A stretch of 64,000 nt of DNA from Cafeteria roenbergensis (Eukaryota; Sar; Bigyra; Bicosoecida; Cafeteriaceae). How positions within the stretch are numbered: position 1 is the stretch's first letter; each line of letters starts with the position of its first letter. Below the pieces are notes generated by a model. The model made no database searches. It was not told where the DNA came from and saw nothing but the letters and a program-made list of their open reading frames with translations. The position numbers and the translations under genes are program-made. The DNA lies in contig VLTN01000087.1 of the NCBI GenBank assembly GCA_008330645.1, forward strand, positions 1-64,000. Reading direction: 5' to 3'. Below are positions 1-64,000 of the stretch, piece after piece.

Positions 1-3000
1 CCGCCCCGCCGGCCGTGAACAACTCAGCCCCGTCCACAGTCACCGACCGCACGCTGTACAGCGACGGCGACGTCACCAGCGTCGCGTCGCGAAGCACCGC
101 CAGGTACGCCGGGTTGGCGTTGGCCCCGTCGTGCGCCCGCACCACCAGGGTGAACGCCACGTCGTCACCAGCGTCCAGGGACCCCGGCACCGACACCGGC
201 GACACCGTCACGCTCACGACCGGCTCGGCCACCGTCACGGAGTCCGTCGCCGTCGCCGCCGGCGACAAGAGCTCCGACCGAAGCGTGCCCGACACGGTGC
301 CCACCGCGCCGGCGACCGTGCCCGCGTCGTTCAACACGACCATGCGCACCTCCACCGTGAGCACCTCCGCCGTGGACGGCGAGGACGCCGAGTTGGTCAG
401 GTTGCCAAGGCTCACCACCACGCCCCCCAGGCCGCTCCCTGTGATGCCCGACGTCGCCGCCGCCGCGAGCGCACTGAACGCGCCCCCGCTCGACGACAAC
501 GACGACCCGCCGCTAGACTCCGTGATCGACACCACCTCCAGAATACGCAACACGGACCCCGGACTGGTGTCGCTCAGCGCCAGCTCCACCTCCGCCAACG
601 ACGTCGTCCCCTCCGGCACCGTGATCGCAGCGAACGCCGTCACACGAGACCCGATGACCGCCTCCGAGTCCGACGACGTCGCCGAGTCCGTCTCCAGCGA
701 CACGCTCAGCGTCGGGCTCGCGATCGTGATGCTCGGCTGGGTCGCCGGCGCTGCGCTGTACGGGCGAGACACCGCCGTCGGCGCATCTGCGGGGCCCGGG
801 TGCGACGACCACACAACCCCGAACTCTGGCCGAACGATGCTGTCCGCCTCCACGGCCACGCCCAGACGCACCGTGTACACGATGCTGGTGCCGCCCGACG
901 ACAGCTCGGCAAGACTCGCCGCAGCGAAGATCGACCCCGTCGACGAGTGGTTCGCGGCCCACGACGCCCCCGCCCCGCCGGCCGTGAACAACTCAGCCCC
1001 GTCCACAGTCACCGACCGCACGCTGTACAGCGACGGCGACGTCACCAGCGTCGCGTCGCGAAGCACCGCCAGGTACGCCGGGTTGGCGTTGGCCCCGTCG
1101 TGCGCCCGCACCACCAGGGTGAACGCCACGTCGTCACCAGCGTCCAGGGACCCCGGCACCGACACCGGCGACACCGTCACGCTCACGACCGGCTCGGCCA
1201 CCGTCACGGAGTCCGTCGCCGTCGCCGCCGGCGACAAGAGCTCCGACCGAAGCGTGCCCGACACGGTGCCCACCGCGCCGGCGACCGTGCCCGCGTCGTT
1301 CAACACGACCATGCGCACCTCCACCGTGAGCACCTCCGCCGTGGACGGCGAGGACGCCGAGTTGGTCAGGTTGCCAAGGCTCACCACCACGCCCCCCAGG
1401 CCGCTCCCTGTGATGCCCGACGTCGCCGCCGCCGCGAGCGCACTGAACGCGCCCCCGCTCGACGACAACGACGACCCGCCGCTAGACTCCGTGATCGACA
1501 CCACCTCCAGAATACGCAACACGGACCCCGGACTGGTGTCGCTCAGCGCCAGCTCCACCTCCGCCAACGACGTCGTCCCCTCCGGCACCGTGATCGCAGC
1601 GAACGCCGTCACACGAGACCCGATGACCGCCTCCGAGTCCGACGACGTCGCCGAGTCCGTCTCCAGCGACACGCTCAGCGTCGGGCTCGCGATCGTGATG
1701 CTCGGCTGGGTCGCCGGTGCTGCGCTGTACGGGCGAGACACCGCCGTCGGCGCATCTGCGGGGCCCGGGTGCGACGACCACACAACCCCGAACTCTGGCC
1801 GAACGATGCTGTCCGCCTCCACGGCCACGCCCAGACGCACCGTGTACACGATGCTGGTGCCGCCCGACGACAGCTCGGCAAGACTCGCCGCAGCGAAGAT
1901 CGACCCCGTCGACGAGTGGTTCGCGGCCCACGACGCCCCCGCCCCGCCGGCCGTGAACAACTCAGCCCCGTCCACAGTCACCGACCGCACGCTGTACAGC
2001 GACGGCGACGTCACCAGCGTCGCGTCGCGAAGCACCGCCAGGTACGCCGGGTTGGCGTTGGCCCCGTCGTGCGCCCGCACCACCAGGGTGAACGCCACGT
2101 CGTCACCAGCGTCCAGGGACCCCGGCACCGACACCGGCGACACCGTCACGCTCACGACCGGCTCGGCCACCGTCACGGAGTCCGTCGCCGTCGCCGCCGG
2201 CGACAAGAGCTCCGACCGAAGCGTGCCCGACACGGTGCCCACCGCGCCGGCGACCGTGCCCGCGTCGTTCAACACGACCATGCGCACCTCCACCGTGAGC
2301 ACCTCCGCCGTGGACGGCGAGGACGCCGAGTTGGTCAGGTTGCCAAGGCTCACCACCACGCCCCCCAGGCCGCTCCCTGTGATGCCCGACGTCGCCGCCG
2401 CCGCGAGCGCACTGAACGCGCCCCCGCTCGACGACAACGACGACCCGCCGCTAGACTCCGTGATCGACACCACCTCCAGAATACGCAACACGGACCCCGG
2501 ACTGGTGTCGCTCAGCGCCAGCTCCACCTCCGCCAACGACGTCGTCCCCTCCGGCACCGTGATCGCAGCGAACGCCGTCACACGAGACCCGATGACCGCC
2601 TCCGAGTCCGACGACGTCGCCGAGTCCGTCTCCAGCGACACGCTCAGCGTCGGGCTCGCGATCGTGATGCTCGGCTGGGTCGCCGGTGCTGCGCTGTACG
2701 GGCGAGACACCGCCGTCGGCGCATCTGCGGGGCCCGGGTGCGACGACCACACAACCCCGAACTCTGGCCGAACGATGCTGTCCGCCTCCACGGCCACGCC
2801 CAGACGCACCGTGTACACGATGCTGGTGCCGCCCGACGACAGCTCGGCAAGACTCGCCGCAGCGAAGATCGACCCCGTCGACGAGTGGTTCGCGGCCCAC
2901 GACGCCCCCGCCCCGCCGGCCGTGAACAACTCAGCCCCGTCCACAGTCACCGACCGCACGCTGTACAGCGACGGCGACGTCACCAGCGTCGCGTCGCGAA

Positions 3001-6000
3001 GCACCGCCAGGTACGCCGGGTTGGCGTTGGCCCCGTCGTGCGCCCGCACCACCAGGGTGAACGCCACGTCGTCACCAGCGTCCAGGGACCCCGGCACCGA
3101 CACCGGCGACACCGTCACGCTCACGACCGGCTCGGCCACCGTCACGGAGTCCGTCGCCGTCGCCGCCGGCGACAAGAGCTCCGACCGAAGCGTGCCCGAC
3201 ACGGTGCCCACCGCGCCGGCGACCGTGCCCGCGTCGTTCAACACGACCATGCGCACCTCCACCGTGAGCACCTCCGCCGTGGACGGCGAGGACGCCGAGT
3301 TGGTCAGGTTGCCAAGGCTCACCACCACGCCCCCCAGGCCGCTCCCTGTGATGCCCGACGTCGCCGCCGCCGCGAGCGCACTGAACGCGCCCCCGCTCGA
3401 CGACAACGACGACCCGCCGCTAGACTCCGTGATCGACACCACCTCCAGAATACGCAACACGGACCCCGGACTGGTGTCGCTCAGCGCCAGCTCCACCTCC
3501 GCCAACGACGTCGTCCCCTCCGGCACCGTGATCGCAGCGAACGCCGTCACACGAGACCCGATGACCGCCTCCGAGTCCGACGACGTCGCCGAGTCCGTCT
3601 CCAGCGACACGCTCAGCGTCGGGCTCGCGATCGTGATGCTCGGCTGGGTCGCCGGCGCTGCGCTGTACGGGCGAGACACCGCCGTCGGCGCATCTGCGGG
3701 GCCCGGGTGCGACGACCACACAACCCCGAACTCTGGCCGAACGATGCTGTCCGCCTCCACGGCCACGCCCAGACGCACCGTGTACACGATGCTGGTGCCG
3801 CCCGACGACAGCTCGGCAAGACTCGCCGCAGCGAAGATCGACCCCGTCGACGAGTGGTTCGCGGCCCACGACGCCCCCGCCCCGCCGGCCGTGAACAACT
3901 CAGCCCCGTCCACAGTCACCGACCGCACGCTGTACAGCGACGGCGACGTCACCAGCGTCGCGTCGCGAAGCACCGCCAGGTACGCCGGGTTGGCGTTGGC
4001 CCCGTCGTGCGCCCGCACCACCAGGGTGAACGCCACGTCGTCACCAGCGTCCAGGGACCCCGGCACCGACACCGGCGACACCGTCACGCTCACGACCGGC
4101 TCGGCCACCGTCACGGAGTCCGTCGCCGTCGCCGCCGGCGACAAGAGCTCCGACCGAAGCGTGCCCGACACGGTGCCCACCGCGCCGGCGACCGTGCCCG
4201 CGTCGTTCAACACGACCATGCGCACCTCCACCGTGAGCACCTCCGCCGTGGACGGCGAGGACGCCGAGTTGGTCAGGTTGCCAAGGCTCACCACCACGCC
4301 CCCCAGGCCGCTCCCTGTGATGCCCGACGTCGCCGCCGCCGCGAGCGCACTGAACGCGCCCCCGCTCGACGACAACGACGACCCGCCGCTAGACTCCGTG
4401 ATCGACACCACCTCCAGAATACGCAACACGGACCCCGGACTGGTGTCGCTCAGCGCCAGCTCCACCTCCGCCAACGACGTCGTCCCCTCCGGCACCGTGA
4501 TCGCAGCGAACGCCGTCACGCGAGACCCGATGACCGCCTCCGAGTCCGACGACGTCGCCGAGTCCGTCTCCAGCGACACGCTCAGCGTCGGGCTCGCGAT
4601 CGTGATGCTCGGCTGGGTCGCCGGTGCTGCGCTGTACGGGCGGGACACCGCCGTCGGCGCATCTGCGGGGCCCGGGTGCGACGACCACACAACCCCGAAC
4701 TCTGGCCCGAACGATGCTGTCCGCCTCCACGGCCACGCCCAGACGCACCGTGTACACGATGCTGGTGCCGCCCGACGACAGCTCGGCAAGACTCGCCGCA
4801 GCGAAGATCGACCCCGTCGACGAGTGGTTCGCGGCCCACGACGCCCCCGCCCCGCCGGCCGTGAACAACTCAGCCCCGTCCACAGTCACCGACCGCACGC
4901 TGTACAGCGACGGCGACGTCACCAGCGTCGCGTCGCGAAGCACCGCCAGGTACGCCGGGTTGGCGTTGGCCCCGTCGTGCGCCCGCACCACCAGGGTGAA
5001 CGCCACGTCGTCACCAGCGTCCAGGGACCCCGGCACCGACACCGGCGACACCGTCACGCTCACGACCGGCTCGGCCACCGTCACGGAGTCCGTCGCCGTC
5101 GCCGCCGGCGACAAGAGCTCCGACCGAAGCGTGCCCGACACGGTGCCCACCGCGCCGGCGACCGTGCCCGCGTCGTTCAACACGACCATGCGCACCTCCA
5201 CCGTGAGCACCTCCGCCGTGGACGGCGAGGACGCCGAGTTGGTCAGGTTGCCAAGGCTCACCACCACGCCCCCCAGGCCGCTCCCTGTGATGCCCGACGT
5301 CGCCGCCGCCGCGAGCGCACTGAACGCGCCCCCGCTCGACGACAACGACGACCCGCCGCTAGACTCCGTGATCGACACCACCTCCAGAATACGCAACACG
5401 GACCCCGGACTGGTGTCGCTCAGCGCCAGCTCCACCTCCGCCAACGACGTCGTCCCCTCCGGCACCGTGATCGCAGCGAACGCCGTCACACGAGACCCGA
5501 TGACCGCCTCCGAGTCCGACGACGTCGCCGAGTCCGTCTCCAGCGACACGCTCAGCGTCGGGCTCGCGATCGTGATGCTCGGCTGGGTCGCCGGCGCTGC
5601 GCTGTACGGGCGAGACACCGCCGTCGGCGCATCTGCGGGGCCCGGGTGCGACGACCACACAAACCCCGAACTCTGGCCGAACGATGCTGTCCGCCTCCAC
5701 GGCCACGCCCAGACGCACCGTGTACACGATGCTGGTGCCGCCCGACGACAGCTCGGCAAGACTCGCCGCAGCGAAGATCGACCCCGTCGACGAGTGGTTC
5801 GCGGCCCACGACGCCCCCGCCCCGCCGGCCGTGAACAACTCAGCCCCGTCCACAGTCACCGACCGCACGCTGTACAGCGACGGCGACGTCACCAGCGTCG
5901 CGTCGCGAAGCACCGCCAGGTACGCCGGGTTGGCGTTGGCCCCGTCGTGCGCCCGCACCACCAGGGTGAACGCCACGTCGTCACCAGCGTCCAGGAACCC

Positions 6001-9000
6001 CGGCACCGACACCGGCGACACCGTCACGCTCACGACCGGCTCGGCCACCGTCACGGAGTCCGTCGCCGTCGCCGCCGGCGACAAGAGCTCCGACCGAAGC
6101 GTGCCCGACACGGTGCCCACCGCGCCGGCGACCGTGCCCGCGTCGTTCAACACGACCATGCGCACCTCCACCGTGAGCACCTCCGCCGTGGACGGCGAGG
6201 ACGCCGAGTTGGTCAGGTTGCCAAGGCTCACCACCACGCCCCCCAGGCCGCTCCCTGTGATGCCCGACGTCGCCGCCGCCGCGAGCGCACTGAACGCGCC
6301 CCCGCTCGACGACAACGACGACCCGCCGCTAGACTCCGTGATCGACACCACCTCCAGAATACGCAACACGGACCCCGGACTGGTGTCGCTCAGCGCCAGC
6401 TCCACCTCCGCCAACGACGTCGTCCCCTCCGGCACCGTGATCGCAGCGAACGCCGTCACGCGAGACCCGATGACCGCCTCCGAGTCCGACGACGTCGCCG
6501 AGTCCGTCTCCAGCGACACGCTCAGCGTCGGGCTCGCGATCGTGATGCTCGGCTGGGTCGCCGGTGCTGCGCTGTACGGGCGAGACACCGCCGTCGGCGC
6601 ATCTGCGGGGCCCGGGTGCGACGACCACACAACCCCGAACTCTGGCCGAACGATGCTGTCCGCCTCCACGGCCACGCCCAGACGCACCGTGTACACGATG
6701 CTGGTGCCGCCCGACGACAGCTCGGCAAGACTCGCCGCAGCGAAGATCGACCCCGTCGACGAGTGGTTCGCGGCCCACGACGCCCCCGCCCCGCCGGCCG
6801 TGAACAACTCAGCCCCGTCCACAGTCACCGACCGCACGCTGTACAGCGACGGCGACGTCACCAGCGTCGCGTCGCGAAGCACCGCCAGGTACGCCGGGTT
6901 GGCGTTGGCCCCGTCGTGCGCCCGCACCACCAGGGTGAACGCCACGTCGTCACCAGCGTCCAGGGACCCCGGCACCGACACCGGCGACACCGTCACGCTC
7001 ACGACCGGCTCGGCCACCGTCACGGAGTCCGTCGCCGTCGCCGCCGGCGACAAGAGCTCCGACCGAAGCGTGCCCGACACGGTGCCCACCGCGCCGGCGA
7101 CCGTGCCCGCGTCGTTCAACACGACCATGCGCACCTCCACCGTGAGCACCTCCGCCGTGGACGGCGAGGACGCCGAGTTGGTCAGGTTGCCAAGGCTCAC
7201 CACCACGCCCCCCAGGCCGCTCCCTGTGATGCCCGACGTCGCCGCCGCCGCGAGCGCACTGAACGCGCCCCCGCTCGACGACAACGACGACCCGCCGCTA
7301 GACTCCGTGATCGACACCACCTCCAGAATACGCAACACGGACCCCGGACTGGTGTCGCTCAGCGCCAGCTCCACCTCCGCCAACGACGTCGTCCCCTCCG
7401 GCACCGTGATCGCAGCGAACGCCGTCACGCGAGACCCGATGACCGCCTCCGAGTCCGACGACGTCGCCGAGTCCGTCTCCAGCGACACGCTCAGCGTCGG
7501 GCTCGCGATCGTGATGCTCGGCTGGGTCGCCGGTGCTGCGCTGTACGGGCGAGACACCGCCGTCGGCGCATCTGCGGGGCCCGGGTGCGACGACCACACA
7601 ACCCCGAACTCTGGCCGAACGATGCTGTCCGCCTCCACGGCCACGCCCAGACGCACCGTGTACACGATGCTGGTGCCGCCCGACGACAGCTCGGCAAGAC
7701 TCGCCGCAGCGAAGATCGACCCCGTCGACGAGTGGTTCGCGGCCCACGACGCCCCCGCCCCGCCGGCCGTGAACAACTCAGCCCCGTCCACAGTCACCGA
7801 CCGCACGCTGTACAGCGACGGCGACGTCACCAGCGTCGCGTCGCGAAGCACCGCCAGGTACGCCGGGTTGGCGTTGGCCCCGTCGTGCGCCCGCACCACC
7901 AGGGTGAACGCCACGTCGTCACCAGCGTCCAGGGACCCCGGCACCGACACCGGCGACACCGTCACGCTCACGACCGGCTCGGCCACCGTCACGGAGTCCG
8001 TCGCCGTCGCCGCCGGCGACAAGAGCTCCGACCGAAGCGTGCCCGACACGGTGCCCACCGCGCCGGCGACCGTGCCCGCGTCGTTCAACACGACCATGCG
8101 CACCTCCACCGTGAGCACCTCCGCCGTGGACGGCGAGGACGCCGAGTTGGTCAGGTTGCCAAGGCTCACCACCACGCCCCCCAGGCCGCTCCCTGTGATG
8201 CCCGACGTCGCCGCCGCCGCGAGCGCACTGAACGCGCCCCCGCTCGACGACAACGACGACCCGCCGCTAGACTCCGTGATCGACACCACCTCCAGAATAC
8301 GCAACACGGACCCCGGACTGGTGTCGCTCAGCGCCAGCTCCACCTCCGCCAACGACGTCGTCCCCTCCGGCACCGTGATCGCAGCGAACGCCGTCACGCG
8401 AGACCCGATGACCGCCTCCGAGTCCGACGACGTCGCCGAGTCCGTCTCCAGCGACACGCTCAGCGTCGGGCTCGCGATCGTGATGCTCGGCTGGGTCGCC
8501 GGTGCTGCGCTGTACGGGCGGGACACCGCCGTCGGCGCATCTGCGGGGCCCGGGTGCGACGACCACACAACCCCGAACTCTGGCCGAACGATGCTGTCCG
8601 CCTCCACGGCCACGCCCAGACGCACCGTATACACGATGCTGGTGCCGCCCGACGACAGCTCGGCAAGACTCGCCGCAGCGAAGATCGACCCCGTCGACGA
8701 GTGGTTCGCGGCCCACGACGCCCCCGCCCCGCCGGCCGTGAACAACTCAGCCCCGTCCACAGTCACCGACCGCACGCTGTACAGCGACGGCGACGTCACC
8801 AGCGTCGCGTCGCGAAGCACCGCCAGGTACGCCGGGTTGGCGTTGGCCCCGTCGTGCGCCCGCACCACCAGGGTGAACGCCATGTCGTCACCAGCGTCCA
8901 GGGACCCCGGCACCGACACCGGCGACACCGTCACGCTCACGACCGGCTCGGCCACCGTCACGGAGTCCGTCGCCGTCGCCGCCGGCGACAAGAGCTCCGA

Positions 9001-9413
9001 CCGAAGCGTGCCCGACACGGTGCCCACCGCGCCGGCGACCGTGCCCGCGTCGTTCAACACGACCATGCGCACCTCCACCGTGAGCACCTCCGCCGTGGAC
9101 GGCGAGGACGCCGAGTTGGTCAGGTTGCCAAGGCTCACCACCACGCCCCCCAGGCCGCTCCCTGTGATGCCCGACGTCGCCGCCGCCGCGAGCGCACTGA
9201 ACGCGCCCCCGCTCGACGACAACGACGACCCGCCGCTAGACTCCGTGATCGACACCACCTCCAGAATACGCAACACGGACCCCGGACTGGTGTCGCTCAG
9301 CGCCAGCTCCACCTCCGCCAACGACGTCGTCCCCTCCGGCACCGTGATCGCAGCGAACGCCGTCACGCGAGACCCGATGACCGCCTCCGAGTCCGACGAC
9401 GTCGCCGAGTCCG
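1..9413 (-). repeat. 969-bp tandem repeat array inside a protein-coding gene (at least 9.7 copies)
   Basis: A 969-bp unit (323 codons) is repeated head to tail with copy starts near 1, 970, 1939, 2908, 3877, 4847, 5817, 6786, 7755 and 8724. The last copy breaks off at about 9413, where unique sequence begins. The array continues past the left edge, so the true copy number is unknown. Copies differ by only a handful of substitutions, for example C/T near 1718, A/G near 4520 and A/G near 4643. Two copies carry one extra base: a C in the run at 4706-4708 and an A in the run at 5661-5663. The unit length is a multiple of three, and the minus-strand frame is open through every copy, as expected for an expanding coding repeat. 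Near identity points to recent expansion or concerted evolution. Confidence 0.97.
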
Positions 9414-12400
9414 TTTCTAGCACGATCGACATCACGGGGTTGGCTACCTGGACCTGAACCTGGGATGCAGGCGAACTGAAGTACGCCCTGGCTTGGCCAA
9501 ACCGTGGACTTGGATGTGAAACCCAGCTTGCTGCTGCGTGAGTCGAGAAGCTCCGCGACGCTTCCACATGCATGTCAACCAGCACGGTGTAGGTGACTTG
9601 GAAAGAATTGGTTGCAGTAGGCACAATGGCAATGTTTGACCCGTGTCCTGGGGTCCATACTTCGGCTCCAGTGACGTTTGCGCCCGTCAGGGTGTACGGG
9701 CTGCTGAGCTGAATCAATGCTGTGTCTGCGAGCTGGACATGGTACGCAGGCATCTGGCTCTGCGCGACTCCCACGACAAAGCCCAGTGTGTCGTTTGCAT
9801 CAACGCCGGCAACAACTGTCGATGCCGAAATCGCAGGCTGGATGAGCGGCTCCAGGACTTGCAGATTCGGTGACGTCGTTGCAACCTGGACCGTTGAGGT
9901 AGAGAGCGTCGCCTCGACCGCCAGGCTGTCGCCAGAATTTGCGTCGTCGTCGACAAAGAACTCGGCCGAGAGACGGATGGAGCGACCGACCGAAGGATTG
10001 CCATTTGTGTTGGTCAGCGTACAAGGGCCAATCGTCACGTCCGTGGTGCTCGCTGTGACTGCGTCAGCCAAGCTCGAGCTATTCCTGTTGGGACCGCACA
10101 ACACCTCTATGTCTGGGTCAACGGTGAGATTGTGAACTGCCGCCAGCTGAAGCCCGGGCAAGTGCAAGCCGGACACGCGAAACACCGCGTCGAACACGCG
10201 TCCAGGGTGCAACGCCAGGGTGGCAGACGCGTTCACAGACGACCCAATGGTTACTGCATCCGCGGTTCCAGCAGCATCATCAGCTGTCACATTGAGCGCA
10301 AGCGCGGGGTGCCGAGTCCGGAACAACGTCGGCGTGGATGGGGCGCTTACCCTCGTCAGAGCGAGCCCGGGCCCGAGTTGCTGATCGGGGGGGTGGGACC
10401 TCTGGCTGACCGTCAGCAGCTGCGGCCATGATGATGCCAAGGCAACAGCATCTCGCACACGATACTGTAGCACGAGCGAAAGCGCTTTGCCAAGCTCCAG
10501 AACGTCGAACGCATAGAATTTCGCGGTCGTTGCCAGTGCTGCAGACGAATTTTGCGCAGAGGGGAGGGGCTGACCCAGCATTGGGTACCAGAGAGCAAGG
10601 TCAGTCGATGGCTGGCCCGCGTGAGAAGCCGTGGCCACGCTCACGCCGCCGACAAACACTGCGTCCAGCGTGAGGTTGCTGGCAACTCCAAGCTGATTGT
10701 CCGAGAACTGCAATATCATCGCTGGCGCTGTTGAAGTGGCCAAATGTGAGACAGTGACCGAAATGTTGACCATGTCACCCGCCGCCAGGAACGCGGTCTG
10801 GGCTGGAGAGGCTTGAACTTGGAGCGCAGCTCGGACGATGTCGGCCTTCGAAATCGAGCTGGGACCGGTGTTAGCCTGAGAACTCAGCAGTTTTCCCGTC
10901 ACAGTGGCTGAGGAAACTCCGCTTGGAGCCGTTGCTGCTGAGAAGGCGATCTCGATATCAACGTCAAACTCTCTGGCACGCTGACCCCAAAGCTTTGGTG
11001 CTCCCGTGTCAGTGGTGACGAGCCCCAGGCCTTTCTTCCACGCTGATGCCCCAGACAAGGTGAGGTTTGAGTTGACCGCCAGCCCGCTAATAGCGTCGCC
11101 AACGAAACTGACATGGCTTGATTTCACGACTGCCCAGGCCGGGAGCTCGACGCGAAAGGAAGCCCCGCCCGGCAAGCTCCCTTGGGGCAGAGCGCCAGTC
11201 ATGCGGTACAGGGCAAGCTCCCCAAACGCCAAGTCAGGCCTGGAAGCGTTTCCAAACGCCTGGCCCGTTGCGTTGAGGGAGGTGCGAACAAGCTTGGTGG
11301 AGAGCACGCTGTTGGCAATTCTCGCAGTTTTTGCCACTCCTGTGGCAGACTTGTGCTGCACAAACAGCGAGCCTGCAGAAGCTGGTCCAGTGCCCCAAGA
11401 CCAGGACGGCAACCACGTGAGAGTGTCCAGGGGTGCGACCGGGCCCTGAACGGTGAACGTTGCGTTCAACTCTGCAACGCTTTCAGGCGGGATTGGGCCT
11501 CCTGAGCAGTTCCAGACAGTCATGACTGCCACGGAAGCGTTGTGTTCCGTCGAGAAGAAGCAGCCGTGCTCGCCGGACAGACTTGCAGTCAAATTTCCAG
11601 CCAGCAGCGCTGAGGTCCCCGCTCCTGTGATTCGAAGAGAGACTGGAGGCCAAACTGGTGCGCCTTGGGATGCCTGTGAGGCAACCACGCCGAGGCTTGC
11701 ATTCACAACATCCCTGGCCTGCAGATTGGTCGGGCTGGTGATCGAGAACGGCCGCTGCAGGACGAGCGCCGGTGCAGCCACTTTGGCTGCTGACAGCGTC
11801 CATTGGCGAACGACGCCAGACACACTGCTCGATGCACTTTCGGGGATGGACGAAACGCTGATGTTCAGCAGCTCGAATGCGGTGCCTGGGAGGGCAGCGC
11901 CCGTGGCTAGCTTGCGGGCGGTAATGCTGAATCGCACCACGTCGGCGACGGAGTCGATGCCATCCGCTGTGTTTACCAGGTCGAGGACGTCCAGACTCGC
12001 GGAGAGGTTGACGCCACTTGCCGACACAGAAGCGCCGGGCTGGACGCCGTTCACTACAGGGCCAGCCTCGATCAGCTCCACCGAGACAATGCTGAGCTCG
12101 GGGTCTGCACCCCTGGATGCTTGGACGTCAGACGCCTGAACGCGCAACTGCTCAACCTTGCCTTCGGGAATGGCAATGGCCACCTCGAGCGATACTTGGT
12201 CGCCGTCTGACAGCCAGAGCAATCCTGGCACGATGGGGCTCGGGTCGTGAGCCTTAATGCTGTCAACGGCGTCAGTTCTGTTCGCCAGGAGATGCTTGGC
12301 ATCCATCCGCAAAGCAGCCGAAGAGTTGGACTCGATGGAATCAGCGCCGACAAAGTTTGGACCGCCTGCGGCGGCCGCGTAGTTCCTGAGCCTGCACGTG

Positions 12401-15400
12401 ATCGTTGCAAAGCTTGGTCGAGTATTTCCAGCCGCCGGGGCCACAAAGGGCTGCGTGAGGACATCAAAAGTCGCAACCTTGACTGCCAAGGATGCGAGAA
12501 GCCCCGTCGGTGCCCTGACCGGGCTCAGCCCTTCGAGAGAAATGTTCACGCTTCCTGCCGAGTCAGGAGGGCTTGAGAGAAAGGCGATGGTGCCCCCGCC
12601 CATGGCAGAGGTCTGGCCGTTGCCAAGCGAGAAAAAAGCGTTGTTCGCAGTCGAGTCGGTTGTGGTCCAGTCAACCACTGAGGCACTGGCCTGTGCCACG
12701 CCAGCAACCCTGGCAGTTGATGCCAGGGCGTGCCCGGATGGGGAGTTGTCAAAGATGGTGCACAAGACTTGAATGTCGAAGGCCTGGGAGCCACCACTGT
12801 TGAAGACGCCCACGAACACAGACGCTTTGTCGCCCGCGTCAAGATTCAGAGCTTCGGAAGCTCGGCCGAGAAGGAACACATCGTTTGGAGTTAGCGAGTC
12901 TGCGAACCTGAACCCGCGCGAGTCGGCTCCGCTGGCATTGACTGCAAGACTCTCTGCCTCTCCCGCGAGCTGTGGCCTGGAGGCTGTGGGGATTTCAAGC
13001 CCAGCAGGCAAGGCTCCTGCAGAGGGCGTGTTACCCTTGACAGCAAACACGCCTGCTACAACGTGCACAAGGGGCTGGCGAACTGCAACGTAGGCTGTGA
13101 AAGACGGCGCAGCTAGAATGCCCAGCTCCCGCCCAAGCGTGAGACTGGCCACTTGAATGCCATCCTCCACAGGCTCGTTGGTCACGGTTAGGGTGTAAAG
13201 GAGATGCACAATCGAGTACTGCGAGCCATCGCCCTCCGTGAAGTTGCCAACGCGAAGCACAATGTTTTGCGACTGGACGTCGATCTCGGCCTGAGGGAGT
13301 TCTCGAGTGAGATTCGAGTAGGTGTCCTCGGGTCCCACCATGATCTGCCCAGCAAGGGGGACGAAGCTGGCGTTGTCCACCTTCGCCGCCACGCCAAACG
13401 CGTCCACGAACGGAGCAAGCTCGCTGACATCGAACGATGGCAACGGTGGCCAGACAGTCAGCTGCAAGCCAATCGAGGACGACATTGGCATCGTATACTT
13501 GACGGAGTACGTTGCGCGATCGCCCGGCTGGAGAGCAACACCGCTGCAGGGCGACGGAGTGCAGGCGTTGTCGTTCACGCCATGCAGGGCATGCGTCAAG
13601 GTGCCACGCTCAAGCGAATTCTTGGCAGTCGAACGCAAGTGCGCAGAATGCGCTGGCCACGCCGGAATCGGCTGGCGGGAGCAGTTCGCTGTCGCTTCCG
13701 CTTGCGGTGTCAGGTCCTGGGGCTGAGCATCGCAGACGCGAAACCCAAATTCTGTGGACGAATGAACCACCTGCCCGTGGGTAAGGGCTCGCCCGTGACC
13801 GTCCGCACGAGCCACTCTTGTGGCCACAGAAACCGAACACGCTGCCCCCGCCAAGGTGAACCGTGAGCCTGGGGCAAGGCCAAGGACCTCTTCAATCGCG
13901 GACGAAACATTCACCAGGATCACAGTCTCGTTGCTGAGGAGGGAATAAGCGCCGGTTGTCTCGTTGCGAAATGGTGGAGGGGACAAGGCCACATGAGGCG
14001 ATGTGAGATCCAACGTCGCAGCCGCGTCCAGCAACGAGTGGTTGGCATGAAGGCAGCTAGCCGAGACTTGGAGCGACGCAGGGTCCGTCACTAGGCCTCC
14101 GTGCAGACTGATTCGGGACACTAGACTGTCGAAGTGAAGCTCTTTGCTCAGGTCCAAGGCACCCTTGTGTAGCATGGCTTGGCCAATGCGCACGCCCTTC
14201 ACACCGTCCTCGACGACCTCTCTCAGCGTGGAGCTGGTCGTCGCCATCGTCCACCGAGTCACAAACGGGTCAACAGCGAGCGACAACGCCACAGGGGTTA
14301 ACGACGCCAGGGACCTGATCTTGAGAGTCGCGTTGCGAACAAATGTAGTCGCGCTGTTCTCAAACAAGTCTGGAGGCAGATTGGCCTCTCCTGTGGATGC
14401 CTTGTCGCCAAGGGCTAGGCGAAAGCCGACCGTTGCCGTTACGAACGAGTCGGACTGTCCTACTGCGGCGTTCAGGGCGGAGCCCTTGAACTCGATCTGG
14501 AAGACGCTGGGGCTGATTTCCGTGACGGTAGTGTTTGCCCCAAGGGCTCCAGAGATGCTGGTTCCTGTCAGGTTGAGTGCGTTGGGAAGCTCCAGCAGCA
14601 ATGTCATGTTGGAGAGTTCAAATCGGGGCGCGACTCCGAAAGACACTTGCAAGGTCCTAGCGGTGCCCGCCTCGAAGAGCTCGCTCCCAGGCCCGTCCAC
14701 CTCCCTCATCGAGAAGAAGTAGCTCTGTGGGGTTATTGTCGCCGTCCTGGGCCAATCCCGGGAGTCGCGCGTGACGCCTGCTGGCTCGAGCACAGACGCA
14801 ATGTCGGCGGGAGCAATGTTGGAACCAGGCGGAGTTCGGTCTCGGATGAACCCAGCACGAAGACGAAGCTGAAACGGCTCGAGGTCCTCGTTGAGCTGCA
14901 CGCCGTTCACAGTGATTGGGTATGTGACGAGTCCGCCTGGGGGAAGCCCTAGAACGGGCAAGGCGATGGAGTACACGGCTTCGTGAGGCTCGCCACACAT
15001 CCAGTCCTTGTGGCGGTTTCCGGTGGTCGCGTACGGGTGGTAACTGCACGTCGTTCCTGCCGGGCTGGGCTGGAACTGAGCAGGCATGGCATCCTCGGTT
15101 GGGAACGTGGTGCGCACGGGCGCGACCTGCGTGCCCTGGAACGTCGCGCTGTCCAGAATGCTAATCGCATCCACAGGCGTCGAGGCCACGACGGCGGAGC
15201 CGTTGACTAATGACACTGTGTCCAAGGCCCCTCGGGGCACGACTGCGCGCAATCAAGCCAAGGCGAGAAGGGGGAACGCGGAGAGACCCGAACGACAGCA
15301 TTGAGCCGGTGGGCACATCTCGACGGATTCGGTCAGCGCCGTTGTGCTGGCACAAGCCGAAGGCGAGCCCACACGCGAGGCTCGGGCCCGAAGATTCCGC

Positions 15401-15930
15401 GCGGAGCAAAGGTTGGAAGCGGCTGAGGGCGGCAGGTCGCTGGTCGGCTTCGCCCGGGCGCTGCTGGCGCGAACAGCGGAGGCAGCGCGCAAAGCGAGAT
15501 GCCAACGCGGGGCATCAACCGCAAGGGCGCCACCGGCCAGCACCCGTGCCACCCGCAGCGACTGGGCCCGTCCAGGGTGTGCCGCAGTGGTCCCGCCACG
15601 ACCCTGGGCAGCCGTGCTTCGGCCGTACGGCTGGGGATGCATCGCGGTGGGCAAATTTGCGAGCTGAGCGAGGCGTTTCTCTGGCCGAGCAGCGATGACG
15701 CTTCGCAGGGCTGCCTCACCGATGTCCACGAACGGCAGGTAGCCGACTGTGTCTCCCTTGTTTGAAAAGGTCAGCGAGAACGTAGTGATCCTGTTCACTA
15801 CCTTGATCTGGTCCACGCCATCCGACGAGACCGAGGGCACTGCGACGGCAAGCGCTCTGGGCAGCACCACGGCTAGGACCGCTAGATGCAGCCCAAGCCG
15901 CGAGCTTGGAGCCCGCGGTCGGTGCCCCAT
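1..15930 (-). CDS. Giant secreted repeat protein with DUF11-like beta-sandwich modules (C-terminus outside window)
   Basis: Exon 1 (15930-15720) starts with a signal peptide: basic MGHRPR, then a hydrophobic stretch ending near ALA at about residue 28. A donor GTGAGG at 15719 and an acceptor GCGCAG ending at 15243 remove 477 bp. The junction keeps phase and reads GYLPFVDI-VVPRGAL. Exon 2 (15242 to past position 1) has no further intron. About 1,950 residues of unique sequence follow, made of repeated Ala/Ser/Val/Thr-rich segments with a pattern like T(F/Y)S(L/V)xxxNxGxxxA, as in bacterial DUF11-type surface modules, with many N-x-S/T sites. The rest is the 323-residue repeat, each unit seeming to hold two such modules. 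The frame shifts at the two copies with an extra base (near 5662 and 4707), each in a homopolymer. No membrane anchor is seen; it may lie off the edge. Role in the cell surface or extracellular matrix is inferred. Family assignment is by pattern only. Confidence 0.8.
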
Positions 15931-16949
15931 GTCCGCAAAAGGTTGTCTCCTTTCGGCTCAAGCTGGAGGGTTCCCGCCAGGTTCAGCTGTGGGCCGCCGG
16001 CGCCGGCATGTTTCTGCCAGCGTCTCGGCCTCGTCGCCAAGGCTGGAATTCTTGCCCGCGGCAGAGCCGGCAGCCGTGTTGGCTCGTAACCCGAGCCGCG
16101 TCGAGCACCGGGGAAGCTTGTCGGAGGCGCTGCAGACTCGCGCCTTGTGGGGTTGCATGCCATGGTGTGCACGCGCGCAGTCGGGCCGCTTGGAGTCGCG
16201 CTTCATCGCTCGCCGTTGCCACCTCCTCGACAACCATCTCGACGGCGCGCCGCTATATCACGGATTGGCCGCGGTCTCGGGCTGGTTCGGCCCTACCCCA
16301 CGCTGTCCCATGGCCTCGGCTGCATCACGATGATCCGGCTTGATCGGAGAGCTTGGGTTCGATGGCATGCGGCCTCGGGTGACTCGCCGGACCGGAGCAG
16401 CGCGGATAAGTCCTGCGGGCACCGTGGCCAGCCACGGCAACAGACGCACGAATTTGAGCACTCTGTACCCATCACGCTACTGTGCGCCCAGCGCTCCGCG
16501 AAGGCACGACGGCGTGCAAACTGCCAATCGAGGCCACAGCTGCGCAACACGGCGAGATGGTTCGCCATCCTTCGCGCTTGAGGCGTGCTGCCGAAGGCAA
16601 GCGCCTCCGTAGCGAATTGAAGGCATAACGCGTGGCCATCGGGCAACAGTGGCGACCGGGGGGGGGGGGGCAGGGGGCGCACCTGACTGCGACGGCGAGA
16701 AGCCTTGACCAGCTCGCTGCAGGCACACCAGCCCGAGCCACTGTCCTGCTGCCACAACCTACCGCCTATTGCGCAGTGCAGTGGCGGGTGCATGTTCGAT
16801 GTCTGCGGATGGTCCTCCGCTGTCGAGGGCGTGCGCTCCACGACGGGCAGTTTCGATTCATGCTTACGAACCAGGCGGCAGTCCTGCATTTCTGCTGCTG
16901 CTGCTGGCTCTGCAGGCAGGTCGCCAGGCCGAGGGCACAGCCCTTGGCC
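15931..16949. promoter_or_regulatory. 1-kb divergent intergenic region
   Basis: This region separates the minus-strand giant repeat protein (start at 15930) from the plus-strand AMPK beta gene (start at 16950), so it should hold both promoters and 5' UTRs. I found no reading frame with recognisable protein character. A run of 13 G at 16658-16670, followed closely by another G-rich stretch, could form a quadruplex or simply be an unstable homopolymer. A CTG/TGC microsatellite-like stretch lies near 16890-16910. No TATA box can be assigned with confidence. Confidence 0.5.
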
Positions 16950-18712
16950 ATGGGAGGTTCAGTTACCAAGCATGACTCTACAGATGGGGTCTCTGAGGAC
17001 CAATACGGGCTTCCTGCGGCTGGGGGGCGGGTGGGAGTGGCTCAGTGAGAGGGCAGCCCTGCTCCCGCAATCGTCATGGCAGTTGTGCTAGAAAAAGCCA
17101 TCCTAGCTGCTCCCCTGAGGCCTGAGGCTGCAGGAAGGGCATCGGCCACCGGGTTTTCGATGCCCTGCCGTTGCCTCTTTGTCGCAGGCCCGACCAAACT
17201 ACGGGCCCAGCCGCCGGGCTGCGAGCCGCCGCTGCAGCCCAGCATCCCAGTCGGCTTCCCGCCGATCTGTTGGAAGGAGCAAGCACCGCCGAGGACAGTC
17301 CGTTCGTTGACAAAGACCGCGTCCCGGCTGTGTTCAAGTGAGGCGGGTGCGGCTGCAGGGGGTGCTTCGGCTGCGGGCTGAGCCGGGCCCGGAGATGCTT
17401 GGGGCGTTGCCATTCCTTCCGACTCCCCCCCCCCGGCTCCCCCCCCATCCCCGGGCTACTCCGATGCTGCTGTGTGGTCTCTGCAGGTGGGCTCATGGGG
17501 GCTCGGAAGTGTATGTGACGGGGACCTTCACTGGCTGGAGGGATCACAAACGGATGCACCGCAGTGGCCACGACTTCACTTACATTGCAATGCTTCCCAG
17601 AGGCAAGCACCATTTCAAGTTCATTGTCGACGGCCAATGGAGGTGGACAACCAACGCGCCGACGGAAACAGATGCGGACCACGTGAGCGCGCCGGCGTCT
17701 GCGGGTAGAAAATAGTACAGCTTTGCCACGACGTTGCGAGAGCAAGCCGAGATTGCATTGCCCACTGCAGCCCGGCCCACTTGCCTCCCGCGGCTCCATG
17801 CCACTCTCCCTGCCTTGTTCCACTGCCCTGCCCCTTCCACCGCTTGTGTCAACTTCTTGTGCTGTCTGGCAGAACGTGAACAACGTTGTCGACCTTGGGA
17901 CCTTTCGTCGCGACGATGCTGAAGACCCGGACGAGCCAGAGTCGGATGACGAAGCGTACGGCACCGCCGTACCGGACGAGGTGACTTACACCAAGGAGCC
18001 GCCCTACTTGCCGCCGCAGCTGAGGCACATCTTGCTGAATGCCGAGCCGCTTCCAGCTGCCCAGGGCGTGCCTGTCCTGCCGGAGCCCTTGCCTGTGACG
18101 CTTGACCACCTTTACTGTACTGCCATACGAGACGGGGTTATGGTACAGGGCCTCACTCGAAGGTTCCGGTCCAAGTACACGAGCACCGTGTTTTACACAA
18201 TGATGCCGGTGTCGCCGACTCTCCGGCTCGCCAGCCAAGCCGGGTGGACACCCCCGGGCAGTGCCCCAACCGCGGGGCAACCTGCAGCTCCACGGCCCCC
18301 AGCTGCTGCGGTGTACGCAGGACCTTCGGCGAGCTCGGGCCCAGGTGCCGGTGCAAGCGCTGACGACACCGCCGTTGTGCGTCAGGCGCTCACTGCAGCG
18401 GCGGCCAACCCTGCCGCAGCTCCAGCCATCGCCGCCGCGCTTTCTCAGGCCCAGCGAGGACTGATGCTTGCCAGGCTTCGCTCCCGGCTGGAGGGCGTCA
18501 GCGTTGAGATGCATGAGTCCGCACTCCGAGAGTACCAGCAGGCCGGGCGGACTCTAACCGCCGACGAAAGCGCCAGGCTCTTTGACGCCGTCAAGGGCGA
18601 AGCACACAGGCGGCTGAACAGCGAAGATGCGGAGTACCAAGCTGTTTACGCGCTGCTGCAACTGGCACACCAAGGGCAGCCGTCGTCGGAGTCTCCGGGC
18701 CAATCTGCGTGA
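16950..18712 (+). CDS. AMPK/SNF1 complex beta subunit (CBM48 glycogen-binding + ASC domain), four exons
   Basis: This is the scaffold subunit of the AMPK/SNF1 energy-sensing kinase, which binds the alpha and gamma subunits. Predicted exons are 16950-17044, 17188-17337, 17487-17682 and 17873-18712, with introns of 143, 149 and 190 bp and donors GTGAGA, GTGAGG and GTGAGC. Together they give 1,281 nt, exactly 426 codons plus stop. The N-terminus MGGSVTK fits an N-myristoylation motif (Gly2, Thr6, Lys7). The CBM48 domain starts at the FKW junction and runs through GGSEVYVTGTFTGW to HFKFIVDGQW, keeping the two Trp residues and the Lys that bind glycogen. After NVNNVVDLG comes the ASC domain, with PPYLPPQLRHILLN, LDHLYCTAI and YTSTVFYTMMP. 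Unusually, about 165 residues follow the ASC domain, which normally ends the protein: a Pro/Ala linker and then a helical segment. Identity is firm; exon 1 is supported by phase, motif and splice sites, not by transcripts. Confidence 0.93.
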
Positions 18713-18918
18713 TCCACTGTCGGCCCGCTCTCGCTTGGCAAATGATTGATGGGAGGCAACCAAGTCGGGCTCGCTCGCCGCAAACCTGAGCGCTACTGTC
18801 CGTGACGGGCTTGACTTGACGTGCGCGTCTGGCACCGCGCTGCAATCACACAACTCTTGTGGGGAAGTTCACTGCATGCCTTGCAAGAAGGCTCGGTTCT
18901 AAAAGCGGCCCGGGCATT
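18713..18918. other. Short convergent intergenic spacer
   Basis: These 206 bp lie between the stop of the AMPK beta gene (plus) and the stop of the reelin-like gene (minus). They should hold both 3' ends and polyadenylation signals. No AATAAA is visible and no gene is seen. Confidence 0.6.
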
Positions 18919-21900
18919 CTAGTCACGGGTTCGCGATGGAGGATAGCCCACAACAATGGCCCGAGCCTTGCGCGAGAGCGACTGCCCGGGCAATTCCTCG
19001 CCTACAACGCCGTTTGGACTGCGGGCTTCTCCCACAGCAACGGTCCCCTCACTGCACAAGGAGGACTCGTGCACTGCGTCACCCCGTTGTGCTGAGACCC
19101 ACTCGCCAATCTGGCTCAGGCGCGTGTGGGCCGAGGGAACGTCAGCCGCAGACAGTGTGGGCGGGCTGCTGGCCGCCAGCAGAGACGCTCCCACTCTGTC
19201 GAGAACCTCACTAGTTGGCACGTTCGCCGGGGACTGTCCTAGCTCTGTCCTCACAGCCATTGCTGCCTGGTAGACCCGCCCCGCAAAAGAAGCTTCCGTT
19301 TCATCACTCGGTCCGAGACTCACATGCTTGAGACGCTCCACGGAAGCCTTTCCCAAACGAGCTGGGTGCTGCTCTTGGGGACCGCACGGGGCTGCCCTCG
19401 TGTTCCCTGGGGTCGTGGCTGCAAGCTTGCGGCGGACCTGCCACTCAAGCTGGTCCACGTGCACGAAAGCGCTGCTTGAGCCCAACATGTCGAAGCTGGG
19501 CGCGTGAGCCTCGTCCGCATCACGGCACTCCTTCTCACTGCTGTCTTGGGTTGGAGCAGCTTGCCGATCAGGCGAAGCCGAGAAACACAGCCACCACCTG
19601 TTTGTGTTCGATGGCGGTTTGCCCTCGCAGGGCGCAGCGCGCTCGCTGCCGTCTGAAGCTGGAGCACCAGCTTGTACTTCAGAACAAGCGGAGCATGTGG
19701 ACGAGGCGTCGCGGTTTGCGAGCCCATGGGCCTTGCGTTGCGTCCTCACAACTCTATCGAGAGCATGCTGAGGCGACAGCAAGCGACGCAACTCGTCGCG
19801 TTGAGGCAATCCGAAGACGATTAGCAGGCGCTCTCGGGACAGGTTGCTCAATGGAATCCAGTGCATCGCCCCCCTCGGCACAAGCAGCATTGCCCTAGAG
19901 ACGCCATCAAGTACTGGCCCCAACCAGCTCAGAGCTGCCCCGTCCGCGCGAGAGTGGTGGGAGGTTGAGCTCTGAAGTGAACCTTCAAAACAGGCGCAGG
20001 CGTGGCCACGGCTCGCACCCAGGGTCACCACCAGACCTGCATCGATGCTGCAGCCAACGGTCTGCACGTCCACTGGCAGCAGACTGCATGCAGCTGACAG
20101 GCCTGCGAAAAGTGGAACGCCCAGGAGCAGCACCGCAAGGATCCAGCCAGCACTCGCCAGCGAAGCACGCCAAATCCCGGAACCAGACACAGCGGCAAGC
20201 CCAGTGCACGTCAGGACAGCAAGAGGAAGGCTCGCGACGCACAGTGCCCGGGCAGCAGCGGCACGGCATCGATTGCCGCACACAGCACCGGCAAAGCGAA
20301 GCCTCGTTGAGTTCGATGAAGCCCCGCACACCGCAGCTGCGTTTCCGGCAAGCTGAACAGCACTCTGAAACCGACCCGGGCCATAGAGCGATCGCAAGCC
20401 CGCCACGAGGAGGCAGGCAGCTGCAACTGAGCCAGCGACTCGAGACAGGGCAAGCCCTGCGCTCGCGTAGGGGACTACTGATGCCGCCAGTGACACCACA
20501 TAGCCGGCACTGTCAGCTGGCGTCGTGTACCGCACAGATCGGATGTTTGTCAATGGCACTCTGGCCTTCGCAAACAATGGTCCAGAGTGTATGCCAAGCG
20601 AGCACTCGGCCAAATGCTTCCGGAAGTCCTCATCGCGTCGGGGGTGAGGCCACGACACGCTGACGGTGCGCCGGAAGCATGGAAGTGTGCCAGTCCCCGA
20701 TCCAAGCATTCGGAGGATGGAAAGCGCGTCGACCACAAATGCCGCCCACGCGATCAGCTCAACGCGGATCATCCATGAAGCCTTGGTGGGCCATTCAATC
20801 CAGACGGCAGCTGGAAGGGAACGGCCAAGCCAAGCAAATTGCGCAACTGCAGCGGCCCCACCCAGCAGGAGCATGAAAAGAGCAATGCTGGCAAACGCGC
20901 AGCTCTGGCGCGTGCTGCAAGAGGGCACGAAGAATCGCTCCGTCCGCTGAAGGGCTCGAACGTCGTCCTCGCGGGCTTGTCGGTCGGCAGCAAGCTGCTC
21001 TTCAAGAGCGTGGGCTTCTTTTGCCAGCCGCTGCTTGGCTCGCAAAACCACGCGCGAAGCTTGTTCTGGGGAAATGCTTTGCAAGAGCGGCTCCAAAGTG
21101 GGCTGGCCGGGGGCAGAAGCTGCGCCGCTTGCCTGGGGAGAGTCATCGATGCGGATTGCGTCGGTTCTCAACGCCCCCGCTTCGGCCAGTCCACCCCCGG
21201 CCGGCGGGGGTGCGTCGGCGGTGGCCCAAACTGACACGAGGCCATCGGAGAAGTCTGCAAGGGATACGTCACTCGTTGCAAGCGGCGATGGGACATCGCC
21301 AAGCTGCTGCTCGGCACCAGGCAATGCCACTGGTTGTTCGGCGCTCGGCTGGCGCCCCGCACTCGGAGCGTGGCAAAGCTCAGGCCCAAGCCGTGCGAGC
21401 GCAATCCACGGGCTACCCTCCGGCTTGACATTGGCGGCATCGTCTTCCGACGAGCCAATTGCTGCTGGCGCTCCTTTCGGAGCAGACCGAGGGCTGGCTC
21501 CTGGGAACGAAGCCCGGCGGCCTGAGTTTCCACGCATGCTGCTCCCGGGCGACGCGCTGTGTTGAGAGTCAACCCATCCATTATTTGAATCGTTCCCAGG
21601 ACCACGCGGGGTCTGCCGTAGTTGCGTGCTCCATTCTTGGGAAAGCAGCGCCTTATCGCGATACTGCTGCTCCAAGTCGTGCTCTCGCCGTTGGTCTTTC
21701 CCGGCTGCCAGAAGCTTGGAAGGCACCCACCCGCTGCCTTGCGGGGCTGTCACACCTGCGGCGGCGGAGTTGCGCAGGGATTCGCGGGCTGCCGGGCGCG
21801 AGTCTCCCTTCGTGCGGCGTCTGGACCTGGATGTCGGAGTCCTACCAGTGTTGACTCGAGTACCGCTGCCTGCGCCGTGGACGGAAACGATGCCGCCCTC

Positions 21901-23503
21901 AAAGTCCAACGCACCGACTCGGTGTGGCCCGGAGCGCAATACACCCTGGCTTGACTTTTCTGGCTCTGGCGCGACGCGAACTCGTGAGCTCGAGGCGTGG
22001 CCAGGGCGGTGCTGCTGTGCCACGGGGGCAGCAAGTCCCTCTTTCCGCCTAGTAATGCCTTTTGTTGTGGCGCTGGCGGCTCCAGCATAGTGCTCCCAAT
22101 CTGCGTCGGCAGCCTGGGTGGAAAGGCCGAATCGCCTCATGGCCAGGGCAGTCAGCCGCTCACGCCTCTGGGCCTTTCGCACAGCTGCTTGCGTGGTTCT
22201 GGAACCAGCCACAGCTGAGTATTTCTCATGCAGGCGCCTGGCCTGCATGACATCGAGGCGAGACCTCGAGAAAAGCCGCTGCCGAAGTTGGCGACCAAAG
22301 CAAAGCACTCCCAGGAGGCAAGCAACGGCAAGGCCCACCCCCTCAAGTCCAGCAAGCGTGAGGAGGAAGCCCTCCGTCAATAGCAACGCCCTGGGCGGCA
22401 AAATCGAGTCTGGTGACTCCGGCAGCAGGGACGCTGCGCTTCGGTTGCGGCAGGCTGTCCCAAGCGATGAGCGCGATGCCAGGCATGTCGAGCAGCCAGC
22501 GCAGCACGCGGCGTGCATTGTGTCAGCTCGGACCCCTGCAGCCCATTGGGCGAACGTGGCGCTGTTTCGGAGCGCCTCCCAGTCGCCTCCGCCTCTGGCG
22601 GGCACTCGCTGTGTTTCAACTCGGACGTCATCAATGGCCCAGGCGTCCATTGCTGGAAATGCCGAGTCTTGTCGCAGCCGAAACCTGGTCGCTGGTGAAC
22701 GAGCCGCGGTGGGGACTTCGGCGACAACTTCTGAGAAGTGCTCAGTCAAGAAATCGGCCCGCGGCAGCCGCCACACGGGCACCCACGAAGGTGAGCGTAC
22801 AGCTTCTTCTGCTTCTTGCTCGGAGTGTGATGGCGGCGCTGTTGGGCTCGGCCAAGCTGCGAACGTCTCCAGAGTGACCTCGCCGCGCTCCATCCGCTCG
22901 CACTGGGGCGCACTGCCCGTTCCGTAGCGGAATGCAAAGCGAATGCGCGTCCGCGCAGTTGCGTCAAATGGCCTGGACGTGATGGACCGGCTGTCGCTTT
23001 TGCCTCGGAACACGAGCGCGCTCTGGCCGCTCGTGGCCCCACACGAACGTCTCACTTGGGCTGCCACGGGCGCTTCCCACACCTGAGACGAGAACCCCTC
23101 TTGCACCCGGTCCTCGGCTAGTACCGTCCAGGGCGAAAACGAGCTTGCGACAAAGTCAGCACCAGCAGCCCCTTGTGAGGCTTGAAACAAGCACGAGTCC
23201 GTGATGCAGGCCGTCCCACACAGGCAATCTGCGGCCTCCGTTGTGTTCAACAAACAGCGTCTCCATCGTTCCGGGGAGGGGTGGGCCAAGCTGAGGAGGT
23301 CTTCGGCCACGACGCACAACTGAAACCGCGTTGCCCTGTCCGAGCACCTGAGTCCGGCGAGCGTCTCGCTTGCCGTGGCCCAGCTTGCCATGTTGCCTGC
23401 GAAGCCTCAGGCCCCATCCACGGGAGCTGTGCCGCTGGTTATAGGGCCGTCCAACTCGCCGCGCGCAACCAGCAAGAGGAATGAACACTGCCGCGCACTC
23501 ACC
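18919..23503 (-). CDS. Reelin-repeat-like polytopic membrane protein (5' end incomplete)
   Basis: The main exon reads from 23396 to the stop at 18919 with an in-frame ATG at 23391 (1,490 residues). The N-terminal part resembles one reelin sub-repeat: CGATSGQSALVFRG, then TSRPFDATARTRIRFAF, VPTAARSPATRFRLRQ and the hallmark DAWAIDDV (roughly residues 110-265). A Cys-rich stretch follows, then a first hydrophobic segment at about 334-366 (FLLTLAGLEGVGLAVACLLG). Next is a long polar, Ser/Arg-rich, probably cytosolic region (about 370-815). Further hydrophobic segments lie near 829-855, 867-890, 960-998 and 1047-1100, and a polar tail ends the protein. No signal peptide precedes the ATG. An acceptor (TTCGCAG) just upstream, and a phase-matched strong donor (GTGAGTGC, intron 23397-23502, 106 bp), suggest a 5' exon ending at 23503 that reads through a hydrophobic stretch; I could not find its start codon. 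Function unknown; an extracellular adhesion or sensing role is inferred. Confidence 0.72.
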
Positions 23504-24255
23504 CACAAGCCCAAGCGCCACGGAGACTGTCGGTCCCAACACTGCAGCTGTGGCACAGCAGCGCTCAAGCCGAGTGGGGGACTCGAGCTGCGGACTTCCT
23601 TGGTCGAGCGAGATCCTGGCTTTGCATCGCGGGCAGGCTTGGTGCTTGTCTGCGGCGGAGGCGAGGGCTAAGGCCAAGGCGAACGGGCCCGCTGTGGCGT
23701 CATGATGCCACCCGCTGGCTTTGAGCGGCCAAGCACATGAGGGCTCCCAGCCAGGTCTCACAGTAGCAACCGTTGCAGTATATGGTTCCGCAGCACGGGC
23801 GCTCCAAGCCTGGCTCAAGGCAAGCCCGGCACTCCCGGCGCGGCTCGCGCTGCGACCAGTCCACTTGCGGCATCCTGCCCGCCCCGGAATGCCTTTTTCA
23901 GGACCAAAACAAGGCCACAGCAGCGCGCAATACGACAGCCGGCCGGCCGGCTTGGCACCTGAAGGAGCGCTTGGCGGGTGTCGCAGCACGGTCGCGTTCG
24001 GGAGCGCTGGCCTGCGGCGACGGCGAACGAACCCTGGCGGCTCTGCTGTCTGCGGCGCCCCTTGGCGGCCCCGACACCAACGGCCAGCCGGCAAGTCAGA
24101 GCTCAAGCCTGCTTTCGGGGTCGTTGGAGCCTGCAACGCTGATCTGGCAGAAGCGGTTGGGGCGGGACGGCGGGCACGCTGAACTCCCTGTCTGCTTGGC
24201 GACGCGTGTTTGCCGGCGCCGGCCGTTTCGGCCGCCGCTCGGTTGTTCCCGCGTC
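23504..24255. promoter_or_regulatory. Divergent region upstream of the EGF-type and reelin-like genes
   Basis: About 750 bp separate the predicted 5' exon border of the minus-strand reelin-like gene from the ATG of the plus-strand EGF-type gene. The region probably holds both promoters and the missing first exon of the reelin-like gene. A minus-strand frame is open across much of it but has no clear start and no recognised domain. No other gene is supported. Confidence 0.4.
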
Positions 24256-27200
24256 ATGGCCTTGAGTGGCTCCAAGCGTCGGAACCTTGCCTTGCGGCTG
24301 CCCGCCCACGCTGCTCGGCGTGCAGCATGGGGCACTGTCGCCTGCGCATTCGCTATTGCCGGCGGTTGCTTCGCCCAGGCACCCATGCCGGCGGCCATCG
24401 AGCCAGCCAAGGTCCAAGTTCCCGGCCGCCGCGTCCTCGTGGACCCCGACACCAAGGTGATCGACAGGTGTCCCAATTACTGCACAAGCCCGGCCCACGG
24501 GCGATGCAGCATGACCTTGGACGAGGTTTGCGAGTGCTTCGGTCCATTCCAAGCGTTGTCCCCCGACTGCTCGGAGCAGTCGTGTCCGACCGGGCGAGCC
24601 TGGACGGATGCTCCAGACGAGATTGGCCGGTCGCACCGGGACGGCGCAGAGTGCTCCAATGCCGGAAACTGCAACCGCGCCACCGGCACGTGTGAGTGCG
24701 ACCCTGGCTTCACCGGCGACGCCTGCCAGCGCAAAGCGTGCCCTGCTGACTGCAGCGGCAAGGGGCGGTGCTTGACCATGAGAGAGGCAGCCGCCGAGCT
24801 AAACGGGCGATCCCTCATCCGGAAGACGCGATATGAAGGGTGGGATGCCGACATGATGACAGGCTGCGTGTGCGATCAAGGCTGGACAGGCCACGACTGC
24901 TCGGTCGTTGCTTGCCCAGTTGGTTCGGACCCACTGTCACAGGGAGGCGTGGAAATTCAAGTGGTGAGCAGCAGCGCCGACCATGCCGACGAGGTGCAAG
25001 TCATTTCCCTCGGGGCCTCAGTGCCTGTGCAGCCGGACGAAGTGCAAGTCATCCACGTGTTTGCCGACGTCGGGCAAGTCGTCGGGGGCTCTTTTGAACT
25101 CCTTTTCGACACGACAGCCGGGTGCTCCCTTTGCGGAACAGCAAGCGTGTGCACTACCCAAGTTGCTGTCACGCCGGGCGACGGCACGGCGACCTCGCTG
25201 GCGCTGGAACAGGCGCTGGAGGCTTGCGACAACGTTGACGACGTGCAGGTGTCCGCCACTGCATGGACTGGGACGTACCAAGCTATCCCCAAGACAGGGT
25301 TGCGCCTTAGCGTTGAGTTTGTGGGAGCTCGCGTTGGAGGCGACGTCCCGTCGCTGCAGCTGATTGACAGAGGCTCCCTGACTGGTTTTGGCTGCGGGGT
25401 GGGGTGCTTGGAAGCCGACCCCAGCGACTGCGAACTTGATGGCGATGAGCTAACAGGGGCGATTCAGTTCCAGTACGATGATTCAGTGGCCGACTTCGAC
25501 GTTGCCAACCCCGCAGGCTCGTGGCCTCCGGCTGCCGCCGTTGGGGCGGCAACACAGGGCCCTGGCGTATCGGCTGGCATCACAATCGATTCAACTGCTG
25601 AAGAAGTGCAGGCTGCCTTGGAGTCGATCCCAGCCATTGGAGCTGGGTCGCTCAGGGTGACGAAGGAGTTCACCGGGGAGGCTGGCCCACTGTGGCGAAT
25701 CACGTGGGCTGCAGGCGCGCGGAGCTTAGGAGACAGGGCGCAACTGACAGTCGCGTCAACTACGCTAGCCCTTGCTGGAGGGGTTCCGCAGGTGGACATC
25801 ACAACGGAGCAGGAAGGGCGCTTCATGTCCGGAACGTTTCAGCTAGGCTTGCAACTTCCAGGCCATGCAATGGTGCTGACTTCCCCGATGGCCTGGGATA
25901 CCACGGAGGCAGACTTTGAGCAGGCTGTTGAGGCTCTGAATGACGTCCTTGGCCAAGTCAAAGTCACGAGGACGCCGAACGATCCCGGCGACTTGTGGAC
26001 CGGCGGCTATGATTGGACAGTGACGTTTCGGTCCTACCCGTACGACGTGCCGACAATCGACACGACCCACGGAATGAACTTGGATGCTGACTCGAATGCC
26101 GCCAGCACAGGGGGTGCGGCTCTTCGAGTCTCGCACGAGTCCAAGCACCGAGAGCGCCAAACAGTCGTATCAGCTGCGCCTCACGTCAATGAGGTGCAGC
26201 GAATCGAGATCGGCAGCGCGGGCCTGCTCGCTCGAGAGATCCAGTCTGTGTCGCTGTTCATATCCGGGGGTGGGCCTCCGACGGGGACCGTACGTCTCAG
26301 GCTGGACACTACAGCAGGGTGCAACCTGTGCCCAGCGGACGGCAGGCTCAACGCAGAAACTGTTTCCGTTGACATCCAAGGCACCGGAACCATGGCTCAA
26401 CGCGCCACGACCCTCAAGGCAGAAATGGCAGCGGCGCTTGCCGGCCTCCCAAATGTCGATGGCGTGGATGTCAGTGTTTCTCAGCACCCTTCAGACGCAT
26501 CGCCGAGCGCCACCGACCTGGGGTTCGTCGTGAGCGTCACGTTCACTGGGGACCGCGTCACTGGCTCGCTGCCTCTGCTTCAAGTATCGGCCCAGTCGAA
26601 CTTGCCTGCGCCATGGTCCACAAGCGTTTCTCGAGCCGTCCCTGGCGATGAAGCCGCGGGAACCTTCGCTCTCACATTGACAGACACGGGTGGCTACCCA
26701 GAGCCGACGCAGCAAACTGGCGAATCGCTGGCCGCTTTGGGGCCGCTCACCACTCCGGTCCTGAGCGCGTTTGCGACCGAGGCTGAAGTGGAGGCGGCCA
26801 TCAATGCGCTCGCGGTTGGCGGGGCAGTTTCGGTCTCTCGAGCATTCACAGGCGGACCAGGATCAGCTTGGGACGTCACCTTTGCGAGCGGGGCAAGGGC
26901 CCGAGGCGACCGGCCGATGATGGATTGCGCTGGGAGCTTTTTGGATGCAGGTACGACGTGCACAGTCTCAGAAGTTGCAAAGGGCACCTTCTTGTCGGGC
27001 TCATTTTCTCTGGAGGTGAGTCTTCCAGACTTGAGTCGCGAGACAAGCCAACTACCTTGGGATGCGTCCGGGGGTGACGTGCAGGCTGCCCTGAATGGCC
27101 TGTTCCCCGACGGCAGGCTGGGAGAGCTCTCAGTTGTCCGAGCAAGGAGCCTTCCAACTGGACAGGAAGACGACTGGGTGGGGGCATTTGCGTGGACCGT

Positions 27201-29289
27201 TTCGTTCTTGACGATCAACGCCAACGTGGCCGAGATCAAGGTGCGCTCCAAGCTCATTGCTCACGCTGTCCTTGGCACGGTTTCTGGAGCAACTGCAGCA
27301 GTGGACGGCAGCTTGAGCAGGAATGGGTCGGCGCCCGGCGAAGTCAACGAGATCCAACTTCTGGAGTGCGTTTGCCCAGCATCCTGTTCCGGCACGGTGC
27401 GCCTCAGCTGGATGGGCCACAGCACTGGCGGCATTTCCTTCTCCGCAAGCGCAGCTGACATTCGGGCGGCGCTGGAGGCGCTGCCAGATATCGGCGGCGT
27501 CCAAGTGTCAATCGTTGGTGGCGTCCGACTGTGCACGGCTGCTGGCTCGACGGTGGGCGTGACGTTCACCCACTGGCCAGGCGATGCCGCGCCGCTGTAT
27601 GTGGAGCAAAGCGATGCGACGGCGTTCCGGCTGCACTCAACAGGCGGGCCAGTGCGCTTTGGGATTCGTGCCGTTGCCAGCGAGCCATTGGGCGACCAGG
27701 GCCTGCAAGTTCGTGTCGGGCGGAGAATTCCGCTCCAATGTGCGGGAAGGGGAACATGTAACCCGGCTCTCGGCGCCTGCGTGTGCTCGTCGGGTACGTC
27801 GGGCGCCGCAGAGTACTCGTCTAGTGACAATGCTGGAGGCCACCTGGACGCTGCAGCTGGGATGGTCTTCAACTGCGGCGCCCCGTCTGGCGTCACGAGC
27901 TGTCCCGTCAAGCCGGGAACGGCCATCGTCTGCAGTGGAGCGGGCACATGCTCGGGCGCCCCGGAGTACAAGTGCGACTGCTTCGCTGGCTTTTCAGGGC
28001 CAGCATGCGAGGCTCTGGCGTGCCCGACCCACCTGTCATGGTTTGATGAAGCTCAGACTTCCAAAGTTGCGCATCTGGGCGGCGCCCAGTGCTCCAACAG
28101 GGGTTCTTGCCAACCGGGCACAGGGCTTTGCGTGTGTGAGCCAGGCTTCATGGGGCTCGCGTGCGAGAGCCTGAATTGCCCGTTCGCAGATCCGTACCTC
28201 GCGGCGCTTGAGGGTCGGAGTCCGACGACTTGCGCTTCTGTCGGCAACTGCACATCTATGAGAGGCCTGGCAGAGCACGCAGTGCACCCAGAGACGAGCG
28301 AGCCGTTGACTGGAGCCTCGTACGCGGTCGAGTGGGATGCGGACAAACTTCATGGGTGCGCCTGTCCGCGCCATGCCTACACTGGGCCATGGGACGCAGC
28401 GCGGAGCGACACGTTCGGGCCGAGCTGTTCCCAGCGCACCTGTCCAAAGGGGCCAGACCCCAAGATGACGACAAGAGTCGCATCCGAAAAAGAGGTGCAG
28501 CAGGTTCATTGCTCTGCGACCGCAGGCTCAGTGATCTTTACCTTCAAGGGAGTGCCCTCGGAGAGCGTGCCTTGGGATGCCCCGGTGCTCGAGCGTCACC
28601 GCGCGGCTTCTGAGCCGACAAGTGTCGAGGCTGCGATTCGAAGCATTTTGAGCGTAGGTTTGGTCGAGGTTGGCTTCGCATCGGGCAGTGCTGACTCGTT
28701 TTCCGAGGCAGACAAAAGAATGTGTTGCACTAGCAAGGGTGAGCCGAGCGTCCCTTGCGCGCATCGCGAGTGCAGCCCCCCTCTTGCTGGCGCAGCGTTG
28801 TTGGTGCCCAAGCCGCAGCGGCATGTTTTCCATCTCTCGTCAGTGATTTCCGCAGGTTTGCTTGTGACCTTCGTTAGCGAGGTGGGCGATCTCCCGCTGC
28901 TAAAAGCGGCAGGCACAGGCTTGAGTGCGGGGGCAACGTTGACCGTGTCGCAACAGCAGGCGAGCACAGAGACTGCATATGTCTGCAACCGACGTGGAGT
29001 TTGCGACTGGGAGTCTGGAAAGTGCAAGTGTGTGGCTCAGTTTGGAAGCTCAGACGGACGTGGCCACGAAGGCGGGCTTGGCGACTGCGGGACAATGGAC
29101 CCTCGGATCGGAGCCGCATTTGAGACTGCCACTTCCGGCGCATTCGACGCGTCGTCCGTGGCTGCAACTTTGCAAAACTCCACAGTGGTCATTCGGGGAG
29201 GAGGAAGCTCAACTCAAAACGCCCGCATTGCGAAGCAGGTTGAAGAGCAGCTCTTGGCCCAAAAGATGAAGGAGCTGGGGTTGCTCTGA
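24256..29289 (+). CDS. Large secreted protein with EGF-like domains and repeated beta modules
   Basis: The ATG at 24256 is chosen because it opens directly onto a signal peptide: a basic stretch, then WGTVACAFAIAGGCFAQA (about residues 25-43). The same frame is open upstream but lacks protein character. The product has 1,677 residues and no membrane segment. Cys-rich EGF-like units occupy about 70-225 (for example GNCNRATGTCECDPGFTG). A middle region of about 900 residues holds modules that each open with a phrase like (N/D)EVQ(V/R) or EIQ, followed by a GxFxL strand and a TTAGC..C pair in two copies. A second Cys-rich cluster covers about 1160-1400 and a last one lies near 1575. Two EGF units share the layout WDAD...GC.C....G..CS...CP.G.DP, which I recall from large secreted protist proteins. 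The C-terminus is a charged helix. No introns are needed. A cell-surface or matrix role is inferred. Confidence 0.85.
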   Translation: MALSGSKRRNLALRLPAHAARRAAWGTVACAFAIAGGCFAQAPMPAAIEPAKVQVPGRRVLVDPDTKVIDRCPNYCTSPAHGRCSMTLDEVCECFGPFQALSPDCSEQSCPTGRAWTDAPDEIGRSHRDGAECSNAGNCNRATGTCECDPGFTGDACQRKACPADCSGKGRCLTMREAAAELNGRSLIRKTRYEGWDADMMTGCVCDQGWTGHDCSVVACPVGSDPLSQGGVEIQVVSSSADHADEVQVISLGASVPVQPDEVQVIHVFADVGQVVGGSFELLFDTTAGCSLCGTASVCTTQVAVTPGDGTATSLALEQALEACDNVDDVQVSATAWTGTYQAIPKTGLRLSVEFVGARVGGDVPSLQLIDRGSLTGFGCGVGCLEADPSDCELDGDELTGAIQFQYDDSVADFDVANPAGSWPPAAAVGAATQGPGVSAGITIDSTAEEVQAALESIPAIGAGSLRVTKEFTGEAGPLWRITWAAGARSLGDRAQLTVASTTLALAGGVPQVDITTEQEGRFMSGTFQLGLQLPGHAMVLTSPMAWDTTEADFEQAVEALNDVLGQVKVTRTPNDPGDLWTGGYDWTVTFRSYPYDVPTIDTTHGMNLDADSNAASTGGAALRVSHESKHRERQTVVSAAPHVNEVQRIEIGSAGLLAREIQSVSLFISGGGPPTGTVRLRLDTTAGCNLCPADGRLNAETVSVDIQGTGTMAQRATTLKAEMAAALAGLPNVDGVDVSVSQHPSDASPSATDLGFVVSVTFTGDRVTGSLPLLQVSAQSNLPAPWSTSVSRAVPGDEAAGTFALTLTDTGGYPEPTQQTGESLAALGPLTTPVLSAFATEAEVEAAINALAVGGAVSVSRAFTGGPGSAWDVTFASGARARGDRPMMDCAGSFLDAGTTCTVSEVAKGTFLSGSFSLEVSLPDLSRETSQLPWDASGGDVQAALNGLFPDGRLGELSVVRARSLPTGQEDDWVGAFAWTVSFLTINANVAEIKVRSKLIAHAVLGTVSGATAAVDGSLSRNGSAPGEVNEIQLLECVCPASCSGTVRLSWMGHSTGGISFSASAADIRAALEALPDIGGVQVSIVGGVRLCTAAGSTVGVTFTHWPGDAAPLYVEQSDATAFRLHSTGGPVRFGIRAVASEPLGDQGLQVRVGRRIPLQCAGRGTCNPALGACVCSSGTSGAAEYSSSDNAGGHLDAAAGMVFNCGAPSGVTSCPVKPGTAIVCSGAGTCSGAPEYKCDCFAGFSGPACEALACPTHLSWFDEAQTSKVAHLGGAQCSNRGSCQPGTGLCVCEPGFMGLACESLNCPFADPYLAALEGRSPTTCASVGNCTSMRGLAEHAVHPETSEPLTGASYAVEWDADKLHGCACPRHAYTGPWDAARSDTFGPSCSQRTCPKGPDPKMTTRVASEKEVQQVHCSATAGSVIFTFKGVPSESVPWDAPVLERHRAASEPTSVEAAIRSILSVGLVEVGFASGSADSFSEADKRMCCTSKGEPSVPCAHRECSPPLAGAALLVPKPQRHVFHLSSVISAGLLVTFVSEVGDLPLLKAAGTGLSAGATLTVSQQQASTETAYVCNRRGVCDWESGKCKCVAQFGSSDGRGHEGGLGDCGTMDPRIGAAFETATSGAFDASSVAATLQNSTVVIRGGGSSTQNARIAKQVEEQLLAQKMKELGLL

Positions 29290-29333
29290 CGGTCTAGGCC
29301 GCTGCTGCCTCGATATGCCCAGCGGCCTCTTTG

Positions 29334-32300
29334 TCAAGCGGGGTCCCCCGGCTCCGGCGCGCACCGCCGTGGCCGCTTGGACGACGGCTGCCCGAGAGCC
29401 TGCTGCGCGTCCGGGGGGCGCTCCGAGGCCGCTGGCTCCGTTGGCTCAAGCCCAGGTAGCCCGTTGCCAGCGTCCGCTGGCTCCGCGCCGTGGTCCGTGC
29501 TCGCGGGGCGGGAGCAGCCCACAGACACATGCGGCGAACTCGTTTGGGAACGAGTCCGACAAGCCAGTGGCGACCCATTTCCGCCAGGCCGGATTGGTGC
29601 CCGTGCAAGGCCTCCAGCATGCGGAGAGCGATCCGCAAGCATTTCGGCGCCGCTCTCTTGTCCAGCAGAGAAGGGCCTGGCGGCCTTGCAGCTGCCCAGC
29701 ACATCGGCAATGCCCTCGGTGTCGGGTGGCAGCCCCAGAGCGCTGCGGATCTGGGCTTTGAACGCCCGCAACGTCTCGCTTGATTCTGCAAGTGCGAGGC
29801 AAGCCCGGAGCAAGCGCTTTCCACGGCCGTCTGAGCCAGTCGTGAGGCAGCCAAGGGCCTCATTAAATGCCAACACGCCTGCTGCCTCCGCAACAAACCG
29901 CGGAAACGCGGCGCTGTGGTTTTCGCAGAGAGACGCTGCAAGCGAGCAGGCTTGATCGAAGGATGCTGGGCAATGCCGTCGAATGTCCATCACCCCGAAA
30001 AGCACAGTTGCCAAGTCCGATACTGGGCAAGGCGACTGGTCACCGAGCCACTCCGCCGACAGCTCCAGCAAGTCGGCCGACATGTCAAGGGCTGACGATT
30101 TCAGCAGAGCTCGACTGGCAGCCCAAAACACTCTCCCGCAATTTACACAGTGTGTGCCGCCCGCTCTGCCCTCTGTTGATGACTCAGTCTTAAGCAGTGC
30201 CCGAAGCGCACTGACTGCCCGGGAAAGCTCCTCCGAGCCCAGCCCCTCAACTGTTGCACCGGCCTCCAGCCACTCGAGGGTAGTCACTACTTTCGAGATG
30301 ACAGCCGCGCAGCGAATCACAGCTTCCGCGCCTGCCAACTCAGCTGACAAAGCTAGGGAAGCAGGAGACGCGAGGATGTGTTGTGCAGCCTGAACGACGT
30401 CGCGACGCCACACGAAGTGACTTGCCCGGACCACCAGGCGCGCCGCGAGCATGCCCACAGCGAAAGAGGAACACCGACCTGGCGCGGGAAGAGCGCTGTC
30501 TGGATGGGGCGAGCCAGCGTGCGCTGCGCCAGATTTGGACCGGCGCGTTGAACTGCTCGAGTCACGTCGCCTCTCGCGTGCAAGCTCGCGACATGCCGAC
30601 AGGCCTCGGTGAAGCTGGCCAACGACTCCAGCATCTGGCTCAGCAGCGCTACAGGCCGCGATGCAGCCAATCACAGCTGCCTCGAGCTCCGAGTCTGGAA
30701 GCAGAACCGCGGCGAGAAGGCGAGACAGCGCCTCAGCAGTCACACGACGGTCCTCTGATATGGAGGCTTGAGCCGGACGCGGCAGGTCCAGTTGGTGGCA
30801 TGCCAACGAAGGTGCACATTCTTCGACTGCTGCCAGGCAAGCGAGCAAAAAGTCGCGCGACGTTTCGCTGTCTTGTTCCGCCGACGCAGCGAGCCGCAAG
30901 ATTCGACTGAGAGGGCCAAGCTGATGCCTCCAGGCAGAGGGAACCGGCAAAGATCCTGTGCAGATTTGGCGCAAGACCTGCAGCGCAAGATTGCGCTGCT
31001 TCAAGCTGACCAGCAAGTCGCAGACGGCAGCCACGTGCGCTGCAGAGGTGCTGCAGAGCTCCCCTTGGCGACTGTCACAACCAGCGACCAGAGCCGAGGC
31101 GCACACTCTCGCAACTTGCTCGACTGGCACTTCTGTGTGGGTCTTGCTGAGACTGCCGTGCGCTGCCAAAGTGATGGCGGCAACAGCTATCGCAGTCGGG
31201 AGCGTCGTGCTTCTCCGTTGAAGCATGGCGACCCCATGGCGCACGAGGTCCCCAAGCCGCGGCTCGCCTGCGTACTGGAGCAACTGAAGCCTCCGAAGGG
31301 CCACCAGCTCGTGCGTGAGCGTGTCGTGCCCCGGAACAAGCGACGAGGCCAAGTCGATTGCCTGCATTGCGACCGCAGCCTGCCTGGGCGGCTCCGCCTC
31401 CGCTGCAGACGAGGCGCTGCTCGAAGAGCTTTGGGCTGTCTGAGGTGGGTCCGCACCGGAGCTTGGGGCAACGAGCGCGAGCGCTGGCTGTGGTGCGAGC
31501 GCACTCGAGTCGGAGCAACGGCTTGCCTCCGCTGGCGCGCAGCCTTCGACTCGAAGTGCGCCCGCCCCATCGCGCTCTCGGGAAGCCGCGGGCTGGCGTG
31601 GAACCGAGGCAAGCCCGGCCAGCTGAAGCAGCCCGTGACAGAGAGCACCCCTCACATGAGAATCCAGCCGGCCTGTTCCCGCTGAATGAGCACGGGCCAG
31701 GCGCTCGCCAAGTGCCACAGCGCGCGACGAGTCATTCAGGGCCAACGCGGGCGAGTGACAGAAGTGAGAGCGGGCACTCCTTCCACAGAGCCCCCGAAAC
31801 ACAGCAACCTGGCAAGCCTGTCCAGCGTCAGCGCAGCGAAGCCGAAGCCGGGACACTGCGTCACCTGCAACTGCAAGGGCTCGAGTTGAGTCGCTGGCAG
31901 CAAGTACGATGAACTCGACGGCTGACGCAAGGCATCGAAGCTCCTTCACAACGGGCGAGCTAGACGTCGTGGCGACGTCCACACACTTGGTCACGGAGCT
32001 GACAACAGATTCCCACAGCCCCCCTTTCGTAGAAATGACGGGGAAGTCCCCCGCGCTGGCACCAAGCGGTACGCGGCACGCCCTCCGAACGGCAAGCCTC
32101 AGGGACTCGAACGCCGATGCAAACTTGAGGCTCGGCGCATGCTGACGGTCTGCCGCAGCGTCGTGCAAAAAGGCCGCCGAGGCCTCCCAATCCCCGCCGA
32201 GAGCGGCCAGGTCTGCAAGGCCGAGCATACACCTCGTTGCGCAATGTCTGGCTTCGCATGCGAGCTCAGTCAGGCTGGGGTGTAGCTGGCTGTCGGTCCC

Positions 32301-33197
32301 AGCCTTCGCGGCGGCGGAACTGGCGATGGCTGTCTCGGCCTCACGGACCCTTGGATCCATTTGACTGCCATCACTTCCCCATGCCTTCATCAGCCGGCGG
32401 GAGGCGACGGCAGCTGCCTTCAGCATGCTCTCGAGGGACTTGGCTTCGGACCAAGCCTTGCCCTCGTCGCTCGATGGCTCGACCGACCCCGACCCGGAGA
32501 GAACTGCGACGAAGTCCGGCGGGCTGCCCCACCTTCCTCCACACATCTCGTACACGGTTCGCATGTAGGCCGCGAGAATGGCACGCAGCGTCCTGAGAAG
32601 GCCGTTGAGCAGGCCGGCGAGCATCGGGCTCCGTGCTGGCGGCGCGGCGGCACCGCTCGAGAGCTCGAGCATCTCCACAACATGCCCAGCCCACGTGCGC
32701 GCCATGCTTCGGTCCGGAGGACGATTCTCGGTTGCCGAGCTCTGGAGTTGCGCGAGCAGCAAGTCGCCAGCCCGAAGCGCCAAATCGGCAAGCTGAGGAA
32801 GCACAAGAATGTCACCCTCGCGCAGAAGCGTGCCGCATTCAACGAGGCCTGCGCGCATGCACGACAAGGCTGCGCTGGCCCATTCCTGCGCTGAGACGAT
32901 TCCGTCCCAATGCCGCAGCAGTTGCACCGACACTTGCACACCAGCTTGGCGCTCCGAGGGTGCGGCCGGCTTCAGCGCAAGAGCCTGAACGCTATCCCGG
33001 AGGACTTTGGCTGCTTCCTCCGGTGGCATGTCCCCGCCCTCCCCGCAGCTCACTGCAGCCAGCGCTCGCAGCAGTCGCGCTCTTCCGGAGCTCAATCGCG
33101 ATGCGCCAGCCTTTCCCCCCGCTTCTGCCACTCGCGCCGCCGCATGCAGCTCGGCCACCAGGGACGCAATGGTGCGGCCCAAACTATCGCCGTCCAT
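29334..33197 (-). CDS. Large all-helical protein of unknown function (weak TPR/SPO22-like character)
   Basis: The ATG at 33197 gives 1,287 residues. The frame is open further upstream to an ATG at 33365, but that start would lie 9 bp from the neighbouring transporter stop and adds a segment without protein character. The sequence is rich in Ala, Leu and Ser, arranged as many antiparallel-looking helices with small residues at regular spacing, as in TPR or HEAT-like solenoids. A polar Ser/Arg linker lies roughly in the middle (SSSSTRRSKSG), and the last 120 residues are disordered, ending in a basic KRPRR motif that could be a nuclear localisation signal. The segment FWAASRALL..ADLLELSAEWL recalls the SPO22/ZIP4/TEX11 meiotic proteins, but I cannot confirm this. 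It converges on the EGF-type gene with only 44 bp between stop codons. Confidence 0.7.
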   Translation of the reverse strand: MDGDSLGRTIASLVAELHAAARVAEAGGKAGASRLSSGRARLLRALAAVSCGEGGDMPPEEAAKVLRDSVQALALKPAAPSERQAGVQVSVQLLRHWDGIVSAQEWASAALSCMRAGLVECGTLLREGDILVLPQLADLALRAGDLLLAQLQSSATENRPPDRSMARTWAGHVVEMLELSSGAAAPPARSPMLAGLLNGLLRTLRAILAAYMRTVYEMCGGRWGSPPDFVAVLSGSGSVEPSSDEGKAWSEAKSLESMLKAAAVASRRLMKAWGSDGSQMDPRVREAETAIASSAAAKAGTDSQLHPSLTELACEARHCATRCMLGLADLAALGGDWEASAAFLHDAAADRQHAPSLKFASAFESLRLAVRRACRVPLGASAGDFPVISTKGGLWESVVSSVTKCVDVATTSSSPVVKELRCLASAVEFIVLAASDSTRALAVAGDAVSRLRLRCADAGQACQVAVFRGLCGRSARSHFCHSPALALNDSSRAVALGERLARAHSAGTGRLDSHVRGALCHGLLQLAGLASVPRQPAASRERDGAGALRVEGCAPAEASRCSDSSALAPQPALALVAPSSGADPPQTAQSSSSSASSAAEAEPPRQAAVAMQAIDLASSLVPGHDTLTHELVALRRLQLLQYAGEPRLGDLVRHGVAMLQRRSTTLPTAIAVAAITLAAHGSLSKTHTEVPVEQVARVCASALVAGCDSRQGELCSTSAAHVAAVCDLLVSLKQRNLALQVLRQICTGSLPVPSAWRHQLGPLSRILRLAASAEQDSETSRDFLLACLAAVEECAPSLACHQLDLPRPAQASISEDRRVTAEALSRLLAAVLLPDSELEAAVIGCIAACSAAEPDAGVVGQLHRGLSACRELARERRRDSSSSTRRSKSGAAHAGSPHPDSALPAPGRCSSFAVGMLAARLVVRASHFVWRRDVVQAAQHILASPASLALSAELAGAEAVIRCAAVISKVVTTLEWLEAGATVEGLGSEELSRAVSALRALLKTESSTEGRAGGTHCVNCGRVFWAASRALLKSSALDMSADLLELSAEWLGDQSPCPVSDLATVLFGVMDIRRHCPASFDQACSLAASLCENHSAAFPRFVAEAAGVLAFNEALGCLTTGSDGRGKRLLRACLALAESSETLRAFKAQIRSALGLPPDTEGIADVLGSCKAARPFSAGQESGAEMLADRSPHAGGLARAPIRPGGNGSPLACRTRSQTSSPHVSVGCSRPASTDHGAEPADAGNGLPGLEPTEPAASERPPDAQQALGQPSSKRPRRCAPEPGDPA

Positions 33198-33374
33198 GTG
33201 GCCGGACCGCGCAGGCGGATTGCGCAGCAGGGAGGCAGCAGTGCGCCTGGGCAACTGCCCACCGCCTGGCAGAGCTGCAGCTGCGACGATCGTTTCGACC
33301 TTGATTGTGTGCTTTGCCAGGGCTGACCGTTCGCATTTGCTACATGTTGGTGGCCGCAGATACACGCGGGCGCA

Positions 33375-34926
33375 TCAGTCAGTTTTCATGCCCTTGACGC
33401 TGGCAGCCAGCTTGGAGCGGGGAGTCGCAGGCGACGCTCGCTCGAACAGCGCGACTGGCGCAAAGCAGGCAGCTGCCAGCGCCATGCAGGCGCCCCAGCT
33501 CAGAGCCACTGCGTTCCAGCCAAACGATGCCTGCAGGTGGCTCAGCGGTGTGCCTGCAAGGGCACTTCCAACCTGCCCCAGGCCTTTTACGAAGCCGCCC
33601 GCTGTGCTGATTGCTCCCTTGCCCGCCATTTCCCGTGCAGCGAGCCCTAAGAGGACGTGGGGCGTGAAAGTCACGACCCCGAGGAGGAAGAACACTGCTG
33701 CAGTCATTGTACTCTTGGACACTAGAGCCGCTGGAGCGCCCCACTCGAGCAGCGCCCCGGAGAGAGCCGCACCCCCCCCCAGCGCCCAGGGCGCAACCAG
33801 CGCGCCGACCAGCGCCGCCATGAGCATGACAGGCGCTCGTCGTCCACGGAACACACGGTCGGAAAACAGGCCACCGCCGATCCCGCCAACGAACCCGCCC
33901 AGCTCCATTGCTGCCAATGCGATTCCAACATCTGATGCCGACAGGCTGCCGCCTGAAGGATGCCCGAGCATCGCCACCGCCCAGTCAGCCGATCCCGAGC
34001 GAACCACTGACAGGAGCAGGTACGCCACCCCCAATGCCCACTGCCGCCAGTCACCCACCACCGAGCGAACAGCAAGCCAGCTCCCTCCCGCCGGCGCGGA
34101 GTCGCCACGAGGATAAGGTCCCGCAGGGCAGGTTGTGCCCGCTCCCGAGCCAGGGCTTGCAACCACGAACAGCCACGTGACCGTCGCGACGCCGAGCCCG
34201 GCGACGGCAGGGACCGCCGCCGCAGCGCGCCAGGACCCCGTCGCCTCCATCGCACGCGGTACGATTACCGCTGCAACAGCGGCACCAGCGTTTTGGCTCG
34301 TCGAGAGCACCGAGTAAAGCGCCCCGCGTTGAGATGGGTCAGGGAACCACTCAAAGAAGATGCTGCCGACGGCTGCCCAGCCAAACGCCTGGAAGAAGCC
34401 GTTCACGCCCCAGGACACAACCATGACGCTGAGCGAACCTGCGGGGAGCGAACGAGGCGAACGCGCCAGCGCTTGCCGCCAGCAGCAGCGCAGCCTCGTA
34501 AGCGACACTCTCCGCGCCACGCACCCACTTACTCGTTGTCGCGACCACAGCGTTGGCAGCAGCTGTGATTGCCAGGCTCCCGGCAAGGACAGCCGGCGCA
34601 GGGAGAGCGTCCACGAACACCCCGCCCGCAACTTTGGACACTGCGCACATTGCCTCATGCACTGATCCCATTGCAGCAACGCTGTGAGCCTCAAAGAGCC
34701 CCCCTTCCGCCATCCCTTGCGTAGTACTCGAGGACAGTGCAGCGAGGATGTACGGGTAGTTCTTCCTGCGACGGACGCAGGACCGCAGGTTGAGAGCTGG
34801 CGGCGGCTGGTGCGGGCGGCCCGAGCGGGGCCGCTTCCAGCCTTCACGCGGTTGCACCGCTCACTTTGTGACGTAGTAGGTCGCGTAGGCAGCAAAGAGC
34901 ATGGCCAGGGTTGCCCATTTGTTCAT
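33375..34926 (-). CDS. Organophosphate:phosphate antiporter family (SLC37/GlpT-like) MFS transporter
   Basis: Exon 1 (34926-34865) encodes MNKWATLAMLFAAYATYYVT, the first membrane helix with the YYxx(K/R)K motif typical of GlpT/SLC37 proteins. A 99-bp intron (34864-34766, donor GTGAGC, acceptor TCGCAG) leads in phase to KKNYPYILAALSSS. Later marks are WGVNGFFQAFGW (the family's W-G-x-N-G-x-x-Q motif), QRGALYSVLSTSQNAGAA, a central polar loop, and the C-terminal half with LLGLAAREM and TAGGFVKGLGQ. The frame slips by one base at a run of four G (34443-34446, plus strand). With one fewer base, the two parts join as FAPAGSLSVMVVSWG and the exons total 484 codons. The family exchanges phosphorylated sugars or glycerol-3-phosphate for phosphate across membranes; the substrate here is not predictable. 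Read error or a genuine frameshift are both possible. Confidence 0.85.
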
Positions 34927-35119
34927 GCTCCACGTGCTCGTGCGTCGGGGTGCCCTGGCTGGCGAGCTGCAACAGGCTGCCGGGCAGAGCCGCTCCCGAA
35001 AATGCGCGTCCGAAGCAGTCGAGGCGTGCACCGCCCGCGACAGCACTGCCTTGGCGGGCTGTCTCCGAGGCCCCGCCCGTTCCCTCCCAGCCGGCCAGTC
35101 GCAGCCTTTGCAGAGCGGC
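34927..35119. promoter_or_regulatory. Compact divergent promoter between transporter and PPIL4-like genes
   Basis: Only 193 bp separate the start codons of the minus-strand transporter and the plus-strand PPIL4-like gene, so their promoters must overlap or be shared. No specific element is recognised. Confidence 0.5.
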
Positions 35120-36830
35120 ATGTCGGTCTTGATCCAGACGACCGTTGGCGACGTCACTGTTGACCTGAACGTTGACGATTGCCCCAACGCGTGCAGAAAC
35201 TTTTTGCAGCTGTGCAAGCACAAGAGGTATAACAACTGTCTCTTCTTTAACGTGCAGCCTGGCTTCATTGCCCAAACGGGAGACCCGACGGGCACCGGCC
35301 ACGGGGGCGAGGCGTGCCGTTGGTGAGGCCAGAACCAGCCGCTGCAGCAGCTTGCGAGGCGCGGGTTGGCTTGTACCCCCGGCGACCATGAGACTGGCCG
35401 CCCCCCATGATCGCTAGAACGTGTCTACGCAGGGTAGGTCACGCGCCTGTCCCCGGGAGAGCGCACAAGATCGCCGGTGACGCGCCTCCAGGCCTCGATC
35501 ACACGCAGCGCGGAACTGTGAGCATGGCCGGGCCGTCGGCCGGCTCAGCGCGCTTCCGCGGGCCGGAAGTCGGATCCCAATTCTTCATCACCCTCTCTGA
35601 CGGTCCACACGCGTCACTAGACGGCCTCCACACTCCAATTGGCCAGGTTGTGGAGGGGCTCGAGACGCTGGACAGGCTGGACGAGGCGTTCGCAGACGCA
35701 GCCGGGAGGCCGCTGGTGGACATCCGGATCGCGCACACAGTTGTGCTGGATGACCCACTGGGGAGCCCCGTTGCGGCGCCCCCGGCTCCCGCCAGCCCGC
35801 CTCCCGGACGCCCGGTAGCCGAGTCAGTGCCAGAGCGACTCAGGGCCACTTGCGGCGGTCCTGGCGAAACGGCAGCGGCTGGTGCAGCCGCTGCGGACGA
35901 CCAGGCTGCGGCGGTGGCGCAGCGCGAGAGACTGGCGGACGAGGAGACAAAGTCCCGAGCCGTCGTGCTCGAAATGGTGGGGGACCTTCCTGACGCCGAT
36001 GCCGCTCCGCCAGACAATGTCCTGTTCGTTTGCAAGCTGAACCCCGTGACAAAGTGAGGGTGCCTTCGCAGGGTCCGAGCGTTGCTTCGCTGAGCAGCGT
36101 CTGGCTGCGCGCCCGGGTCGGGCTGGGATCAGCGGTGGCTGCGCCCCGCAGCGGCCGGTGGCCGCATCATCTCGCTCCACGTTCACGGGCTCGCTCGCCT
36201 CCCTGCCGCTGCCCCGGTTGCAGGTCGGCAGACTTGGAGATGATCTTCAGTAGGTTTGGCCGCGTGCAGTCCTGCGAAATTCTCAAGGACTCAGAGTCGG
36301 GCGAAAGCTTGTGCTACGCGTTCGTGGAGTTCGCGACGAAGCAGGCATGCGAGGAAGCCTTCTTCAAGATGAACAACGTCATGATCGACAACCGGAGAAT
36401 CAAAGTGGACTTTTCGCAGTCGGTTGCGCGCTTGTGGGCCCAGTCTCGCCGTGGCGGCGCGATGCCCCGGATGGCAGCGGCGCGAGCCGGCTCGTCGCTG
36501 TCGCAGAAAGGTCGGATTGGCGGTCAAGTTGTGGATTTGCGCATCAAGAGCAGCGCGCTGGGTTCACGAGCCGGGGCAGCAGCAATTTCGGCACGCCTCG
36601 CGCCCCCAGCCCGAGCGGGGCCTCCAACGCGCGCAGCAGCTGACGAGCACGGTGAAGGTCCGGTTGACATCTCGAAGGCCATTGCCGCAGCCAGAGCGGC
36701 AGCGGGAAAACTCGCCGACCGCCGCGGCGGCCGTGAGAGCCAAGACTGCTGGGCAGCTGCGCCCCCCATGCGTGGCACTGATGAGGATCGGGTTCTTGCA
36801 GGCCGCCATGCCGGCCCCAGGGACGCGTGA
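35120..36830 (+). CDS. PPIL4: PPIL4-like nuclear cyclophilin with RNA-recognition motif, three exons
   Basis: This is a spliceosome-associated cyclophilin-RRM protein. Predicted exons are 35120-35322, 35433-36053 and 36224-36830, with introns of 110 and 170 bp (both donors GTGAGG). The sum, 1,431 nt, is exactly 476 codons plus stop. The cyclophilin part begins [16 protein letters not shown], with [12 protein letters not shown] and [18 protein letters not shown] and [14 protein letters not shown]. The usual catalytic Arg before PGF is Asn, as I recall for PPIL4. The stretch that normally reads FG.LYG is poorly conserved here. After a Pro/Ala linker comes the conserved [25 protein letters not shown] that opens the RRM, with RNP-like CYAFVEF and VDFSQSVA closing it. 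The C-terminal tail is Arg/Ala-rich and short compared with animal PPIL4. Exon 1 to exon 2 joins as EACRW-VGHAP, with the right length between conserved blocks. Confidence 0.92.
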
Positions 36831-36977
36831 GCGGGCTTGTGGCGAGCCGTTTTCAGCACTTGTTCAACTTGCCGATTGCAGAGCCGATCCTGGCTCCGCC
36901 GCACAGACCGCCGCACACACCAGCGGACGGGTGCTACACAGCTCCAAACACTGGAAGCCAGCCTCTGGCAGCAGATC

Positions 36978-39296
36978 ATGGCGGCTGCTGGCGCAGCTGC
37001 AACTGCAGCGCTGGCGAGCGCCGAGGAAGCAGGAGCCACGCTGGCGGCGAGCGGGTGGGACGCCGGCCACTCCGTGCACGTGGGCTCGTACGAGCAGTGA
37101 GCCAGCGGAAAGGCTGCCAATCTGGCCTTGCGTTCGCATGTTGTCTGACTTGTGGGCTCTGGGGCGGACCAGTGACCGCGTTGAGCCGACCCTCGGCCTA
37201 GCTTGCCGCAGCAGCCACCGACCTGTCCGCGTGCGATTCCCGGTCCCCGCAGCGCGAGCTTTGGCACCAGCGATACGCTGCATAGTCTGTTTGAGGCGTC
37301 GTGCGCGCGGAGCCCGACGGCAGAGGCAGTGCTTGAAGTCGACTCCGGGGAGTCTGTGACCTTTGCGGAACTGAACGGTGAGGCGACAACAGAGAGCCGC
37401 GCGCCGCGCCCCATCCACCCGCCGGACACTGCAAACGGGGACCGCCGCCACGGTGGCGTGTGCTGTTGACTGCATTCGCTGCTCGCAGGCTTGGCGGACA
37501 ACGTCGCTCGCTGGCTCCTGGCCCGGGAAGGTGGCGGTGGAGGGACCCGAGGCGTGGTGGCGATTTTTGCTGCCAGGTCCATCCAGACCCTTGCGTGCAT
37601 CCTGGGAATCCTCAAGGCCGGCTTTGCGTACCTACCTGTTGACCCAGGCCAACCTGCTGAGCGGGCCCAGTGTCTGATCGAGGACAGCGGGGCGATGACG
37701 GTTCTGTTCGCCTCAAGCCTTTCTGCGGCAGCAGCTGCGGTCAAGCGCGAATGCCAGCGATCGGAAACGGCATGGGTCGCCCAAGACGAAGCCTGCAACA
37801 GCGACGCGCGCCACCACTTGTCTTGCGCGGCGGCTGGGAGTGCGGCAGGATCCGCTGCCGCACTGGGCTCAGCCAGACTGGCAACGCCATCAACGCAGTG
37901 GGCAGTCGGAGAAGGACCTGACCAAAAAGCGGGCGCGGCTACGCCGTCGTCGCTGGCGTACATCATCTACACCAGCGGCTCCACGGGCAAGCCCAAGGGC
38001 GTGGGGGTGGAGCACCGGTCGGCGGTGAACTACATGCGCGCGTCGGCGACGGTGTACGAGCCGCGTTCGTCCGACCGCTGGCTGCAGTTCGCGTCGTTGT
38101 CGTTCGACGCGAGCGTCGAGGAGGTGTTCGTGCCGCTGTGCAACGGCGCGACGGTGGTGCTCCGATCGTCGGAGATGACCCTGTCGGCGTCGGACTTCAT
38201 GTCGGCCTGCGAGTCTCGCGGGGTGACGGTGATGTCGTGCGCGACGGCGTTCTGGCACCAGCTGGTGGACAGCGTGACTCGCGGCGAGACGCGGGTTCCC
38301 GGAAGCGTGCGCCTGGTCGTGATCGGGGGCGAGGCCTGCAACCCGTCTCGTCTGGTTGCGTGGGAGCGCGCGTGCCCGGGGGTACCCGTGGTGAACGCGT
38401 ACGGCCCGACGGAGGCGACGGTGAGCACCCACCTGTGGCGCAGCGACGGCTCGTTGTCGGAGGGGTGCGCGTCGGTTCCCATCGGGCGCGGCCTTCCGGG
38501 CGTGCGGTCGTACGTGCTGGACCGGGAGCGTCGCACGCCGGTGCCGGTGGGGGTGGTGGGGGAGCTGTACGTCGGCGGGCTTTGCCTGGCGCGAGGCTAC
38601 CTGGGCCGCGACGACCTGACGGCAGACCGTTTCGTGCCAGACCCGTTCGCGGACGACGTGTCGCGCTCGGTGGACGGCCGCATGTACGCGACGGGCGATC
38701 TGGTGCGCATGGGCGAGGACGGCACGCTGACGTACGTGGGCCGCGCGGACGACCAGGTGAAGATCCGCGGCTTCCGCATCGAACTGGGCGAGATCGAGGA
38801 GGTGGCGCGGCGCCACGACTCCGTGCAGGACTGCGTGGTGCGCGTGGTGAAGGTGGGCGGCACCCAGCATCTGGTGGGGTACGTGGTGTGGGCGTCGGAG
38901 TCGCAGTCGACGGCGTCGCTGGCGTCACTGCGGGAGGGCATGTCGCGGTCGCTGCCATCGTACATGGTTCCGTCCGCACTGCTGGAGCTCGCGAGCATTC
39001 CCACGACGGCGCTGGGGAAGATCGACTACCGCGCTCTGCCGGTGCCGTCCGAGGAGGACTTCGTGTCGTCGGAGTCGTACGTGGCGCCGAGCACAGAGGT
39101 GGAGCAGGCGCTTGCGGATGTTTGGTCGGAGGTGCTCCAGCGGGACAAGGTGGGCGTGATGGACAGCTTCTTCGAGCTGGGCGGGGACAGCATCCTGAGT
39201 CTGCAGGTGGTGTCGCTTTGCGGCCAGCGAGGGCTGAACGTGCGGCCGAAGCTCCTGTTCGAGCACCCGACGATCCGCGCTCTGGCGCAGCAAGTG
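36978..39296 (+). other. NRPS module 1: initiation module A1-T1
   Basis: There is no condensation domain before A1, so this module should load the first residue. After about 45 residues of N-terminal leader, A1 shows [33 protein letters not shown] (the ATP-binding motif), [26 protein letters not shown] and [12 protein letters not shown] with the catalytic Lys. The first third (to about 37936) differs from the other A domains; from there to about 39292 it is nearly identical to them. T1 carries the phosphopantetheine Ser in [10 protein letters not shown] (codon 39189-39191). No E domain follows, so residue 1 should stay L. Confidence 0.93.
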
Positions 39297-42200
39297 GACG
39301 GTTGCGAATCGCTGCAGCGCCGTACCATTGTCGCGGGTTCAGGATTCGCAGCATCTTGCCTTCGTCTTTCTGCCATGCTTGGAGACGTTTCTGAGACTGC
39401 ACAGGTGCTGCCTGTGTCGTCACTCCAAGCAGCCATGCTCTTGGCTCACGCATCGGCTTGTGAGGCATCTCGTCCAGATCCGTACTTGACCCAAGACTCG
39501 GTCGTGCTGCCAGCAAGATGGAGCGCCTCGTCTCTGCGATTGGCGATGACTCGGCTCGTTGAGCGGCACTCGTTGCTGCGGGCGTCTTTCCGCCAGACAT
39601 CAAGCGGCGAGTTTGTTGCGATCGTGAACCCACCTGAGGCTGCGTCTTCGGTCGTCGAGCATGCTCTGGTCGAGTCTCTTTGCGCCGACATTGAAGAGGT
39701 GGCGGGCGCGCGGGCTGCCAAGCCGCTCGATCTTTGGCATGGGCAGAGCTTTTTCATCGACATGCTTCCGCCTCGCCCAGACGGGTCGAGGGAAGCGGCT
39801 GTCACAATTCATCACGTAGTGGTAGATGGGTGGTCTGCGAACCTCTTCTACGAAGAGCTTGCGAGCCTGTGCGATTTGCCTTCGGCCCCCCTCCCTCCTG
39901 CAGGGCGCATCGAAGGCTGGCTGGAGTGGACCATGTCCCAGTCAGAGGTTGCTGGAAAGGCAGCGTGGGAGCGGGTCTCCGGTGGCCTGCTGGCGGAGCC
40001 CTTCAAGCTGGACATCGACCGCGGAGACACGCTGGAGACCATGGCGGGCCCAAGGTCAAAGTGGGTGACGGTTCCTGGAGCTGGCCGCATTTTCAGCGCC
40101 CGCCACCTTGCTGCCAGTCGCACCTCGCTTTCGACCTTCAGCTTTGGCGCGTGGTTGCTAGCTCTTGAGGCCATGACTTCATCCGACTCCGGCGTTCGGC
40201 GAGCCGTCAGCGGGATGACTGTGGCCATTCGTCCCAGCGAGGTCGCCGATTGCGATCGCCTGCTCGGCTTGCTAATCAACACTGTTCCCGTGCCTTTCTT
40301 GTGGAATGACTCCGAGAGCGCGGGAGACGCTCTTCGACGGCTGCAAAGTGTGTGCCTTGAGGTAGCCGAGCAGGGCCACTGGGCGTGGTCGAAGATCAGG
40401 CAGTGGTGTTCGTCCCCCGATGCGGAAGCAGCTGCAGTCGAGCTGCGCAACCTTTTCGTCTTCGAAAACTACCCATCGGCAAGCGAGGAGGCAGTCCAGC
40501 GTAAGGAGCTCGTGGGTGTCACGGATGTGCCACTGACCCTGACTTGCATTCCCGGAGACGACGAGACACGCATTCAGTTGGCATGGCAGCCTGCTTTGGT
40601 TTCGGACGCTGACGCCCACCGCCTCCTTCGATTGGTGGAGGCCAACCTGGTGGAGCTAAGAAATGCCGCCGTCGCCAACGCACTTGATTCCACAGCCCTG
40701 CCTGCAATTCCAGAGCATGACCTCTCAATCCAAGCAGATGAGTTGCCGTCTCCTGCCAAGGAGAGCAGCTCCACGCTGTGGAGCCTTGTCAAGGCGGCTG
40801 TTGCGGCCAACCCGGACGCCATCGCGGTCACGGACGGGAGCGACAGCATCACCTACGCGGAGCTCGACCGCCGCTCGGCTCTGCTAGCCGCCGCGCTGCA
40901 GCGCCGAGGCGCCGGCGCTGGAGGAGTGGTGGGCGTGCTGCTGGGCCGGAGCGTGGACGCCATCGTGTCGCTGGTGTCGGTGCTGCGCTGCGGCGCGGCG
41001 TACCTGCCGCTGGACCCGGGCCAGCCAGTGAGCCGGCTGGCGTACATGGTGGAGGACAGCGGCGTGGGGGTGGTGCTTGTGAACGGCGCATCGTCCGGCC
41101 GGGCGGCGGAGTCGCTTGCGGCGATGGAGGGCGAGGGCGCGGCCGCTCGCGTGCGGGTGCTGGACGTGACGGCGCTGGGCGGAGCGGTCGGCGAGGGCGC
41201 ATCGGCAGGCGGCGCATCGGCCGCTGGCGGCGGCGCCGCGGTGGGTGAAGACGCTGGCGCGGCTACGCCGTCGTCGCTGGCGTACATCATCTACACCAGC
41301 GGCTCCACGGGCAAGCCCAAGGGCGTGGGGGTGGAGCACCGGTCGGCGGTGAACTACATGCGCGCGTCGGCGACGGTGTACGAGCCGCGTTCGTCCGACC
41401 GCTGGCTGCAGTTCGCGTCGTTGTCGTTCGACGCGAGCGTCGAGGAGGTGTTCGTGCCGCTGTGCAACGGCGCGACGGTGGTGCTCCGATCGTCGGAGAT
41501 GACCCTGTCGGCGTCGGACTTCATGTCGGCCTGCGAGTCTCGCGGGGTGACGGTGATGTCGTGCGCGACGGCGTTCTGGCACCAGCTGGTGGACAGCGTG
41601 ACTCGCGGCGAGACGCGGGTTCCCGGAAGCGTGCGCCTGGTCGTGATCGGGGGCGAGGCCTGCAACCCGTCTCGTCTGGTTGCGTGGAGCGCGCGTGCCC
41701 GGGGGTACCCGTGGTGAACGCGTACGGCCCGACGGAGGCGACGGTGAGCACCCACCTGTGGCGCAGCGACGGCTCGTTGTCGGAGGGGTGCGCGTCGGTT
41801 CCCATCGGGCGCGGCCTTCCGGGCGTGCGGTCGTACGTGCTGGACCGGGAGCGTCGCACGCCGGTGCCGGTGGGGGTGGTGGGGGAGCTGTACGTCGGCG
41901 GGCTTTGCCTGGCGCGAGGCTACCTGGGCCGCGACGACCTGACGGCGGACCGTTTCGTGCCAGACCCGTTCGCGGACGACGTGTCGCGCTCGGTGGACGG
42001 CCGCATGTACGCGACGGGCGATCTGGTGCGCATGGGCGAGGACGGCACGCTGACGTACGTGGGCCGCGCGGACGACCAGGTGAAGATCCGCGGCTTCCGC
42101 ATCGAACTGGGCGAGATCGAGGAGGTGGCGCGGCGCCACGACTCCGTGCAGGACTGCGTGGTGCGCGTGGTGAAGGTGGGCGGCACCCAGCATCTGGTGG

Positions 42201-45200
42201 GGTACGTGGTGTGGGCGTCGGAGTCGCAGTCGACGGCGTCGCTGGCGTCACTGCGGGAGGGCATGTCGCGGTCGCTGCCATCGTACATGGTTCCGTCCGC
42301 ACTGCTGGAGCTCGCGAGCATTCCCACGACGGCGCTGGGAAGATCGACTACCGCGCTCTGCCGGTGCCGTCCGAGGAGGACTTCGTGTCGTCGGAGTCGT
42401 ACGTGGCGCCGAGCACAGAGGTGGAGCAGGCGCTTGCGGATGTTTGGTCGGAGGTGCTCCAGCGGGACAAGGTGGGCGTGATGGACAGCTTCTTCGAGCT
42501 GGGCGGGGACAGCATCCTGAGTCTGCAGGTGGTGTCGCTTTGCGGCCAGCGAGGGCTGAACGTGCGGCCGAAGCTCCTGTTCGAGCACCCGACGATCCGC
42601 GCTCTGGCGCAGCACGTGGCGCTTGCATCGGCAGGCGGGGCGAGTGTCGTGGCTGCGGAGCAGGGGACGGTGAGCGGCGAGGTGCCGCTGACACCGATCC
42701 AGCGCTGGTTCTTCAGTCAGCCGCTTGTGAACCGGGACCACTTCAACATGTCTTACAGCCTGTGGCTCGATGACTGCGTGACGCACGACCAGCTTGGGCG
42801 CAGCCTGGAGGCGCTGGCACTGTTCCACGACGCGATGGGGCTGCGCTTCGACGCTTCCGAAGAAGCTGCATCGATTCGCGTGGTTCAGCGCTGTGTTGGG
42901 GCGGAGCAGCGCCCGGGCAGCATTTCACTGTCTGTGGCCAGCGTGGATGGCCTGGGGGAGGACGAGGCCGTCGCGATCGACCGCATCGCAACGTCAGCGA
43001 GCGCGTCTCTTGACATTTCGCGGGGCCCGATTGCGAGCGCTGTGGTCGTGAGCGGTGGCGCTTCACCCGCTTCTCGCGCAGGCCGGTCTCGTCGGGTTGT
43101 ACTGGCGGTCCACCACTTGGTGGTGGATGGTGTGTCTTGGCGTGTACTGCTGCGAGACCTGGACTCGCTGCTTCAGGGCCTGCAGAGGTCAGGCCCAACA
43201 CTCCCATCTGCCGCAGAGCTTGCAGCCAGTTTGGGCCGCAAGTCGTCATCGTTCCGCGAGTGGTCGGGGCGTCTCAGGGGCCATGCAGAGGGCTCTGCGA
43301 GCCTTGCTGCGGAGGCGAAATTTTGGTCGGCGCAGCTGGCGGCGCCACTGCCGACTGTGAGATGCGACAGCGACGGAGCGAACACCGAGGCGTCTGGCTC
43401 AGAGGTGCGTCTGGCCTTCGACGAGGTCACAACCGATGCGTTGCTCAAGGGCTGCCATGCTGCTTTGGGAACTCGCATCGAGGACCTGCTTCTTGCCGCT
43501 CTTGCGGCATCCCTTGGCCGCGTTCTGTCGGTGTCAGACACTCTGGTGGAGATGGAGGCTCATGGTCGCGAGGACCTGTTCGATGATATCGACCTGTCGC
43601 GCACTGTGGGCTGGTTCACGGCATCCTACCCCGTGCGGGTGCATGGGGGCGACGGCCGCGACATGGTCGCGGTGGTGAAGAGCGCGAAGCAAGCACTTCG
43701 GTCGGTTCCCAACCACGGGATCGGCTATGGCCTCCTGGCCGGGACAGGCGCCGTTCCGTCAGACGAGGGTATCGAAGTGTCGTTCAACTACCTGGGGGTG
43801 TTCGACTCTTCATCGTCAGCCACTGCAAGCGGCGCAGGCGCTGCGGGTGCAGGACGCCGCCCGCTGGTGGGCATGGAGCGAGCAAACCCGGGGCATGTGA
43901 TCGACGGGCGCAACGAGCGGGCCAGGCTGCTCGAGGTGAACGCCGAGGTTGTCGACGGCCTTCTGTCGGTAGAGCTCGGCTACAGCCGGTTCCGGCACCA
44001 CCCAGACACCATGAAGGAGGTGGGACGTGCCTTTGAGCTCAGCTTGCGCAACTACCTGGGCATGTGCTCGTCTGGCGCGGCGATCGGGCGCACGCCCAGC
44101 GACTTCCCGCTGTGCGATGTGTCGCAGCCCGAGCTCGACGGCATCCTGGCGCGCCACGACCTTGCCCGCGTGGAGGACATGTACGCCCTGACGCCAATGC
44201 AGCAGGGAATGCTGTTCCACTCGGCGTACGCCGAGAGCCCGAGCGAGGATGTGTACTTTATCCAGGACTGGTTCCGCGTGTCGGGCTGCGTGGACTTGGG
44301 CGCGTTCCAGGCGGCGTGGAGCCACGTTGTGGAGCGCCACGCCATCCTGCGCACTGTGTTCGAGTGGGAGGGCCTGGCAGCGCCGGTGCAGGTGGTGCTC
44401 AAGGACGCGGGTCTCGAGTGCGCGCGAGAGCGACTTGCGAGGGCTTGGTGAGGCCGAGCAGGCAGCTGCGCTGCGTCGTGCGTCGGTCGAGGACCGCGAG
44501 CGCGGTTTCGACCTCCGCAGCCGGCCGCCGCTGCGCATGCACGGGTTCCGTGTTTCGGACGGCGAGGCACGTGTGCTGCTGAGCGTGCACCACGTGCTCG
44601 TGGACGGCTGGAGCAACTCCATCATCGCGGGCGAGGTCCACGATGTCTACGCGGCGCTGGTGTCCGGCGGGAGCCCTCCGAGGCGGGCACCGGTGCGTTG
44701 CCCGTACTCTGGCTACGTGCAGTGGCTCCGTGGTCAGTCGCTGTCCGATGCAGAGGACTTCTGGCGGGGTCAGCTGCAGGGTTTGGAGTCCCCGACCCCG
44801 CTTCCGTTCCGCTCGCTGTCGGAGGGTAGAGAGGGCGCTGCTGTGCCCATGGGAGGGTACCACACGCTTGAGGCAACTGTGCGCATTCCAGGCGCCTCAG
44901 ACCTGCGCCGTTCCGGGCTGACACTGAACACGCTCGTTTGCTCGTCATGGTCGTTGCTGCTGTGGCAGTACACTGGCGAGCCAGACGTGCTGTTCGGCGT
45001 CACCGTGGCGGGCCGCCCGGCGTCGCTGAAGCACGTGGACGAGGCGGTTGGCCTGTTCATCAACACCGTGGCCTTGCGGGTCCCCATCCCGAGCATGCCG
45101 CCGGCAGTGACCAGCGGCAGCTCCACGCGCGGTTCAGGGTGCGGGGCGTGGCTAGCGGAGGTGCAGAGCCGGCTTAGCTCAGTGCGCGAGTTCGAGCACA

Positions 45201-48200
45201 CGCCGCTGAGTCGCTTGCAGGGGTGGTCTGACATGGGCTCGGAAGGATCCTTGTTCCATACGCTGGTGGTCTTTGAGAACTATCCTGCCGAGGATCATCC
45301 GAGCACGTCCTTTTCCATTGCGTATGCCGACAGCGACGAGAAGGAGCGAACGAACTTCCCCGTGGTGCTGACGGTGGTGCCACACCCTTCTGGCGACTCG
45401 CTCGAGATGGAGCTCGGTTTCTACGACGGCAGGGTGAGCGCCGCTCAGGCTGGTCGCCTGCTGGACCATCTCTCAGGACTGATCCAGGGGCTTGCTGGCG
45501 CGGCGCCGAGCTCAAGTCGGGAGTCTCTTGCAGATGTGGTCGTTTCAGCGTCGCGTGGCTGCGCTGGCGGGCAGTCAGTGCATTGGGCCGGAGCGCCAAG
45601 CAGCCGCGACAGTGCCGACGAAACGCTGTGGATCCTTGTCAAGGCGGCTGTTGCGGCCAACCCGGACGCCATCGCGGTCACGGACGGGAGCGACAGCATC
45701 ACCTACGCGGAGCTCGACCGCCGCTCGGCTCTGCTGGCCGCCGCGCTGCAGCGCCGAGGCGCCGGCGCTGGAGGAGTGGTGGGCGTGCTGCTGGGCCGGA
45801 GCGTGGACGCCATCGTGTCGCTGGTGTCGGTGCTGCGCTGCGGCGCGGCGTACCTGCCGCTGGACCCGGGCCAGCCAGTGAGCCGGCTGGCGTACATGGT
45901 GGAGGACAGCGGCGTGGGGGTGGTGCTTGTGAACGGTGCATCGTCCGGCCGGGCGGCGGAGTCGCTTGCGGCGATGGAGGGCGAGGGCGCGGCCGCTCGC
46001 GTGCGGGTGCTGGACGTGACGGCGCTGGGCGGAGCGGTCGGCGAGGGCGCATCGGCAGGCGGCGCATCGGCCGCTGGCGGCGGCGCCGCGGTGGGTGAAG
46101 ACGCTGGCGCGGCTACGCCGTCGTCGCTGGCGTACATCATCTACACCAGCGGCTCCACGGGCAAGCCCAAGGGCGTGGGGGTGGAGCACCGGTCGGCGGT
46201 GAACTACATGCGCGCGTCGGCGACGGTGTACGAGCCGCGTTCGTCCGACCGCTGGCTGCAGTTCGCGTCGTTGTCGTTCGACGCGAGCGTCGAGGAGGTG
46301 TTCGTGCCGCTGTGCAACGGCGCGACGGTGGTGCTCCGATCGTCGGAGATGACCCTGTCGGCGTCGGACTTCATGTCGGCCTGCGAGTCTCGCGGGGTGA
46401 CGGTGATGTCGTGCGCGACGGCGTTCTGGCACCAGCTGGTGGACAGCGTGACTCGCGGCGAGACGCGGGTTCCCGGAAGCGTGCGCCTGGTCGTGATCGG
46501 GGGCGAGGCTTGCAACCCGTCTCGTCTGGTTGCGTGGGAGCGCGCGTGCCCGGGGGGTACCCGTGGTGAACGCGTACGGCCCGACGGAGGCGACGGTGAG
46601 CACCCACCTGTGGCGCAGCGACGGCTCGTTGTCGGAGGGGTGCGCGTCGGTTCCCATCGGGCGCGGCCTTCCGGGCGTGCGGTCGTACGTGCTGGACCGG
46701 GAGCGTCGCACGCCGGTGCCGGTGGGGGTGGTGGGGAGCTGTACGTCGGCGGGCTTTGCCTGGCGCGAGGCTACCTGGGCCGCGACGACCTGACGGCAGA
46801 CCGTTTCGTGCCAGACCCGTTCGCGGACGACGTGTCGCGCTCGGTGGACGGCCGCATGTACGCGACGGGCGATCTGGTGCGCATGGGCGAGGACGGCACG
46901 CTGACGTACGTGGGCCGCGCGGACGACCAGGTGAAGATCCGCGGCTTCCGCATCGAGCTGGGCGAGATCGAGGAGGTGGCGCGGCGCCACGACTCCGTGC
47001 AGGACTGCGTGGTGCGCGTGGTGAAGGTGGGCGGCACCCAGCATCTGGTGGGGTACGTGATGTGGGCGTCGGAGTCGCAGTCGACGGCGTCGCTGGCGTC
47101 ACTGCGGGAGGGCATGTCGCGGTCGCTGCCATCGTACATGGTTCCGTCCGCACTGCTGGAGCTCGCGAGCATTCCCACGACGGCGCTGGGGAAGATCGAT
47201 TACCGCGCTCTGCCGGTGCCGTCCGAGGAGGACTTCGTGTCGTCGGAGTCGTACGTGGCGCCGAGCACAGAGGTGGAGCAGGCGCTTGCGGATGTTTGGT
47301 CGGAGGTGCTCCAGCGGGACAAGGTGGGCGTGATGGACAGCTTCTTCGAGCTGGGCGGGGACAGCATCCTGAGTCTGCAGGTGGTGTCGCTTTGCGGCCA
47401 GCGAGGGCTGAACGTGCGGCCGAAGCTCCTGTTCGAGCACCCGACGATCCGCGCTCTGGCGCAGCACGTGGCGCTTGCATCGGCAGGCGGGGCGAGTGTC
47501 GTGGCTGCGGAGCAGGGGACGGTGAGCGGCGAGGTGCCGCTGACACCGATCCAGCGCTGGTTCTTCAGTCAGCCGCTTGTGAACCGGGACCACTTCAACA
47601 TGTCTTACAGCCTGTGGCTCGATGACTGCGTGACGCACGACCAGCTTGGGCGCAGCCTGGAGGCGCTGGCACTGTTCCACGACGCGATGGGGCTGCGCTT
47701 CGACGCTTCCGAAGAAGCTGCATCGATTCGCGTGGTTCAGCGCTGTGTTGGGGCGGAGCAGCGCCCGGGCAGCATTTCACTGTCTGTGGCCAGCGTGGAT
47801 GGCCTGGGGGAGGACGAGGCCGTCGCGATCGACCGCATCGCAACGTCAGCGAGCGCGTCTCTTGACATTTCGCGGGGCCCGATTGCGAGCGCTGTGGTCG
47901 TGAGCGGTGGCGCTTCACCCGCTTCTCGCGCAGGCCGGTCTCGTCGGGTTGTACTGGCGGTCCACCACTTGGTGGTGGATGGTGTGTCTTGGCGTGTACT
48001 GCTGCGAGACCTGGACTCGCTGCTTCAGGGCCTGCAAAGGTCAGGCCCAACACTCCCATCTGCCACAGAGCTTGCAGCCAGTTTGGGCCGCAAGTCGTCA
48101 TCGTTCCGCGAGTGGTCGGGGCGTCTCAGGGGCCATGCAGAGGGCTCTGCGAGCCTTGCTGCGGAGGCGAAATTTTGGTCGGCGCAGCTGGCGGCGCCAC

Positions 48201-51200
48201 TGCCGACTGTGAGATGCGACAGCGACGGAGCGAACACCGAGGCGTCTGGCTCAGAGGTGCGTCTGGCCTTCGACGAGGTCACAACCGATGCGTTGCTCAA
48301 GGGCTGCCATGCTGCTTTGGGAACTCGCATCGAGGACCTGCTTCTTGCCGCTCTTGCGGCATCCCTTGGCCGCGTTCTGTCGGTGTCAGACACTCTGGTG
48401 GAGATGGAGGCTCATGGTCGCGAGGACCTGTTCGATGATATCGACCTGTCGCGCACTGTGGGCTGGTTCACGGCATCCTACCCCGTGCGGGTGCATGGGG
48501 GCGACGGCCGCGACATGGTCGCGGTGGTGAAGAGCGCGAAGCAAGCACTTCGGTCGGTTCCCAACCACGGGATCGGCTATGGCCTCCTGGCCGGGACAGG
48601 CGCCGTTCCGTCAGACGAGGGTATCGAAGTGTCGTTCAACTACCTGGGGGTGTTCGACTCTTCATCGTCAGCCACTGCAAGCGGCGCAGGCGCTGCGGGT
48701 GCAGGACGCCGCCCTCTGGTGGGCATGGAGCGAGCAAACCCGGGGCATGTGATCGACGGGCGCAACGAGCGGGCCAGGCTGCTCGAGGTGAACGCCGAGG
48801 TTGTCGACGGCCTGCTGTCGGTAGAGCTCGGCTACAGCCGGTTCCGGCACCACCCAGACACCATGAAGGAGGTGGGACGTGCCTTTGAGCTCAGCTTGCG
48901 CAACTACCTGGGCATGTGCTCGTCTGGCGCGGCGATCGGGCGCACGCCCAGCGACTTCCCGCTGTGCGATGTGTCGCAGCCCGAGCTCGACGGCATCCTG
49001 GCGCGCCACGACCTTGCCCGCGTGGAGGACATGTACGCCCTGACGCCAATGCAGCAGGGAATGCTGTTCCACTCGGCGTACGCCGAGAGCCCGAGCGAGG
49101 ATGTGTACTTTATCCAGGACTGGTTCCGCGTGTCGGGCTGCGTGGACTTGGGCGCGTTCCAGGCGGCGTGGAGCCACGTTGTGGAGCGCCACGCCATCCT
49201 GCGCACTGTGTTCGAGTGGGAGGGCCTGGCAGCGCCGGTGCAGGTGGTGCTCAAGGACGCGGGTCTCGAGTGGCGCGAGAGCGACTTACGAGGGCTTGGT
49301 GAGGCCGAGCAGGCAGCTGCGCTGCGTCGTGCGTCGGTCGAGGACCGCGAGCGCGGTTTCGACCTCCGCAGCCGGCCGCCGCTGCGCATGCACGGGTTCC
49401 GTGTTTCGGACGGCGAGGCACGTGTGCTGCTGAGCGTGCACCACGTGCTCGTGGACGGCTGGAGCAACTCCATCATCGCGGGCGAGGTCCACGATGTCTA
49501 CGCGGCGCTGGTGTCCGGCGGGAGCCCTCCGAGGCGGGCACCGGTGCGTTGCCCGTACTCTGGCTACGTGCAGTGGCTCCGTGGTCAGTCGCTGTCCGAT
49601 GCAGAGGACTTCTGGCGGGGTCAGCTGCAGGGTTTGGAGTCCCCGACCCCGCTTCCGTTCCGCTCGCTGTCGGAGGGTAGAGAGGGCGCTGCTGCGCCCA
49701 TGGGAGGGTACCACACGCTTGAGGCAACTGTGCGCATTCCAGGCGCCTCAGACCTGCGCCGTTCCGGGCTGACACTGAACACGCTCGTTTGCTCGTCATG
49801 GTCGTTGCTGCTGTGGCAGTACACTGGCGAGCCAGACGTACTGTTCGGCGTCACCGTGGCGGGCCGCCCGGCGTCGCTGAAGCACGTGGACGAGGCGGTT
49901 GGCCTGTTCATCAACACCGTGGCCTTGCGGGTCCCCATCCCGAGCATGCCGCCGGCAGTGACCAGCGGCAGCTCCACGCGCGGTTCAGGGTGCGGGGCGT
50001 GGCTAGCGGAGGTGCAGAGCCGGCTTAGCTCAGTGCGCGAGTTCGAGCACACGCCGCTGAGTCGCTTGCAGGGGTGGTCTGACATGGGCTCGGAAGGATC
50101 CTTGTTCCATACGCTGGTGGTCTTTGAAAACTTCCCCGAAGCGCACGATTCAAGTGAAGACTTCTGCATTGATGAAATCGACAGCGACGAGAAGGAGCGA
50201 ACGAACTTCCCCGTGGTGCTGACGGTGGTGCCACACCCTTCTGGCGACTCGCTCGAGATGGAGCTCGGTTTCTACGACGGCAGGGTGAGCGCCGCTCAGG
50301 CTGGTCGCCTGCTGGACCATCTCTCAGGACTGATCCAGGGGCTTGCTGGCGCGGCGCCGAGCTCAAGTCGGGAGTCTCTTGCAGATGTGGTCGTTTCAGC
50401 GTCGCGTGGCTGCGCTGGCGGGCAGTCAGTGCATTGGGCCGGAGCGCCAAGCAGCCGCGACAGTGCCGACGAAACGCTGTGGATCCTTGTCAAGGCGGCT
50501 GTTGCGGCCAACCCGGACGCCATCGCGGTCACGGACGGGAGCGACAGCATCACCTACGCGGAGCTCGACCGCCGCTCGGCTCTGCTGGCCGCCGCGCTGC
50601 AGCGCCGAGGCGCCGGCGCTGGAGGAGTGGTGGGCGTGCTGCTGGGCCGGAGCGTGGACGCCATCGTGTCGCTGGTGTCGGTGCTGCGCTGCGGCGCGGC
50701 GTACCTGCCGCTGGACCCGGGCCAGCCAGTGAGCCGGCTGGCGTACATGGTGGAGGACAGCGGCGTGGGGGTGGTGCTTGTGAACGGCGCATCGTCCGGC
50801 CGGGCGGCGGAGTCGCTTGCGGCGATGGAGGGCGAGGGCGCGGCCGCTCGCGTGCGGGTGCTGGACGTGACGGCGCTGGGCGGAGCGGTCGGCGAGGGCG
50901 CATCGGCAGGCGGCGCATCGGCCGCTGGCGGCGGCGCCGCGGTGGGTGAAGACGCTGGCGCGGCTACGCCGTCGTCGCTGGCGTACATCATCTACACCAG
51001 CGGCTCCACGGGCAAGCCCAAGGGCGTGGGGGTGGAGCACCGGTCGGCGGTGAACTACATGCGCGCGTCGGCGACGGTGTACGAGCCGCGTTCGTCCGAC
51101 CGCTGGCTGCAGTTCGCGTCGTTGTCGTTCGACGCGAGCGTCGAGGAGGTGTTCGTGCCGCTGTGCAACGGCGCGACGGTGGTGCTCCGATCGTCGGAGA

Positions 51201-54200
51201 TGACCCTGTCGGCGTCGGACTTCATGTCGGCCTGCGAGTCTCGCGGGGTGACGGTGATGTCGTGCGCGACGGCGTTCTGGCACCAGCTGGTGGACAGCGT
51301 GACTCGCGGCGAGACGCGGGTTCCCGGAAGCGTGCGCCTGGTCGTGATCGGGGGCGAGGCTTGCAACCCGTCTCGTCTGGTTGCGTGGGAGCGCGCGTGC
51401 CGGGGGTACCCGTGGTGAACGCGTACGGCCCGACGGAGGCGACGGTGAGCACCCACCTGTGGCGCAGCGACGGCTCGTTGTCGGAGGGGTGCGCGTCGGT
51501 TCCCATCGGGCGCGGCCTTCCGGGCGTGCGGTCGTACGTGCTGGACCGGGAGCGTCGCACGCCGGTGCCGGTGGGGGTGGTGGGGGAGCTGTACGTCGGC
51601 GGGCTTTGCCTGGCGCGAGGCTACCTGGGCCGCGACGACCTGACGGCGGACCGTTTCGTGCCAGACCCGTTCGCGGACGACGTGTCGCGCTCGGTGGACG
51701 GCCGCATGTACGCGACGGGCGATCTGGTGCGCATGGGCGAGGACGGCACGCTGACGTACGTGGGCCGCGCGGACGACCAGGTGAAGATCCGCGGCTTCCG
51801 CATCGAGCTGGGCGAGATCGAGGAGGTGGCGCGGCGCCACGACTCCGTGCAGGACTGCGTGGTGCGCGTGGTGAAGGTGGGCGGCGCCCAGCATCTGGTG
51901 GGGTACGTGGTTTTGAATTCGCAAGCGGCGGCAGAGGGATCTCGTCGCACCAAAGCAACCTCTCTGGTGTTTGAGTCTGTGGCCATGTCCGAGGTTCGAC
52001 TCTCTCTCAAGTCTGCGTTGCCATCGTACATGGTTCCGTCCGCACTGCTGGAGCTCGCGAGCATTCCCACGACGGCGCTGGGGAAGATCGACTACCGCGC
52101 TCTGCCGGTGCCGTCCGAGGAGGACTTCGTGTCGTCGGAGTCGTACGTGGCGCCGAGCACAGAGGTGGAGCAGGCGCTTGCGGATGTTTGGTCGGAGGTG
52201 CTCCAGCGGGACAAGGTGGGCGTGATGGACAGCTTCTTCGAGCTGGGCGGGGACAGCATCCTGAGTCTGCAGGTGGTGTCGCTTTGCGGCCAGCGAGGGC
52301 TGAACGTGCGGCCGAAGCTCCTGTTCGAGCACCCGACGATCCGCGCTCTGGCGCAGCACGTGGCGCTTGCATCGGCAGGCGGGGCGAGTGTCGTGGCTGC
52401 GGAGCAGGGGACGGTGAGCGGCGAGGTGCCGCTGACACCGATCCAGCGCTGGTTCTTCAGTCAGCCGCTTGTGAACCGGGACCACTTCAACATGATGTAC
52501 CTTCTTGAGTCCAAGCGTCACCTCTCTTCGGCAGAAGTTCGTGCTGCTGCCGTCGCACTTGTGGACCACCACGACGCTCTGCGCCATGTCTTCAAGACCT
52601 CGCCTGACTCGCCCTTCGGGCTCATTCAAGTCGCAGGAACTCTCGACGCACCAGAGGCGCTGTTGTTCGCCGAGGCCACTGTGTCTGTCGCTCCCTCGGC
52701 CCCTGTGGAGACCGTTGACGCCGAGTTTCGCCGAGTCTGCGGACCTATTCAATCGTCCTTGAGCTTGGAGGCCGGCCCGCTGTTTGCTACGTGTCTCGTT
52801 CATGCCGGTCCAGTGGACATGGTCCTCATGGTCGCCCATCATCTTGTGGTTGATGAAGTGTCTTGGCGAGTGCTCATCAGTGACATGGAAACACTGCTGA
52901 CCACCTCGGCAACGGGCCGGACGGCTCGTTTGCCGCCCAAGTCAACTTCATTCAAGGCATGGTCCAGGAAGTTGGCTGACTTCAGCTCCTCCCCTGAAGT
53001 GCTGAAGCAGCTGCCATTCTGGAAACAGCAGTGCTTGCCGCTTCCTGCTCCGTTTCCTGTGGACACTCCAGGGGGCACGAACACGGACTCCTCGACTTTT
53101 TTGCACTCAGTGGGCCTCACTGAGGCAGAGACCGCCTTGCTGGTGACTTCCTCTGCGCGTGCCTTTGGGACCAGGACGGAGGACTTGCTGCTTTCGGCGT
53201 TGCTCCTGTCGCTGTGGCGGTGGGCGGACTTGAGCGGGGTGCTGGTGGAAATGGAGGCTCACGGGAGAGAGGACGTGCTTGAGGGCGTCGACGTATCCCG
53301 CACCACTGGATGGTTCACGGCGGCATATCCGATTCGGCTCGATCTGTCGTCCGCTCGCATTCGAGGGACTGACATCGCTGGCGTGATCAAGTACGTGAAA
53401 GAGTCTCTGAGGCGGGTGCCGCAGCACGGGCTTGGCTTTGGGCTGCTGCGTTACGGCCCGGGTACCAGCGATGGCGACAGAGCCGCGCTGTCTGCGGAGC
53501 CGTCCATCACGTTCAACTTCCTGGGGAGCTACGATTCGACCTTCCAGGACGATGGAATGTTTGTCGAGCGGTCGCTCGACTGCGGCGACGTGATTCACCA
53601 GCACAACCAGAGGCCTCGGGCGGTTGAGGTCAACGCAGCCATCTCGGAGCGCCAGCTGACGGCAGAGTTTGCCTTCAGCTCGACTTTGCACTCTGAGGCG
53701 TCGGCGGGAAGTCTTTGCGACCACTTTCGTGACGCGCTGCTCGCAATCGTAGAGCTTTGCACGTCGTCTGAGACGGCGATTGGGCGCACGCCCAGCGACT
53801 TCCCGCTGTGCGATGTGTCGCAGCCCGAGCTCGACGGCATCCTGGCGCGCCACGACCTTGCCCGCGTGGAGGACATGTACGCCCTGACGCCAATGCAGCA
53901 GGGAATGCTGTTCCACTCGGCGTACGCCGAGAGCCCGAGCGAGGATGTGTACTTTATCCAGGACTGGTTCCGCGTGTCGGGCTGCGTGGACTTGGGCGCG
54001 TTCCAGGCGGCGTGGAGCCACGTTGTGGAGCGCCACGCCATCCTGCGCACTGTGTTCGAGTGGGAGGGCCTGGCAGCGCCGGTGCAGGTGGTGCTCAAGG
54101 ACGCGGGTCTCGAGTGGCGCGAGAGCGACTTGCGAGGGCTTGGTGAGGCCGAGCAGGCAGCTGCGCTGCGTCGTGCGTCGGTCGAGGACCGCGAGCGCGG

Positions 54201-57200
54201 TTTCGACCTCCGCAGCCGGCCGCCGCTGCGCATGCACGGGTTCCGTGTTTCGGACGGCGAGGCGCGTGTGCTGCTGAGCGTGCACCACGTGCTCGTGGAC
54301 GGCTGGAGCAACACAGCCATTCACATCGAAGCCGAAAAGCTTCTGACTATCTACTCTGCGGCCTCCAGGCTGACAAATTCGTCGGTGCTCACGTTTCCCC
54401 AGGGTGCGGTTTCGGCCCCGCCGCCTCCTTTCGCGGGATTCATTCGCTGGCTGCGCTCGCGAAACCCGTCGACGAGCTTCAAGTTTTGGACAGAGCACCT
54501 CAAAATGGTGCCGTCACAGTCGTCTGGGCTCGCCTTCCTCGGAGACGCGACAACCGGTGGACGCCAATCGCACTGGACTCCAAGCGTGTCACGTTTTTCG
54601 GAAATGAGCTCAGCCGTTCCAGCAGCTGGGCTTCAGAAGGCGGCAAAGCTCATGGGTGTGACGCTCGGCTCGCTGTGCGCGTCTGCGCTCTCACTGGTCC
54701 TGATGGAGTACACCACGGACCGGTGCGTGACAATCGGCTGCACCGTTTCGGGGCGCCCACCGTCGATTGCTGCCGTGGAAGATATCATCGGTCCATTCAT
54801 CAACACAATTCCGCTCGCGTTCCAAGAGCCCGATTCAACGACTTCTCTTGTCCGCTGGATGAAGGCTCAGCAGTCAAGGTTCGCGGACGCGCTTGAGCAC
54901 TCGCATTTGCCCTTGCCTGAAATTGCCAAGGGAACAGGAATCCGGGACCTTTTCCGCGTGCTCTATGTCTTCGAAAACTTTCCGGAACCGGACGAAGACG
55001 AGCCAGCTGCTGGCCGCCCCATCGTCGATTCCATTGACGGTGAAGGAACGGAGCGCACAAACTACCCGGCTGTGTTCACCTTGCAGACGACCCAGGACGG
55101 CGGTGCGGAGTCTGTCGCCGTGTGCTTCAGCTTTTACAGCGACATTCTTCCGGAAGCCACCGCAGCCAGGCTTCTCGGCCACTACCTCAGGCTTCTCCAG
55201 CGACTTCCCAACCTGCTTTCCAAGCGTGGAGCGACGCCCTGGGGCCTCGCGTCGCCCCTGAGCATCGGCGTTGGTCCATCGCGCGCTGTGGCAAAGCTTC
55301 GACAGGCAGAAGCATTCCGCGCCACGCCCAAGAGCGATTTCACAACGGCCACGCTGTGGATCCTTGTCAAGGCGGCTGTTGCGGCCAACCCGGACGCCAT
55401 CGCGGTCACGGACGGGAGCGACAGCATCACCTACGCGGAGCTCGACCGCCGCTCGGCTCTGCTGGCCGCCGCGCTGCAGCGCCGAGGCGCCGGCGCTGGA
55501 GGAGTGGTGGGCGTGCTGCTGGGCCGGAGCGTGGACGCCATCGTGTCGCTGGTGTCGGTGCTGCGCTGCGGCGCGGCGTACCTGCCGCTGGACCCGGGCC
55601 AGCCAGTGAGCCGGCTGGCGTACATGGTGGAGGACAGCGGCGTGGGGGTGGTGCTTGTGAACGGTGCATCGTCCGGCCGGGCGGCGGAGTCGCTTGCGGC
55701 GATGGAGGGCGAGGGCGCGGCCGCTCGCGTGCGGGTGCTGGACGTGACGGCGCTGGGCGGAGCGGTCGGCGAGGGCGCATCGGCAGGCGGCGCATCGGCC
55801 GCTGGCGGCGGCGCCGCGGTGGGTGAAGACGCTGGCGCGGCTACGCCGTCGTCGCTGGCGTACATCATCTACACCAGCGGCTCCACGGGCAAGCCCAAGG
55901 GCGTGGGGGTGGAGCACCGGTCGGCGGTGAACTACATGCGCGCGTCGGCGACGGTGTACGAGCCGCGTTCGTCCGACCGCTGGCTGCAGTTCGCGTCGTT
56001 GTCGTTCGACGCGAGCGTCGAGGAGGTGTTCGTGCCGCTGTGCAACGGCGCGACGGTGGTGCTCCGATCGTCGGAGATGACCCTGTCGGCGTCGGACTTC
56101 ATGTCGGCCTGCGAGTCTCGCGGGGTGACGGTGATGTCGTGCGCGACGGCGTTCTGGCACCAGCTGGTGGACAGCGTGACTCGCGGCGAGACGCGGGTTC
56201 CCGGAAGCGTGCGCCTGGTCGTGATCGGGGGCGAGGCTTGCAACCCGTCTCGTCTGGTTGCGTGGGAGCGCGCGTGCCCGGGGGTACCCGTGGTGAACGC
56301 GTACGGCCCGACGGAGGCGACGGTGAGCACCCACCTGTGGCGCAGCGACGGCTCGTTGTCGGAGGGGTGCGCGTCGGTTCCCATCGGGCGCGGCCTTCCG
56401 GGCGTGCGGTCATACGTGCTGGACCGGGAGCGTCGCACGCCGGTGCCGGTGGGGGTGGTGGGGGAGCTGTACGTCGGCGGGCTTTGCCTGGCGCGAGGCT
56501 ACCTGGGCCGCGACGACCTGACGGCGGACCGTTTCGTGCCAGACCCGTTCGCGGACGACGTGTCGCGCTCGGTGGACGGCCGCATGTACGCGACGGGCGA
56601 TCTGGTGCGCATGGGCGAGGACGGCACGCTGACGTACGTGGGCCGCGCGGACGACCAGGTGAAGATCCGCGGCTTCCGCATCGAGCTGGGCGAGATCGAG
56701 GAGGTGGCGCGGCGCCACGACTCCGTGCAGGACTGCGTGGTGCGCGTGATAGCACATGCAAGGTCGGAGCCTGAGCTTGTGGCCTTTTTGGTGCCAAGTT
56801 CAGCAACTTCTGGAGCATCTTTCGACGCCTCCAGGTTCGTCGCGGCGCTGCAGAAGCAGCTTCCGTCGTACATGATCCCGTCTCGTGCCTTCGTCTTGGG
56901 CGCCCTGCCAGTCACAGCGAACGGCAAAGTGGATCTTAAGGCCCTGTGTGCGTTGCCAGTCGACCATTCGGTTCCGCTTGGGGCTCAGGGCTGCCATTCG
57001 CGCGGTGACCCCAGAGAAGCAAGCTCGGCGAGCGAGCCGGCTGCTGCGGCAGCAGGTGCACGGCCAGTGCCAACTGTCGGTGAGGTTGCGGAGGCAGAGG
57101 CTGTTGACTCGGCTCTGCTTGGCGGGGTGGTGTCAGCTTTCGCATCGGTCCTCGGTGTGACGGAAGCCGAGGTGGACCCGCGACGCGACTTCTTCGAAAT

Positions 57201-59739
57201 GGGGGGACACTCACTGCAGTTCTTCGTCCTCGTGTCTCGGGTCAGGGCTGTGTGCGGGGCCCACCTGGATGCGGCAGCTCTGCTGGCGAGCGCCTCGCCG
57301 CTCGCAGCTTGCCGCTTAGCGACTGGTGCAAGCCGCGGGCTCATCGCCCAGGGCACCGGGACTAGCGCGAAACAGCCTCCAAGCCACCCCGAAGTAGCAA
57401 GCTCCATCGCTTCCGCGGCCGCACAGACATCGGGCAAACGGTTGGCGTGGCTCGTCGGGCTGAATGAGCCTGGCCTCGCCATTGTCGATTCCATGGGACT
57501 TGCAGCATCGATGGGGGACGCCGCAGCCGCAGCAAGTGGTGCAGCTCACGCCGAGCACGGGCTTGCGCTGCGCCGGGCGCCTGTTTTCGTTTTCCACCCA
57601 GCAGTGCAAAACCCGCTCGTGTTTCGGCGTCTCGCCTCCGAGCTGCGGGCTCTGGAGGCTCCTCGAGCTGCAAGGATCCGCCGCAAGGTCACTCTGCAAG
57701 TGGCTGGGCAGTCCCCTGCACGACCTCCGAGTGGCCGTGCCATGCTGCCTGGCCAACGTGGACGACAGCCGAGCTCTCAAGCCGCCCCACCCGCCGTGTC
57801 CACAGCTGCACGCCACGGGATGCACGGCAAGCCAAACTCGTCGCCCGTTCTCGGCCCGGCGTCTCACCGCCGCTCCCTGGGCGAGGACGACCTATCGCTG
57901 GTGGCAGCGGCCTCAGACAGCGCCACTCCGCTTGTGGGCTTCGGCTGCGACGCCATGGCCTTTCCTATTCCGTCCATCGAGTCGCTCTCGGCCGCTTACG
58001 TGGAGCTAATCCGCCGAGTCGGCGCAAGCGGCCCCGTTCGCTTGGTTGGGTACTCCTTCGGAGCGCGAGTTGCCGCGCAGGTTGCCGCCTCTCTGGAGCG
58101 CACGGGGGTGCAAGTTGCCTGCCTGGTTGCGATCGACAGCCCAGCGCCCGTGCCAGCCCCCCGCCTGCTGCCGGCTCCGTTCCCACTGCCACAGCGAACC
58201 GGCCAGGAGCGGGGCACGCGGTATCGCAACAGCGACGGTCTGCTTGCCGCCATGCACACTGCCCGCGGCCACTCCGCGGCAGCAGCCGCTTCAGCTGGCC
58301 GCGGCGCGTCCTTTGGTCGGCCGAGGGGTGCAAGCGAAGCCTGGGGTCAAGGTCCAAAACTGGATCCTCGTCGACGCAGTGACGACTGGGCAGCTGGTCG
58401 TGAGGGAACATCTCGTCGCTTTAGTGTTGAGGAGCGACGGACCCTGGATCCTGCCGGTGCGAACGCATCGCTCAGGGCTTCAACGACGTTGCCCGGAGTC
58501 TCAGGGAAGCCCGTGGCTCTTGCGACTGTGGTGTCGTCCGGGGAGTCTCGCACGGGCAGCAGCGGTGACCGGACGCCCATGCACCACGCGTGTGCGGGGC
58601 ACCCCTCGGCAAGGCCGGAGGACCATGCAACAGACCCCGCTGCTGAGGGCTCCGGCGAGGAAGCGTCTTTCCACTCGCCTTTGCTGAGTCCCGACCTTAA
58701 GGCCGCCGGTGGCCCTCCGCCCCTTGACGAAGAGCACGCGGACTTGCTGGGCGATCTCGTTGAGCATGCCGCCCTGCTGTTCGGCGCTGACTTGGAAGAC
58801 GAGGGCGTCGGGACAGACGAAGCGGTGGCAAGGCTCGGCAGTGCCGAGGCCGTGTGTGCTGCCCTTGCCAATGCGGTCGAGGTGGCGACTGGGTTGGACG
58901 CCGCAACTGCAGCTGACACGGTCGCGTCCCTGTGGGCGGAGCTGCAGTCAAGCGACGCAATGCTGTCGGCCTTCACCCTCAAGCGCCGGTTGCGGTGTGA
59001 CGTGGTTGTGGTGGTGGCTGTGGACGAGGACAGCGAGCAGAATTCCGCCGGCGCCGGTGGCTTGCTCCTTGGATGGGACAGGGCGACTCTTGGGCGGGTC
59101 CTGCTCGCAGCGTGCCCCGGCACTCACTTCAGTGTCGTGGCACAGCACGCTGCAGTGCTTGCGTGGCATCTTCATGCTGTGATTCACGGGGGCCTCGCCG
59201 CAGGAGGTGGAGCATGGCAGAGCGCGGGTATCGGCTTGTGGCGCTTCGCGAAGCACGGCCACGGCTCTCGCGCCTCCCAGCGCGTCTTGGCAGAAGCTGC
59301 CGCGGCTGCGCAGCGCGCTGCCTCCGCTGTGCTGCAAGGCGCAGCCAGCGAGTCCGGCCGCGCAACGGAAGCCTCCCGATCGCGCGCTGGCTCGCTCGGC
59401 GACTTTGTCCTGTCCCCTGCGCCGCCAATGCCTGGATCAGCCGGCTCCGATTCGGCAAGAGCACGGGCAGCGTCATTCGCGTCGCAGTTCACTCCGCCGG
59501 GCGCTCCTCAGTCTCTGCCAATCCGGCAAACTCCTCCGTCGCCGCTGCTGGCGCCGTCTGCCGGTGCTGCCTCGTCTGAAATGGCCCGCATCTCGCGCAA
59601 CCGTGCGGCGTCGTTGGCCACAGGGCAGGGCGCAGGCGAGCTGGCGGCAGCGACCCTTGCGGCGTCTATGGCCATTGTTGGGCGCGGCTCCGACGTGGCT
59701 CGACTCAGGTGGTCCGCAGATGCTGCTGACATGCCATGA
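36978..59739 (+). CDS. Five-module non-ribosomal peptide synthetase
   Basis: A multi-enzyme that activates amino acids as adenylates, loads them on carrier proteins, condenses them and releases a peptide. Domain order is A-T, C-A-T-E, C-A-T-E, C-A-T-E, C-A-T-TE. Exons 36978-37096, 37253-37377 and 37489-59739 are joined by introns of 156 and 111 bp (donors GTGAGC and GTGAGG); the first junction reads SYE-H-ASFG and the second FAELNG-LADNV inside the A1 domain. Six single-base length differences break the frame: short runs at 41686, 42337, 46733 and 51400, an extra base near 44421 and an extra G at 46552-46557. All lie in near-identical copies whose sister copies are intact. Allowing for them, the exons sum to 22,497 nt, exactly 7,498 codons plus stop, so the gene is probably whole. 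The introns argue against bacterial contamination. It starts 147 bp after the PPIL4-like gene. No PKS or tailoring gene adjoins it. Confidence 0.95.
39297..44060 (+). other. NRPS module 2: C2-A2-T2-E2
   Basis: C2 (about 39330-40690) is unlike the other C domains and keeps [10 protein letters not shown], the HHxxxDG motif. It follows a T domain without E, so it should accept an L-donor. A2 spans about 40780-42370 and T2 has its Ser at 42511-42513. E2 (about 42670-44050) shows [49 protein letters not shown] and FNYLGVFD, all standard epimerisation-domain motifs, so residue 2 should become D. One-base shortfalls at 41686-41687 and 42337-42339 break the frame within A2. Confidence 0.93.
44061..48912 (+). 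other. NRPS module 3: C3-A3-T3-E3
   Basis: C3 (about 44090-45500) opens with [15 protein letters not shown] and has [14 protein letters not shown], as expected for a C domain following an E domain (D-donor type). A3 begins at about 45622, T3 has its Ser at 47363-47365, and E3 is nearly base-identical to E2. The block repeats module 2 and 4 sequence with a spacing of about 4.85 kb. Length differences occur near 44421 in C3 and at 46552-46557 and 46733-46736 in A3; the last two compensate for each other. Confidence 0.93.
48913..53770 (+). other. NRPS module 4: C4-A4-T4-E4, with a divergent E domain
   Basis: C4 and A4 are near copies of C3 and A3, apart from short divergent patches at about 50123-50182 and 51909-52019. 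T4 has its Ser at 52255-52257. E4 (about 52420-53760) shares only its first residues with E2/E3, then diverges fully after HFNM at about 52494. It keeps [19 protein letters not shown] and FNFLGSYD, but its active-site motif reads [10 protein letters not shown], with Glu where HHxxxDG has Gly. Epimerisation at residue 4 is therefore likely but less certain than at residues 2 and 3. A one-base shortfall lies at 51400-51401. Confidence 0.9.
53771..57330 (+). other. NRPS module 5: C5-A5-T5
   Basis: The first half of C5 (53783-54312) is nearly identical to C3/C4, including [11 protein letters not shown]; the second half (54313 to about 55350) is unrelated in sequence but still C-domain-like ([20 protein letters not shown]). 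A5 is identical to the other A domains from about 55350 to 56747, then diverges in its C-terminal subdomain, ending [12 protein letters not shown] with the catalytic Lys. T5 reads [12 protein letters not shown] (Ser 57211-57213), a different carrier type from T1-T4, consistent with a carrier that hands over to a thioesterase. No E domain, so residue 5 should stay L. Confidence 0.92.
57331..59739 (+). other. NRPS thioesterase domain with large insert and Ser-rich tail
   Basis: A type I alpha/beta-hydrolase thioesterase that releases the peptide by hydrolysis or cyclisation. It shows VFVFHPA near its start, the nucleophile elbow GYSFGA (Ser codon 58054-58056), a likely catalytic Asp in AIDSPAP (58135-58137) and a likely catalytic His in GTHFSVV (59125-59127). 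Between Asp and His lie about 330 residues, far more than usual, mostly low-complexity Ser/Gly/Arg. A further polar insert (about 57660-57900) precedes the elbow. After the His, about 200 residues of Ala/Ser/Pro-rich tail contain RAGSL, RAASF and RAASL; RRFSV and RRSL lie in the inserts. These fit sites of basophilic kinases. Such inserts are unlike bacterial NRPS ends. Confidence 0.85.
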
Positions 59740-60145
59740 TTGTGCATGTGCTTTGGCCATGGTGCGCGGGACGCTCCTGAGATGATGCGTGACTGTGCCA
59801 GAATTCCCGAACCCAGCCTTGCACCAAATCTAGCCAATCCGGTGCAGCCCGACGGCCGCGTGGCTGTGCTTGACATTGCAGACCAGGCCATGCCACGGCC
59901 GCGGGCACTTTTCCTGCAAATGGGTGACCTGCAGCAACAGACATGCGTCTCCGGGGGGCTGCAGAGCCGGACTCTGCGGCCCTGTCCGACGCGGCGGCTT
60001 TGGTCGGAGACGTGCAAACCTGGAACTGCCAATCTGTTCACACTTGTGCGTGTGCACGGGCTGCAGCCTTCGACCAGGAAGCCTTACGTCGCGTGCAGGC
60101 ACCTGGTCGGTCGAAGGCCTGCAGGCCGGCGCGGGCTTTGGCTCG
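59740..60145 (+). other. Intergenic region downstream of the NRPS gene
   Basis: About 400 bp between the NRPS stop and the proposed first exon of the coiled-coil gene. It should hold the NRPS 3' UTR and the promoter of the next gene. Open frames cross it on both strands, but none has recognisable protein character. Confidence 0.5.
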
Positions 60146-63100
60146 ATGGCTCACTCCACGGAGACGGCATTCCATCGCGGGTTTGCGCTCTTGCACGACA
60201 GTGCTTCAGACCGGCGCTGCAGGCTTCGCATCCCCGACACTGTCCTTTTCCGCCTTGTGAGCTGTCTTTCCTCGCGGTGTCTTCCGGCGGCATTCGCTCT
60301 CGAGTGTGCGAGCGCACGCCGTGCCCTCGAGCCGTTCGCCAGCCAGCACCATCAGCGCGAAACCTGTGGCTGCCCCCGGGGCGCCTCCACGCCGCCCTCG
60401 GCTCCCCGTGCCTACACAAGGGCAATCACCGCGATGATCGGGTAGGTGAAGGTGGGGGCTCAGCTTGCCTGGGAATGCGGGAAATTGGTGTGTCGTTGCG
60501 GGATTGACGCCGTTTGCAAGCGGGTCCAAAGCGACGAGTGTGCAGAACACCGTCCCGTTGGCCCAACCGTTGGCTGCATCACCCCTCGAGGCCTGCCCTG
60601 CAACGAGTACTGATGCCCATGCGCTGCTTGACTGACGTTGCCCGCTCCAAACACTGCAGCGAGCGGACGGGACGTGCGTGGGCATTTTCAAGTGGTTGGG
60701 CACTGCTCCTCGGACTGGAGCAGTCGTGCGAAAACGCGAGAGCCGCGCAACGATTGCCCGTTTTCAGCAGCATTGCCACGAGGCGGCAGGGGGGGCTGGC
60801 CCCGGCGCCGCAGCTGCAGCCTTGGTGGTGCGAACGAATGGCAGCCGCGCTTCGGTCTCTCGAGCGCAGCTTCCCAGTCTCGCGAGCAGCATCGCAGCTG
60901 GAACCAGCAGGGGGATCCAGGTGCTCCAGTTTCGCAACGCTTTACCGGCTGGAACAATGGCAATCGTTGAAGCCCTGCTGACAGCCAGGGGCCTGGCGTT
61001 CCGAGTGAATTCCACGCGGGAGGCCATTTCAGGAGGGGATCGAGACGGCCTGGAGACCGCCATACGGAGCGTGGCTGATCACTTTGATCTTGTGCATGGC
61101 AGGCGGCTCGTTCGCGCGGTGTTCGAGTTCGTCGTTGCTCCAGAGCCAGTCCTGCTAGAAATCCGCTCGCTTGAGCTTTCCCCGCCTGGTAGCGAGCTTG
61201 ACTCGTCTCTGAGGCCCCCAGACGCGCAGGCCGTGTCGTTGGACCGGCTTCCGTCAATTGCCGGGGGTAAAGGGAGTCACGGCCTTGATGACACGCTTGC
61301 AACTCTGCATCTGGACTCAGAGCTAAGTGCCCGGCACACTGTGGCCACGCCACCGCAGTTTGGGCCCTCCCCAAGGCAGGCGTTTCAAGCAGTGCATGGG
61401 AGGTCTGGGAGGCCCGGAAGTATGCCGCCGGTGCCGGCAAGCCACCTCCGCGCATCAGCCTCGGCTGTGCCTGCTGGGGCGGCAGCTTGGGATGGGTCTG
61501 AGACCAGGTCGGAGTCCAAGTCTGGAGCTGAGAGGGCGCGGGCGCTCCTGGACAAAGTCGACTCGTTGTCAGAACAGCTGGCAAAGCTTGATCCGCCTCG
61601 TCTGGGTCAGGCGCACTCAGTCGGGCGCGACTCAACGGAGGGGGGGGTGATTCTGGGCGACGTGGAAGCGATCCGCACAGAAGTGGCTTCGCTCAGGGAA
61701 CGAGTAGTGTCGGCAGAGCAACAGCGGCGTGACGCTGAGGCTGCCAGGGCACAAGCAGAAGCTGATGCAGCATGCGCTCGACAGCGACAAGCAAAGGAGC
61801 CGGCGTCCGCTGCAGCTACGGACTCGAGCTCTGCGACGCGCATTCTGCGGCTGGAGGACGAGCTTGCTATCGAGCGGCAGCTCCTTGCAAGTACACGCTC
61901 GCTGTGGGATGAGGAGCGCGCTAGCTTTGCTGCTGAGCGAGCCAAGTGGGCGGACACGGAGGCGCGGCTTCGGGTCAGTAGAGGAAGGAGCGATGCTGCT
62001 ACCTCTAGCGCGAGTAGCCTCCTTGTCACCCAGTCGGCATCATCTCCACGCTCCAGGTGGAAGGCCGAGCTCACTGACGCAAAGAGTCGACTGGCTGCCA
62101 AAACCGAGGAGGCTGCCGCGCTGAGAGAGAAACTGGCCGCTGCAGACTCCCAGCTCTCTCAAATGAGGTTGGCATTGACAGCAGCTCGAACGGAAGCGGC
62201 TCGCGAGCACGCGGAAGCCGTTGCGTCGCGGGCAGCAGCAGCCGCCCTCACCCTTGAGGTTGCCGGGCTTCACAACGTGCTGAGGGGACTGTCTGACGCA
62301 GCCAACAAGCAGCCTCCTGCCGAATCAGCGAGAGTTGAAAGCCGGCCCGGGCTTCACCCTGACTCCACGGCCGACCACTCTCCGTGGGCCAAGGCGCTGG
62401 ACGCAAAACAGGCCCGGTTTGAGCGTGAGACTGCGATGCTCCGAGACCAGCTGGAGCAAGAAGTGCGACGCTCTTCGTCGGCGCAGCGCGACCTCGACGC
62501 CCTGACAACTCGGCTCGACGACGCAAACCGAGCGCTCCGCAAAGCAGCGGCAGACACAGCAACCCAAGCCGCAGAAGCGGCTCGGCGTGCGGCCTCTGAC
62601 GAACAGCGCAGGTGCGAGGCGGAGTGCAGGCAGCAAATTGCCAAGGAGCGAGATGGGTTCGTTGACATGCTCAAGGACGCCGATGCCAAGCTTCATGAAG
62701 CGAGGCGCGAAGCGACAGACGCAGTGCGCGAGACGACTTCGGACGGCCAAGCCGCGCTGCTTGCTGAACGCGAGAGACTGGAGTCGCTGCGAGCTGCGCT
62801 CGCCGATGCGCGAGACGCCAAGACTCGGGGGCCCAGTTCAAGGCCAAGCTCCCGCACCTTGGCGAGCGGCAGTGACGCGAACGACCAGAACGCTTCCGAG
62901 CAGGCTCGAAGTAGCCGCCTGCTTGGTCACATTCTCCGGCTAGATGCGCTGCTGGCTTCTCGCGAGGCGGCCCTCGCGAAGGCATTGGCAGATAAGGCCC
63001 TCTCGGAAGAAAAGGCGGCTGCTTCGCTTGCTGCAGCAGACCGGGCGGTTGCGAACGCGTGGTCTGCTTCCGAGGCCAGCGCGCTGCGATCACAGCAGGA

Positions 63101-64000
63101 GGCAGACGAGCAAGTGAAGGCATCGCTGAGCCAGGTGGACCGCGCTGCAGAGGAGAGCGTCCGCGTCGCGTCGGCTGCAGCCCGACAAGTTGAAAGGGCT
63201 CGAGTCGCGCTTGCCGAGTCCGAGAGCAAGCGAGAGCTTGCCGAGCTTCGCGTCGAAGAGCTGGACGCCAAGTGTGCGGCACTTGCAAAGCAAGCGACTG
63301 CGGACTTGGATGCGGAGCGGGCCAAAGCAGAGGCTGCAATCCGAGCCGCCTCGCAGGAAGCGCGGCGAGTAGCTGCACTGGATGCTGCCGATGAGCTCCG
63401 CCTGGCGCTGGCAGCTCGAGACCGAGAACACGGCGAGCTAGCCACCTCACTTGACCTCGCCGATGACAAGGCCATGGCGGCGGTGGCTCGCGCCCGGACG
63501 GAGCTTATGGCGTCGGCGTCTGCTCGAAGCGCCATGCTCGAGCGGACGCTCGCTGCAGAGCGGGCTTCTCACGCCCGGGAGCTTGCCAAGCTGGACCGAG
63601 TAGTCGAGCAGCTGGCTGCTGATTCCCGGACGGAGCGGGCCAAGATGAAGGCAGAGGCCGCGAATGAGGTGCTCAAAGCTCGACAGACAGAAGCAAGACT
63701 TGCGGGGCAACGGCTGGAGCGGCAACAGAGCGTTGCAGACGCCAAAACTGAGTCAGCCGTGGAGGCTGCTCGGCGAGAATGCGAGCGCCAAGCAGCGCGC
63801 GTTCTCGCCGAGGCCTTGGAGGCACACGCGGCCAAGGCAGCTTCTCGACTGCAGGGCCAGGCAAAGCAAATGGCCGAGTGCCATGCCCTGTCCCTCGAAG
63901 CAGCAGAAGCTCGAGTCGCGTCTCGCGCAAGTCGCTCCGCTGTGAGCTGGGTGCTGCAGGCCATGGCGGAGGCACCAGGGCGGCTGCACCTGCCAGGGGA
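60146..64000 (+). CDS. Long coiled-coil protein (N-terminal part; continues past right edge)
   Basis: From 60660 one frame is open to the window end. Residues encoded by 60660-61200 look globular (GTCVGIFKWLGTAPRTG, GIQVLQFRNALPAGT, DHFDLVHGRRLVRAVFEFVV). A polar linker follows to about 61530. From there at least 800 residues of Ala/Glu/Arg/Leu heptad pattern form a long coiled coil, with short breaks rich in Ser or Pro near 61980-62060, 62320-62380 and 62830-62900. No ATG lies in frame before 60957, so an upstream exon is likely. I propose 60146-60256 (MAHSTETAFHRGF...FRL), with donor GTGAGC and acceptor CTGCAG at 60659, phase 0, intron 403 bp; this is provisional, and another exon may lie between. 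Such proteins often serve in centrosomes, flagella or the cytoskeleton; no specific family is recognised. Confidence 0.75.

Follow-up and report, generated by a model that had tools for sequence, protein, structure and literature searches.

A five-module NRPS gene with near-identical modules in the nuclear genome of Cafeteria roenbergensis

A stretch of 64,000 nucleotides of Cafeteria roenbergensis DNA (assembly GCA_008330645.1, contig VLTN01000087.1, positions 1 to 64,000; hereafter the window) carries a very long NRPS gene, and the locus raises the question of whether a protist nuclear genome encodes an ordinary modular assembly line for a pentapeptide, as was proposed in an earlier note made from the letters alone. 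We examined the domain anatomy of this gene, its relatives, the DNA likeness of its modules and the codes of its substrate pockets.

By translation of its pieces, the gene was found to extend on the plus strand from an ATG at 36978 to a stop codon at 59739, the two ends originally assigned to it, and by our arithmetic it comprises about 7,500 codons. Pfam matches and core motifs across 37491-59736 revealed AMP-binding (A), carrier (T), condensation (C) and thioesterase (TE) domains in the order A-T-C-A-T-E-C-A-T-E-C-A-T-E-C-A-T-TE, a total of 18 domains. Pfam, motifs and translation thus bear out the order A-T-(C-A-T-E)x3-C-A-T-TE of the earlier note, and colinear A, T and C domains with core motifs identify a type I modular NRPS. 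The epimerisation domains E2, E3 and E4 were found by motif search to carry the E motifs HHxxxD, RTxGWFTxxYP and FN(Y/F)LG, and a further E-domain motif, EAHGRE, was recognised by eye.

Module 1 (A1-T1, 37253..39297) consists of a unique A1 N-part to 37931 and a homogenised block at 37932-39297, with the T1 motif GGDSI at 39165. It is followed by C2 (39396..40739), a unique domain with the motif HHVVVDG, and by A2-T2-E2 (40773..44153), which DNA comparison found to be homogenised with module 3 and to contain frame breaks near 41690 and 42340. Module 3 (C3-A3-T3-E3, 44154..49005) has breaks near 44420, 46550 and 46730 and a divergent island at about 45279-45332. Module 4 (C4-A4-T4-E4, 49006..53849) has a frame break near 51400; its E4 (52495-53760) is unique, and the rest is homogenised except for a divergent patch at 51912-52018 and the island at which C3 and C4 differ. 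Module 5 (C5-A5-T5, 53850..57330) is homogenised at 53850-54312 and 55349-56748 and unique in the remainder, with the T5 motif GGHSL at 57187. All of these modules lie on the plus strand, as does the thioesterase (57610..59262), which includes a long low-complexity insert. The TE was matched to PF00975 at E 3e-16 over part of the profile (44-106 of 226), with weak PDB matches (best E 3e-8); this match, together with GYSFG at 58048 and GTHFS at 59119, is consistent with a terminal release domain that has a catalytic Ser and His.

Two introns of the form GTGAG...CAG were predicted in the 5' end of the gene, one of 156 nt (37097..37252, plus strand) and one of 111 nt (37378..37488, plus strand) that lies within the A1 motif of A1. 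At the sequence level both proposals held, as in-frame stops are present in both introns if read through, and predicted splicing restores the A-domain A1 motif. Upstream is a PPIL4-like cyclophilin-RRM gene (35407..36830, plus strand); its cyclophilin match is a partial one, and for its RRM the best PDB match is PPIL4 (E 9.7e-27). Because of the two 5' introns and this neighbor, we regard the NRPS gene as eukaryotic, in agreement with the earlier note, and a bacterial contaminant was ruled out. A virus-borne copy was also considered and set aside, as single-protein queries of IMG/VR with C4 and A5, which reach close relatives only, returned no close relative. An MFS transporter gene (33375-34895, minus strand) precedes both the PPIL4-like gene and the NRPS; it could encode an exporter, although nothing was seen that connects it with the NRPS. 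Other genes of the window include two for large proteins, one with a Reelin subrepeat B match (18919-23391, minus strand, E 2e-12) and one with EGF_2 and teneurin-type EGF matches (23773-29289, plus strand), and an open frame of 1343 residues (29334-33365, minus strand) with no Pfam match at E 0.001.

In its C-A-T-E modules, its DCL-like C domains after E and its terminal TE, the synthetase resembles bacterial modular NRPSs such as those of tyrocidine, gramicidin, pyoverdine (PvdL) and bacitracin. The best PDB matches were likewise bacterial, with LgrA for A5, PvdL for C4, C2 and E3, and then tyrocidine synthase 2 for E3. The highest bacterial identities among the matches listed were 44% for A, 39% for C4, 34% for E3 and 30% for C2; these matches represent the best 80 of at least 592 genome stretches and 15-30 of 163-2267 plasmid records, and a nearer relative may exist. 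A particular bacterial donor was sought, and none was seen among the matches listed. C4 scored 49 bits against the fungal TqaA vs 261 bits against PvdL, and by Pfam the gene ends in TE rather than in a fungal-type terminal C_T domain. The phylogeny of C and E domains suggested in the earlier note was realized on its bacterial side, where E3 and E4 fell in a bacterial E clade and C4 and C5 among DCL or post-E domains; on the fungal side the sequences comprised PDB chains only, which makes for a thin comparison. By contrast to the bacterial systems, the Cafeteria NRPS is encoded by a eukaryotic gene with introns, and all its A domains are alike and homogenised in DNA.

This likeness is where the locus departs from an ordinary assembly line, a description that fits its domain anatomy but not its modules, which are near-identical in DNA. 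Sixteen pairwise module matches of 345-3384 nt were detected at 99.48-99.79% DNA identity. Among the five A cores the DNA identity is 99.5-99.8%, silent sites included, and the same holds for T1-T4, for C3/C4 and for E2/E3. The five-copy A core is 915 nt long (55834..56748 in module 5, plus strand), with copies that begin at 37932, 41256, 46106, 50957 and 55834. Copy number is five for this core, four for the A N-part and for the A tail with T, three for the first ~460 nt of C, and two for the rest of C3/C4 and for E2/E3; the A1 N-part, C2, E4, most of C5, the A5 tail, T5 and TE each occur once, in divergent form. The borders of the homogenised blocks are abrupt and differ between modules. Within the near-identical stretch of C3/C4 is a divergent island of 54 columns, of which 29 are identical, and the patch near 51912-52018 similarly interrupts the likeness of A4; these islands suggest that the copies had diverged before they were overwritten. 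In five indel-free, partly overlapping comparisons, the differences between copies were 12 synonymous vs 2 non-synonymous, which argues that the likeness of the modules comes from copying and not from selection on the protein.

Such identity could also be a matter of youth, and high GC a matter of ancestry, if the modules had recently been duplicated in tandem from a single GC-rich source, such as bacterial DNA acquired not long ago. The module repeats are indeed highly identical in register at a spacing of ~4850, a distance beyond the longest period of TRF (500), which listed no tandem repeat here. Among 87 bacterial NRPS loci used as a yardstick (60 with at least two A domains, most no longer than ~7.5 kb, seven of ~41 kb), internal repeats of at least 500 nt at 99% were absent, and one locus exceeded 95%, with a repeat over two A domains at 98.5% identity that offers a possible bacterial parallel. 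This one locus is an NRPS of a Burkholderia arboris plasmid, in which the two A-domain segments, at 6689 and 28437, are alike over 1379 nt through either homogenisation of bacterial A domains or recent copying. Simple tandem duplication was nonetheless disfavoured, as in the Cafeteria gene each module has its own borders of identity and the repeats enclose divergent islands. Silent-site composition, presented below, bears on this explanation from both sides, and overall we consider recent duplication unlikely.

Comparison of the module copies revealed that the frame breaks listed above are six single-base indels, and the gene as printed is not the single open frame that had been assumed. All six lie inside the near-identical blocks (~14.9 of 22.5 kb; chance ~0.09 by our arithmetic, the unique parts having no second copy for indel comparison), and five of the six are within runs of 3-6 equal bases. 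A frame break was also observed in an unrelated array of 969-bp repeats in the same window, between the minus-strand ORFs 2-4789 and 5359-15252. This pattern favours, to a degree, the explanation that the real modules differ and that assembly or polishing collapsed the repeats or replaced one with another in the consensus. It would be surprising, however, if such an artefact made silent-site GC increase with copy number, and the unique domains sit in clean positions between the copies; we consider this account improbable. The indels themselves resemble unpolished long-read error where short reads could not be placed, and errors of this type would affect the frames and leave the likeness of the copies untouched. 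The six breaks might alternatively be read as the decay of a pseudogene. Yet the A1 N-part, C2, E4, C5 and T5-TE are open in their own frames by translation, the motifs of the C, E, T and TE domains are retained, the differences between copies are mostly synonymous as counted above, and the breaks are located where sequencing error is expected. Decay thus appears very improbable, and the breaks are most likely assembly error, that is, sequencing error left in the repeats, in a gene that is probably functional.

The GC content of fourfold-degenerate sites (GC4) was found to rise with the copy number of the domain part, from 0.627 at one copy (1530 sites) to 0.689 at two (488), 0.813 at three (134), 0.839 at four (192) and 0.901 at five (202). 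Over 14 segments, which were delimited after the blocks had been seen, the Spearman correlation of GC4 with copy number was 0.87 (p 4.5e-5); a division into 126 blocks, each 30 codons long, gave a rho of 0.56 (p 8e-12, uncorrected for neighbourhood, and neighbouring codons are not independent). Both values describe one window. Homologous domain parts that differ in copy number gave the same picture: the A N-part has a GC4 of 57/94 (0.606) in the single-copy A1 vs 103/124 (0.831) in the four copies (p 3e-4), the A tail with T 77/133 (0.579) in module 5 vs 58/68 (0.853) in the four copies (p 7e-5), and the C N-terminus 57/95 in C2 vs 66/84 in the three copies (p 0.0096). The increase stands out where a part has at least three copies and is slight or missing for two-copy parts, with C5 at 114/180 vs C4 at 135/186 (p 0.073) and no difference detected between the two-copy E3 (191/285, 0.670) and the single-copy E4 (167/254, 0.657; p 0.78). 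Four other long ORFs of the window have a GC4 of 0.59-0.66. Codon positions 1 and 2 displayed no GC trend by eye. Polarising the differences within the five-copy core was uninformative, with one S->W singleton and three columns of other patterns.

A similar rise was observed outside the NRPS. About ten near-identical copies of a 969-bp repeat (1..9457, minus strand) form an array in an unrelated giant gene (ORF 5359-15252 and on), in which three units have a GC4 of 0.905 vs 0.640 in the unique part of the same gene. One unit has a GC4 of 0.900 vs 0.652 in the diverged stretch of equal length before the array (82/317 protein columns identical). Multi-copy genes under conversion are known from histone-gene work to turn GC-rich, and the rise with copy number in two genes points to GC-biased gene conversion and argues against an assembly artefact. 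It also bears on recent duplication: the little or no rise in the E2/E3 and C3/C4 pairs would suit that explanation, but GC varies with copy number at homologous domain parts, and a GC-rich donor is disfavoured because it would be needed twice, once per gene. Codon selection on strongly conserved domains could in principle raise GC without any biased conversion, and A cores are among the best conserved parts of NRPSs. The same parts, however, are GC-poor where they occur in one copy (the A1 N-part and the A5 tail with T5, as above), the array of the other gene is GC-rich as well, and the first two codon positions lack the trend, all of which makes codon selection a poor candidate. Taken together, silent-site identity between copies, mosaic borders and silent GC that rises with copy number, although not in the two-copy E pair, fit concerted evolution by GC-biased gene conversion.

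The substrate pockets were read by alignment to E. coli EntF, for which the code returned was DVWHFSLVD, in agreement with its established code. The code DAESVGAVS was found in both A1 and A5, and Lys517 was seen in the A5 alignment; for A2-A4 the code was taken from the near-identical DNA. Part of the A3 pocket lies in an out-of-frame stretch. Glu at position 239 was present in 46 of 208 A-domain rows, a set that includes A1 and A5 of the window and EntF and is biased in that its rows were picked by likeness. Arginine A domains cluster, according to excerpts of PMC12283262, at D-A/V-E-D-I/V/L-G-A-V/I-T/D-K, with which DAESVGAVSK agrees at 8/10 positions. The lysine code of BacB is given as DAESIGSV in excerpts of PMC3207962 and agrees with DAESVGAV at 6/8 positions, the others being I/V and S/A. 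Lysine as the sole substrate was the candidate favoured initially and was widened to arginine or lysine in light of the arginine cluster of PMC12283262. All five A domains are thus likely to accept one and the same basic amino acid, with Arg or Lys as the candidates under a code that was learnt on bacteria, and because the five A domains are near-identical a homo-pentamer is predicted.

Phylogenetic trees were used to assign stereochemistry. E3 and E4 grouped within a bacterial E clade of 16 rows (100/100). In the larger tree, whose bootstrap had not settled, C4 and C5 fell in a clade of 14 rows that includes 12 of the tree's 14 post-E rows (90/84); the smaller tree placed them in a DCL/dual clade (95/84), where their partners, at weak support (83/69), were two dual-like domains and not post-E ones. 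C4 and C5 are therefore read as post-E C domains of DCL type, and C3, which was outside the C tree, is near-identical to C4 in DNA. C2 placed nominally with DCL/dual domains (95/84, 96/84), nearer to these than to LCL, on very long end branches (2.58 and 3.26). Given the placement of E3 and E4 among bacterial E domains, the near-identity of E2 to E3 and the grouping of C4 and C5 with post-E domains, the anatomy fits the earlier claim of a TE-ended, five-module synthetase of a pentapeptide with three D-residues, and the predicted product is an L-D-D-D-L pentamer of one basic residue. T1-T4 all have GGDSI, the form usual before E, while module 1 is without E; T1 has this form because it belongs to the copied block. 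The GGDSI of T1 and the DCL-leaning C2 hint at the possible loss of an E1.

Based on these results, we think it probable that the gene encodes a nuclear, colinear, bacterial-like type I NRPS that joins one basic residue in an L-D-D-D-L pattern and whose modules are kept alike by recurrent GC-biased gene conversion. Module 1 would load Arg or Lys as the basic amino acid; each of modules 2-4 would append a further unit of that residue and epimerise it to D, module 5 would append a last one in the L form, and the TE would release the pentamer as a linear or cyclic product. The modules would formerly have been different, and conversion between segments of the one gene would now maintain one and the same substrate pocket at all five positions, with C2, E4, most of C5, T5 and TE remaining distinct.

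Several known systems share one or another of these features. epsilon-Poly-L-lysine synthetase (Pls) uses one A domain iteratively; the NRPS of Cafeteria may likewise polymerise a single basic amino acid but differs from Pls in having five A domains and a TE. In the gene of spider aciniform silk, AcSp1, concerted evolution keeps the repeats more than 98% alike (PMC3933166, in excerpt); the repeating unit of the NRPS, by contrast, is a catalytic module of several domains, and unique domains stand between the repeats. Module duplication in algal type I PKSs has produced related modules within one megasynthase (PMC4661987); these are PKSs, however, and the excerpts of that paper make no mention of homogenisation at the DNA level or a GC gradient. 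Gene conversion is named in excerpts of PMC9205934 as a homogenising force that blurs the duplication history of assembly lines.

The earlier statement that multi-module NRPSs with epimerisation domains are little described from protists is fair, but too strong in view of what excerpts of the algal literature already report. NRPSs were found in 7 of 32 algae, the largest in Bigelowiella natans (490 kDa, 10 domains) and one of like arrangement in Aureococcus anophagefferens (460 kDa) (PMC4661987, 2015). The NRPS of B. natans apparently includes an epimerase, a tripeptide NRPS is likely in Cyanophora, and six NRPSs were reported in a Euglena transcriptome (PMC7073580). A PKS-NRPS hybrid is described from Chrysochromulina (PMC4580454). 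Excerpts of PMC6431247 and PMC5583390 contained no statement relevant to the Cafeteria gene. The synthetases of B. natans and Aureococcus are thus, like that of Cafeteria, multi-module NRPSs of protists, with an apparent epimerase in B. natans; they have 3 C domains and 10 domains vs the 18 domains and ~7,500 codons here, and homogenised A domains are not mentioned in the excerpts of PMC4661987 and PMC7073580. A description of near-identical A domains in a protist NRPS was not found in the literature, which was surveyed mostly at the level of titles.

A five-module NRPS with three epimerisations is rare in protists, and its predicted product is simple and checkable. The chemistry itself has precedents; a eukaryotic NRPS whose modules evolve in concert would be a novel form of it. 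Domain parts in one, two, three, four and five copies within one ORF serve as internal replicates, by which the GC bias of conversion may be measured in a protist. It is an evenly balanced proposition, in our judgment, that GC-biased conversion among coding repeats is strong enough here to be read as a copy-number series in one ORF and ties the five pockets together, such that the amino acid could be changed only at all five at once; the homopolymer would then be a by-product of the recombination machinery, and the C and E domains would determine its D/L pattern. Conversion of this type could restrain or synchronise the evolution of assembly-line specificity.
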